This document shows, in pieces, positions 1-64,000 of a stretch of 64,000 bases of DNA. The number at the start of each line of letters is the position of its first letter. The stretch's first letter is position 1. Position numbers and translations under genes: made by a program. The stretch is from positions 108,310,823-108,374,822 of the forward strand of contig NC_064822.1 in the NCBI RefSeq assembly GCF_024166365.1, written 5' to 3'. The notes below the pieces were generated by a model. The model saw nothing but the letters and a program-made list of their open reading frames with translations. It did no database searches and had not been told where the DNA came from. Source of the DNA: Elephas maximus indicus. Its lineage: Eukaryota > Chordata > Mammalia > Proboscidea > Elephantidae.

Positions 1-771
1 CGGGGGTTTGGGGACTATGGCTTAAGGGGACTTCTAAGTCAATTATGAAAACATTCTGCACCCCACTTTGAAGTGTGGCGTCTGGGGTCTTAAATGCTAA
101 CAAGTGGCCATCTAAGATGCATCAATTGGTCTCAACCCACCTGGATCAAAGGAGAATGAAGAACACCAAGGTCACACGATAACTATGAGCCCAAGAGACA
201 GAAAGGGCCACATGAACCAGAGACTTACATCATCCTGAGACCAGAAGAACTAGATGGTGCCCAGCCACAACCGATGACTGCCCTGACAGAGAGCACAACA
301 GAGAACCCCTGAGGGAGCAGGAGAACAGTGGGATGCAGACCCCAAATTCTCATAAAAAGACCAGACTTAATGGTCTGACTGAGACTAGAAGAATCCCGGC
401 GGTCATGGGCCCCAAACCTTCTGTTGGCCCAGGACAGGAACCATTCCCGAAGACAACTCATCAGACATGGAAGGGACTGGACAATGGGTAGGAGAGAGAT
501 GCTGATGAAGAGTGAGCTACTTGTATCAGGTGGACACTTGAGACTGTGTTGGCATCTCCTATCTGGAGGGGAGATAGGAGGGTCGAGAGGGTTAGAAACT
601 GGCAAAACCGGCACGAAAGGAGAGACTGGAAAGAGGAAACGGGCTGACTCATTAGAGGGAGAGTAAGTGGGAGTGTAGAGAAAGGTGTATATAAGCTTAT
701 ATATGACAGACTGACTTGATTTGTAAACTTTCACTTAAAACACAATAAAAATTATTTTTTAAAAAATTATG
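1..771 (+). mobile_element. L1 LINE 3' UTR, young subfamily, runs off the left edge
   Basis: Closely similar to the 3' UTR of the intact L1 at 46797-47570, including the 'gtggcgtctggggtctt' block and the terminal AATAAA near 742. No ORF2 sequence is present, so the body lies left of the window or was never copied. It ends in a short A-rich tail at about 755-771 and abuts an older L1 end in the same direction, so it probably inserted into that older copy. Confidence 0.85.
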
Positions 772-1617
772 TTGACTTAATAGACAATAGTTAAGTGGAA
801 ACTTTGGTAAAGGGTAAGACAGTGCACAATACTGGGGAAGCCAGCACAGCTTGTATGAGGCAAGGTCGTGGTAGCTCCATAGACACATCCAAACTCCCTG
901 AGGGACTGAATTGCTGGGCTGAGGACTGTGGGGACCATGATATCGGGGAATATCTAGCTCAATTGGCATAATTTAGTTTATAAAGAATATGTTCTACATT
1001 CTACTTTGGTGATAGCGTCTGGGGTCTTAAAACCTGTGAGCTGCCATCTAGGATACTCCACTAGTCCCACTCCTTCCGGAGCAAGGAATAATGAAGATAC
1101 AAGGGAAAGATTAGTCCAAAGGACTAATGGACGACATCTACCGTGGCCTCCACCAGACCGAGACCAATAAAACTTGATGGTGCCTGGCTACCGCTACTGA
1201 CTGCTCTGACAGGGATCACAATAGAGAGTCCCAGACAGAGCTGGAGAAAAATGTAGAACAAAATTCTAACTCGAAAACAAGGACCAGACTTGCTGGCCTG
1301 ACAGAGACTGGAGAAATCCTAAGAATAGGGACTCTGAACACCCTTTCAGCTCAGTAATGAGGTCACTCCTGAGGTTCACCCTTCAGCCAAAGATTGAACA
1401 GGCTGCAAAACAAGACTAAAGAGTTGCACCAGCCATGGAGCAGGGACTGGAAGGCAGGAGCAAACAGGAAAGCTGATAATAGGGAACCCAGGGCTGAGAA
1501 GGGAGAGTGTTGACATGTCGTGGAGTTGTTAACCAATGTCATAGAACAATGTGTATACCAGCTGATGAGAAACTAGTTTGTTCTGTAAACCTTCATCTAA
1601 AGTACAAAAAGAAAAAA
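772..1617 (+). mobile_element. Older L1 3' end
   Basis: Diverged L1 3' UTR that aligns with the other old copy at 11580-12500 (shared 'tctggggtcttaaaa' and 'gaccagacttgctgg' type blocks) and more distantly with the young L1 3' UTR. It ends in an A-rich tail at about 1604-1617. No coding sequence remains. Confidence 0.75.
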
Positions 1618-2187
1618 AAATTGTGTTGACCTTCACGCATGTCAGAATTTATACTTTCAGTATCCTTCGGGAACATTGTTTTTACTATGAATTCAGTAAT
1701 ACTTTTAAATACAATTGCATTTTGTGATCATACACATTTCAAAAATGGTAGTACATGTATGTGAAAGACACACTGTTTATTCAGGCTGCCAACATTTGTG
1801 CCCACTGGACCCATAGAACCCTTGCAATAACACAACAGCCACCTACCTGGGGTCCGTCCAGCCTCAGGTCTCGAACTTGTGCCAACCGGCCTTCTCCACC
1901 ACTAGACAGCTCTGTCCATTGGAGAGGCCCTGCAATGCAGAGCTGAGATTCTCCATTGGATTCTCTGCTGGACTGTAACCCTGTGAGTGCTGTGCCCAAC
2001 TGTCTTCCTTGCCTTTGTACCCCTTGGTGTCTGGCCCTGGCAGGCCTTCGATGGATGTGAATGAACTGAAATGAATTTGGTCTCAGCTGGCCTCCCAGAG
2101 GAATGCTTGCAAACTTCACTAGCTTCTGTATGACAACTCTTCCAATATTGGAAAATCCTGTTGAATTCCCAGAAACTTTTCTCCAGA
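1618..2187. other. Unassigned spacer
   Basis: No keratin exon or recognised repeat. A minus-strand open frame crosses it, but it continues into the neighbouring SINE and has no recognisable domain, so it is not called. A minus-strand AATAAA occurs near 1776 without an adjacent A-tract, so a processed pseudogene is not supported. Confidence 0.5.
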
Positions 2188-2536
2188 GCCATTGGTGGTT
2201 CAATGGTGGAATTTTCACCTTCCGTGAAGGAGACCTGTGTGCCCTTCCCAGCCAACGCACCTCATGCACAGCTACCACCTGTTTGTCAGTGGAGGCCTGT
2301 GTGCTGCTATGACGCTGAACACGGCTCAGCAGACTTTCCAGACTAAGGCAGACTAGGAAGAAAAAACTTGGCGATCTACTTCTGAAAATCATCCAGTGAA
2401 AACCCTATGGATCACAACGGTCCGATCCACAACCGATCACGGGGATGGCATAGGACTGGGCGGCAATTTCATCCCGTTGTGCATGGGGTCACCACGAGTC
2501 AAGGACTGACTCAATAACAGCTAACAACAACAAAAC
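2188..2536 (+). mobile_element. tRNA-Gly-headed SINE with RTE-derived body and tail
   Basis: The first ~70 bp resemble tRNA-Gly ('gccattggtggttcaatggt', degraded B box). The middle ('cagactaaggcagactagga' and the following 'gaaaaccctatggatcac') matches the 5' end of the RTE at 7085-10262. The 3' end ('gcatggggtcaccacgagtc' followed by caacaacaaa) matches the RTE 3' end. A second copy lies at 12569-12885. Confidence 0.75.
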
Positions 2537-2639
2537 ATACCCAGCTACTTCTCCCAGTTCTTAGTACACGTGGTTTCCAGGACTCTTCTCTGAACCCAGG
2601 CTACTTTGTTCATGTACCTCTTAAAATTGTGGTGCCTAA

Positions 2640-2850
2640 AAGGAGCCCTGGTAGGTCAGTGGTTAAGTGCTCAGCTGCTAACTGAAAGGTTAACCGTTCA
2701 AGTCCACCAGGAGTTCTGAGGAAGAAAGGACCTGACAATCTGCTCCCATAAAGATTACACCCTAGGAAACCTTATGTTGCCTTTCTACTCTGTCACATGG
2801 GGTTGCTATGAGTCGGAATTGACTTGGCAGCAAACAACAACAACATTATA
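2640..2850 (+). mobile_element. AfroSINE (tRNA-derived SINE)
   Basis: Begins 'aggagccctggtaggtcagt', has a tRNA B-box-like 'gttcaagtccaccag', and ends with the 'gctatgagtcggaattgact' block and a CAACAACAAC tail. This is the family structure seen many times in this window. Confidence 0.9.
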
Positions 2851-2989
2851 ATATAATACTCAGAAGTGGTTTAATGTTCACCAAAACCAGTAGGAGGACC
2901 CTTACCAACTGTGATGTAGACGCTGTGCTTCTTTCAATACAGGCAAGCTTCTAGTCCCTTCTTTAACCGTTGGCTCCTATCAACCATGC

Positions 2990-3240
2990 CTGAGAGGGAT
3001 AAGACATGGGCTTTGAAGCCAGGCAGTCCTGGGTTTGAACCCTGCCTCTGCCTCTTGCTTACTGTATGCTAATGGACAATTACTAACCTCCCCAAGCCTA
3101 AGTTTCCTTACCTGTAAAGCGGAAATAATAGACGACTCTTCCATGGCTATTGTGAGAATTTAATTAAATGGTGTATGGTAATCACTAAGTATGTCACCTA
3201 GACATAGGGAGCACTCAGTAAACGCTAGCTACGATTCTTC
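2990..3240 (+). repeat. MIR
   Basis: Ancient tRNA-derived MIR with the 'cctgggtttgaaccctgcct' box, 'tttccttacctgtaaa', 'ttgtgagaatttaa' and the 3' 'cactcagtaaacgct' end. Confidence 0.85.
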
Positions 3241-3459
3241 ATTTATCATTTTCTGTCATTTTGGAATGTGTTTCTGTCCTAATGTGAGAATAGGGACTCT
3301 TCTGTTGCTCTGGGAAAATCGCAAGTTAATACAGTAAGTTCGTTGTTCCTGTGACAACCGAACTTCTCCATTTTCTTCATCATATTCTTGAATTAACACT
3401 CTTCTCCTTCCACAGATGCAAAGCATCAGCCCTGCTCAGCCTGCCCTGCCACTCAGCAT

Positions 3460-4040
3460 TCATGCAGTGAGTACTTATTGGGCACTTACTGTTTACCAAG
3501 CACTATTCTAGGCACTGGGAATGCAGTAGTGAGCAAAACAGATGAAGTCCGTGCATTCTAGTGAGAACAGATATTAAAGAAAGAAATATATATGGCAGGC
3601 AGTGAAAAGAGCTATGAAACAAAGGCAACAGGAAAAGGGGAGGAGGGCTTGAGGAGGGGTGCTATTTCACCAAGGATGGTTTACGTAGGCCTGAGCAAAA
3701 ATCTGAATGCAGTGAAGAAGCAAGCTGTGCAATCATCTAGGTAGAGAGTTACCCAGGCAAAGGAGCAGCAAGTGCAAAGGCCCTGAGGCAGGAGTGTGGG
3801 GCCTGTTTCAGAAGCAGCAAAGTGCCAGTGTAGCTGGAGCAGAGTGAGGGAAGGGAAGAGGCAGCAGAGATGGAATCTGGGAGACAGGTCAGACACAGGG
3901 CCTTGTACATGCGAAATGAGTCTCGCTGTTACTGTGGGTGACAAGGGAAGCCAATGTAGGATTTTCAGGAAAGTGAGACATGATCTGACTTTTAAAAGGA
4001 TCAGTCTGACTGCTTCGTATAAAATTGACTGGATGGGCCG
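3460..4040 (+). repeat. Ancient mammalian interspersed repeat, family not certain
   Basis: Carries blocks known from a common mammalian-wide ancient repeat: 'accaagcactattctaggca', 'agcaagtgcaaaggccctga', 'gggccttgtacatgc', 'gacatgatctgactttt' and 'aaaggatcagtctgactgct'. I recognise the consensus but cannot assign its Repbase name with confidence. Confidence 0.55.
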
Positions 4041-5049
4041 AGAGAAAATGCATTGACACCCACTTCCCCTTCCTTAGGCATCTTCCACGAAGGAAACCAG
4101 CTTTCTAGTTTCAAACACCCGACTTCCATGTCCCGATATAAGAGTAAACAGAAGCGTAGGCAAAACACTTAACATAACAGCAAAACTGGAAGCCAGGTTT
4201 GCCCTGAATAAGCCCTTATTTGTATAAAATTCACCTGCATGATAAGAGCTTTCCACTTATATTTGTGCTGAATCTTATTTGTCTGGTGTCCCCCCTCAAA
4301 CCAGAGGTTTGTAAATAAGGGACATCATATTCTTGTCTTCACTAGTAGAATCCCCAAAAGATCTTAAGAAGTTAGTAAATAGGTTTCTCACATAAAAGAT
4401 GAAAGGAGAAGAGGAAAAAAATGTTAAGTGATCATTTAACCCTGGAAAGAGAAAGTTATGAGGAGGTTTAAATTTATTTTCCGTGCAATTATTTGAAAAG
4501 TGTGAGTCTCACTCTCTCCACTGAGGAATTTGAGGGAACCCAGTTGGACTTAGGGCAGAGGGTGTGATCGTGGCAGGAAATAAGGTGACCGTGGGAGATT
4601 GGGTAAGTAATCTGAGGAGATTAAGAGGTAGCAGAGTTACAGTCCCTGGCATAGGGAAGGCTCTCAACAAGTATTGAAGAAATGAATGTCATGGTAGAGA
4701 CGAAAGATAATTCTGCCAGGAGACAAGGGAATGACAACAAACCTCTAAGTCCCTGCCAACCTTTCCTTATAGTAAGTAAGAGTAGGAGAGGAGGAGGAGC
4801 ATTTGCAAGGTGTAACATGGAAGAAGGTGTAGATGTGACAGTTCCAGACTTCAGTCCGAAAGACATCGTAAATCAAAAGACCACACCCTGAAAGCAAGTG
4901 ACCAGGGTTCCTTCATCTCATTCTTGTTCTTCATCTCAAGCTTGTTCTCTCAGACATGCCTTGTTCTGAGCTTGTCTAGTCTTGGAACACAAAGCCCAGG
5001 CCCCAGTTAGATAATTGGCTAAACCATGGTTCCACATAGCCTGACCCTG
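4041..5049. other. Spacer with no recognised element
   Basis: Apparently unique DNA. No splice-flanked keratin exon, RNA gene or clear repeat is seen. Confidence 0.5.
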
Positions 5050-5470
5050 ACTTACTCTCCAGCCTCCTTCCCACCAGTCCCTGCCCTTAATCTTGAATGA
5101 TGCTGACTGTTTCTGGTTCATACACATACTGCAGGGTGCCACATGCCACTCCTTTACTTTGGTATTCTTGTTGCCTAGAGCATCTTTCTCCCCTGCACTC
5201 CTCATCCTCACTCAAGATCCACACCTGGCTGACCCTTTTAGGCTTCAAGACTTATCCCACGTGTCACCTCCTTCAGGGAACAAATCCCTGTGCAAAAGTA
5301 AATGCTTCTTCCCTGTGCTTCCAGAGCCCCAGCGTTTACATCAACCATTGCTCTCAATGCTGTCCTAAAAGTATGGAAAATCTGTATTTAATGCGTCTCC
5401 CTCCTCAACTCTCCCCATATATCCCCAAGGCCTAGCACAGAACCTGATATTTAGTAGGTGCTCAATTTTT
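5050..5470 (+). repeat. L2 LINE 3' fragment
   Basis: Typical L2 3' region: 'cttcaagacttatcccacgt', a run ending 'cctagcacagaacctgatat', then 'tagtaggtgctcaatt'. Old and non-coding. Confidence 0.7.
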
Positions 5471-5754
5471 CAACAAGTGTTTGCCGACCTGAATCGATTG
5501 CTCCCCACTGAGCTCTGAACTGGTGTGTTTGCAGGAGGAGGAGCTCCAAGTCCAACTGAGGAGATGCTGCAGCCCTTGGGACACGGCATGGAGAGAGGAG
5601 TGTAATAAGAATCCAGCCTAAGGAAGCCTTTGGGACACAGAGCAATGGGGTGATCCAATGGGTGGAGCCACTCCTGGGAGACTTCCCCAAAGGAAGAACT
5701 TTCTCTTAGAGGAGATTAGAGTCCTGCTCTGTTGAGAGAGCCTTTCTCCCTTTC

Positions 5755-6075
5755 TAGCTCGCATGTTCTACCTGTCCTTCAAGACTTCACTTAAATACCA
5801 CCCCTCACATGAACCTTCCTGTGATTACTAACCACCCACCACACACATACAAAACTGGACTTAATTTCACCCTCGTCAGGACTCCCATAGCTTTTGTTTA
5901 TAACTCCCAAGAGCATTTATCTACCTGGTTACCAAGTTATTTATGTGCACGTTTTTATCTAGACATTGTCAAATGCATTGAAAACTCCTTGAAAGCAATG
6001 TCTCTTATTTGTATTTGGGTTCCCCATTGCCTAGCACAAAAGCAGGCACTCAATAAACATTTGTACATTCATTCA
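5755..6075 (+). repeat. L2 LINE 3' fragment
   Basis: Matches L2 blocks: 'cttcaagacttcacttaaat' and the 3' end 'ttgcctagcacaaaagcagg' followed by 'cactcaataaacatttg'. About 300 bp between this and the previous L2 piece is unassigned. Confidence 0.7.
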
Positions 6076-6727
6076 ACAAACATCTGTTAAATATCTAATA
6101 TATGGCAAGCACGGTGACCCTGGAATATCAAGATGAATAAACCATACTCTCTGCACTGGTGGGTGGATGAATGGCAAATAGCAATCAAAACACTTTCCCC
6201 AGAAAACTTCCTAGTTTATCCAGTTTCTCAATTAGCCTTCTCCTGGCAAGCCATATTCTTGTAGATCAAGTTATAACATTTCAAGTAAGAAAAAAAAAAC
6301 TGTTCATGGAGATGGACAAGAATTTTACCTCGGCCCAAAATCAACCAAGAAAACACCACCAACAAGACCCTCATGGCTACAGTCCTCCACCCTCAGCCTC
6401 CTCCCCATGGGATAAAGAGATAAGTGCTCAGGTCTTACCTTCAACACAGCAAAAAGCTAGAATAGGTGCTAAAATGGCTTCTCCCCTCAGCCTACTCCTT
6501 CCGCTTGTCCTGGGATGACCAACTATTAATATGCTCTGGGAGTCATGGAGGGGGACACAATTCTCTCAAATCTTTCCCTAGGCAGTTCTATCACTAAACC
6601 CTGACCATCCACTCAGGACATGGTGGTGAATATGCCTTGTTAGAGAGTCTCTGGTCTTAACCTAAAGCCTGGGTCCCAACAGTGAGCTAAACCAAAACCA
6701 CACAGTGGCACCACACCGCTTTGTTGT
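6076..6727. other. Spacer with no recognised element
   Basis: Open frames here show no domain or codon structure that would support a gene. Confidence 0.5.
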
Positions 6728-6886
6728 ACCCTAAAACCCTGGTGGGGTAATGGTTAAGAGCTACAGCTGCTAACCAAAATGTCAGCAGTTCGAATCCACC
6801 AGACGCCCCTTGGAAACTCTATAGGGCAGTTCTACTCTGTCCTTTAGAGTTGCTATGCGTCAAAATCAACTTGATGGCAACGGGTT
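6728..6886 (+). mobile_element. AfroSINE
   Basis: 'accctggtggggtaatggtt', B box 'cagttcgaatccaccag', then 'ggaaactctatagggcag' and 'aacttgatggcaacggg'. It runs directly into a T/A/G-rich simple repeat. Confidence 0.88.
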
Positions 6887-6945
6887 ATAGATATCTATAT
6901 CTATAGATGTAGACATATCTATAGATATACATATATAGAGAGAGA
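6886..6945. repeat. Simple repeat (ATCTATAG-type, then GA)n
   Basis: Runs of 'atatctatag' units followed by 'gagagagaga', probably expanded from the SINE tail. Confidence 0.8.
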
Positions 6946-7084
6946 GATAAACACATATGTAAACCCTTCTTTGTTAATCCTTCTGGATACTAGCAACAAG
7001 GTAAGGAAACTTCAGAAGTGTTGGCAAAAGTTTTCTGAAACTGAGAGGACTGGACCCAGAGCACAGGATCTTGGGGAATGAGGA

Positions 7085-10000
7085 GTTGTTGTTGTTGGGT
7101 GCCACCGAGACAGTCCCAACTCATACCAACCTCATGTACAACAAAACCAAACACTGTCCAGTCTTGCGCCATCCTCACAGTCATTGATATATTTGAGCCC
7201 ATCGTTGCAGCCACTGTGTCAATTCATCTCATGGTCATGGAGGGTCTTCCTCTTTTTCACTGACCCTCTACTTTACCAAGCATGATATCCTTCTCTAGGG
7301 ACTGGGCCCTCCTGATAACATGTCCAAAGTATGTGAGATGAAGTCTCACCATTCTTGCTTCTAAGGCATATTCTGGCTGTACTTCTTTCAAGACAGATTT
7401 GTTCATTCTTCTGACAGTCTATGGTATATTCAATATCCTTCACCAACACCATAATTCAAATGCTTCAGTTCTTCTTTGGTCTTCCTTATTCATTGTCCAA
7501 TTTTTGCATGTATATGAGGCAATTGAAAATTCCATGGCTTGGGAGGGACATTCTTGCTTTTCAGCACTTTAAAGAGCTCTTTTGCAACAGATTTGCTCAA
7601 TGCAATACTTCTTTTGATTTCTTCACTGCTGCTTCCACAGGCATTGATTGAGGGATCCAAGTAAAATGAAACTCTTGACAACTACAGTCTTTTCTCCATT
7701 TATCATGATGTTGCTTATTGGCCCAGTTGTGAGGATTTTTGTTTTCTTTACGTTGAGGTGTAACCCATACTGAAGGCTGCAGTCTTTGATCTTCATCAGT
7801 AAATGCTTTAAGTCCTTTTCGCTTTCAGCAAGCAAGGTTGTGTCATCTGCATAACAAAGGTTGTTAATGAGCCTTCTTCCAATCCTGATGTCACATTCTT
7901 CTTCATATAGTTAAGCTTCTCAGATTATTAGTTCAACACACAGACTGAATAAGTATCGTGAAAGGATACAACCCTGACGCTCACCTTTCCTGATTTAAAC
8001 CAAGCAGTATCTCCTTGTCCTGTTCAAATGATTGCTTCTTGGTCCAGTTCTTCATGAGCACAAATAAGTGCTCTGGAATTCCTATTTTTTTAAATGTTAT
8101 CCATAATTTGTTATGATCCACACAGTCAAATGCCTTTGCATAGTCAATAAAACACAGTGTAAACATCTTTCCGGTATTCTCTGCTTTCAGCAAAAATCCA
8201 TCTGACATCAGCAATGATATCCCTGGTTCCATGTCCTCTTGTGAATCCAGCCTGAATTTCTGGAAGTTCCCTATCAATGTACTGCTGCAACCATTTTTGA
8301 ATGACCTTCAGCAAAATTTTACTTGAATGATACTGATAATACTGTTTGATAATTTCTGCATTCTGTTGGATCAGCTTTCTTTGGAATGGGCACAAACATG
8401 GATCTCTTCCAGTCAGTTGGCCAGGTAGCTGTCTTCCGAATTTCTTGCCATAGAAGAGTGAGCACTTCCAGCATTGCATTCACCAACTGAAACATCTCAA
8501 TTTGTATCCTGTCAATTCCTGGAGCTTTGTTTTTTGCCAATGCCTTCAGTGCAGCTTGTACTTCTTCCTTCAATACCATCAGTTCTTGATCATATGCTAC
8601 CTCCTGAAATGATTGAACATTGACCAATTCTTTTGGCACAGTGACTCTGTGTATTCCTTCCATCTTCTTTTGATACTTCATGCCTCATTCAATATTTTGC
8701 ACATAGAATCCTTCAATATTGCAACTCAAGGCTTGAATTTTTTCTTCAGTTCTTTCAGCTTGAGAAATTCCAAGCATGTTCTTTCCTTTTGGTTTTCTAA
8801 CTCAAGTCTTTGCCCATTTCATTATAATGCTTTGTCTTCTAGAACCACCCTTTGAAACCTTCTGTTAGCTTTTTCACTTCATTTCTTCCATTCTCTTAAT
8901 TACTCTGTGTTCAAGAGCAAGTTTCAGAGTCTCTTCTGACATCCATTTGGTTTTTTCTTTCTTTCCTGTCTCTTTAATGATCTTTTGCTTTCTTCATGTG
9001 TAATGTCCTCCCACAACTCATCTGGTTTTCAGTTATTAGTGTTCAATGTGTCAAATCTATTCTTGAGATTTCTATTCTAAATTAAGGTGGGATATACTCA
9101 AGGTCATTCTTTGGATCTCTCAGACTTGTCTTAATTTTCTACAGCTTCCACTTGAACTTGCATATGAACAATTGGTGGTCTGTTCCACAGTCAGTTCCTG
9201 GCCTTGTTCTGACTGACGATATTGAGCTTCTCCGTCGTCTCTTTCCACAGATGTAGTCGATTTGATTCATGTGTATTCCATCCAGTGAAGTTCACACGTA
9301 TACTTACTGTTTACGGTGTTGAAAAGAGGTATTCCAATGCCTAAGTCATTGTTCTGGCCAAATTCTATCATAGGATCATCACCATTTCTATCATCAAGCC
9401 CATATTTTCCAACTACCAATTCTTTTTCTTTGTTTCTGACTTTTGCATTCCAATCACTCGTAATTATCAATGCATCTTGATTGCATGTTTGACCATATTC
9501 AGACTGCAGAAGCTGGTAAAAAATCTTCAATTTCTTCATCTTTGACATTAGTGGTTGGTGCATAAATTTGAATAACAGTTGTGTTAACTAGTTTCCTTGT
9601 AGACATATGAATATTATCCTATCACTGATAGCATTGTACTGTGGATAGATCTTGAAGTGATCTTTTTGACAATGAATGCAATGCCACTTCTCTTCAATTT
9701 GTCATTTGACAATCATAGTAGACTATATGATTGTCCAATTTAAAATGGCTAAAACCACTCCATTTCAGTTTACTAATGCCTAGTATATCAATCTTTATGC
9801 ATTCCATTTCACTTTTGACAGCTTTCAGTTTTCCTAGATTCATACTTCATACATTCCACATTCCAATTATTAATGAATGTTTGCAGCTATTTCTTCTCAT
9901 TTTGAGCCATGCCACATCAACAAATGAAGGTCCTGAAAGCTTTATTCAATGCATGCTATTAAGGTTGACTCTACTTTGAGGAGGCAGCTCTTCCCCAGTT

Positions 10001-10262
10001 GTATTTTGAATGTCTTCCAACCTGAGGGGCTCATTTTCCGGCACTACGTCCGACAATGTTCCACTACTATCCATAAGGTTTTCACTGGCCAGTGTTTTTC
10101 AAAGTAGATTGCCAGTTTCTTCTTCCTAGCCTCTCTTGGTCTGGAAGCTCCACTGAAACCTTTCCAGCATGAGTAACCCTGCTGGTATTTCAAATACCAG
10201 TGGCATAGCTTCCAGCATCACAGAAATACACAAGCCACCACAGTACAACAAACTGACAGACA
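7085..10262 (-). mobile_element. RTE-clade LINE, nearly full length, decayed
   Basis: About 3.2 kb, the usual RTE/BovB length. From its 5' end (10262): UTR, an AP-endonuclease start resembling 'GMWNVRSMNLGKLKAV' near 9870-9830, endonuclease with 'TSDWNAKV' near 9450, then reverse transcriptase with 'NKAPGIDRIQIEMF' (about 8540), 'FIDYAKAFDCVDHNKLW' (about 8130) and the YADDT catalytic box at 7839-7853. The 3' end (7085) reads 'GGTGGCACCCAACAACAACA', the same tail as the AfroSINEs. The coding region is split over at least four frames with stops, so it is dead. The family is a plausible source of the machinery that moved the SINEs here. Confidence 0.88.
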
Positions 10263-11464
10263 AGTGGGGAAGGTCCTATGCAAATATGGCACTTAATTGG
10301 AAACTGAAAGTCTGAGCCAAACCACGGGTGGGACTGCTGCCAGGACTGGAAGCCAAGGGCTTAGGTAGTGGGGATCAGGGCAGATGAACCAAATAAATGG
10401 AATTAAAAGATTTGCAAACCCACTGTTGGGGCATTAAGACGTGAGAAATTATTTCCGCGGACTAGAGCAAAGGCATTTAGGGGAAGATGGAGAATTGAGG
10501 GACCTCCAAAGTAGGGTGGGTAATGCAGCCTGTGTCCCCATAGCTCATATGAACATGGAGAGCTGGCCAGGACCCAACTCAAAGGATCTGTAAGAAGGGT
10601 GCACCAATTATCTCAGGAGTGGGTCCCACCTCCAAGCAATTCCTTTATAGTACCCAGCCAGCTCCAAGCCTATGAATCATGGCCAGGATCCACATGCTTG
10701 GATTGTTCTGGACATAGATGGAAGTAGAGGTCAATGTGATCTTTTTTTCCTCTTTTAAGTAAAACAGGAGTTTTCTTATGTGAATGAAAAACACAAAAAC
10801 ACTCACATAGCCGCTTACCTGCAAATACAAACATGTTTATCCAAGACACACACATATTTATACAATCTACAGCCAGACTTTGCTGTGTAAATCATTGCAT
10901 TCAACTGAGGTTGCTCTAAGAGAGACCTAGCAGTACCACCCAGGTGGCTGGCTTCTCCCACACCTCCCTTGTTAAGGGTGAAAAACGTGCTAACTTGCCC
11001 CTTTTCTTCTCACAGTGGTTCATCTCATTCTCAACCTCCTGGTGGTTGAAGTTGAGAAACCCCACCCCTAACTGCAACCCTTGACTCCTCCTCCCCCACC
11101 CTAGAAACTCAGAAAAGAGCCAATTCAGCCTTTTCCCCAGGGAGGGGGGCAGTGGTGGGAAGAAGTCAAAGCCTAACTGGCTGCAGAGACTTCCTGTTCT
11201 GACACATGCAGAGGAAAGCCCTCAGACAAAAGGAAGATTAGGGCTGAGCTGGTGATGAACAGAGCCATCAGCCCAGGGAGAGGCAGATCCTGGCAGAGCA
11301 TCCAGAGATTAACACTTCGCTGCTCTGCTTCTGCTTCCCAAAGGCAGGGCAGCTCTGAGCCTGGGCCAGAGCGGCCTTGGGCAAACTGTGTGCCTATACA
11401 ATAAGACCCATGGGTACTACGCTGGAGGGATTGGAACCAGTTGGGCAGCCAAGGGAAAGAATGT
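10263..11464. other. Spacer with no recognised gene
   Basis: Unassigned DNA between the RTE and an L1 end. Short open frames only. Confidence 0.5.
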
Positions 11465-12510
11465 GTTCTGTGTATGAAACCACTACTATAAAAACCCAAG
11501 AAAAGGTTTACATACAGGAAAAAACAATGTTTGATGGTTATGAGGGAGAGGAGGGTTGGGGAAAGGAAATCACCAACTAGATAGTAGACAAGTGCTAACT
11601 TTGGTGAAGGGAAAGACAACACACAGTATAGGGAAAGTCAGAACAAACTGACCAAGGCAAAGCAATAGAAACTTCCTAGACACACCCGAACACCTTCAGT
11701 GACCGAGTTACTAGGGTTAAGGGCTAGGAGATCATGGTCTCGGGGAACATCTAGGTCAATTGGCATAACATAGTTCATTAAAAAAGTGTTCTACATCCTA
11801 CTTTAGTGAGTAGCATCAGGGGTCTTAAAAGCTAGTGAGCAACCTTCTAAAATACATCTACTGGTCCCATCAAGTTCAGATAGAAGAAGAGTGAAAACCG
11901 AAGACACAAGGAAAATATCAGTCCAAATGGTTAATGAACCACATGAACCACAGCTTCCACCAACCTGAGCCCAGAAGAACTAGATGATGCCCGGCTACCA
12001 CCACTGACCACTCTGACAGGGATCAGAACAGAAAGTCCCAGGCAGAGCGGGAGAAAAATGTAGAACAAAATTAAAATTCATAAAAAAGACCAGACTTACC
12101 GGTCTGACAGAGACTGGAGGAACCCCCGAGACTATGGAACCCAGCCACCCTGCTAACTCAGAACTGAAATCACTCCCAAAGTCTACCTTTTAGCCAGATT
12201 AATCAGGCCCATGAAACAAACAATAACACACATGAGGAATATGATTCTTAGTTCAATCAAATATAGGAGACCAAATGGGCAACATCTGCCCAAAAGCAAA
12301 GACAAGAAGGCAGAAAGGGACAGGAAAACTGAACAGATAAACACAAGGAACCTAGGGTAGAAAGGGAAAGACGGAGAGTACTGACACATTTGGGGTTTGC
12401 AACTAATATCACAAACCAATTTGTGCACAAAACTGTTGAATGAGAAATCTAATTTGCACTGTAAACTTTCACTTAAAACACAATAAAATTTTAAAAAAGA
12501 AAGAAAGAAG
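11465..12510 (+). mobile_element. Old L1 3' end with last ORF2 codons and 3' UTR
   Basis: Starts near the ORF2 stop equivalent ('gtatgaaaccactactataa' compares with 46550 of the intact L1), then the 3' UTR with the 'gggagaggagggttggg' purine run, 'atctaggtcaattggcataa' and a terminal 'cacaataaaattttaaaaaa' tail. Diverged from the young L1. Confidence 0.8.
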
Positions 12511-12568
12511 GAATGTGCTCTGCATCTGCTGTGGGAGGGATTTAGGTCAGGCAATGGATAGGGAGAGG

Positions 12569-12885
12569 GCATTGGTGGTTTGGTGGTAGAATTCTCATCT
12601 TCCACGCAGGAGACGCTGGTTTGATTCCCCACCAGTGCACGTCATGCACACCCACCACCCATCTGTCAGTGGAAGCTTGCATGTTGCTCTGATGCTGAGC
12701 AAATTTCAGCAGATTTTCCAGACTAGGACAGACTAGGAAGAAAGGCCTGCTGATCTACTTCCAAAAATCAGCCAATGAAAATCCTATTGGATCACAACGA
12801 TCCAATCTGCAACCAATCACGGAGATGGCACAGGACAGGGCTGCATTTCATTCCATGTGCATGGGGTAGCCACAACAGCAGATGG
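12569..12885 (+). mobile_element. tRNA-Gly-headed SINE with RTE-derived body
   Basis: The head 'gcattggtggtttggtggta' and B box 'tggtttgattccccaccagt' closely match tRNA-Gly(GCC). They are followed by the RTE 5'-like body ('ccagactaggacagactagg') and the start of the RTE 3'-like block ('gtgcatggggtagccac'). The extreme 3' tail is missing. It sits just downstream of the old L1 A-tail. Confidence 0.78.
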
Positions 12886-13764
12886 GGAGCTATGCAGTCT
12901 TTCTTTGGAAAAGAGAGATTATGCTGCTTGGAGCATTTTGGAATTGGTCCCATATAGAAACAGGGTGACATCCAAAGCTATACTAGACCCTGCCTCTGAC
13001 TGTCCTTTCCCCATTCTGCATTTCACCAACCAGAACTTCCAGAACTGGCCTCAATCAGTCAGCTTCACCTTCCACTGCTCCAAGACCTGCCTCACCTCCC
13101 TCCCCATCTCCCATGCTCCTACCACTCAGGGACAGCAACATAAACACAACCTCAGCACAGTTGAGAAGATGGGGAGGGGAGCAAGCAGGAACACTCCATG
13201 AGAATCATATGCTTTCACTCCTCGTCCAACAAGCTTTACCTTGTTGATTCCTAGCAGCTTCTAGAAAGCCTTATTTGTCCAGTGGGATTGAGTCCCATGC
13301 ATGGAGTTGAATGAAAATAGGAAGGCCTTGGTAGACACTGAGAATAAACACTCTCCACTCTACCTCTTGTTCTACAGTCAGTGGAGCCCCCTTGACTGCC
13401 TTTTCTTCATACCTGTCATAAATCTCTACACTGCCAGCCTTAGAGTCCTTCCCTCAAGGTTCATCCCAGGCTCAGCCTTATGCCGGGGATGCTCCAGAAT
13501 TGCTCTACGATGGGCATCCTTTGTATAGTTGTTGGTTGTCTCTTGAGTCTGTACATCTGCTCTGTCGGCAGCCCTTGGGCTCCAAACTGTGCTTGTCTCC
13601 CTCAGTGATCTGGGTACCTTAGAAGTAGAGGCCTGAGAAATTAGTTCATGAATTTACTCTGTATAGATAGATCCTTCTGGCCTCAGTGTCCACTTTCACC
13701 TGAATTATCTAGATACACAGGATTCTGGAGACTTTTCCCCAGGAAACAAAGACAATTGCTCAGA
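12886..13764. other. 3' flank of KRT4
   Basis: No repeat or gene recognised. It lies downstream of the KRT4 polyadenylation site. Confidence 0.5.
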
Positions 13765-13781
13765 ATGAATGACAAAAGTGT

Positions 13782-13787
13782 TTTATT
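13782..13787 (-). terminator. KRT4: KRT4 polyadenylation signal AATAAA
   Basis: Canonical hexamer on the minus strand, 480 bp past the KRT4 stop, followed by a T/GT-rich stretch. Expected cleavage is near 13765. Confidence 0.75.
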
Positions 13788-14267
13788 GAAGATTCACCAG
13801 AAGATGGATAGAGGGAATGAGAAGAGTTCAATGGGACACTGAGTGGTTCTTCTCCTGACCCTGCAGGACCAGTTGATGCCAGATGATGGAGAATGAGTTT
13901 GGTCCTGATGTAGAGGGATATCCAGGATCTTGTGGGAGTCAGCTTTGGGCTGTGAGGGGATATGTGCAACCCTGGTAATTTGGAGATGAAGCTCCTCTGT
14001 CCACAGGAGGTGACAAGTCAGCTGACGCTCCTCTCATTCCAGGTGGGCCACGAGGCCCAAATTGAGAAGAAGCCTCAAAACTTCAAGAGGGCAGAGCCCA
14101 AGCCCCAGCAGAGAAGATCATCCAGGAATAAAGAGCTTCCAGGGGACAGCGGAGATGATAGTGGTCAGACCAGCCTTAGAGAGAGGGTCAAGGCAGGGCG
14201 AAGGAAGCATAGAGACACCAGGACTGGGACTGGCTGGGCTCAGGGGATTGCAGGGACAACGTCTCCT

Positions 14268-17200
14268 CTATCGGTGGGATCTCTTGGTCAGGGTAGTAGT
14301 AGAGATGATCTTGCTGCCAGTGCTGCCACTGACTCCGCCACCAAACCCAAAGCCACTTCCAGAGCCAGAGCCAGAGCCAAAGCCACCGCTCCGGCTAAGC
14401 CCTCCACCAATGCTGCCAGCACTGACACCACCGCCGACCACGGCTGCAGAGAGAGGCAAAAGATACAGGTTATTCCAACAGTGGTGACAACTGGGAGACC
14501 CAGCCCAAACCAAGATGAGCAAATAGCCATGACAGGGGCAGAAGTACTTACAGATGCTCACTGCACTCTGGCATTCTCCAGACATTCTGTGGGGGGAAGA
14601 GAGAGAGCAGTGAGTCACAGCTGGGCCCAGAGCCACGCTCCACTCCATACGCACATCTCAAGCACTTTCTACGTGTGCTTACTATGTTTACAAGTCTTCT
14701 GATTTCCATCAGCCACCTTCTCTTATTTCCTTCCAGGAAGTCTTATCCCACCCTTGAATAGCCAGATTTTAAGGCCTGAGTGTGAACCTATTATACTGTC
14801 TTGATTCATAATGTACCACTGTGGCGCTGAAACAAAGGCCCAGCAGAGGTGCAAACTAGCTAGGACCACCCTCGCCCCATTTTTCATGTTGCCCTCCTGT
14901 CCTACCACCCTCACCTGTACTCCTCGCCCTCCAGCAGTTTGCGGTAGGTGGCGATCTCAATGTCCAGGGCCAGCTTCACGCTCATGAGCTCCTGGTACTC
15001 TCGCAGCATCCGGGCCAGCTCCTCCTTGGCCTTCTGCAGAGCAGCCTCCAGTTCTGTCCGCTTGCTATAGGCGTCTTTGAGGGCCAATTCCCCACGCTGC
15101 TCTGCGTCAGCCACAGATGCCTGCAGAGTCTGGCACTACAGACAAGGGCATTGGAAAGACAATCCTCAGTGTCCTGCCTCCAAGCCCTCTACACCTGTCT
15201 CCTCTCCCTGGGGCAAATTTCTTTGGGTTAAGATATCAAGAATCTGTGCTGTTCCCATCTTCCTTGGCTCTTATGCATTTAATTCACTCTAGCCAGAGCC
15301 CACCAATGCCCCCACTAGGCTGATTAGATGAAGATGCGCAAAAACCAATGAAGAACAGCCAAGAAACCTTACTGGGGTGTCATGTCCTTTTATCTAGGAT
15401 ATTGCTGAAAAGATCCGGGTACAGCTTACATAAAGAGCTACAGATTCTCTGCAGACAAGGTCAGCGTCTTATGGCTGGGTACATTATCCGTTTGTCTACT
15501 ATGGAGATATCTGCTTTAAGCCTCTGGCCCTGTATTTTGATTGAAAGGGGGCAACACTTACCTGCTTCTTGACGTTCTCAATCTCTGCCCGCAGCCTCTG
15601 GATCATTCGGTTGAGCTCTGCTATCTCACTCTTTGTGATTTTCAGGCTGTCACCATGTTGGTCAACTGAAATCTGGAGCTGCTGTACCTATACACAGGGA
15701 GACACAGGAGACAGGGTCAGGGGTGTTTGGGTAGAGTCTATTCTCAAGTCAGTGGACTCAGAGAAAATGGCCACAGGTGGCAAGGATAATACAAAATATC
15801 AAGTAGTCTCAAATCAGTCCAGGATCAGTGACACCTGAAAGAATCAGTTCATCTCTGACTTTTCTTCTCTTGGGCTTGAGCTGATAATTGTATACTCACA
15901 GACATCAAAAGTAGTGCCCTATAAACCATTCTCATCTCCTCAGAGACCCCCAACACCCACCTTGGTCTGGTACAGGGCCTCGGCCTCAGCCTTGCTCTTC
16001 TGGGCGATCTCCTCATATTGAGCACGGACCTCAGCAATGATGCTGTCCAGGTCCAGAGAGCGGTTGTTGTCCATGGACACCACCACAGACGTGTCGCTGA
16101 AGTGGGTCTGCATCTGGGACAGCTCCTGCAAGGTAAATGTCTCACATCAACCCCCCAGGAAAGTCTTCCCTAACCTCTGACCCCAGAAATCTGCTATTGT
16201 CATGGAAATGGCCATGCCCAGGCTCAGATGGGAGCAGAGTTGGCATTTTCAGTGTGTGGGGGCAAGGAGGGTAAAGGTCTAGTTAGGAATCAAGTGGTTG
16301 GTGACATCTCAGGACAGAAAATCAATTCCTCTAGTCTTTGCTGCTCTCTGGAAACCATAAGACAGTCCGTGTCTAATACAGTGAGTTTTCAGTATGTTGG
16401 ATGGAAAGAAATGGAATGGACCCATTTCACCAGAGGAATGCTAGACAGCAATGAATTCTACCCCCGAGCAATCTTTTTAGATTTAATCACTTCTAAGACA
16501 CCAGCTGACTCTGAGAACCTCTCAGTCGGATCTTTCACTTTAACCCTTCCTATCCATGACCTTGCTGAGAACCCACTGCCCTGGCATAAGGGAGGTGGGG
16601 TCCTTTCAAAGAACCGTGAATTCCATCCAACAGCCTCCAAGGTAGAAGATTCCCTTTCCCTGAATGGAGGAGGGCAGGATGGAGTCCTCACCGCATCATA
16701 CAAGACCCTCAGGAAATTGATCTCATCATTAAGGGCCTCCACCTTGGCTTCCAGTTCCACCTTGTTCATGTAGGCAGCATCCACATCCTGCAGAGAAGAG
16801 GCAATCGGAGATAAGGTGCAGGGATTACAGTGGGGGGAGGATGTTAAGTGACACCTAAAGGTGTTCTTAGCAGCAACCAGGTGAGGTGATGAGGGATCAA
16901 CCTTTTGATATATTCTACCCCTAAATCTACCTGCCTACATGGAAGTTACTTATTCAAATAGGCTTTCTTCCCAACATTAATTCTTTAGAACCTGGTTCAG
17001 TTACCCACTTATTTTGGCTGCATTAACCTGGATAGCATCAAATGGGATGGAGATGAGGCAGAGATGAACCAAACCCACAATTCAAGCCAAAGACCACTAC
17101 CAAAGAGAGGAGGTACCCTGAGAACACTTTCCTATACCCCTTCATCTCTTACCTTCTTAAGGACAACAAAGTCATTCTCAGCAGTTGTGCGTTTGTTGAT

Positions 17201-20200
17201 CTCACCTTCATACCTAGAAGTGGGGACAAGAAGAAAAAGAAAAGCCCCACAGTGAGCTAGTGTTTCCCGATATTTGCTGCTTGTTTTCAAACATCTAGCT
17301 ATTTGGAAATATCCTGGTAATTGGCTACCCTTTCTCGTGTTTATTCAGATATCCATTCAACCTACACTTATTGAGTAATTATTATGTATAAGGTGACAGT
17401 CTAGACCCTGGTTTATTCTAAGACATGAAAACCAAACTTTAAAGAGACTATTTTCAAGAGATAAGATGTAAGGAGAACCAACAGTGATCTCGTTGATTTT
17501 ATTTCCATTGAAGGGCTGTTGTTTCAGCCATTTGGTAGATTAAATTCTCAGAACTGTTGCCAACACTCCAGACCCTTCACTTAGTGTGAGAGCAAATTGA
17601 GAGAGAGGGTTGGTATTTTCTCAGCCCCGTGCCATAGTGAGCATAATAAGAGCTACTGTGTATTGACTGTTCACTATATATCCAGCGCTATGTTATGTGC
17701 TTTCTCTATCTCATTAATTTCACAACCTTATAAAGTAGGAATATTATTCACATTTAAAGATGAAGAAAACTGAGGCTCATAGAGGTCAAGCAACAGCTAG
17801 TAAGATCATACAGCTAGTAAGTAGACGAGTATTCAAACCAGGTCTACCTGTCTCTACAACCTGTATCCTTCTGACCATGCTATACTACTTTTCATCGGAT
17901 TGGTTTCTGAACTTATTTTTATATGGCAAACCCAGCTTCCTGAATCTATCACTCATTTTCATTTGGGACAACTTAAGGATATTAGACCTTACCCCACTGA
18001 AGTGTGACTATGAGGATGCAGGGAAATAGACTAGCCCTTCCTGAGCAATTTGAGATCTCTTCAAAGTCTGGAATTCTAAACCTCTGGAGAGAAGCCTAGG
18101 GAGCCTGGGGCATGGCCAGGCAAATTTGTGTGTTGAGTATCATCCCTTCCCTCCTCCTCACATACTTGGTCTTAAAGTCCTCCACACTGTCCTGCATAGC
18201 CTTCAGTTCAGACTGAAGTCGTCCTTTGTCGTTGATCAAGCCATCCAGCTGCTTCCTCAGGACACTAAGATAGCTCTCAAAGAAGGGCTCAAGGTTTTTG
18301 CTGGATGTGGTGGTCGTCTGCTGCTGAAGGAGTTTCCATTTGGTCTCCAGGACCTTGTTCTGTTGCTCTAAGAACCGCACCTATGTTGAAAAAGGCACCA
18401 GCCAACTGATAAAGGCCTGAAGCTTTGGCAGGAGGACCAGTCAAGGCCAATACTCACCCAGTCAACCCAAGCCAACAGGCAGTCTAAGAGCCACCTGAGT
18501 AGAACCACCATGTTACAACTCCAGGGCACCATTCACTAGGGTCGACATGGTGGCCCCATTCCTGCCTGACCCCATAGCAGCAAATGGGCCATGTGGGTTA
18601 TGGAGAACAGAACACAAACAGAGCACCAAAGCCCGATGATTCATAAAAACAACTTCCTAGCCACAGGGATCCAAAGGCCATGGGAGGAGTTACTTGAGAA
18701 AACATTGAACTTCTATGAAATTATGAAATAATACATAAAACTAGGAGAAACAACCACAAACTGGGGGTTATTGAATTCAAGGTGATCCTGACCTGAGGCA
18801 AAAGAAAGATAAATTCATTAAAGATATTGTTTAAATAAGCTTACTTATAAATGAACCTGATGTGCCCCTGTGAGCCTGTGCACAATTGAGTATAGATATT
18901 TAGGATCAAGGTCCTAGATATAATTGAGTCTCAGTTGAATTCAAGTGGACTTCCTTGAACTTTCCCTCCCTCTATGGAAAGGTAAACCAAGGTCTCAGCT
19001 TAGCATGACATTTCTACTTTATGTCCTTCAGAATTGAAAAGAAAGCAGGTGAGGGTGACCAATCACAGTTTAGACCCAAAGGGGGGATGAGCTGAAACGA
19101 GGTAAGGAGGCACCAAACCCTTAGTCTTGCTTTCATACCAATAGGCACTAGAGTCACAATAAAGCCTCTTTAAACTGCTATAGGCTCATTTAACCTAGCA
19201 GAAGAGCAAATATTCCCACTCATTCTACCCCAAGACTGTTTGTTCTTGCTCCATACATTTAAGAGGACTGAGACATTGATGCATGGAGAACAGGGACAGC
19301 CTTAACCACAAGTGCTCCGCTCATCCATTTCATCACTGATTTTTGGGCGACTCAGCTCTCTGGAGCTGATCTGCCCACTATCTTCCATCATACTTGACTG
19401 TACTTGAGCTTAAAGCACCTGAATTTCTACACTTATCATGAAGAGGGAAGTTGGGCTACAAAATGAAAGGAGGCCCATCCCCTTATTTCTTTGAACAGAC
19501 CCAGAAGAGGGAAATTTTGCCCAGAGGCAGGGGGATGAAAGGGATGACCTTGCAGGGTCCCGATGAGACCTAGATCCACCATTGGAGTCAGATGGACTCC
19601 TTCAATGGTCGGGGTGGTCCTGGCTTTCCCATATGCCTCACTGAAGCCCCTCTTATGTGAAAAACCAGCTTGGTGTTCTTCTGCTCAAAGAACAGAAGAG
19701 TCGATCATTTCGTTATTAATGAAGCTGATTGTGTTATTCCCAAAACCAAAATCTGAGAAAAAGCAGGGATATAATGATCCTGCTTTATAGGTGGGGTGAC
19801 CAGAGCAAGATAAGTTGATTTGCCTAGTAGCATGAAGCATATCCAGAAAACTCCAAACATTTGACTGTTATCTTCCCACTAGCCATGGGACAAAAGAGGA
19901 AGACTCAGAGTAATGATTCCTCTTATACAGCTGGAAACCCAAGGTCCAGAGAAGTTCATTGTTTTCCCAATGCCTTCGGCAGACTCAGGTCTGAGGTCTC
20001 AGGGCTCTGGAACACTAGCTTCTACCAACACTTCCTGGCCAAGGGGACAGCTCACCTTGTCAATGAAGGAGGCAAACTTGTTGTTGAGGGTCTTGATCTG
20101 CTCCCTCTCCTCGGTCCGAATCTTCTGAATCTCGGGATCAATCTCCACGTGGAGTGGGGTCAGCAGACTCTGGTTGATGGTGACCTCTTGAATCCCCCCA

Positions 20201-20541
20201 GCGGGGCAGACGGGAAAGCCAGGACCACCCCGACTGTTGAAGGAGCCTCCAAATCCACCACCAAAGCTGCCAGCACCGAAACCAGCACCAAAGCTGCCAG
20301 CTCCGAAAACTCCACCCCCAAAGCCAGCGCCTTGCCGGCCCCCAGCCACGCTGATGGAGGTGCTCTTGTTCCCCCCGAGGTTGTAGAGGCTCCTGCTGCC
20401 AAAGCCCCCAGAGGAGCAGCGGCCTGCACCCCCAGACACAGAGATGGAGCTGAAGGCAGCCCTTCTGCCCCCACCCACAATGGCTGAGCCACTGCTAAAG
20501 CCCTGGGACCCGCTTCGGATGTACTGCTGTCTGGAGACCAT
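14268..20541 (-). CDS. KRT4: Keratin 4, type II cytoskeletal (nine exons)
   Basis: Type II keratin of non-cornifying stratified mucosa (oesophagus, mouth), which forms obligate intermediate-filament heteropolymers with type I K13. Exons in transcription order: 20541-20056, 18380-18166, 17213-17153, 16787-16692, 16125-15961, 15687-15562, 15135-14915, 14586-14552, 14443-14268. All introns are GT-AG, and the total encodes 526 aa (human is about 520). The glycine-rich head carries the type II H1 signature '[14 protein letters not shown]'. The helix initiation motif '[18 protein letters not shown]' is at residues 145-162, rod exons follow, and the helix termination motif '[15 protein letters not shown]' ends near 457. 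The short Gly/Ser tail ends '[14 protein letters not shown]', slightly longer than the human end. Identification rests on K4-specific stretches such as '[16 protein letters not shown]' and '[12 protein letters not shown]'. The start ATG follows a TATA box by about 90 bp. No lesion seen. Confidence 0.97.
17645..17890 (-). repeat. MIR in KRT4 intron 2
   Basis: Reverse-oriented MIR: 'agatgaagaaaactgaggct', 'cagctagtaagtagacgagt' and 'ttcaaaccaggtctacctg'. Confidence 0.8.
19597..19643 (+). repeat. Inverted copy of KRT4 exon 1 sequence in intron 1
   Basis: By eye, 41 of 47 bases match the coding strand of KRT4 exon 1 at 20245-20199 (residues around '[17 protein letters not shown]'), but in the opposite orientation. 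The core 'gtcggggtggtcctggcttt' is identical. The two arms are 555 bp apart and flank the exon 1 splice donor. The rest of intron 1 (18381-20055) holds nothing else I recognise. Confidence 0.75.
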
Positions 20542-20630
20542 GGCTGGAGAGAAGCAGGTGAGCTCGGAGGTATCAGAGAGAAGCCAGAGGGACCAGACCA
20601 GTGAATGCTGGAGCCTTCAGCCTTGGTCTC

Positions 20631-20637
20631 TTATATA
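20631..20637 (-). promoter_or_regulatory. KRT4: KRT4 TATA box (TATATAA)
   Basis: Minus-strand TATATAAG about 90 bp upstream of the KRT4 ATG, implying a start site near 20605 and a 5' UTR of about 65 bp. The three keratin genes share this arrangement. Confidence 0.75.
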
Positions 20638-20639
20638 TG

Positions 20640-20974
20640 TGTTGGAGCAGAAGGGCTTGGTTACAGGGGCATAAAGGGAAACATTTGAAACGTCTCTGGG
20701 CTGGGCCTTTGGCACTGGCCCATCCTTCTTGCACTCACTGAGCATGTCCCTAAACACACCTACAGAAGTCATTCGGAGGGCACAGGTTACTGAATTCCAT
20801 CACACTTCCCTCCAAGAGAACCTGATCTGGTGCCCCAGGGCCTTCTGGATCAGAGGGCCCTGCCTGGGCCCAGTTCTACAAGCCCGGCACCCACTGCACC
20901 TCCATCTCACCAGCCCCGTGATGGCCTCCCTGCTCCAGACCTGGCAACCCTTCACGCATTCTCTCATGCCACAG
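20640..20974. other. KRT4 proximal upstream region
   Basis: No repeat recognised. It presumably contains promoter-proximal sites, none assignable with confidence. Confidence 0.4.
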
Positions 20975-21190
20975 AATTTGGAACCAGAGGGCCTGGGTTC
21001 AAGTGCACAGCCTGTCATTTACCAGCTCTGCAAGCCTTCAGCAAGTCATTCCCCCAAGCTCAGTGGCATCATCCGTAGATTGGGAATAATGCAAATGTCT
21101 ACCTTCATCACCCCTCAGGATAAAGTGAAATAATGATTAATGAAGTGCTTTGTAAACTCTCGGAAGCTGGGCATATGTATGCTATTATTG
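20975..21190 (+). repeat. MIR
   Basis: 'ccagagggcctgggttcaag', 'catttaccagctctgcaagc' and 'aagtgctttgtaaactc' are MIR blocks. Confidence 0.75.
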
Positions 21191-21699
21191 CCACTATTAT
21201 GCTTCCAGACCCACAATTGGGTCCAGGTATACATATAGCCTTCCAAAGCTAGATCTCAACATCACCATTATTGAGAACTTACTATGTGCTAGGCATGGTG
21301 CAGAATGCTGAATACACAAAAGTGAAAGACAGCCTAAAAGGAAACAGTCTAAAGGCAGAAAACCCTCCCTACTAAAACCCTGACTCTGTCCCAGGCCCCC
21401 AGGGCTCACCGTCTGTCCACACGATTCTAGCTAAGCGTGCTTTGAGGGTGTCCTAACTGTGCCCCCACCTGCTCCATTTGCAGCCCAGCTGTTTGCCTGG
21501 CTCCACTGGCACCAAGCACATTCTGTTTTTCCATAACGCTGTTTTTCCAGCATTCAGAGCAGGATTTATGATGTTTTAGGTGCTGGGAACTCCTCTGGCC
21601 AGCTGATGAAACCTATATATAGCCCTCTTCTCAGAGTGATGCTTTTAAATGCAAAATCCTGATTGTACACCCTAAATTAACGCCTTTCCCCACTGAGTG
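21191..21699. other. Spacer upstream of KRT4
   Basis: Contains a possible short MIR/L2 piece near 21265-21330 ('acttactatgtgctaggcat'). Otherwise nothing recognised. Confidence 0.4.
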
Positions 21700-21905
21700 C
21701 AACAGAGCTGTGTTCAAATCTCACCTCTTGCCACGTTCTAGCTGTGCAGCCTTAGGCAGGTCACCTAACTTCCCTGAACCCATTCTCTCATCTATAAAAT
21801 GGAGACTCCTGCCTCGCTGAGAGTGAGACAATGTACCTTTATCACACAGTAGGTCATACAGTACCTGTATGCACAGTGCCTGGCACACTGTAGGTTTTAT
21901 TCTCT
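21700..21905 (+). repeat. MIR
   Basis: 'gttctagctgtgcagcctta', 'ggcaggtcacctaacttccc', 'ctcatctataaaatggagac' and 'cagtgcctggcacactgtag'. Confidence 0.85.
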
Positions 21906-22509
21906 TCCTGCCCAGACTTTGCCATTGACGTTTACAAGGAGAAAATAGGTGAATTGGCGTTTCCCTCTTCTCCTGGCCACACTCAGTCCTGCGTGAAGGA
22001 ACCCTTGATTTTGGAAATGATCCTAAATCTAAGGAATAGCAGTGGCCAGGGCCCAAATTATTCCCAGAGGCCCAAGCTGACCCTGCCTGAATGAAAACGG
22101 CAAAAATAAACATCTCCCTCAACACAAACGGAAAGCGCAGGGGCTCTGCTCGAAAAGAGAGTAAGTGGGCAGTAGCTCCAGGCTTGAGGGACAGGGTGTA
22201 TAGAAGGCTGGACTGGCTGGACCTCTCCGTCTCAGCCAACTCCTTCTCTCTCCCCTCTCCTACCCCATCTGCATTCACTCCTACCTCTGATCTGCACCCC
22301 ATCCTCTTTGCCCTCTACCTCAGCCTTTGCTGAGCTACTCTTGTCCCTGCCCAGGTAGTAAGGGCCTGTGGCATTGAACACAGGAGGAAACCCAGACTCG
22401 TCAAAGGGCCCAGGGAGAAAGCCCAAGGACTCACTTGTGGTAAGGGAGCATTCTAGAGCCAGGACCATCTGCCTGATTGGAAGGGGTTGGCCCTTCACTC
22501 CCCCATCCA
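21906..22509. other. Spacer with no recognised element
   Basis: Nothing supportable is seen here. Confidence 0.4.
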
Positions 22510-22750
22510 ACATGTATTTATTGAGCACGAGCTTTGTGCCAGGCACTGTTCTAACTGCATCACATGTATTTTACATTTAATCTTCTTAAAGGCTGTATGC
22601 AGTAGGCATCATTAGCTTTGCTTACAAATGATGACTTGGAAGTTCAGAGAGATAAAGTATCTCCAAGGGTCACAAGTAGCATATGGTGGAGCCAGGGCTT
22701 GAACCCACATCAGGGTGGTCCCAAAGGCTCTGCACTGTAAAACTTCGTAC
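22510..22750 (-). repeat. MIR
   Basis: 'tatttattgagcacgagctt', 'gtgccaggcactgttctaac' and 'cagggcttgaacccacatca' in reverse orientation. Confidence 0.82.
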
Positions 22751-23411
22751 CCATACTGTTCTGCCTGATATCAAGTCAGTGGTGTGATTTGTGTAGCAGG
22801 GCAATCCAGAATTGGGCACCTGAGCAAACCTGATTAAATGGACTATTCAGATCAAGGGATTTCGAGGGCACTGACATCCCAGGAGCTACCAGTTTCCACC
22901 CTGGCCCCAGGAGGGAACACGGCTGGGAAGGAAGGTGAAGGTGCACCAAGTCAGGGCTCTCAGCGGGGGGCTGCAGCTGCTGGAGCAGAGGAGACCTGTG
23001 ATCCACCTGCATGTGGAGCTAAGTTCCTACTACCTAGTTTCCTGCCCCAGGCAGAGGTAGGGGGCTCACCAAGTGCCCTGCCTGAGTGAGGCCTGGAGCT
23101 CAGACCCCTGGATGCCCTGTCTTTGTCTTTACACCTCACTCACTGAGCCGTTCTCCCAGCTGAACTGAAGCTTTTATTGGGGACTTTTATGAGTTAGGAG
23201 GAGGGTTTGCCTCAGCAGAGTTGAAGCCCCAAGGGGGCTCAGATGTTTTCATTGCTTCTTGTCTGCAAAGGCTGCAGCGCTGCAATCCTAGGAGGAAGTT
23301 TTGTGGTACATTGAACCTAGAGTTGTGTCCAACTGTGTCCAGTGCATAAAACAAGATGAAAACAGTGGGGAGAGAGGATGGTGCGTTTCCTGGAGGATGA
23401 TGTGTATATAT
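22751..23411. other. Spacer with no recognised element
   Basis: Nothing supportable is seen here. Confidence 0.4.
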
Positions 23412-23618
23412 ACAACCACCATCCACTGCCATCGAGTCAATTCTGACTCACAGCGACCCTATAGAACAGAGTAGAACTGCCTCATAGGGTTTCCAAGGCT
23501 ATAAATCTTTACGGAAGCAGACTGCCACATCTTTCCCCTGAGGAGCGGCTGGTGGGTTTGGTCACCAACCCTTTGTTTTGCCACCAAGCTCTTTAACCAC
23601 TGTGCCACCAGGGCTCCT
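23412..23618 (-). mobile_element. AfroSINE
   Basis: Reverse-oriented full element: 'actgccatcgagtcaattct' at one end and 'ccactgtgccaccagggctc' at the other. Flanking 'tgtgtatatata' and 'tgcgtatgtata' may be a diverged target-site duplication. Confidence 0.92.
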
Positions 23619-23977
23619 CATGCGTATGTATAATCAACCTTATTTTGTGCCTCTTGTGCTCCCAAACCATGGATGAGGGCGACGACTGAGATGCTCCTCT
23701 ATGCAGGTAACCCGGAAATGTCGTATCTGAGACACAAAGTAAAATGAGGGAAAGGCTGCCCTGCTTCTTGCCTAGAAGAGACCCTCGTTTAGAGAGCACC
23801 CGTGGACTGGGCACTGAGCGAGGCGCCTTTCTTAAACAGCTCCATTAGTCACCGGAACGGTGACGGGGTCTTGGCTAGCACGGTACATGATCCGCAGAGG
23901 CGGCTCAGCTCCCTTCTGTCCTTGCATTCATCACATGATTGATTGTTTAATTTACACAGCCCTGTCCTTTACACGGA

Positions 23978-24185
23978 AGGAGCCCTGGGAGCACAGTGGT
24001 TAAGCACTGGGCTACTAACCAAAAAGTTACTCGTTCCAACCCACCAGCCGCTCCTCAGGAGAAAGACAGGGCAGGCAGTCCGCTTCTGTAAAGATGTACA
24101 GCGTTGGAAACCCTGTGGGGTAGTTCACTCTGTCCTATGGTGTCGCTATTAGTCAGAATCGACTATACGGCAGTGGGTGGGTAGG
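23978..24185 (+). mobile_element. AfroSINE
   Basis: 'aggagccctgggagcacagt', B box region 'ctcgttccaacccaccagc', and the end 'ctattagtcagaatcgacta'. Confidence 0.9.
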
Positions 24186-24193
24186 TGCTTTAC

Positions 24194-24466
24194 ATGGGTT
24201 CCTGGGTGGCACAGATGGTTTGCGCTCGGTTAGTAACCAAAAGGTTGGCAGCTCAAATCTACCCAGCAGCTTCTCAAAAGAAAGGTCCAGCAATGTATTC
24301 CCATAAGATTACAGCCATTGAAAACCCTATGGAGCACAGCTCTACTCTGAAACACATGGGGTCACCATGATTTTGATTTGACTCAAAGGTAAACGGGTTT
24401 GATATTTACATACATGTGGTTGCCATGAGTCGGTATGGACCCCACAGCAACCGGTTTGGTTTTTGG
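24194..24466 (+). mobile_element. AfroSINE plus a trailing partial copy
   Basis: A second element starts 9 bp after the previous one ('gttcctgggtggcacagatg') and reaches about 24412. A further 3' fragment ('gttgccatgagtcggtatgg') follows to 24466. This looks like a small SINE cluster. Confidence 0.82.
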
Positions 24467-25878
24467 TCCTTTACAAGGACCCAGTAAGGTATGAAACTGT
24501 CCTGAGGGGCCAATTCTGTGTTCTCCAATTAACTAAATCCAAGTTAGTTTAACTACAAATCCAAAAATAAACGTACAACCAAAGAAAGAAAATTCTAGTG
24601 TACAGCCATAGTCTGTGGCCTTATTATTAAATCAGAATTGCCAGAAGTTCATGAAATCCCCAAACTGTAGCATAAGAAACTGAAGGTAAACATAAGGAAG
24701 AACTTCTATAAGAGAGATTTTACCCCCTAGAGTGAGAGAGACAAAGAGAAGAGTTTCTTTTCCTGAAAGTGAGAAAGTTCCCTGCCACCTATCTGGGCCT
24801 GCCACAGGCAAGGGCTTGAACAGGATGACTCTACCTGGCAGCGACAGGAAAGTTGGCCCCACAACCCCTGCAGCTTTTGCTATTGTCCTTCATGACCCTT
24901 CCTCACTTGGCAGCTGTCCCTAATCTTGTCAAAGACAGATGAACACCTGACAGGGGTAGGGAACAGGGGAAGCAGGGTGTATTTGCTTAGGGCTTTCTGG
25001 GTTGGGGAGGAGAGGCCTCAAATTTAGCCCTGGGATTACAGAGAACCTGAGGACTTTTTTCACCCTTGGTCCCAAACCTGGCGTGTGGTAAGGAAAACGC
25101 CCTACCTGGCCAGGTCCGTACCTTCGCCTCGTTCAGTCACCCCAGACTTTGTTGCCCCACAGGGTCTGAGTCACTCTTTAGGGAGCCAGAGCCAACCTGG
25201 GGATCAGAGATTCTGCTGTAAAGGAGCAGTCAGCATTTCAGGAAGGGGCCAGAGGGCAGTGAGAGGACGGGGACTCCTCAGAGGTGGGGTGGGGGTCTGT
25301 GCGCAGGATCCCTCCTTTCCCAGGGGTAGAGATAGCACCCCCCCGCCCGGCCTCCCACGTTGGCAGGTGCAAACAGGGGTTTCCCAATATGTTTCAGCAG
25401 CAAAACCATTCTTGAGACCATGTGCATAGACCCATTTATAAAAACAGATAAAAGGAGAGATGCTCTAAGGAGGGGCTATGAGCCCTCCCACCTGCTGGCT
25501 TCCACTCTGACTCCCCAAATGCAGCCCATGGGGTGTTCATGCTTCAGGAACTCAGTGTGGAAACGCCTGGCCCCAGGCCATTCCTGACCTTCAACATGCA
25601 TTTGTAAGTAACACATTTAATACCAGTGGGTCCTCCTGGCCCCTGATGTAATCTTTGAGTTTTATTAAAACTATCTCTGTTCTTAATAATTTTTAAGCCC
25701 TACATCTAATTTCAATAAAACTGATTTTTTTTTTTAACTCTGCCATTAGTGTTTTGTGGCTTTTTGGCGAGTTTTTCCTCTCTCTGGACCTCAGTTTTCT
25801 CACCTATGAAATGAAAAGATTGCCTCCGAGGTCCCTTCCAGCTCTACCCCTCCTACTTCTCTATGTCTTTTTCCATAC
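24467..25878. other. KRT4-KRT79 spacer, no recognised element
   Basis: About 1.4 kb without a keratin exon or clear repeat, with a short T-run near 25728. No gene supported. Confidence 0.45.
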
Positions 25879-26142
25879 AAAGGAGCCCTGGTGGCCCAGG
25901 GGCTAAGTGCTCGGCTGCTAACAGAAAGGTCGGTAGGACAGAGGTTTGAACCCAACAGCGGCTCTGCGGGAAAAAGATGTGGCAGTTCGCTTTCATAAAG
26001 ATTACAGCCTTGGAGATGGGTATGGGGCAGCCCCACTCTATCCTATAGGGTTGCCAGGAGTTGGAATTGACTCCTTGGCAGGGGGTTTGTTTTTTTGTTT
26101 GGGGGTTTTTGTTGTTTTTTGTTTTTGTTTTTGTTTTTTTTC
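25879..26142 (+). mobile_element. AfroSINE with T-rich tail
   Basis: 'aggagccctggtggcccagg' to 'ggagttggaattgactcctt', followed by a long 'gtttttgttttt' type tail to 26142. Confidence 0.9.
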
Positions 26143-26164
26143 TATACAAGCCATATATCCCATT

Positions 26165-26575
26165 GGTTATGAACTTGGGCTCTTGAACCAGAGCAGGTTT
26201 GTATTCCAAACCAAGCTCTGCAACTTACTAGTTGTGTGACTGTAAGTTGCTTATTTAACCACTCTGTGCCTCAATTTCCTCATCTGCAAAAACCCATTGT
26301 CACTGAGTCAATTCCAACTCATAGCGACCCTGTAGGACAGAGTAGAACTGCCCCATAGAGTTTCCAGGGAATGGCTAATGGAGTCGAACTGCTGACCTTT
26401 TGTTAGCAGCCGAGCTCTTAACCACTGCACCACCAGGGCTCCTCATCTGCAAAGGGTGGAGGCGGGGGCGTGAGAATGGCACTTATGTCACAGGCTATTG
26501 TGAAGATTACAGGAGTTAAAGGCTGACAGCAGCTCTGGCACATAGGAAGTGCTCGGTAAGCATGAGCTATTATTC
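26165..26575 (+). repeat. MIR split by an AfroSINE
   Basis: The left half (26165-26290) has 'caacttactagttgtgtgac' and 'ctcaatttcctcatctgcaa'. The right half (26454-26575) has 'ggctattgtgaagattacag' and 'ggaagtgctcggtaagcatg'. The interruption carries a direct repeat, 'cctcatctgcaaa', on both sides. Confidence 0.85.
26291..26440 (-). mobile_element. AfroSINE inserted in a MIR
   Basis: Reverse-oriented, somewhat shortened element from 'actgagtcaattccaactca' to 'ctgcaccaccagggctc'. It is flanked by the 13-bp duplication 'cctcatctgcaaa' (26278-26290 and 26441-26453). Confidence 0.92.
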
Positions 26576-26797
26576 ATATAAGGTATTGCACTTTGAGGGT
26601 GGTCTACACACCATCTACCGCCCCCAGCCCAGATGCCTGAGAAGAGAAGCCCCACTCTGTAAGAGGAACGGCCTCTGCAGCTGGGGACCACCCAGGTTGG
26701 TGAGGTGGAGCTGATTCTGCTAAGTGCTAGGCCCTTGTGTTTCTAAACTGTGGCTTAAGGTTTGCATCAAAATCCTATCCTCCCCTCCCAGGCAGGG

Positions 26798-27252
26798 AAC
26801 ACAACAGAGAGTCCCTGATGGAGCAGGAGAAAAGTAGGGTGCAGAACTCAAATTCCAGTAAAAAGACCAGACTTAATGGTCTGACTGAGACTGGAGGAGC
26901 CCCAGAAGACATGCCCCCCAGACTCCCTGTTAACCCAGAACTAAAACCACTCCCGAAGCCAACTCTTTAGATGTGGATTAGACTGGACTGTAGGACATAA
27001 AACGATATTTGTGAAGAGTGTGCTTCTTAGCTCAAGTGGACATCGGGCTAAATGGGCAACTCCTGTCCAGAGGTAAGATGAGAAGGCAGAAAGGAACAGG
27101 AGCTGGTTGAAAGGACACAGGAAATCCAGGATAGAAAGGAAGAGTGTGCTGTCACATTATAGAGAAAGCAACTAGGGTCACATAACAATGTGTGTATAAA
27201 TTTTTGTATAAGAAACGAACTTGAGCTATAAACTTTCCTTAAAGCACAATAA
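26798..27252 (+). mobile_element. L1 3' UTR fragment
   Basis: Shares 'gaccagacttaatggtctga' with the L1 ends at 1-771 and 47160, and ends 'aagcacaataaaaaaagaaa'. Truncated and old. Confidence 0.8.
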
Positions 27253-27279
27253 AAAAAGAAAAGAAAACCCCATTCCCAC

Positions 27280-27483
27280 AGTCTCTGTGTGGGGCAAGTG
27301 GTTAACGTGCTCAGCTGCTAACCGAAAGGATAGAGATTTGAGCCCAAGAGGCATCATGGAAGAAAGGCCTGGCAATCTATTTCCAAAAAATCAGCCATTG
27401 AAAACCCTATGTAGCACAGTTCTACTCTTGACACATATGGGGTCGCCATGAGTCGGAATTGATTCAAAAGCAACTGGTTTGAC
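27280..27483 (+). mobile_element. AfroSINE
   Basis: 'ggggcaagtggttaacgtgc', 'tggggtcgccatgagtcgga' and the end 'agcaactggttt'. Diverged head. Confidence 0.85.
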
Positions 27484-27889
27484 ATTCCTGTAACTCTGGC
27501 AGAAGTTTCCGCTTTTCTGGGATCTTCTAAGGAGGACTGAGTAGGCAGGCTAAAAGAGTGGAAAGGACATCGAGGACGGTCCATTCCCACATTAACCAGG
27601 AGCAGCCAGTGCCAAGGAAAGGAGGGCCATGAGGGAAGCTCCGATTTAGGCAGATTGATTTGGTCACAAGGTCTGGGACTGTGGGAGAGGCGGGACAGGG
27701 AGGACAGCCAGTTGCGGAGTTACTTGGGTGTAGGGTGTGGAGCAGGACCTGGGCTCAGAGTAGGGAACTGTAGAGATGAAGAGGAAAAGTTGGCTCTGAG
27801 AGACACAGTGGAGGAAGAATCAATAAGATTGGTGAGTGATGGAAGCAGGGTGGGGAGAGAGGCAGCTTCTGTGGACAGAAGATAGAGGG
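27484..27889. other. Spacer with no recognised element
   Basis: Nothing supportable is seen here. Confidence 0.4.
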
Positions 27890-28085
27890 CCTGGGATCAG
27901 CAGCCCTGGAATCACTAACCCGCCACTAACCAGCTGTGCGGCTTTGGGCATGAGACTTAAGTTCCGTGAGCCTCAACTTCCTCACCAGCGAAAAGGGGTA
28001 TAACATACCCTCTTTTGAATTCTGGGGCTGCTGTGAAGGTCACAGGCAAAGTGACGCATTTGTGAACCACAAAAGCTAATTAAAT
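27890..28085 (+). repeat. MIR
   Basis: 'ccactaaccagctgtgcggc', 'cctcaacttcctcaccagcg' and 'gctgctgtgaaggtcacagg'. Confidence 0.75.
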
Positions 28086-28204
28086 GTGGATACGTATCAA
28101 TGACTAGAAGTGGGAGCTAAGAGAGCAAACCATGTTGATTCCAACGTGATGCTCTGGAAAGCCAGAGGCCAGGGGGAAGGTCAGCAAATGGAACCCATTC
28201 TCAT

Positions 28205-28422
28205 TTAAAAAAAAAAAAAAAAGTTACCATCCAGTCAATTCCCATTATGGCAGCTCCATCTGTGCAGAGTAGAACTGTGCTCCACGGAGTTTCAATGCTG
28301 TGTGACCTTTCAGAAGCAGATCACCAGGCCTTTCTTCCGAGGATCCTCTGGGTAGGTTTGAACCACCAAGCTTTCAGTTAGTAGTCAACCGCTTAAACGT
28401 TTGCACCACCCAGGGTAACCAT
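28205..28422 (-). mobile_element. AfroSINE
   Basis: Reverse-oriented, preceded by a poly-A run. 'gtagaactgtgctccacgga', 'gtaggtttgaaccaccaagc' and 'gtttgcaccacccaggg'. Confidence 0.88.
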
Positions 28423-28429
28423 GAATCTC

Positions 28430-28640
28430 GTGAGGTACCCCACAAACCAGATGCTTTATGCATGTTCTCATCACAATCCTGCTTTTACAAAGGAAGCAAC
28501 TGTGGTTCAGAGCAGTTAAGTAACTTGACTGAAGTCACACAGCTAGTAAGTGGCAGCGCTGGAATTTAAACCTAAAGCTGCCTCATTCTGAAGTCCAAGA
28601 TCTTTCCACTGAACAAATCACACTGTCTGCCCCACCCAGA
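28430..28640 (-). repeat. MIR
   Basis: 'agttaagtaacttgactgaa', 'cacacagctagtaagtggca' and 'gcgctggaatttaaacc'. Confidence 0.82.
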
Positions 28641-28805
28641 GTTAGCAGAAGGCTGAATAATCACCAGGGAGTGGGCTGGGTAATGAGCAGCACTCAGTAA
28701 CCACTGTGTCCTGGCTTAAGCAACTCACGTGTTGCCTCTGAGCCTCGATTTCCTACTGTGCCCTATGCAGTGGAGAGAGGAATACACAAGTCCTAGAGTG
28801 GTTGA

Positions 28806-29007
28806 AGGAGCCCTCGTGGTGCAGTGGTTAAGCACTCAGCTGCTAACTAAAAGGTTGATGATTAGAACCCACTAGCCACTTCATGGGAGAGAGTAATGGC
28901 AGTCTACGTCCGTAAAGATTACAGCCTCGGAAACTCTGTGGGGCAGCTCTACTCTGATGTACAGACACTATGAATCGGAATCGACCCAATGGCAATGGGT
29001 TTGATTC
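28806..29007 (+). mobile_element. AfroSINE
   Basis: 'ggagccctcgtggtgcagtg', 'aaagattacagcctcggaaa' and 'atgaatcggaatcgacccaa'. Confidence 0.92.
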
Positions 29008-29161
29008 TGGACTTAGAGTAGTTGAAGGTAGTGAGCCAAACATGCTTAGTTAACACGGCGATTGGGACCTGGTGAGTGTGTCGTTGTGCTGGTGGTGGTG
29101 GTTGTTGCCGCAACTGGGCAGGACAGACTCTGGAGCCACAGAGAGCTAGCTGTACTTGCCA

Positions 29162-29167
29162 TTTATT
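29162..29167 (-). terminator. KRT79: KRT79 polyadenylation signal AATAAA
   Basis: Minus-strand AATAAA 473 bp past the KRT79 stop. The cleavage site is expected near 29145. Confidence 0.75.
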
Positions 29168-29639
29168 GAGACACAGGCACAGACAGGGGTGGAGGGTGTG
29201 GGTAGATTCAGGGTGGGGGTCTGGTCGAAGACTGGGGAGGTTGAACGGCCTTAGGGGGACCATTCCAACTTCCATCTCTCCTTCCTCAGCCTGTCCTGAG
29301 CTCAGAGCAGATGAGCCAAGCAGGTGAGGAGCTGAGATGGCCTGGGAAATCCAGCCTCCTCTCGATGGTCTAAAGATGCCCCCCAATCACCAAACACATC
29401 CCTCGAGCTGGTGACTTTAACCTCCCCATCCCATTACAGAACTAAGGAGAAAACCTGGATAGATTTAAGCCCTTCCCCAAATGCAAATCACATGCAGGTA
29501 ATCTGGCATGCAAATACAGGAGATCATCGGTCCTCTGGGCTGATCCTGCTCATAAGGAGGGTGGGTGGGGAGGGCAGCAGAGGCAGGTGAGTGGGACAGG
29601 GAGAGGCTTGCAGGCACCCCGGCTAGCAAGGCTCAGCAG

Positions 29640-32600
29640 CTAATACCTCCGGCTGGACGTCTTGACTGTGGTGGTCTTTCGCAGGATGGAGGTGCCACCA
29701 GAGACGCCCCTGCCCTTGGCAGAGCTGTAGCCCACATTGGGGCTGAAGCCACCTTTGATACGTCCCACACCCCCACTCAGGGAGATGCCACCCCCGAAGC
29801 CAGCTGAGCAGCCTCTGCTCACAGTGGTGGAGTTGCCAGTCACAGCTGCAAGGCAAAGGGTCCGGGCTAGGCAGGGCAGTGGTACCTGGAGAGGGCTGGA
29901 TGACATCTAGGAGTGGATGAGGGGTGGAATCAAATCAGGCAGTGGAGCCCAGGGAAACAGATAGAGGAGCCTGGGGCAGAAAGCATGTTCTCTGAGGCCC
30001 CCCCGAACCTGCCCCCCAGGAGAACCCATGGAGGGGAGTGCACTTGAGGCCAAGAACAGGCTGAATGAACTGAGCAGAGGAAAGGAACCAGGCCGGGGAT
30101 GGGGCAGGGGCTGGGCAGCAAAATACTCACAAATGCTAACCGCACTCTGACATTCTCCAGACATCCTGGGGGAAGCAGAAAGGCCGAGTGAAGGGTCAGT
30201 GGTCTCAAGAACCTGAGTGAAAACCCTCTCCTTCCTTCTGCCTTTATACTGGATCAACTTGGTAGGTCAGATCTCGAAAGCCAAGGCCAAAATGATGAGA
30301 CCAGGAGATGATGGAAAGCGTGCACATGTGTTGTGGTCCATACATACAATGGAATATTACTCAGCCATAAAGAGAGACGAAGTCCTGATACGTGCTATGA
30401 CCTGGATGAACCTCGAAAACATTATGCTAATTGAAATAAACCAGACACAAAAGGACAAATGTATGATTCCACTTATATGAAATATTCAGAATAGGCAAAT
30501 AAGTAGAGACAAAAGGTTGTTAGTGGTTACCAGGGCCCAGGAGGAGGGGGCAAAACCAGTTGCCTTTGAGTCAATTCTGACTCATGGTGACCCCTTATGT
30601 GTCAGAGTAGAACTGCGTTCTGTAAGGTTTTCAATGGCTGATTTTTTGGAAGTAGATTGCCAGGTCTTTCTTCCCAGGCACCTCTGGGTGGATTTGAACC
30701 TCCAATCTTCCAGTTAGCAGCTGAGCATATTAACCATCTGCACCACCCAGTGATGGGAGGAGGAGGTAATGGGGAATTATTACTTATCGGGTACTGAGTT
30801 TCAGTTCGAGATAATGAAAAAGTTTTGGAAATAAACGGCGGTGATGAAGGCACAACACTGTGAATGTAATTAATGCCACTGAGTTGTACACTTAAAATGG
30901 TTAAAATGGCAAATTTTATATTATATAGATTTTACCACAAGAAAAAAATGAGTGGCTGGTTGCTCCTGCGCTAAGACTCACAGCTCTTCAACCAAGTCCT
31001 AAAGCTGCGGAGGAAGCAGAGCTGCCAACAGGCCGTGCCACCTACGCCCTCCTCCCCTGCCCCTCTCTCTCCCTGTGGGCCATGGACAGTATCCCTGCTC
31101 CGATGGAAACAAAACCCCCGCCACAAACAGCTGCTCAGGTTCTGACTAAACTGACTTTCTCTCTGTCTCTTGCTTTCCCCAAAGACCAAAAAAAAAAAAA
31201 CATTGTGTCGGTTCCAATTCATGGCGACCCCATGTGTTATAGAGTAGAACTGCTCCATAGGGTTTTCTTGGCTGTAATCTTAATGGAAGCAGATCACCAG
31301 GCCTGTCTTCCGTAGTACCACTGGGTAGGTTCGAACCGCTAACCTTTAGGTTAGTAACTGAGCACAAACCATTTGCACCATCCAGGTCAAAGCTTCCACT
31401 GGTGGTGAGATCTAATGCTGGAAGAGAGGTCTCCTACATCTTCCCAGCCTCGTTTTGTTGTGGGCGACCACAAAGGTTAACAGCGGGATGATTGTGCCAA
31501 CCAAGGAGAAGAGCGGACAGAGGAAGGAGCAGTGGGAGGTTACCCTCAGATGATAAGTCAGGAGCCCGGCCTCCTGGGCTCCCTCCTTGGTCCCCTGCCC
31601 CTACCATTAGACTACACAGGTTCTTTCATCAGGTAGCACAGGGAAGCCCCTGAATCGGGGGCAGGGGGGCACCCACCGGCTCTCCTCGCCCTCCAGGAGG
31701 GTACGGTAGGTAGCAATCTCCACATCCAGGGCCAGCTTGACATTCATCAGGGCCTGGTAGTCACGCAACAGCCGTACCAGGTCCTCCTTAGCCTGATGCA
31801 GGGCCACATCTAGGTCTCCAAGCTTCTTCTGAGCATCCTTGAGCGCCACCTCCGCACGCTGCTCTGCTTCTGTGATGGCCATCTGCAGCTGCTGGCACTG
31901 CCCACAGGGTGAGGGGTGTTGGAAACACTCTCTCCAGAGTCACCTGCCCTCAAGCCAGGCACCACCACCCCACCCCTTCGCCCCAAACAAATGGTAAAAA
32001 AGGAAAGGAGAAATATTCATCTGAGAGAGGAGATACTATTACACAAGCAGGATCGTGTAGCACCACTGGGAAAGTTCTTACTGAAGTCTAACTTCAATCC
32101 CTCCCACTGCAGCTCAGCCCAGTGCCTCAGAAGAGATTTTTAAAAAATAATGCAACAACCTCATCAATAACCAAATGCTTCGCTCTGATCTGGGGAGGAG
32201 TCCACACTTTTTGGCTATCCCCCAGGTGGAGTCAGCAGCTGTGACCTGGACCCTTGAACCCTCAGACTCCTGATCTGACCCTCTGGAAATGGGCCCCGTC
32301 TCATTGGAGGAGGTCATTCCACCTGCTCTACCACTTATATGCTGTGTGACCTTGGACAAGCCTATTCCCCTATCTGGGCCTTTTGCCACTATAAAAGAGG
32401 GTGTTGATCTTGATGACACAGCATTTGAGTATGTCTCATCAGTCAGAAGAAAAGCAGGTCTTGTCCCTCAGGATAACAGTGAGAAGGTCTCCCTCCCTGA
32501 CCAGCCTCCAGGCCTGACCCCAGGCCCTCAGTCCAAGGCCCACCTGCTTTTTGACTGCGTCCACCTCACCCTGCAGCCTCTGCACAGTACAGGTAAGTTC

Positions 32601-35600
32601 AGCAATCTCATTCTTGGTGTCCCGCAGGTTGTCCCCATGCTTGCCAGCTGTCACCCGCAGCTCCTCATACTGGAGGCCAAAGAAATGACCGTGAGATGTC
32701 AGTTCCCAGGTCACATGCTTAAGCACTGACTCTAGAGCCCACCCTCGAAGGTGGAGGCCCCTCCAAGGGGCCAAGTGACTCAGGCCTCTCACAATGGATA
32801 AAGGTCTGTGTCCAGCCGTGGCCCAAATAACTGGAGCCAATCATTCTCCTCACCTTGGTCTGGTACCAGGACTCAGCCTCAGCCCGGCTTCTCTGGGCAA
32901 TCAGCTCGTACTGGGCCTTGACCTCAGCAATGATGCTGTCCAGGTCCAGGTTTCGGTTGTTGTCCATAGATAGGACCACGTTAGTGTCAGACACATGGGT
33001 CTGCACTTGGCTCAGCTCCTGCAGAAACAGAAATTGCTGCTACCTGCACCACTGCCCCAGGTTCTAGGGACGCTGTAAAAAGATGGAGGACAGAGGCCCC
33101 CAGGTGGCCTCAGGAGGCCTGTGCCCTTCTCCAGGCTTCACGCTAGAAGGAGACCCCCAACTGCAAGGAAAAGTCTCGTGTCCCCAGCTGTGAAATGGAA
33201 CTCCCATTTTTCTAGACTTCATTTCTCTTCTTGAGAGATTAAAGGAGAAAGAGGCATGTACACTTGCGACACACAAGCTAGGTGCCAGGTGCTATGCTAG
33301 CACATGTTTTCCCTTTTAATCCTCAGCAGGCCCTGCAAGGCAAGCAAGGCCACAGCTGGCCTATAGGATGCTTTTGTGCAAATTGGGAAAAGGCGCCTCC
33401 CAGTAGGAGGCAGCCTGAACCAGGGCCTGGGGAGCTGAGTGTGGCCAGATTCCAGCCCCACTCTCCACTCAGCCAGTTAACAACCTGCAGCACCATTCAC
33501 AGTGTTCCTGAAGGTAGGTATTGTTATCCCTGCTCTGCAAATGAGGAAAGAGGCTTGGAGAAGAGGAGTAACACACCCAAGGTCACCAGGTACAAGGGTG
33601 AGGCCCTGACTAGAACAAGTGAGTTGAGGCCAAAGCCTAAGTGGTTTACTCTGGAATATTTATGGGCCATCGTGATGTTCTCGGACCCTTTCTGTGTTTC
33701 CAGGGCCATCAGCTTACTAGAACAGGAGTCTAGAAATATCATCTTTAGAACACATAAACAGGAGTTTAAAGATCCTGTGACAGGCAGGTTAGGAGACGGG
33801 GACTCCAGGGTTCTGCCCCAGCCTTGGGGACAGCTCCATAGTTAGGTCCTAACTCTGTCAGTCCCCAGTTGGGCTCTGCCTCTGTTTTTCTGTTGGTCCT
33901 TCCTGCTCCAGACTGCCAACAGATTGTCCCAAAGACCAGCACTGCTCAAATCATTCATCCACTCAGTACTCCTCAGAGACTACTAACAAGTAGAGAATCT
34001 TCCTTCTAAAAATCCATACGTTCTGTGTTCTGGACTTGTTTCTAGCTATTCACGTACACTGGTCCTTCAGTGTAACCAAAGTGACCATAGAGACAGAGAT
34101 ATACTAATAATAACTCTCACTTACTATGGTTCCAGACACTGTGTTAGATACTAACTCATTACATGCCCTTTGACAATAAGACAAAGAGATTAAGTAAGTT
34201 GCCCCAAATCACCAGCTAGTAAGTGGAGAGCCCAGTTGCAAACCTAGGGCATCTGATATAATACCAACAACAACTAGAACCTAAACTACTCACTGTAATA
34301 ATAACACCAGAACCTGAGATAACATAGACTAAAATAGAGATAGAAATAAAAAGAATGAGAAATACCAAAGCTGAAACCAATATCCATACTCACTTAGACT
34401 GGCAAAGTTAGATTGTCATTAAGAAGGCAGATCCCAGAGGCAGCAGGCAATGCAAAACCTGAAACATGCACTATTTAGGGAAAGACATGAGCTCTGGGGA
34501 CAGACAAACTTATTAAGTTCAAGTCTCGAGCCTGAAATTCATTAGCCATGTAACTGAAGTAGCCGTTAAGCCTCATGATGCCTCAGCTTCCTGTTCTGTA
34601 AAATGACCATAATAATAGCTTCCTCATGCTGTTGTTTTGAGGCTTCAGTGAGATCCATACATAGCCCATGGTGAGTGCTTAGTAAAATGCATTTCTATCT
34701 GCCCAGAGTTCTCTCCTGCTAGGCTTATTTGTTACAGATGATATCATTTTGTCACAAGCCTGCCTTATCTTCTTTCCCACTCATGACAACACTGCCAGCG
34801 TCATCGTCTTGAAGCAACACACCCCCTCCACAACTTCGCAGTTCAGGGTCCCTCTACAGACTCATGGCAGAGTGTGGTCCTGAGGGAACTCAACTTGGAT
34901 TTTTTAAGACAAGGAGGCAAAAAATACCTACCAGACACCACCATGAGCGGATGAGAATGGTGGCCTTGCTAGAACAAGGGAATAGAAAGGTCAGGCTTTC
35001 CAAAGAAACAGAGCAAGGGTAAAAGGAGAAAGAGAGTCTGAAATGGCTTCACTGAAGGAGAGGCTGGATCCCACAGACCACCAGGCCAGCAGGAGGCCTC
35101 AGAGGCTGCTTTTCTAACCTACAAGACATGCCAGTGAAGGGCAGTTCGCCCTCCAGATTCCCTATGGTACCCGGGTTGGCCAAAACCAGACCACGGGATC
35201 AATTTCTGAGTGCCATATTGACCATCATGTCTCTGATAAAGTAGGTGAGGCAACCAGGAAGCTGCTGCTTTGGCCATCATTTCTACTCACTGATGGGTGA
35301 TGAGGAATTTGACAGGAAGTGGCCCAGACTTGGTCTCTAGCCTGCCCTCTCTTTCCACCTCTCCTCCTATTTCTCCCCATACACTCGATACTCAGCCCAT
35401 CAACCACCTGCTGTTCCCCAAACACACAATGTTCTTAGATGCCTCCATGACAAGGCACCGGCTGGGGGCCCTGGCTGGCAGGCCCTTCCCACTACTCCTT
35501 TGAAGACTTATCCACCATCCTTCACAGTCCAACTCAAATGTCCTCTCCTCTAAAGGCACCTCTAGCCTTCCAGGAAGGGTCAGCCACAGCCTTCTTCATG

Positions 35601-38600
35601 GCTGTCATCACATGACAACCCAGCACCAGACTGCAGGCCTCCCAAGGGCAGGGACTTCATCTTTCTGTTGCCACATGGAAGGTACTAGGTAAATGTTTGT
35701 TAAATGGGCAAGTAATAGTAAAGAAAAGAAACACTGGGCACATCAGACATATGTCTTAGATAATAAGGAAGCCAATTCCTAAACATTCAGAGAAGGGGGA
35801 GGAAGGAGTGAGAACTTGTGATCTGGCCGAAAAGAGTCCAGAACCTAAGAGAGGGGAATAAAGAGGCCGGAAGCAATGAACGACCTTCAATGATCCTAAA
35901 AAAAGTAAAGAAGAATTTAGCGAGGCGCCTAAAAAATCAGCATGGTGGCCCAGAATATTTCCCAGGAAGCTCTATCTTGACCAGATATGAAGAGATAGTG
36001 GAGAAAGAGCAGCACAGCCAAGGAAGAGCTGGTGGAGATGCTAAGGCCAGTGGACAGGGCCTGTTAGATAAGCTCTAGGCAAGAACAAGGGAGGCGCCAC
36101 CGGGCCAGTTCCTTCAGAAGACCCAGGAAAAGCCAACAACTCAACTGCTATGTTATTTTCCATTAAGAACAGTAATCAAACTAAAAAGGGCACGATAAAA
36201 TGCTTGACAGGAAGTGAAAGTCCAATACAGACACAGAGAGTATGAAAGGCCTTGGCCTTGTTGGTGAGCTGGGTTTCCAGGCCAGAGAAGCATGTCCCAG
36301 GAGACCAAGGGGATGTTGAGGTAATGAGAGAACTCCCCCGGTGCTCCTTAAGAAATGTGGCTCATAGGAGAGGGTCTACAAATGTCCTGATGTTCAAAGG
36401 TGAGGGAGGGATTTAGAATTCTCCAAATCAAGCTCCATGTCAATCTCCTACAAACCTCTAGAATGAATTGTAAAATGTGTCTGTGAGGCATAGAGCCAGC
36501 AAGATCCCCCAAGGAAAATCAAGCCAAATAGATTTCGCTATTTTTCATGGTTGTATTACCAAGCTGTTAAAATAAAAAAAAAGTTTTAAAACTGCCATCA
36601 ATTGACCAAGACTTTCATGGCATTCTTGAAAATAAGACCAAAAAATCAGGCCAGATGATGGCGTGGTCCAGTGGGTTTGAAAGTCACTGAGCCACTTCAA
36701 GCACGGATTTTGGATGGTTGAGGTGACATCAGCCTGAGAGGAAGTCACAGTAAAGAACCACAGGGTCCTGTCTGCCTTAATGTAATGTTACCAGATAACC
36801 AAACTAAAAGTTTCCGACAGTTTTCACAACAGCCTAAAATGATGGGATGAAGCCACGATGATATTTCACAGGGAAGGAGAGAAGGACTTATTCTTGCATT
36901 CAGTTTCAAAAATCCAACTACCCAGAAATTAGAGGAAGGTGGGTGCATGTCTGACTTGAAAGCATTCACGTGAAAAAATTCAGGGGCTTCTAGGGAGCCA
37001 ACATTGTGAAATGGCTTCTAAAAACAGTATATCACCTAGTGCAGTATTAGAAGTCTCCACCCCCCTGTTGTCTGAGTTCTGGACTGAAAACCCCAAGTTC
37101 CCTGAGCTTCCTCACATGCCACAGATTCCAGTCCCCTAATCACCCTGACCCCTAATGGACTGTCACATGAAAGACATATGTCACATGGAAAACAATTGGT
37201 TATTTACAGCCCAGAGGGCAGAATCAGAAGCAAGGAATAAAAGTCATGGGAACAAGATTCAGGCCAGATTTCTAACAAAGTTGTTCAACAATCGAACTGC
37301 CTGCCTTAAAAAGTAGTGAGCTCCCTGTCACTACAAGTATTCAAGTAGAGGCTACATGATCACCTGTCAGGGATATTATAGAAAGGATTCTTAGAGTGGG
37401 CGGGAGGTTGGCCTTGAGGTCTCTACTGATTCTAATAGTCTCTGATCCTATAGTCAGTTCACATTAAGCTCAATCCTCTCACCCTAGTTTGCAAAGCCCC
37501 CTTGTCCCCTATGACCCCTTCTGGATTCTTGGGCCTACCCACTGCCCACAGCTTTCCTCCTGCTCCAACCTGGTACCCTAGTCCTCCCTCTTTGCCCATC
37601 TCTGTTTCTCCATCCCTTGCTCCATTACAGACTGGCCAGGAAGAAGGAGAACAGCATAACAGAGCGACAAGAGCCAGACTTTGGAGTCCGAGAGAACCAG
37701 TTTTCAGTTCTAGCTCTGCCTCTTACTATGTGACCTGAGATTTACTCTGAGACTGAGAGTCCTCCACTATAAAGTGGAGACAAATAATAATACCTACATT
37801 ATGAAGTTGTTGAGAATATTATGCAACAAAAAAGATTAGCCCAGTGTCTGGCTCACCATAACCACTCAATACATGAACGTTATTATTAATAATCGATAAA
37901 AGGGTCAAAGTTCCATCTTCTACCCATTAACCTGCACTGATGAATTCAGATCAGACCTCCAGGGGAAATCCTTAAGGTATATGTAAAAAAAAAAATGTAA
38001 ATGTATGCAAATTATCCTGGTCCACAACAAACTCACCATTTCATAGAGATGCTGCAGGAAGACAACCTCATCGGCCAAGATGCCCACTTTGCCGTGCAGG
38101 TCCATTCGGCCCATGTACGCTGCATCCACATCCTGGGGGCAAGGAAGAGAGCAGGGCGCATGGTTCGGTCCCCGGGGCTCTCACTCACTTCTCCAAGTCA
38201 ATCCAGCCTCCTGGAAACCGAAGGACCACCTCTCCCCACTCCCTGCTGCCCTGCTCACCTTCTTGAGCACCACAAACTCGTTCTCCACAGCAGTTCGCTT
38301 ATTGATTTCATCCTCGTACCTGTTACATAGAGAAGTCTCAGGCCAGGCCCAGCCCAAGCCAAAAGAACACCCAAACCAGTAGCCATGGACTGGACCCCGT
38401 GTGTTACAGAGTAGAACTGCTCCATAGGGTTTTCTTGGCTGTAATCTTTACGGAAACAGATCACGTGGACTTTCTTCTGCGGCGTCACTCGGTGGGTTTG
38501 AACTGACAGCTTTCAGGTTATTAGTCGAGTGCACACTGTTTGCTCCACCCAGGGACTCAGTCTCAGTCCAGTTCTGCCTTTTAGGCATTGGACCCACTTG

Positions 38601-41600
38601 CATTAAGGAAGTCCTGATGGGCCCCATGTCAGCCAAGCTCTCTTTTGGGGAGCAGCTCTTTAATGCAGCCTACCAGTGAAGGAACATGGGATACTATCTT
38701 TATTTCAATATTCTCTCCTCCCCGCCCCTTTTGAAGAAAGGGGCACAGACTTTGTGCAATAATATGGCAATCAAGAGCAGCCATCTCTTTGGGTCAGAGG
38801 CCTGGGGAGGCTTTACAAGAACGGTGAAGCTGCGTCAACAACGGTTACCCTTTACCTCCGCTTTCGTCAGCGCCACATCGTTTTAAGAGACCAACTCCTC
38901 CCCGGCTGCTTTTGTTGAGACATTTAGGTGTCAAATTATGGAGCAAGTTATTTTAAGCTGTGCCATAAGATTATAAACAGGCATATCAGCCCATCATAAT
39001 ATATGAATCCTATCTGGATCTTCAGTTCGAATCTGCCAGGCGCTCCTTGGAAACTCTATGGCGCAGTTCTACTCTGTCCTACAGGGTCGCTATGAATCAG
39101 AATCGACTCGACGGCACTGGGTTTGGTTTGGTTTATCTGGATCTTGTTTCAAACAAACTGTCTTTTTAGAATTTCTGACATTTATGGAACAACTGGCAAG
39201 TCAAAACTGGATACTTTATGATATTGAGGAATTATCGTTTTAAAAGTTTTATGTGTAATTACGGTATTGTCCTTATGTTTTATCAAGTCAAATTATGCAG
39301 ATGAAGTATATGAATATGCCCAGTAAAATGCTTGTGAATGGAATGACATGATGGCTGGGATTTGAGGAGAAGTGGGTAGGGGTATGGACAAAACAAAGTT
39401 CACTGTGAGTTCATAATTTTTAAAGCTGGGTGATGAGAACGTGAGGGTTCATTATATTACTCTCTCCACTTTTATAAACATTTACATTTTCTATAAGATT
39501 ATGAAATCGTCACAAACAACCTGACAGTGCAGGAAGCAGTGGGTCTTAGATCTGAGTGCCTAAGGGACCCAAGTCTATCTGTGATCCTTCCCCCATCCTG
39601 TTCCCTCCTCACACGCCCCCTCCCCCCACGCCCCCTCCCGCCATGGCCCAGCCTGTCCAGCTCCCCTCACTTGTTCTTGAAGTCCTCGAGGAGATCCTGC
39701 ACATTCCTGAGCTCTGAGTCCATCCTCCCCCGCTCGCTCTGGAGGCCGTCCAGCTGCCTCCGCAGGTTGCCCAGGTAGGACTCAAAGAGGGGCTCCAGGT
39801 TGTTCCTGGTGACACCTGTGTTCTGGCCCTGCTCCTGCAGCAGTGCCCACTTGGTCTCCAGCACCTTGTTCTGCTGCTCCAGGAAGCGCACCTGAGCCAG
39901 AGCAAGAAAGGTAAGCTAGTACCATCTCCCAGCCATGGGAGGGGCCGAGGACAGGGGCCCACCACCTCCCACCATTAACAGACCAGGACATCAAAGGGCC
40001 AGTGCAGGGCCTACACCTTGCCAAGGGGAACAAGCTTTGCTGGAAATGGCAGTGCAATCAGAGGAAAAGAACTCTAAAGAGTTAATTTACATAAAACCCT
40101 CAGCTCAGCCATTTACTAGTTGATCACAAGTCACTTCTCTCTGGGTCTTGCCTTCTCACTCTCTTGGGTAAACCGAACTAGACAAATGTTTCTACACCCT
40201 AACTCCGCATGATAATCAACTGTTAAAAATGCACATGTAGGCGGAGCCAAGATGGCGGACTAGGCAGACGCTACCTCGGATCCCTCTTACAACAAAGACA
40301 CGGAAAAACAAGTGAATCGATCACATACATAACAATCTACGAACGCTGAACAACAAACACAGATTTAGAGACGGAGAACGAACTAATACGGGGAAGCAGC
40401 GATTGTTTCCAGAGCCTGGAGCCAGCATACCAGTCAGGTACGGCACAAGCACAGAGACCTGCTCCACCCCCCTGAACTAACCCCGGGAGGGGGACTAGCC
40501 GGTTCCACGGGCGGCGTGGGACGCAGCCGTTAGGAGAAGTCCCCGGGAGGCAGTGACTGATCTTGGAGCAGAAAGAGTAGCATCCGAGCCGGGGAACTGT
40601 CCCACAGGGATTTGGACTGCACGCAGGTACGCCATAAACACGGAGAGTTGCTCCACCCCCTGAACTAACCCCGGGAAGGTGACCATCCGGGTCGCGCGGG
40701 CGGCGTGGGACGCAGCCGGTAGGAGAAGTCCCCGGGAGGCAGCGACTGGTATTGGAGCGGGGAGAACAGCGTTCCAGCCGGGACACTCGGTCGCGGCACA
40801 AGCACGGGGAGCTACTCCACCCATCTGAACTAACCCCGGGAGGGGGCCCACCTGGTTCACGGGGGCGGCACGGCCACGCGGCTGGAGGGACGAGAAGTCC
40901 CCGGGAGGCAGCGACTGATTTTGGAGTCGAGAGTGCACCGTCCCAGTAGGGGAGCCTTGACGCTGGGCGTGGGGCTGGAAGCGGAGGATCTGACCGTGAC
41001 TCCAGCGGGCCAGACCCCCCAGGGGCAATCTCCACACAGACAGCACACATAGGCGACGCGCCCGCGGGAATCTCAGATATAAGAGTCATTCCAAGCAAGA
41101 CAAGCAACTCTGGCTATATTCTGAGGTGCTACTCTCCTATCTCTCTGTTCCCTCCCCCACCCTCCCCAGGCGGCTTCATTAACATCTGAATAGCCTGAGC
41201 CAGAGGGAGAACTCTGATAGGGATCTGACTGCAGTTTTTTTTTAGCGGATTTTCTGGAAAAACTAGTTTCCCAGTGATGGCTCGGAGACAACAATCCATA
41301 TCAAACCACTTAAAGAAGCAGACAGTGACAGCTTCTCCAACCCCCCAAACAAAAGAATCAAAATCTTTCCCAAATGAAGATACAATCTTGGAATTATCAG
41401 ATACAGAATATAAAAAACTAATTTACAGAATGCTTAATGATATCACAAATGAAATTAGGATATCTGCAGAAAAAGCCAAGGAACACACTGATAAAACTGT
41501 TGAAGAACTCAAAAAGATTATTCAAGAACATACTGGAAAAATTAATAAGTTGCAAGAATCCATAGAGAGACAACATGTAGAAATCCAAAAGATTAACAAT

Positions 41601-44600
41601 AAAATAACAGAATTAGACAACACACTAGGAAGTCAGAGGAGCAGACTCGAGCAATTAGAATGCAGACTGGGACATCTGGAGGACCAGGGAATCAACACCA
41701 ACATAGCTGAAAAAAAATCAGATAAAAGAATTAAAAAAAATGAAGAAACCCTAAGAATTATGTGGGACTCTATCAAGAAGGATAACCTGCGGGTGATTGG
41801 AGTCCCAGAACAGGGAGGGGGGACAGAAAACACAGAGAAAATAGTTGAAGAACTTCTGACAGAAAACTTCCCTGACATCATGAAAGACGAAAGGATATCT
41901 ATCCAAGATGCTCATCGAACCCCATTTAAGATTGATCCAAAAAGAAAAACACCAAGACATATTATCATCAAACTCACCAAAACCAAAGATAAACAGAAAA
42001 TTTTAAAAGCAGCCAGGGAGAAAAGAAAGGTTTCCTTCAAGGGAGAATCAATAAGAATATGTTCTGACTACTCAGCAGAAACCATGCAGGCAAGAAGGGA
42101 ATGGGACGACATATACAGAACACTGAAGGAGAAGAACTGCCAACCAAGGATCATATATCCAGCAAAACTCTCTCTGAAATATGAAGGCGAAATTAAGATA
42201 TTTACAGACAAACACAAGTTTAGAGAATTTGCAAAAACCAAACCAAAGCTACAAGAAATACTAAAGGATATTGTTTGGTCAGAGAACCAATAATATCAGA
42301 TATCAGCACAACACAAGGTCACAAAACAGAACGTCCTGATATCAACTCAAATAGGGAAATCACAAAAACAAACAAATTAAGATTAATTAAAAAAAAATAC
42401 ACATAACAGGGAATCATGGAAGTCAATAGGTAAAAGATCACAATAACCAAAAAGAGGGACTAAATACAGGAGGCATTGAACTGCCATATGGAGAGTGATA
42501 CAAGGCGATATAGAACAATACAAGTTAGGTTTTTACTTAGAAAAATAGGGGTATATAATGAGGTAACCACAAAAAGGTATAACAACTCTATAACTCAAGA
42601 CAAAAACCAAGAAAAACGTAACGACTCAACTAACATAAAGTCAAACACTATGAAAGTGAGGATCTCACAATTTACTAAGAAAAACGCCTCAGCACAAAAA
42701 AGTATGTGGAAAAATGAAATTGTCAACAACACACATAAAAAGGCATCAAAATGACAGCACTAAAAACTTATTTATCTATAATTACCCTGAATGTAAATGG
42801 ACTAAATGCACCAATAAAGAGACAGAGAGTCACAGACTGGATAAAGAAACACGATCCATCTATATGCTGCCTACAAGAGACACACCTTAGACTTAGAGAC
42901 ACAAACAAACTAAAACTCAAAGGATGGAAAAAAGTATATCAAGCAAACAATAAGCAAAAAAGAAGAGGAGTAGCAATATTAATTTCTGACAAAATAGACT
43001 TTAGACTTAAATCCACCACAAAGGATAAAGAAGGACACTATATAATGATAAAAGGGACAATTGATCAGGAAGACATAACCATATTAAATATTTACGCACC
43101 CAATGACAGGGCTGCAAGATATATAAATCAAATTTTAACAGAACTGAAAAGCGAGATAGATACCTCCACAATTATAGTAGGAGACTTCAACACACCCCTT
43201 TCGGAGAAGGACAGGACATCCAGTAAGAAGCTCAACAGAGACACGGAAGATCTAATTACAACAATCAACCAACTTGACCTCATTGACTTATACAGAACAC
43301 TCCACCCAACTGCTGCAAAATATACTTTTTTTTCTAGCGCACATGGAACATTCTCTAGAATAGACCACATATTAGGTCATAAAACAAACCTTTGCAGAGT
43401 CCAAAACATCGAAATATTACAAAGCATCTTCTCAGACCACAAGGCAATAAAACTAGAGATCAATAACAGAAGAACGAGGGAAAAGAAATCAAATACTTGG
43501 AAAATGAACAATACCCTCCTGAAAAAAGACTGGGTTATAGAAGACATCAAAGAGGGAATAAGGAAATTCATAGAAAGCAACGAGAATGAAAATACTTCCT
43601 ATCAAAACCTCTGGGACACAGCAAAAGCAGTGCTCAGAGGCCAATTTATATCAATAAATGCACACATACAAAAAGAAGAAAGAGCCAAAATCAGAGAACT
43701 GTCCCTACAACTTGAACAAATAGAAAGTGAGCAACAAAAGAATCCATCAGGCACCAGAAGAAAACAAATAATAAAAATTAGAGCTGAACTAAATGAATTA
43801 GAGAACAGAAAAACAATTGAAAGAATTAACAAAGCCAAAAGCTGGTTCTTTGAAAAAATTAACAAAATTGATAAACCATTGGCTAGACTGACTAAAGAAA
43901 TACAGGAAAGGAAACAAATAACCCGAATAAGAAATGAGAAGGACCACATCACAACAGAACCAAATGAAATTAAAAGAATCATTTCAGATTATTATGAAAA
44001 ATTGTACTCTAACAAATTTGAAAACCTAGAAGAAATGGATGAATTCCTTGAAAAACACTACCTACCTAAACTAACACATTCAGAAGCAGAACAACTAAAT
44101 AGACCCATAACAAAAAAAGAGATTGAAATGGTAATCAAAAAACTCCCAACAAAAAAAAGTCCTGGCCCGGACGGCTTCACTGCAGAGTTCTACCAAATTT
44201 TCAGAGAAGAGTTAACACCACTACTACTAAAGGTATTCCAAAGCATAGAAAATGACGGAATACTACCCAACTCATTCTATGAAGCCACCATCTCCCTGAT
44301 ACCAAAACCAGGTAAAGACATTACAAAAAAAGAAAATTATAGACCTATATCCCTCATGAACATTGATGCAAAAATCCTCAACAAAATTCTAGCCAATAGA
44401 ATCCAACAACACATCAAAAAAATAATTCACCCTGATCAAGTGGGATTTATACCAGGTATGCAAGGCTGGTTTAATATCAGAAAAACCATTAATGTAATCC
44501 ATCACATAAATAAAACAAAAGACAAAAACCACATGATCTTATCAATTGATGCAGAAAAGGCATTTGACAAAGTCCAACACCCATTTATGATAAAAACTCT

Positions 44601-47558
44601 TACCAAAATAGGAATTGAAGGAAAATTCCTCAACATAATAAAGGGCATCTATGCAAAGCCAACAGCCAATATCACTCTAAATGGAGAGAACCTGAAAGCA
44701 TTTCCCTTGAGAACGGGAACCAGACAAGGATGCCCTTTATCACCGCTCTTATTCAACATCGTGTTGGAAGTCTTAGCCAGGGCAATCAGGCTAGACAAAG
44801 AAATAAAAGGTATCCGGATTGGCAAGGAAGAAGTAAAGTTATCACTATTTGCAGATGACATGATTATATACACAGAAAACCCTAAGGAATCCTCCAGAAA
44901 ACTACTGAAACTAATAGAAGAGTTTGGCAGAGTCTCAGGTTATAAAATAAACATACGAAAATCACTTGGATTCCTCTACATCAACAAAAAGAACACCGAA
45001 GAGGAAATAACCAAATCAATACCATTCACGGTAGCCCCCAAGAAGATAAGATACTTAGGAATAAATCTTACCAAGGATGTAAAAGACCTATACAAAGAAA
45101 ACTACAAAGCTCTACTACAAGAAATTCAAAAGGACATACTTAAGTGGAAAAACATACCTTGCTCATGGATAGGAAGACTTAACATAGTAAAAATGTCTAT
45201 TCTACCAAAAGCCATCTATACATTTAACGCACTTCCGATCCAAATTCCAATGTCATATTTTAAGGGGATAGAGAAACAAATCACCAATTTCATATGGAAG
45301 GGAAAGAAGCCCCGGATAAGCAAAGCACTACTGAAAAAGAAGAAGAAAGTGGGAGGCCTCACCTTACCTGACTTCAGAACCTATTATACAGCCACAGTAG
45401 TCAAAACAGCCTGGTATTGGTACAACAACAGACACATAGACCAATGGAACAGAATTGAGAACCCAGACATAGATCCATCCACGTATGAGCAGCTGATATT
45501 TGACAAAGGACCAGTGTCAATTAACTGGGGAAAAGACAGCCTTTTTAACAAATGGTGCTGGCATAACTGGATATCCATTTGCAAAAAAATGAAACAGGAC
45601 CCATACCTCACACCATGCACAAAAACTAACTCCAAGTGGATCAAAGACCTAAACATAAAGACTAAAACGATAAAGATCATGGAAGAAAAAATTGGGACAA
45701 CCCTAGGAGCCCTAATACAAGGTATAAACAGAATACAAAACATTACCAAAAATGATGAAGAGAAACCCGATAATTGGGAGCTCCTAAAAATCAAACACCT
45801 ATGCTCATCTAAAGACTTCACCAAAAGAGTAAAAAGACCACCTACAGATTGGGAAAGAATTTTCAGCTATGACATCTCCGACCAGCGCCTGATCTCTAAA
45901 ATCTACATGATTCTATCAAAACTCAACCACAAAAAGACAAACAACCCAATCAAGAAGTGGGCAAAGGATATGAACACACATTTCTCTAAAGAAGATATTC
46001 AGGCAGCCAACAGATACATGAGAAAATGCTCTCGATCATTAGCCATTAGAGAAATGCAAATTAAAACTACGATGAGATTCCATCTCACACCAACAAGGCT
46101 GGCATTAATCCAAAAAACACAAAATAATAAATGTTGGAGAGGCTGCGGAGAGATTGGAACTCTCATACACTGCTGGTGGGAATGTAAAATGGTACAACCA
46201 CTTTGGAAATCTATCTGGCGTTATCTTAAACAGTTAGAAATAGAACTACCATACAACCCAGAAATCCCACTCCTCGGAATATACCCTAGAGATACAAGAG
46301 CCTTCATACAAACAGATATATGCACACCCATGTTTATTGCAGCTCTGTTTACAATAGCAAAAAGTTGGAAGCAACCAAGGTGTCCATCAACGGATGAATG
46401 GGTAAATAAATTGTGGTATATTCACACAATGGAATACTACGCATCGATAAAGAACAGTGACGAATCTCTGAAACATTTCATAACATGGAGGAACCTGGAA
46501 GGCATTATGCTGAGCGAAATGAGTCAGAGGCAAAAGGACAAATATTGTATAAGACCACTATTATAAGATCTTGAGAAATAGTAAACCTGAGAAGAACACA
46601 TACTTTTGTGGTTACGAGGGGGGGAGGGAGGGAGGGTGGGAGAGGGTTTTTTTATTGATTAATCAGTAGATAAGAACTGCTTTAGGTGAAGGGAAAGACA
46701 ACACTCAATACATGGAAGGTCAGCTCAATTGGACTGGACCAAAAGCAAAGAAGTTTCCGGGATAAAATGAATGCTTCAAAGCTCAGCGGAGCAAGCGCGG
46801 GGGTCTGGGGAACATGGTTTGCGGGGACTTCTAAGTCAATTGGCAAAATAATTCTATTATGAAATCATTCTGCATCCCACTTTGAAATGTGGCGTCTGGG
46901 GTCTTAAATGCTAACAAGCAGCCATCTAAGATGCAGCAATTGGTCTCAACCCACCTGGAGCAAAGGAAAATGAAGAACACCAAGCCCACATGACAACTAA
47001 GAGCCCAAGAGACAGAAAGGGCCACATGAACAAGAGACCTACATCATCCTGAGACCAGAAGAACTAGTTGGTGCCCGGCCACAATCGATGACTGCCCTGA
47101 CAGGGAGCTCAGCAGAGGACCCCTGAGGGAGCAGGAGAGCAGTGGGATGCAGACCCCAAATTCTCATAAGAAGACCAAACTTAATGGTCTGACTGAGACT
47201 GGAGGAATCCCGGCGGCCATGCTCTCCAGACCTTCTGTTGACACAGGACAGGAACCATCCCTGAAGACAACTCATCAGACATGAAAGGGACTGGTCAGCG
47301 GGTGGGAGAGAGACGCTGATGAAGAGTGAGCTAATTATATCAGGTGTACACTTGAGATTGTGTTGGCAACTCTTGTCTGGAGGGGGGATGGGAGGATAGA
47401 GAGAGAGGGAAGCCGGCAAAATTGTCAAGAAAGGAGAGACTGAAAGGGCTGACTCAAGACGGGGAGAGTAAGTGGGAGTAGGGAGTGAGATGTATGTAAA
47501 CTTATATGTGACAGACTGATTGGATTTGTAAACGTTCACTTGAAGCTTAATAAAAGTT

Positions 47559-47607
<49 letters not shown>

Positions 47608-49656
47608 GTATGTATATATATGGTGTAAACACATATACACACATACAGAGAGAGAAAGCAAACATGGCAAAATGTAGCGTATACAGGAGAATGTTGTACT
47701 GTTCCTGCAACTGTTCTGTAAATTTAAACTTTTTCCAGAAAAAAAAAAAGATTTTTTAAAATACTGATGCCCTAGCCCCATCTCTATAGACTCAGAAAGG
47801 GAGCTTTCAGGGGTTCTCTGCCCAGCCAGGGCTATGAGCCAATAGTCAGCAGACAATCAGGCCCCCAGCTCCCAGGCCGTTATTCTGAGAGCCTGAGAAA
47901 GGGTTTTGTTTGTGTGATCTCTGAAACAGTTCCACTAAAGAATGAAAAGTCACTAGGGGAGAGGGTGAGGAGGGTGGGCGGGGCAACTTGCTTCACCCTC
48001 TGCCATCCAGCCTCCCAGGCTCCCACCCACACAGCACCTGGGCCCACAGCCACATGGTCCAGGAGACTGTGCAGCATTGCACCTGTCGTGAGCAGTAACG
48101 AGAACTCTTGGTTCCAAGGACCACAGGAAAGTCCCACGTCCCCAGAGCTCCAGGTCCAAACGCGCACCGGGGTCCAAGAATCTGGGTCCCAGTCCCACTT
48201 CTGCCTCCAAACACTTATGTGATCCTGGAAAACTCACCTGACCTCACTAGACCTCAGTTTCCTCTTCTTAAAAATCAGCATAATATCACCTACCCTGACT
48301 TCTCATGGCACCACTGTGAGTATCACATGAGAAAGGGGACATCAATGTCCTTTGAGAAAGCTCAAATAATGAACCAAGGTATGACCAGGATCTTCCTCAT
48401 CAGGCCCCACTGCCTGAGGACTTAGGGCCAAGGCAGACGACGCCAGCGAAATGGATCAGAATATGTCATAGAACAGTGGGAGAGCCCCTTCTCCTCCCAC
48501 CTTGTCAAAAAGGAGACAAGGGAAGAAGTCAGGGTTCTCCAAATCTGAGACAGATGAAACTTCATATCCCCAGGTCGTGGTGACCTGGTGACCTGCTCCC
48601 CATGGTCCACCCCAAACTGAGCTTTCTGTACCAAACAGGGAGGAGGAATAGAAGAAGCAAAGAGGGGACTTTCCCAGGGAGCCACTCTGTTGGGTCCTGA
48701 TTACATCTTTGCCCCTTAGGCCTCCTCCAAGGCTAAGAGCACAGGGGACAGAGTCAGGGCTCCATGCCCTCAGCCTTGGATAACTTGTTCAGCTCGGAGC
48801 CATGGTTTTTCCAGGTGTAAAATGACAAAAGGCTACAAAGACCACCCACTAAGAGGAACTACAAGGACAGTCCATTGTTTAATTGTGGTTTTAGGCTACT
48901 GTGTGACCATATTAATCATGACCGCAGTAAAGATTCCAACATGCTAAAGATGGGCTTGGCCAATAGTCCGCACGAGTAGACTCACCTGAGCAATTGCGTT
49001 AAGACCAGGAAGACCATCTCCACCTCCCAGCTCAGGCCAGGACAGCTCCAAAAATTATCCCATCAACCCCCCATCCCAGTGCACAGGAGGCTACAACAGC
49101 CTTTGCCCAGTACCCCCTCTCTAGAGGCCTTACTTCTACTCCAAGGGGCTCCTCCTTGCTCCCCTCTACTGAAGCCCACCTTGTCAATGAAGGAGGCAAA
49201 CTTGTTGTTGAGGGTCTTGATCTGCTCCCGCTCTTGGGTGCGCACCCGCTGGATCTCCGGGTCTATCTCCACATTGAGGGGGGTCAGCAGGTTCTGGTTG
49301 ACAGTGACCTCCTGGATCCCACCAGGAGGGCAGGTGGGCACAAATGTCTGCCTGCCAGCCCCCAGGCCCATACAGGCTCTGCCACTGAGGGCAAAGCCCC
49401 CCTGAGCCTGCCCTAAGGAGGCCCCTGCAGCTACACTGGCTGAGATACTCTTGCTACCCCCCAAGTTATACAGGCTCCAGCTGCCAAAGCCACCTGTGCT
49501 AGGCTCACAGCGGGCCCCACCACCACTGCCACTGTTTCGGGACATGGTCACGGAGCTGAAGCTGGTGTGGGTCCGGGACCCACCCCCTCCGCTAGCAGAG
49601 CTGGAGCTGAAGCCCCCTTTGGTGGAGTATATCCGTGGAGACATAGAGGACCTCAT
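29640..49656 (-). CDS. KRT79: Keratin 79, type II cytoskeletal (nine exons)
   Basis: Epithelial type II keratin, known in mouse from hair-follicle infundibulum and sebaceous duct. Exons in transcription order: 49656-49180, 39891-39671, 38319-38259, 38132-38037, 33018-32854, 32669-32544, 31897-31677, 30165-30131, 29845-29640. All introns are GT-AG; 535 aa, equal to human K79. The start is the Met of '[15 protein letters not shown]', which matches the human N-terminus ('MRSSVSRQTYSTKGG'); an upstream in-frame Met at 49731 lies at or upstream of the expected transcription start and is not used. Helix initiation '[18 protein letters not shown]' spans residues 142-159, the rod ends near 456, and the tail ends '[15 protein letters not shown]'. 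Odd residues: W60 in the usually invariant 'SRSLYNLGG', C367 in 'ELTCTVQ', and T448 in the helix termination motif ('YRTLLEGEE' for 'YRKLLEGEE'). Frame and splice sites are intact. Intron 1 is 9.3 kb because of an antisense L1; intron 4 is 5.0 kb. Confidence 0.97.
30310..30950 (+). mobile_element. Old L1 3' fragment in KRT79 intron 7, split by a SINE
   Basis: The left part (30310-30551) encodes the L1 ORF2 C-terminal region ('caatggaatattactcagcc'). The right part (30753-30950) is an L1M-type 3' end ('ccactgagttgtacacttaa'). An AfroSINE separates them. Confidence 0.82.
30552..30752 (-). mobile_element. AfroSINE inside an old L1
   Basis: Reverse-oriented: 'ttgagtcaattctgactcat', 'gcacctctgggtggatttga' and 'ccatctgcaccacccag'. 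Confidence 0.9.
31190..31388 (-). mobile_element. AfroSINE in KRT79 intron 7
   Basis: A poly-A start, then 'attcatggcgaccccatgtg', 'tgctccatagggttttcttg' and 'ccatttgcaccatccagg'. Same strand as the gene. Confidence 0.9.
32310..32410 (+). repeat. MIR fragment in KRT79 intron 6
   Basis: 'tatgctgtgtgaccttggac' and 'ataaaagagggtgttgatct' are MIR-like. Confidence 0.65.
33270..33610 (-). repeat. MIR-like sequence in KRT79 intron 4
   Basis: 'ggtgccaggtgctatgctag' and 'aacacacccaaggtcaccag' are reverse MIR blocks separated by unassigned sequence. Confidence 0.5.
34105..34260 (-). repeat. MIR in KRT79 intron 4
   Basis: 'cacttactatggttccagac', 'attaagtaagttgccccaaa' and 'caccagctagtaagtggaga'. Confidence 0.72.
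34485..34695 (+). repeat. MIR in KRT79 intron 4
   Basis: 'ctcagcttcctgttctgtaa', 'aatgaccataataatagctt' and 'ggtgagtgcttagtaaaatg'. Confidence 0.75.
35500..35725 (+). repeat. L2 LINE 3' fragment in KRT79 intron 4
   Basis: 'caactcaaatgtcctctcct', 'gggcagggacttcatctttc' and 'actaggtaaatgtttgttaa'. The remainder of intron 4 (35726-37659) holds no element I recognise. Confidence 0.75.
37660..37895 (+). repeat. MIR in KRT79 intron 4
   Basis: 'agttctagctctgcctctta', 'ctatgtgacctgag' and 'aagttgttgagaatattatg'. Confidence 0.78.
38380..38556 (-). mobile_element. AfroSINE in KRT79 intron 2
   Basis: 'gtgtgttacagagtagaact', 'tgctccatagggttttcttg' and 'gtttgctccacccaggg'. It sits about 60 bp upstream of the exon 3 acceptor, in the same sense as the gene. 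Confidence 0.88.
39018..39135 (+). mobile_element. AfroSINE, 5' truncated, in KRT79 intron 2
   Basis: Starts at the B box ('cagttcgaatctgccaggcg') and keeps 'gaatcagaatcgactcgacg' plus the 'gggtttggtttggttt' end. Confidence 0.88.
40240..41276 (+). promoter_or_regulatory. L1 5' UTR / internal promoter with tandem GC-rich units
   Basis: Opens with 'gcggagccaagatggcgg', whose 'ccaagatggcgg' (40247-40258) resembles the YY1 site at the start of human L1. Between about 40430 and 40960, three GC- and CpG-rich units recur: 'ctgaactaaccccgggagg'-like at 40472, 40660 and 40825, and 'agaagtccccgggaggcag' at 40535, 40724 and 40893. Confidence 0.82.
41277..42293 (+). CDS. L1 ORF1 protein (RNA-binding, coiled-coil trimer)
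   Basis: Encodes 338 aa, the same length as human ORF1p. ORF1p coats L1 RNA in the cytoplasmic ribonucleoprotein. It has a basic N-terminus ('[15 protein letters not shown]'), a long heptad-rich coiled coil at about residues 45-155, an RRM beginning at '[10 protein letters not shown]' (residue 170), and a C-terminal domain with '[17 protein letters not shown]' and '[20 protein letters not shown]'. An in-frame GTG lies just upstream, but ATG 41277 gives the family length. No stops or frameshifts. Confidence 0.96.
   Translation: MARRQQSISNHLKKQTVTASPTPQTKESKSFPNEDTILELSDTEYKKLIYRMLNDITNEIRISAEKAKEHTDKTVEELKKIIQEHTGKINKLQESIERQHVEIQKINNKITELDNTLGSQRSRLEQLECRLGHLEDQGINTNIAEKKSDKRIKKNEETLRIMWDSIKKDNLRVIGVPEQGGGTENTEKIVEELLTENFPDIMKDERISIQDAHRTPFKIDPKRKTPRHIIIKLTKTKDKQKILKAAREKRKVSFKGESIRICSDYSAETMQARREWDDIYRTLKEKNCQPRIIYPAKLSLKYEGEIKIFTDKHKFREFAKTKPKLQEILKDIVWSENQ
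42294..42750 (+). other. L1 inter-ORF spacer with small open frame
   Basis: 457 bp, against about 63 bp in human L1. An open frame from the ATG at 42488 (88 codons, Lys/Asn-rich, no known domain) ends in a TGA at 42752-42754 that overlaps the ORF2 ATG as ATGA. Confidence 0.75.
42751..46566 (+). CDS. L1 ORF2 protein (endonuclease-reverse transcriptase)
   Basis: Encodes 1271 aa (human 1275). It performs target-primed reverse transcription, nicking DNA and copying L1 RNA. The apurinic-like endonuclease has N14, E43 ('CCLQETH'), D145/N147 ('VGDFNTPL') and the 'SDHKAI' histidine motif, at the same N-terminal numbering as human. The reverse transcriptase has '[15 protein letters not shown]', '[18 protein letters not shown]' and the catalytic 'FADDMIIY' with D702/D703. 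The Cys-rich C-terminus '[19 protein letters not shown]' starts at residue 1128. All inspected key residues are present and the frame is uninterrupted. Confidence 0.97.
46618..46646 (+). repeat. G-run tract in the L1 3' UTR
   Basis: Five or more runs of at least three G separated by single A or T ('gggagggagggagggtggg'), a G-quadruplex-type polypurine tract. A G-rich 3' UTR tract is a known L1 feature. Confidence 0.8.
47549..47554 (+). terminator. L1 polyadenylation signal AATAAA
   Basis: AATAAA just before the ~38-bp poly-A tail of the intact L1. Confidence 0.85.
47625..47760 (+). repeat. Probable old L1 3' end flanking the young L1
   Basis: 'gaatgttgtactgttcctgc' and 'aactgttctgtaaatttaaa' followed by A-rich sequence resemble an L1M 3' end. 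The young L1 seems to have landed in this older repeat. Confidence 0.5.
48170..48350 (+). repeat. MIR in KRT79 intron 1
   Basis: 'tatgtgatcctggaaaactc', 'agacctcagtttcctcttct' and 'gcaccactgtgagtatcaca'. Confidence 0.75.
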
Positions 49657-49738
49657 GGCTGTCAGTGGAGCGCAGAGCAGGCTGTGCTGGGAGCTGCAGC
49701 TGGGAGGGAGCGCAGTGAGCCACTGGGCCACTGATGGG

Positions 49739-49747
49739 CTTTTTATC
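49739..49747 (-). promoter_or_regulatory. KRT79: KRT79 TATA-like box (GATAAAAAG)
   Basis: About 85 bp upstream of the chosen ATG on the minus strand, predicting a start near 49710. Same spacing as in KRT4 and KRT78. Confidence 0.65.
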
Positions 49748-49759
49748 TTTTCCCAACTG

Positions 49760-52161
49760 GGCTGGTCCTAGGCTCCACAAACACTTCTGTCCCATCACCC
49801 CAGGAGGTGAGGGAGGGGCCCTGTGGGCTGGGGAGTGCCCCTTCCCCCAGCAGAAGGGAGGAGCTACTCCCAGTTATCACCTGTACTCCAGAGCTGGGAC
49901 AGAAGACTGTCTGGGGCGGGATGCCACCTTCTGCCCCCTCAAGCTCTCCTCCCTTGGAACAGGGTGATACCGGCTCCCACAGCCATCCCCACTGCTCAGG
50001 GGTTTACTTGGTCTCCTCCCACCCAGTCCTGGTGGCTGCCGTCAATGGGGCTCTGTTCTGCGGGTTTTGCCCCAGGCTCTTGTCGTAAGCCAAGGCCCCA
50101 GGGCCTGGGGCTCTGCAGGTGGTAAGGGAAGGTGCATTGAGAAATGTGCTGCTGGAGAGAGTGCTCAAGCCTGCTCCAGTCCCACCCTCCCAGCCCACAG
50201 CCTCATTGCCTTCTAGCAGGTTCAGGGTGGTGGGCATAGGTGGCAGAGTAAGGGTGGGGGCAGTCTGTTGTTTTGTCATACTCTGACAGGCGGCCAAGTG
50301 AAGACCTGTGCTGGGCAAGGTGTCTATTAGGACAGAAAGAAGGTTCCTGCCCAGCCATGGGCCTGGGCACTGGAGGAGGACACAAGAGAAGGCTTGGGCT
50401 CCTAAGCAATGGCCTGAAGCCTAGAGGCGAAGCACACTGTTCTGGGGCTGAGGAGAGGCAGGGGAGCTTCAGCTAGAGCCTGGGACCCCTGACACTCTGT
50501 CCGTGGGGGAGCCTCTTCAGAAGGGTCCAGCCATTTAGGAGGGAGCTGGCAGTGGGTGGAAGATACATCTTATCCTGGCTGGAAATATGTACAGATCCAA
50601 GAGACCCACAGAGCACCACCATCATTGCCATATACCCCTGCCCACAAGGAGTCCAGAGGGGTCAGGGGCTCTTTGAATCATTTTACATGGTCTCCTCCAT
50701 GCCTTGCCCACCTACAGGCTACCAGGACCAAACACATTGCTTAGCAAAGACTGAAAGTGTTAGGGATGAAGGAGTGATTGTGGAGGGGATCTTAGAGACT
50801 GTCTCTTCCTTCCTTCTTACAGGGAGAAACAGACCCAGAGGGGAGCAGACACAGGCACTTCCTGTACTTGTCACACAGCAGCCAGAAGAGGAGGCAGGAG
50901 ACGGGACCTCGATAGGAGGAGTCCCACAGTCCAGCAGCCCAGACAGAACTGTGGGATCTTTTTCTAGGGCGACTAGAAGTGGCTCTCAATTGCCAGAAGG
51001 TGAATTCAGTTCCATTGGGCAATGGGAGTGAGGGGTCCCCCCTCCCACCCAGCCCACACAGAGGACGTGGGAGGCTGCTTTGTCTTTTCCAGTCCTTAAT
51101 CCCCAGTCTCCTAATGCCAAGAGTAGGTTTTCTTCCTCCTTGGAGTGAGGATATCAGGCATTTGGGGGCATCCTGCTGGCAGATGAATCCCCATGGAGCT
51201 GTGTGTCCTCAGGTAACCCTTACCCTCTCTGGGCTTCATTTCTTTTGCCTTTAAGCAGCGCCTGCCACAGGAGTGCTTTGGAAAAGCAAGGGCCTGAGAT
51301 CCTAGGACTGAGCTGTCCCTTCCCACTGATTTTGTCTTCTTTCCCTGAGGCTGTGATCACTTTCTCAGCCTCCCTTATCTCTCTCTACCACTTCGTGGGG
51401 GGTGGAGACAGCTGTGAGTGGGGCTTTGCCTCCAGGATGTGGCCGCAGGCCCCATGGGGAAGGGAATGATGTCAGCCCTTTGAGTCACAGCAACAGCGGG
51501 GAGGTGGTAGTGGGAGTTGGGCTGTAAACACAAACTTCACCCCAACCCAGAGACTGACAGTCAGCCACCCAAGTCGTCCGTCCCCACACATTTACCCAGG
51601 ACATACTCTGTGCCAGGCATTGTGTGAGGCTGGTGATAGACGGGGCATGAGTCCTGCTCACACAGCTCACTGGAGACAGTGAGACATGGAGACAGCCTCC
51701 CTCACACCCAGTCAGAGAGCTCACTGGCCTCAGCCCAGGCCAGGGATACAGAGGCCACTTTGCCTTTTCCAGCCCTTAGTCCCAATCTACTCTCACGCGG
51801 GACACCCAAGCTCACACCTTCCTTCGGCAGCCCAAGGAGAAGCAGTGTCCTCCCTCCTGCTGTCCATGGAGAGGGAGAGCTGCTCCCTGCTGTTGCTTGT
51901 TTCCAGTGGCCTCCCTCTCTGGATACTGTCACCTGCCCAGACTCCCTCCTTGCCAGCAGGAGTAGAGGGGCTTGAATGCCACTGCTTATAGAAGATGAGG
52001 CAAGACAGCTGATCGTTCATCGGCAAATTAGCTCCTAACAGAGGCCACGCTGGGTGCTGAACACTAGGAAAGACACAGGGGTGGAGATGACATAGCCACT
52101 GCCCTTGAAGAGGCCGCATAGAGGGGTAGGGCTTTCTGACTTAATCGTAATTGTTACCATT
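49760..52161. other. KRT79 upstream spacer
   Basis: No gene or clear interspersed repeat. A consensus AP-1 site TGAGTCA occurs at 51481-51487, and a weak internal duplication is visible (51069-51121 and 51749-51798). Several long open frames are GC-rich chance frames without domains. Confidence 0.45.
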
Positions 52162-52608
52162 GTCATTGTTGCTAGTTGCCCCCAAGTTGGCTCTGACTCA
52201 TGGTGACCCCATGTACAACAGAATGAGATGCTACCCAGTCCTGCACCATTGTCACAATTGGTGGTATGCTCAAGTCCATTTATTGTGACCACTGCGTATT
52301 TTGAGTGCCTTCCAACCTAGGGGCCCTCATCTTCCAGCACTGTATCGGTCAATGTTCTGTTGTGATTCACAGGGTTTTCATTGGCTAATTTCCAGGAGTA
52401 TACCAACAGGCTGATAGATCGCCTGACTTCAAGCAGGAAGAAAATCCCCTCTTGGCATTAAGGGACTGCTCCTAGTCTGTCTTAGCCTGGAAGCTCCTCT
52501 ACAACTTGTCTACCACCTGCTGGTATTTGAAATATTGGTGGCAGAACTTCCAGCATCATAACAACATACAAGCCATCACAGTGTGACAAACTGACAGATG
52601 GGTGGTGG
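52162..52608 (-). mobile_element. Internally deleted RTE derivative
   Basis: From its 5' end (52608) it follows the RTE 5' UTR ('CATCTGTCAGTTTGTCACAC', 'GGTTGGAAGGCACTCAAAA'). It then jumps to the RTE 3' end ('CTGTTGTACATGGGGTCACC', 'ATGAGTCAGAGCC'), with about 2.7 kb of coding region absent and no tRNA head. Confidence 0.75.
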
Positions 52609-52695
52609 AATTATTATCATAGTCAGCATTTATTGAGCACTTGCTACATGACAGACAGTGGCCTAAGCACTTTACAGGCAACAGTGCATTTCACC
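52609..52695 (-). repeat. MIR fragment
   Basis: 'cagcatttattgagcacttg' and 'gcctaagcactttacaggca' resemble the MIR 3' half in reverse. Confidence 0.65.
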
Positions 52696-53259
52696 TCCGT
52701 GCTGGTTTTGCTCCTTCCCACCCTCCTCAGCCATGCTCTGTTTCCCAGGAGACTGGCCCCCCTGGGCTCCTCCCTTGCTCTCTGGCTTCCAGTTGGGCTG
52801 GCCAGTGGGAGACATGGGCAGTAGATGAGAGGAAGGGAGAGAGAGGCGAGGTATTTCTTCCCCGCTCCAGCACTGTCTCTGACAGTGGTTACATTCCTTC
52901 CTGATTACAGCTTCTTCTGTGATCCCTCTTCCTACAGTTCCAGCAATTCTAGAATCGGGTCACTCCACTTCAGCTCTATAGAGAGTGACCAACTCATCTT
53001 GATTTTCCCAGGACCGTCAGTTTTAGCCCTGAAAGTCCTGGCTTCCGGAAAAGCCCTCAGTCCCAGGCAAACCAGGACACCTGGTCACCCTTGCTATAGA
53101 GGTGATACCAGCTTCCCGCTCTTGCTAGTCTCTGGCCTCTACACCCTTTGTTCCCTTGGCTCTTTCCACACCTCTGTAAGCAATGTCTTCATTAAAGTCA
53201 ATGGCATTGAACTATCTTGGGTGAATTCCTTCTGGAATCCTGAATAGAACAATCCTCAC
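52696..53259. other. Spacer with no recognised element
   Basis: Nothing supportable is seen here. Confidence 0.4.
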
Positions 53260-53440
53260 ACTACTATATGAAGTAGGTATTATTATTGAATCCTTTTCAC
53301 AGATGAGGAAATTGAAGCATGGAGAGGTTAAGCAACTTGGTCAAAGTCACACCACTAGTAAATGGCAGAGCTGGAATTCGAGCCCAGGAATCTGGCTCCG
53401 GGGCCATGTTCTCACCCACTGCACTGGCTCCCTCACACAA
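53260..53440 (-). repeat. MIR
   Basis: 'cagatgaggaaattgaagca', 'agcaacttggtcaaagtcac' and 'ggcagagctggaattcgagc'. Confidence 0.85.
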
Positions 53441-53667
53441 GGCTAAGAAGCTTCCTTCTGGGATAATTTTGATGGATGGATCTATGGATCTCAGGAAGAG
53501 GCCGTCTCCCCCTAAAGCCCAGGGAGATGAATAGCAGCCCAGGCTCTGGAGTGTAGAGTTGAGCCAGGTAACTCCCTGGGTCTGGAAAGGGAGAAGGGGC
53601 AGGAGCAACACTGCAGATGATGATGAGGCTACCGGGATGAGTGGAGAAGGTGCTCCTCCCGGTCCCT

Positions 53668-54180
53668 CCCTCATGGATTCAATTGTGTCCCCCCAAAATA
53701 TGCATCGACTTGGTGAGGCCATGATTCCCAATATTGTGTGATTGTCCACCATTTTGTCATTTGATAAGATTTTTCTATGTATTGTAAATCCCATCACTAT
53801 GATGTTAGTAAAATGGATTAGCAGCAATTATATTGACGAGATCTACAAGATTAGATAGTGTTTTAAGCCAATTTCTCTTGAGACATAAAAGAGAGAAGCA
53901 ACCAGAGAGGCTCGGGGACCTTAAACTAACAAAAAAGCAGCACAAGGAGTAGAGCACTGCCTTTGGACCTGAGGTTCCTGAGCAGAGAAGCTCCTAGACC
54001 ACCGGAAGATTGATGACAAGGACCTTGCTCCACAGTCGGCAGAGAGATAGAAACTTCCCCTGGAGCTGGTGCCCTAAATTTGGACTTCTAGCCTACTGGA
54101 CTGTGAAAGAATAAACATCTGTTTGTTAAAGCCATTCCACTTGTGGCATTTCTGTTATAGCAGCACTAGATGACTAACAC
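53668..54180 (+). mobile_element. Probable solo LTR fossil (ERVL-like)
   Basis: About 510 bp with LTR-type ends ('attcaattgtgtccccccaa' at the left, 'cagcactagatgactaacac' at the right) and an internal AATAAA near the 3' side. No internal viral genes are attached, so it reads as a solo LTR. Moderately diverged and old. The family assignment is from memory of similar LTRs and is tentative. Confidence 0.55.
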
Positions 54181-54986
54181 CCTCCTAGCACCTTGTCCTG
54201 GACGCCCACATCCCTGGCTTCCTGCAGAGCTTCCTAAAGGAGAGAGAAGGAAAAGAAATTTCCATCCTCATGTTTAGACAAGCCCAGGCATGGGATGGGA
54301 GCCAAGAGGTAGGAAGGTTAGGGGGGTAGTTTCACTCCCAAATCCCCATCAGAGCCTCTGGGCACAATCTGAGCTGCAGGTCCCTGTCCTGGGTGCAGGA
54401 GAAGAACCTGCCCAGGGGTTCCAGGCTAATAGAGAAGCTGGATCTCACACCAGAACCAAGACAGATGTAGAGCCCAGGACAGCAACAGGTACAGCCAGAC
54501 TGTGCCAGGGACAGGAATGTACTGGTGGGTACAAGGATGTGGAATAAAAGAAGGTTTCCAGGAGAAGGAAATGTTGGTTCAGAATGGGGAAGAAAAAGGG
54601 GCAGGGACGAAAGGGGATGCCCCAAGTCAGGAGTAAAGCCTAGTACAGGCAATTAACCAGGAACAAGCTATGAGAGTTCCTAAGATCAGTGGAGACACAG
54701 GGAGATGGAGGGCATCCCAGAGAGTATACTGGAGGGCTTGAAGGAATACTTTGATAAACTGATGGGGATGAGGAGTGAGCATACTTAAACAACCACCAGT
54801 ATTTTACAAATTGCTTTCTGAAGAGAGTGGGCTGGGGAGCTACACAGCTTTTGTTTTGCTGGGTGAGGTATACAACCCTGGAGGAGAGCTGAATTGCTGG
54901 AAGAAGTTGCAGAGTTAATTGCACATTGCCACAAGGACCCTTCATCTCTGCCCTTCAGCCTCTTCCCTAAATGCAATTTGAACACA
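54181..54986. other. Spacer with no recognised element
   Basis: Nothing supportable is seen here apart from possible weak similarity to the region around 55.6-55.8 kb. Confidence 0.4.
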
Positions 54987-55109
54987 TATTTAAGACTATT
55001 GCTTAGTATCAGTTTTAAATTATTAACCTTCGTGAGGAACTCCTGTCCAGGAGAAGGGCCAGACTAAGGCTCAGAAATGAAAGGTGGAAGTGAGGTAACA
55101 AGAACCTGG
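54987..55109. repeat. Local direct repeat, copy 1
   Basis: Aligns over about 120 bp, at roughly 75-80% by eye, with 55854-55975; both share 'ctaaggctcaga' and 'caagaacc'. Same orientation, about 867 bp apart. Confidence 0.7.
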
Positions 55110-55149
55110 ATAGAGCCCGAGCACAGGGGGTTGAACAGTTCAACAGTTG

Positions 55150-55425
55150 CTCATGGCTACCCCACGTTTGTTAGACTCATGGCTACCCCGTGTGTTAGAC
55201 TCATGGCTACCCCATGTGTGTTAGACTCATGGCTACCCCGTGTGTTAGACTCATGGCTACCCCGTGTGTGTTAGAGTAGAACTTGCTCCATAGGGTTTTC
55301 AGTGGATGACTTTGTGGAAGTAAATCACCAGGTCTTTTTTCCAAGGCACCTCTGAGTGAATCAAACCTCCAACCTTTCAGCTAGTAGCTGAACACATTAA
55401 CAATTTGCACTACTCAAGGACTCCT
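55150..55425 (-). mobile_element. AfroSINE carrying a minisatellite
   Basis: Reverse AfroSINE ('tgctccatagggttttcagt', 'gcacctctgagtgaatcaaa', 'acaatttgcactactcaagg'). Its 'ctcatggctaccccgtgtg' segment is repeated five times at 55150-55275, with lengths 26, 24, 26, 24 and 26 bp. Confidence 0.9.
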
Positions 55426-55853
55426 TCTTTTTTTTTTTCAAGGACTCCTTCCCCAGGGTATCTGAGTTAGCCACAGGACGCCTCTGGCCCTGGAGGCTGT
55501 GGGCTCAGAGAAGGAAGATCAGGCTCTCATGGATGGAAGGGATTATGCCAGAAGGGGTGGGAGACACAGTGTGATCATTAGGAGGGCAGGGCCTACCAGA
55601 GAAACTTGAGTCCTAGCCCAGTGCCTCAAGTATGTTTGCACTCAATACAATTTGTGGGAAGTACAGAGGGTGAGGGAAAGAAGAAGCAGGGAGATACAAA
55701 AACACCCACCCCGGGGAAAATTAGGTGCTGTTTCATGTCAGAGGAGAGCTAGAGAAATGGAGGACCAGAGAGAGGAATGAAGAGGACAAGACCTCTTGGT
55801 TCCAAGCTGTAGATTCTGGTCAGTGGGCCTGAGACCTCCCCGCTAAAGGACAA
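55426..55853. other. Spacer with no recognised element
   Basis: Short T-run at 55428-55438, otherwise nothing supportable. Confidence 0.4.
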
Positions 55854-55975
55854 TATTTGGTCTATTGCATAGAACCAGTGCTCAATTATGAACCTGCATG
55901 AGCCACCTCATGCCCAGGAGAAAGGCAGGCTAAGGCTCAGAGATGACAGGTGGGAGTAAAGTATCAAGAACCAGG
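55854..55975. repeat. Local direct repeat, copy 2
   Basis: Partner of 54987-55109. It lies immediately beside the duplicated KRT78 intron 7 segment. Confidence 0.7.
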
Positions 55976-56000
55976 CTTGCTGCTGCAGACAGAGCAATAT

Positions 56001-56106
56001 TAAAATCTCTCCCAGCAGAGCTGGTTGCCCCTAGTGACTCACAGTGCCAGTAAATCTGTCAGAGTCCCCTTAGCATGAAGAGTGCTGTGTGGGGGGATTC
56101 CACCCT
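56001..56106. repeat. Copy of KRT78 intron 7 sequence, downstream of KRT78
   Basis: Aligns, at about 70-75% by eye, with 56958-57066 inside KRT78 intron 7. Shared blocks include 'taaaatc', 'ccagcag' and 'gagctgg'/'gtgctgg', and the order and strand are the same. Confidence 0.65.
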
Positions 56107-56298
56107 CCCCTCCTACTGGTCAAGCCCACCCAGGAGTTTTTCAGCCCAGAGGCTGGGGAAGAGGAGAAGATGAGGCTGGCTGTCTGGATGAGGAGGGCTG
56201 GTTACTATGCACCTTAACTTGGGGTGGACAACAGACAAATGAGATGTGCAAGCATTCAGAGCAACAGACAGCAAGTCTGGAGAGGAAAGCAGTATGGC

Positions 56299-56304
56299 TT
56301 TATT
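56299..56304 (-). terminator. KRT78: KRT78 polyadenylation signal AATAAA
   Basis: Minus-strand AATAAA 140 bp past the KRT78 stop, giving a short 3' UTR. Confidence 0.75.
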
Positions 56305-56443
56305 GATTTTGCAGAACCCTACTGGGGGGCTCAGGCTGTGGGCAGTGGAGACAGAGCTGGCCAGGCAGAGCCCAGTGACGGGGGTGATGGAGCAGGCCTG
56401 ACTGGTTCAGGAAGGAGGTGGGAGCAAGCTGTTGCCAGCTCAC

Positions 56444-59400
56444 TTAGTATGTGATGGACGTCTTCAAAGTTGACTCGACCGTCTTCTTGAGGATGGTGCG
56501 GCAGTTGGAGCTAGAGCTGGAGCCAGAGCGAGAGCCAGACACAGAGCAGGAGCCCAACACAGGGCCCTGTCCAGAACCCAGGATGACACTGGAGCCTCCA
56601 GTCACGATGCTGGAGCAACTGGACCCAAAATCAACTTTCTTGTCTCCGAGTCCACAAGTGCCCACCAGGTCTCCACCGACTCCTCCAGGCACCGTGGTGC
56701 TGCCTCCCACGGCAGCTGCAAGGAATGCACCAGGGTCACAGCAGGGTCCTCATTTCCCCATGGGGACCCCTCTCCCTAAGTCCACAGATACTCACAGATC
56801 GTGACCTGGCTGGTGCACTCCCCAGACATCCTGGAGGAGAAAGGGCAAGAGGAGGAAACTCTAAGAAAGGCTGCAGAAAATGCATCCCTCCAGGTGCTCG
56901 TGAGCCTGAAAGCAGCTCCCCTGTACTCTCAGCTGGTAATGTCTACAGTCCCCAAGGTAAAATCCCTTCCAGCAGTGCTGGCTGCCCTTAGTGAATCACG
57001 GTGTCAGGAAAGCTATCAGAACCCCCTTTGGCAAGGAGAGCACTGTGTAGGGACTCAATCCTCCTCCGCCGCCTTTCCACAGTCACTGTCCCATATCCCC
57101 CCTCCCACCAGCCTGCCCCCACCTGCACTCCTCGCCCTCCAACAGCCTCCGGTAGGTGGCGATCTCCACGTCCAGGGCCAGCTTTGTGCTCATCAGCTCC
57201 TGGTAGTCCCGCAGAAGGCGGGCCAGGTCCTGCTTGGCCCTTCTCAGAGCTGCCTCCAGCTCCTCCAACTTGGCCTGAGCATCCTTGAGGGCCAGCTCCC
57301 CGCGCTGCTCCGAATCAGTGATGGCCGACTGCAGGCTGCCATTCTGGGTAGGGAGTCAGGGTGGAAATGAGGGAGGAAGTGGCTATGGACCCAACACAGT
57401 CCCCTAAAGCACTCGGTGTGGTTATAACGTGAGACTAGGGTAGATTATAATCTCACAGGCTCAATACTACCCATGGGCACCCCCTGGTGCCTCTCATTCT
57501 AAAGGAACCTATTGCCTCTTCTGCTTCCTCACCTCCCTTGCCACGTCCTGAGGTTATCTCCCTTACTTCTGCCCTTCCCCAACCCTCAGCACTGCACCTG
57601 AGCCTCTCCTAAGGTACTTAAAGTTCTTCCTGTCCCATATGGATAACTGCCTACAAATCTCAAGGGGTCCTTGATATTTTTAGGACAGCCCACTTTTCAT
57701 ACTTTGTCCTGTTATCAAATCTTGTGCCTCAATTCTGGTTTAAAAAATACCATCTCTGTACCTACCTCTCCAATCTAATAGAAATCTCCTAGAGAAAAGG
57801 CAATATCCCTGTCTAGTCAGAAGCAGAGTTGTATGACAGTCTTCTAAATGTCTTCACACTTGACTCAGGAAAGAAGGCGTTCCCTAAAGGCACTCATTAT
57901 TTTTTCCCACACAAACACCCTGTGGATGAGGAACATCAATAGCATTTTACAGATGAAAAAAACTGAGGCTCAGAAAGGTGGTGAGTGGCAGAGCTGGGAT
58001 CCTGACTCCACACCACTGACGTCCAGCCCACTGCTCTTACCGCAGCCCACAGCCTCGCACAAGGAAGCCCGGTTTATGTCTGTGCTTGAATAGGCAAAGG
58101 GGGCAGCTATATCCCCCAGAGGGACTCTCATAGGAGAAGTCCGTTGCTGTGTGTGTGCAGCTGTGATTCCCAGTCACGGGTATACTGTACCAGTTAATCA
58201 GTTACAGTCGAGTTGATTCTGACTCATAGAGACCCCCCGTGTTTCAGAATGGAGCTATGCTCCAGAGGGTTTTCAAGGCTGTGACCTTTCAGAAGTAGAC
58301 CGCTAGGCCTTTCTTCCAGTGCGCCTCTGGGTGGGTTCAAACCACCAACCTTTCAGTAAGTAGTCAAGCACTTAAACATTTGCGCTACCCAGTGGCTCCT
58401 TCCTCAACAGAGGACCAAGAAATTCAGTGTTTGGCCTTCAAGTCCCTGCTAAGCTTGAGGAGTAGGAGTCAAAAGAAGAGATAAGAGATGACCCTGAAGT
58501 CATCTTAAAATCTAGAACTATTTAGCTAAACTAGTAAAAAGATCAGCCTGCAGTATTACGCTCTTTTAAGAACTATCTATATGGGGTCAAATTGACAGCA
58601 GCAACTTGAAAGATTAGATAGGAACCTTAGGGGGCGTTGAGTTTATGTTAATGAGGGAGGAAAAAGAAATGGCTGGTAATAGTGATTGCACAGCTCGAAG
58701 AATGTAATCGATGTCACTGAATTGTATGTACATGTAGAAATGATTGAATTGGTGTATGTTTGCTGTGTACATTCTCAACAACAACAATAAAATTTAGAAA
58801 AAAAAATTTTTTTTAAGAGCTGAGTTAACCCTTTCCCCAAGAAATCAAAAGCAAGGTATACACGTGGACATGGATTAGAGTGTGAATGGTACCCCCTGGG
58901 GTTTTGGCAACATCCCAAAAAAGCCAAAATGCAGAGGCTAGAACTTATGAGAGGAAGGCTAAATTACCCAAATCTCCAGCCAGCGATTACATTTTTCAAC
59001 ACAAAACCAGTGGCAACTGAAGAGAGAGAGACTAGGAATTGGAGAGGGAGTTGAAAGACTGAAATGATAAGAGGAGAGGGGGTCAGGAGGGCTCATGGGG
59101 TCAGGAGGGCTCATGGGGTCAAGAAGCTTACCTGCTTCTTGAGGTTCTCAATCTGACTCTGCAGCCTCTGAATTGCTTGGTACAGCTGGGAGATCTGGGC
59201 TTTGGTTTCCCCCATACTGTCCCCTTGAAGCTGGACAGATGCCTGAAGCTCGTGGTACTGAGAGGGGAGCAGAGGTGACCCCATTAGTAGAGAGAACTCC
59301 CATCTTTGACCCCAAGACTGAGGAAGACACCATGTTCTCAGGGTTTTCCCTCCTACATCCTCATTTGGAATATGGGTTAAACACCTGGACCAGGAAATAA

Positions 59401-62400
59401 TAAGATGTGCTAGCAGAAGTCTAAACTCTTCTCCCTCGGTGGCCTCCCACCTACAGGGGTAGGAAATAGTCACCCCAAGCAGCCCAAGACCTTCAGACAA
59501 ATCATTGGAACTCCCCCAATGGGACTGAGATGAGTGTCCACCTGGGGCATGGGCATGGAGACCCAGGCTGTTCTAGCTAGTGCTACTCCCCCACCCAGGC
59601 CACACACCTTTGTCTGGTACAGTGCCTCGGCCTCGGCCTTGCTGGTCCGAGTGATCTCTTCATACCGGGCACGGACCTCAGCGATGACATCGCTGAAGTC
59701 CAGGCAGCGGTTGTTGTCCATGGACAGCACCACGGAAGTGTCATTGACCTGTGTCTGGAGCTGGCTCAGCTCCTACAGGGAAGATTGAATCAGTGTCCAC
59801 CATTCTCTGGAAGCCCCAGGCAGGTGGTCAGGATGCCTAGGTTTTTCTGCCTGCACTGTCAGGGGGGCAGCTCTCGTTCACCCCAGGTGACGTTGAGCAT
59901 CCCCTGCCCTCTTTGGGGCTCAGTGTCCTCATCTGAAAAGGAGGTGGTCTCTAAATACCTTTGCAGCTTCAACATCAAAGGCAAATAGCTCTTAAGGCCT
60001 TCTGTCACCTGGTCCCCATGGCTTCTCTGCCCTCACATCATACTTCTCTCCCCCACCTCCTACGCTACTGCACCAGCCACAATGGTCTCCTGGCATTTCC
60101 TCAGTGACACTAGGCACGCTCTTAACTCTGGTCTTGTACTAGCTGTTCCCTCTGTCTGGAATCCCCAGACACTCACCTGCATTGCTCTGTTCCTCGCCGC
60201 CTTCAAATCTTTGCTCAAATTTTGTCTTCTAAAGAAGGCCTAACCTGACCACCTGTTTTGAAATTGCCACCTGCCTATGCCCCTTCCCTACATTCTCAAT
60301 TCTCCTCTTCCTGTTGTAACTTTTCTTTTTTCCATAGACTTTATCACCTTCTAGCATGCTTTAGAGTTTCCTTATTTATTAAGTCTGTTGTTTATTGTCT
60401 GTCTCCCAGTAGAAAGTAAGCTTCATGATTTCTGTCTTGTTACGCTTTGATGTGTCTCCAGACCCTAGCAATCCACATGGTAACCAACTAACTGTTGTTT
60501 GGTGGATCTAGATTCATGGTGACCCCATTTGTGTCAGAGTAGAACTGTGCTCCATAGGGTTTTCAATGGCTGATTTTTTGGAATTAGATCTCCAGGCCTT
60601 TCTTCCAAGGCACCTCTGAGTGAACTCAAACCTCCAACCTTTCAGTTAGCAGCCGAGCACATTAACCATTTGTATCACCCACAGATTCACATAGTAAGCC
60701 CTCAGAAACTGTTTGCCCAATGACCGCCACAGGCTCTAAGTCACCCTAATAGGGTTTTGTCTCCCCGCTAGTTTCCCACCTCACCACCAGGAACCCACCC
60801 TGCCCTCTCCCTTCACTTCTGCCCACCCTTGGTGGATCCTCACTTCTTCATACAAACGCCTCAAGAAGCAGATGTACTCTCTCAGAGCCTCCAGCTTGCC
60901 TTTCAACTCCATCTTGCTCAGGAAGACCACATCCACATCCTGGGGACAGGGAGACAGACACCATATACCTCCCAGTTCCTCTTTGCCTTCCCCACTCTGT
61001 GGCTTGGGAATTCTGTTCACACTTTGCCCCACACCCACCCCCCATCTTGGAGACCCACCCCTTCCTCCTCAGCCCAGCCCTGCCCCACTCTCCTTTCCCC
61101 AACACTGCCCCACTCCTGACTTCAGGAAGCCTTTCTTGATAAATCCCAATCTGTTCTTCCTCCGCTCCCTCCCCACCTCTCCTAAAGTGACGCCCAGAGC
61201 TCATCACTCCGCCCCTCAGCTGGGTCTTGTCTTGTGGTCTGAGCATCTCAGTAGATGTTCATGTCCCTGGGGGTTCCCTGAAGGTGCCTTCCAACAAGAT
61301 CTCCCACTCTCTGGCCCCCCACGCTGGGCCCGGACGTTGTGCACAGTGAGTGCTCAGGACCAGAGGGGAACGTCTGACCCCCACCGGTACCTTTTTGAGG
61401 ATCACAAAGTCATTCTCAACCGTGGCACGTGTGTGGGCCTCTTGCTTATATCTGCCAAATAAGGAGAGAAGGGCCCAGCCTGAGGTGCTGAGCTGACAGT
61501 CCATGCCCCTGCCTCCAAGCATGACCTCCCAGAAGAAGCCACCCTTTCCTTCAGATGCTCCACAGGAGGACACACCACCAACCCCTTTTCCACCTTTCCT
61601 AGGAAGAAGCTCTTATCATGTCCTAGTTACCTTCCTCTGCCACTCTTTCAGCCCATGTCCCTTAATGACAAAAAGTCCACATTATGTTTTTAAGACATGT
61701 TCAGATACCTTTTCTCACTTGCTACTTACAACCACCATCTAAGGTAGGCAGTTTGGGTTTTATCAGAATGGTTTATATGACTTGCCCAAGATACCATAGA
61801 TGACTAGGGGGCCAAAGCAGACCTAAAATTCAGGTCTCCTAGCTCCAATCTTGGGCCCCTTCCAGAACCCACCACCACCTAAAAGCCCATCCTCCCAACA
61901 GCCCTAGAAAATAGCAACAGCAGGTGACGTTTTCCCAGTTTGTAGATATGAAAACTGAGGCTGGGAGAAGTTAAACAGCTACTCCTTCCTCATAGTTGCC
62001 CAAACCCAAGCTCCTTATTAGTCCAGGACTCTCTCCACACCACCAGGTGACCTAGGTGAGGAACTCAGAACCACAACCCAGCTGTGAATCATGCCATCGG
62101 CCTGGGGATGGTTCCACTAAATTGATTCCCTTCCACTTTTGAAACCAGAGAACATTTGAGTCACATTGGCTCAGAGCCTGTTGAACAGGAATTTCTCTAG
62201 AAAAAAACCCACCAAGGCATTTTTGAAATAAGCCCTTCCCAGCCCTGACCAGAAACAGGGGCCCTCGGAGCAGGGGCCTGTTGGAACCAAGAGGCAGTCC
62301 AATTGAGGCAATCTCCCTGGCCTTCCTCCAAGGCTCTCCAGATCTGGGCAGGGGGTTGCAGGGCCCACTTTACCTGCAGCAGGTGGGGCATCCTGGGATT

Positions 62401-63539
62401 CAGAAGGAATGGGGACGGGAGAGGGGGCTTAAGGGGCAGTAAGCCCTGTGTCTCTGTGAGCTCAGCATGGGGGAGACGCTCTGGCTGACAGACACAATCT
62501 GAGTCCTCCCACATGCCTCCCAGGCCCCATGGCAAAGTGCTGACAAAGTGGCTTTGCCTACTTGGCCTTATACTCCTCCTCCTGGTCCTGGCAGGTCTTC
62601 AGCTCAGCATCCAGAGCACCTCGTTCTCTCTGGAGCAACTCCAGCTTCTTCCTGAGATGGGTCAGGTAGTCTTCAAAGAAAGGCTCTAGGCTCTGGGGGC
62701 TGCCACTCACCCCCTGCTGCTGAAGCAAGTGCCACTTGGTCTCCAGCACCTTGTTCTGCTGCTCCAGGAACCGAACCTGCAGCCCAAGCAGAGGGTCCCT
62801 GAGGCTCCCATGGTACTTTCTGGGCAGAGCCTCTGGAAAGTAAAGCCTTAGGGACCCTCCAGTCAGCCCCCTTTTTCCCTGCCTCCCAACCCAGCCTGGG
62901 CAGAGGCAGGGCCTCATGCCTTCCATGAAACCTGAGCACATCTAAGAGTTTGGAAGGAATAATGCTGGCCAACCTAAGCTCCAAGCATGGAACAACAAAG
63001 CCTCATAATAACCAAAGAGACTCCAGTTAGACCACAGGGAGGACTTCCCGGCTGCAGGGAAGTATTTAGAAAGGTGATAGAAGGAGACCAGACTTCCCCC
63101 ATTCCCAAGTCCATCACGAGCAGCTTCTCTGAGGGGAACACAGAGACAGGGGCTTGGCTGAGTTGACCCTCACCTTATCAATGAAGGATGCAAATCGGTT
63201 GTTGAGGGCTCTGATCTCTTGGGTCTCCTGGGTCCGTACCATCTGGAACTGGGGATCAATCTCCATCTTCAATGGGGTCAGGAGATTCTGGTTGATGGTC
63301 ACTTCTTGGATGCCCCCCGGAGGGCAGAGGGAAAGCCCAGGCCTGCCCTTCCTTTCCCCAAACTGCATCCCTAGCCTTTCTCCTGACCCCCAGATCCTCC
63401 CACTGGAGGCCCCTTGGCGCCCCCTGAAAGAACTAAGGCTCCTGCTGCTGAAGCTGCCCCTGCCTCGGCCCCTTGAGCGAGCAGAACAGGCCGAGTGAGC
63501 ACTGAAGCCCCTCTGGGTCCGGCATGGGGAGAGAGACAT
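56444..63539 (-). CDS. KRT78: Keratin 78, type II cytoskeletal (nine exons)
   Basis: Divergent epithelial type II keratin. Exons in transcription order: 63539-63174, 62776-62562, 61451-61391, 60939-60844, 59772-59608, 59257-59132, 57343-57123, 56830-56796, 56715-56444. The total encodes 518 aa (human 520). The head '[20 protein letters not shown]' is short, lacks the 'SRSLYNLGG' block and matches human K78. The helix initiation motif is atypical, '[18 protein letters not shown]' (105-122), as in human K78. The rod ends at '[15 protein letters not shown]' (about 417), and the tail ends '[16 protein letters not shown]'. The exon 2 donor is GTAGGC, weak but GT. Exon 3 reads '[15 protein letters not shown]', diverged from the usual '[15 protein letters not shown]'. 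No lesion seen. Confidence 0.97.
57890..58045 (-). repeat. MIR in KRT78 intron 6
   Basis: 'cattttacagatgaaaaaaa', 'ctgaggctcagaaaggtggt' and 'ggcagagctgggatcctgac'. Confidence 0.78.
58195..58402 (-). mobile_element. AfroSINE in KRT78 intron 6
   Basis: 'cgagttgattctgactcata', 'cgcctctgggtgggttcaaa' and 'acatttgcgctacccag'. Same sense as the gene. Confidence 0.9.
58595..58805 (+). repeat. Unclassified A-tailed retroelement fragment
   Basis: Ends 'acaacaacaataaaattt' and then poly-A. It contains 'gatgtcactgaattgtatgt', loosely like L1M 3' ends. Family not recognised. Confidence 0.5.
59079..59114. repeat. 18-bp tandem duplication beside the KRT78 exon 6 donor
   Basis: Unit 'ggggtcaggagggctcat' occurs twice, followed by a third partial unit, ending about 10 bp from the intron 6 donor. 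Confidence 0.9.
60010..60480 (+). repeat. L2 LINE 3' fragment in KRT78 intron 4
   Basis: 'ctgttccctctgtctggaat', 'ccttcaaatctttgctcaaa' and 'ctagcatgctttagagtttc' are L2 blocks. Confidence 0.8.
60492..60682 (-). mobile_element. AfroSINE in KRT78 intron 4
   Basis: 'tagattcatggtgaccccat', 'gtgctccatagggttttcaa' and 'cattaaccatttgtatcacc'. Confidence 0.9.
61720..61865 (-). repeat. MIR-like fragment in KRT78 intron 2
   Basis: 'tatatgacttgcccaagata' and 'attcaggtctcctagctcca' fit a reverse MIR. A second weak MIR-like piece is near 61940-62000. Confidence 0.6.
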
Positions 63540-63624
63540 GGCAGGGACTGATGATCACGAAGCTATAGACAGATAGGCAGACTGTCAAGGTGTATGAGTT
63601 CCTGCCCTGGAGCCTCGGCACGAG

Positions 63625-63634
63625 ACTTTTATTC
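63625..63634 (-). promoter_or_regulatory. KRT78: KRT78 TATA-like box (AATAAAAG)
   Basis: Minus-strand 'GGAATAAAAGTC' about 90 bp upstream of the KRT78 ATG, with a predicted start near 63600. Confidence 0.6.
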
Positions 63635-63639
63635 CCTCC

Positions 63640-64000
63640 TGTGCCTGGGCTGGGCCTTGGAGAGCAAGATGCTCTTGGCCTGACTGTGTCTGACACTTGG
63701 CTCCAGTTGACCTATCCCGACACACACCCCTGCCCTCAGAGGCCTCCCAACCATGTGCAGAGCCCAAGGAAGAAGGAGGCTCAGACCCTGTTCCTGGAGC
63801 AGACCCTGAGCAAAGCCACTGAGGATCATTCAAGGAAGGCTTCCTGGAAGAAGAGTTTGGGAAGGAGAAGAGTCACATTTAAGGGGAGAAGAAGATAGAG
63901 GGCACTCAGATAGAGCATCAGAAACCCCTGGAGATGCTGGACAGTGGAGAAGGAAGTTTCTCCAAGAAATATCTGCCTGCAAAAGTTGGAGAAGGAAGGC
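63640..64000. other. KRT78 upstream region
   Basis: No further exon or repeat recognised before the window ends. KRT8 would be expected beyond it. Confidence 0.4.

Follow-up and report, generated by a model that had tools for sequence, protein, structure and literature searches.

A young, full-length L1 with intact reading frames lies antisense in KRT79 intron 1 of the Asian elephant

What is the element that fills most of the first intron of KRT79 in the Asian elephant, how recently did it arrive, and how exceptional is it within its own genome? The DNA analyzed here, referred to below as the window, is a 64,000-nucleotide stretch of Elephas maximus indicus, and our answer is that the intron almost certainly carries a young L1 in antisense to the gene, complete at its 5' end, intact in its coding frames and belonging to an elephant family that has been expanding recently. 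The host intron and the insertion are laid out as follows:

39892 to 49179, minus strand: KRT79 intron 1, with the L1 in antisense, from the splice borders (bordered by the start of exon 2 at 39891 and the end of exon 1 at 49180)
40225 to 40239, plus strand: 5' copy of the target-site duplication, aaaaatgcacatgta, an exact 15-mer
40240 to 47595, plus strand: full-length L1 including its A-tail, from the sequence
47564 to 47595, plus strand: poly(A) tail without interruption, from the sequence
47596 to 47610, plus strand: 3' copy of the target-site duplication, aaaaatgcacatgta, an exact 15-mer

The KRT79 exons lie on the minus strand of the window, and the spliced product of exons 1-7 is identical to the Elephas maximus indicus record over all 456 residues, with manatee, at 88%, as the next afrotherian listed in a search that merges proteins at 90% identity. 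Exon mapping and splice borders support the antisense placement proposed in the initial annotation, and its statement that the L1 makes up most of a 9.3-kb intron is borne out: the insertion together with one copy of the duplication accounts for 7,371 of 9,288 bp (79%), with 348 bp between the L1 5' end and exon 2 and 1,569 bp between the 3' duplication and exon 1. Type II keratin genes flank the locus on both sides, also on the minus strand (14268-20616 and 56113-63554); we take them to be KRT4 and KRT78, which would match the human gene order. An antisense bias of intronic LINEs has been published, antisense being the commoner orientation (PMC3088655, in excerpt), and the insertion is probably harmless to KRT79.

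A structurally complete L1 bounded by a perfect 15-bp duplication had been annotated at 40225-47610, and both the structure and the coordinates hold. Across the whole window the 15-mer aaaaatgcacatgta has two exact occurrences, both flanking the L1, and none of 3,000 random, equally spaced position pairs had a common 15-mer within 20-bp flanks. The AATAAA signal and long A-tail reported earlier are likewise in place: the signal lies at 47549, and the A-run extends uninterrupted over 37 nt (47564-47600), the final five of which are assignable to the duplication. The KRT79 element thereby combines the duplication, A-tail and A-rich target (gtt/aaaaatg) by which LINE-1 insertions are recognized. 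Duplications of at least 12 bp were seen in 13 other copies; 12 of them start with AAAA, at an end that the A-tail blurs, and in 11 of these copies the duplication is separated from GGCGGAGCC by 2-4 extra bases, of which the window copy has none, a trivial difference. Integration would have proceeded, as for other L1s, by target-primed reverse transcription into the A-rich site, with an internal 5'UTR promoter giving rise to a bicistronic RNA and the encoded ORF1p and ORF2p acting on it in cis, first nicking the target and then reverse transcribing.

Other repeats share the window. Another L1 3' end (1-766, plus strand) is cut by the window edge and is 84.7% identical to the 3'UTR described here over 783 aligned positions, and older L1 fragments are found at 929-1319, 11583-12126, 26787-26971 and 30331-30491. 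Broken reverse-transcriptase-like frames at 7623-9587 on the minus strand, one of them matching RVT_1, look to us like a BovB/RTE relic. Afrotherian mammals are described as carrying thousands of full-length BovBs (PMC6036668, in excerpt).

The coding part of the element comprises three features:

41277 to 42293, plus strand: ORF1, 338 aa, with Transposase_22 and dsRBD-like domains, from Pfam and structure alignment
42751 to 46566, plus strand: ORF2, 1271 aa, with endonuclease, reverse transcriptase and C-terminal Cys motif, from Pfam and structure alignment
46567 to 47563, plus strand: 3'UTR of 997 bp, with a G-rich tract at 46616-46642 and AATAAA at 47549, from the sequence

Both frames are open, at 338 and 1271 codons plus stop, and the earlier claim that ORF2 retains intact endonuclease and FADD residues was confirmed by Pfam, by alignment to human structures and by a residue check. 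Both ORF1 domains (PF02994, PF17490), RVT_1 and the endonuclease are matched in Pfam; ORF1p can be aligned with the solved human protein over residues 118-333 and ORF2p with its solved human counterpart over residues 1-1268. ORF2p has N14, E43, Y115, D145, N147, T192, D205, S228, D229 and H230, presumably the residues that matter, together with FADD and a C-terminal C-x3-C-x7-H-x4-C. ORF1p thus contains the RRM-like and C-terminal domains, and ORF2p an APE-like endonuclease, a reverse transcriptase bearing FADD and a C-terminal Cys motif, all as in LINE-1, and nothing speaks against L1 anatomy. It has two ORFs, the same domains, the catalytic residues, the A-tail and the target-site duplication in common with human L1PA1, and differs from it and from mammalian L1s in its 457-bp inter-ORF region and in a 5'UTR with tandem-like units.

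Among relatives, ORF2p deviates at 17 of 406 conserved columns, ranking 96th of 121 rows counted from the fewest; six of the seven deviating columns covered by another elephant record are common to both and one is not. Decay of ORF1 was suggested by five private sites against four records and was rejected, since against 20 genomic copies the protein has no private amino-acid change, which makes the impression of decay a subfamily effect. With respect to the AfroLINEs described as paenungulate L1 (PMC1764860, in excerpt), the relation is drawn through database records: ORF1 is closest to elephant records, with 92% identity over 45% to P0007 (Elephas) and 82% over 88% to P0002 (Loxodonta), and it is 97% identical over 95% to P0001 (ENA contig). 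The 3'UTR has no exact match in other sequence collections, the phage and plasmid collections hold no relative at E 1e-20, and in genome_contigs a single-protein search returned no relative and an alignment search one distant relative.

Several database entries with L1 sequence are best read as by-products. An 11.8-kb IMG/VR "viral" contig (L001/L002, 554-3550) encodes a mammal-type L1 ORF2 fragment, 60% identical, and is probably host DNA in a viral collection; a contig of a Paraburkholderia symbiont MAG (Vsou; L003, 1954-4644) encodes a protein distantly resembling ORF2 (23% identical), which is probably host contamination. Elephant proteins named for host genes (GNB1L-like, NUP42 and ZYG11B; P0003, P0005, P0132) carry L1 ORF1 or ORF2 sequence, probably owing to annotation through intronic L1 copies; the manatee NUP42 record P0006 gives a similar match.

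How exceptional the element is can be judged from the same genome, searched over 3.40 Gb in 64 contigs. A search with the 88-aa peptide encoded between the two ORFs gave 50,555 candidates, of which the 150 scored were all 100% identical and open, all of them on contigs C1 and C2; from these two contigs we fetched 20 copies, chosen as best matches to the peptide, for comparison, a sample that favors young copies. A DNA search of this genome with 601 bases of ORF2 gave no hits, since common words are passed over in such a search, and so has no bearing on rarity. Both ORFs are open in 14 of the 20 in this sample biased to young copies; of the other six, L038, L044 and L049 are each interrupted by a single stop codon and L036, L045 and L046 are only partly covered. 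Genome-wide, the unspliced 5'UTR donor pattern has 1,554 occurrences at no more than one mismatch (reversed control, 0), and the donor site, spliced or not, is found at 2,233 places. Asian elephant has been credited with 4,143 potentially active L1s (PMC12424770, in excerpt). The count of near-identical copies that had been called for therefore returns many, and with so many of them also intact, one intact copy is ordinary; the initial annotation placed too much weight on this single one. Sequence comparison indicates that the family is recently expanding in elephant, with the window copy as one young member.

It is in the 5'UTR that the copies differ most informatively, and its features in the window L1 are these:

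40240 to 41276, plus strand: 5'UTR, 1037 bp, GC 0.59, from the sequence
40435 to 40858, plus strand: two to three tandem-like units, with starts 189 and 164-169 bp apart
40438 to 41169, plus strand: intron D1-A1, 732 nt, GT...AG, retained in the window L1 and missing in L035
40627 to 41169, plus strand: intron D2-A1, 543 nt, GT...AG, retained in the window L1; junction at 304 genomic places
40627 to 41245, plus strand: intron D2-A2, 619 nt, GT...AG, retained in the window L1; junction at 375 genomic places

Its CpG observed/expected ratio is 0.74, against 0.21 in the window outside the L1, and it holds CAAGATGGC at 40248, which we take to be a YY1-like site and a 5' start common to human L1PA1. 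CpG richness and this site make the 5'UTR a candidate internal promoter, from which the element may be transcribed and active. An ORF0-like antisense frame (40337-41107, minus strand, facing KRT79 exon 2; 257 residues from the first listed codon, 250 from ATG) was considered and set aside as mostly explained by the tandem units: 258 open antisense codons arise in 2 of 2,000 dinucleotide shuffles and in 12 of 2,000 under a null that preserves the units, two units compared with each other show no excess of differences at third codon positions (12, 16 and 11 at positions 1, 2 and 3), and the frame has no Pfam match, with one weak donor-like GTAAG on the minus strand.

The first two tandem units start with CAG|GTACG, which serves as splice donor D1 in the first and D2 in the second. 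Seven of the 20 copies have a shortened 5'UTR (494, 494, 494, 418, 418, 415 and 305 nt, against 1,037): the D2-A1 segment is exactly missing in L034, L036 and L039, and the D2-A2 segment in L043, L045 and L049, with a further 3-nt difference in L045. Two of ten additional copies, L025 and L028, also show D2-A1, so that the exact GT-AG deletion inside an L1 that marks human SpIREs is found in nine of 30 other copies, eight of the 30 being judged unspliced solely from the sequence beside the acceptor. Counted genome-wide with 30-mers at no more than one mismatch (controls 0; D2-A1 and D2-A2 only), spliced D2 junctions make up 304 + 375 = 679 of 2,233 donor sites (30.4%). Among the seven shortened copies, three (L039, L043, L049) have duplications of 13-16 bp, in L034 and L035 just 6 bp match, and not at the 5' end, and L036 and L045 lack the 3' end in the fetched stretch.

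Such deletions could also have been inherited, as heritable subfamilies, from a small number of deleted source elements, or stem from microhomology deletion, and the junctions do have 2-4 nt of microhomology, while one of two sub-lineages contains all three D2-A2 copies and the other four of the five D2-A1 copies. We consider this origin unlikely. Each of the three junction classes is an exact GT-AG with a pyrimidine-rich acceptor, and the sites exclusive to the three D2-A1 copies, to the three D2-A2 copies or to all seven number zero in each case, against ten in the subgroup that unites the window L1 with L034, L035 and L050-L053. D2-A1 copies also stand on both sides of a supported split, and in a tree of 31 copies built outside the 5'UTR the spliced label is unclustered, requiring nine changes for nine spliced rows (shuffled mean 8.1), though 24 of its 28 inner branches are weak. 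Because spliced copies come without diagnostic sites, splicing looks recurrent, and repeated RNA splicing before integration appears to be the better reading of the 5'UTR deletions. Human SpIREs offer the precedent of GT-AG splicing inside the 5'UTR followed by integration with a target-site duplication, and there they are rare dead ends, 131 of 6,609 annotated full-length L1s or ~2% (PMC5860796, in excerpt). The elephant copies differ in having two donors within tandem units, and the window L1 is itself unspliced; the two fractions, 679 of 2,233 and 131 of 6,609, are defined differently, so Fisher values comparing them are only descriptive.

The recency claimed for the insertion is supported by the same copies, and, as the initial annotation proposed, it may be polymorphic and is a candidate active source element. 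The best aligned piece of each of the 20 is 99.0-99.6% identical to the window L1; with the 5'UTR set aside, the nearest, L052 and L053, differ at 22 of 6,287 sites (0.35%). Against all 20, 17 of 7,323 sites (0.23%) are private to the window L1, one of them of CpG type: four in the 5'UTR, two in ORF1 (synonymous), one in the inter-ORF region, eight in ORF2 (six synonymous, two non-synonymous; eight versus two over both ORFs) and two in the 3'UTR. At a rate borrowed from perissodactyls, 0.13% per My (PMC5872511, in excerpt), a divergence of 0.23-0.35% would correspond to an age of about 1-2 My. An independent bound comes from the open frames: under two assumed indel rates, both ORFs would stay open at 1% neutral decay with a probability of 0.0004-0.005, and decay is limited to no more than 0.4-0.6% at P = 0.05. 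An old, fixed insertion held open by chance or by a selected host function has no point in its favor, and it is very improbable given the 0.35% to the nearest copies, the 0.23% of private changes and the unbroken A-tail; high divergence, named at the outset as the sign of such an insertion, was not seen in comparison with copies of the same genome. That an L1 copy was misplaced into the intron during assembly, conceivable in principle with so many near-identical copies, is hardly credible when the same 15-bp duplication stands at both junctions and nowhere else in the window and 17 changes are unseen in 20 other copies.

One further trait of the young L1 in KRT79 is the stretch between its ORFs:

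42294 to 42750, plus strand: inter-ORF region, 457 bp, from the sequence
42488 to 42754, plus strand: 88-codon ORF in the inter-ORF region, whose TGA (42752-42754) overlaps the ORF2 start as ATGA

Little significance attaches to the overlap as such, because any ORF2 starting ATGA has it. A frame this long ending on the ORF2 start arose in 1 of 5,000 dinucleotide shuffles in a post hoc test, and any ATG-started 88-codon frame in 39 of 5,000. Folding by itself gives no grounds for a structured IRES in this stretch: shuffled sequences do equally well in 14 of 100 cases (z-score -1.23). Across 31 surveyed mammals the median inter-ORF length is 63 bp, with Afrotheria among the groups with long regions (PMC4072516, in excerpt); comparably long ones are reported for megabat lineage 1, at 445 bp (PMC4072516), and for perissodactyl families, at about 280-500 bp (PMC5872511), relative to which the elephant family is young and abundant. 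In the elephant region one 88-codon ORF runs up to and stops on the ORF2 start. In the megabat assay the long region lowered retrotransposition 26- to 40-fold, and removal of its AUGs caused a further 3.3-fold loss, read as reinitiation (PMC4072516). The resemblance of the elephant region to this inhibitory type is a counterpoint to activity of the KRT79 copy, and its anatomy fits the reinitiation idea, with the 88-codon ORF as a possible relay that may aid production of the ORF2 protein.

We tentatively propose, as a possibility rated somewhat below even, that in the living elephant family about three in ten donor-site insertions are spliced through effective tandem-unit donors, some tenfold more than in human, and that the inter-ORF region is kept because the 88-codon ORF feeds ORF2 through termination-reinitiation at ATGA. 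The single copy in KRT79 carries little weight; of more interest to specialists are the family's rate of splicing and the ORF that stops on ORF2. A family that has gone on expanding with ~30% of its donor sites spliced would offer a natural experiment on the cost of 5'UTR splicing to an L1. Likewise, a young and abundant family whose inter-ORF region is long and includes an ORF that stops exactly on the ORF2 start makes reinitiation testable in a living lineage, and the proposal, if true, would explain the persistence of long inter-ORF regions in active L1s.
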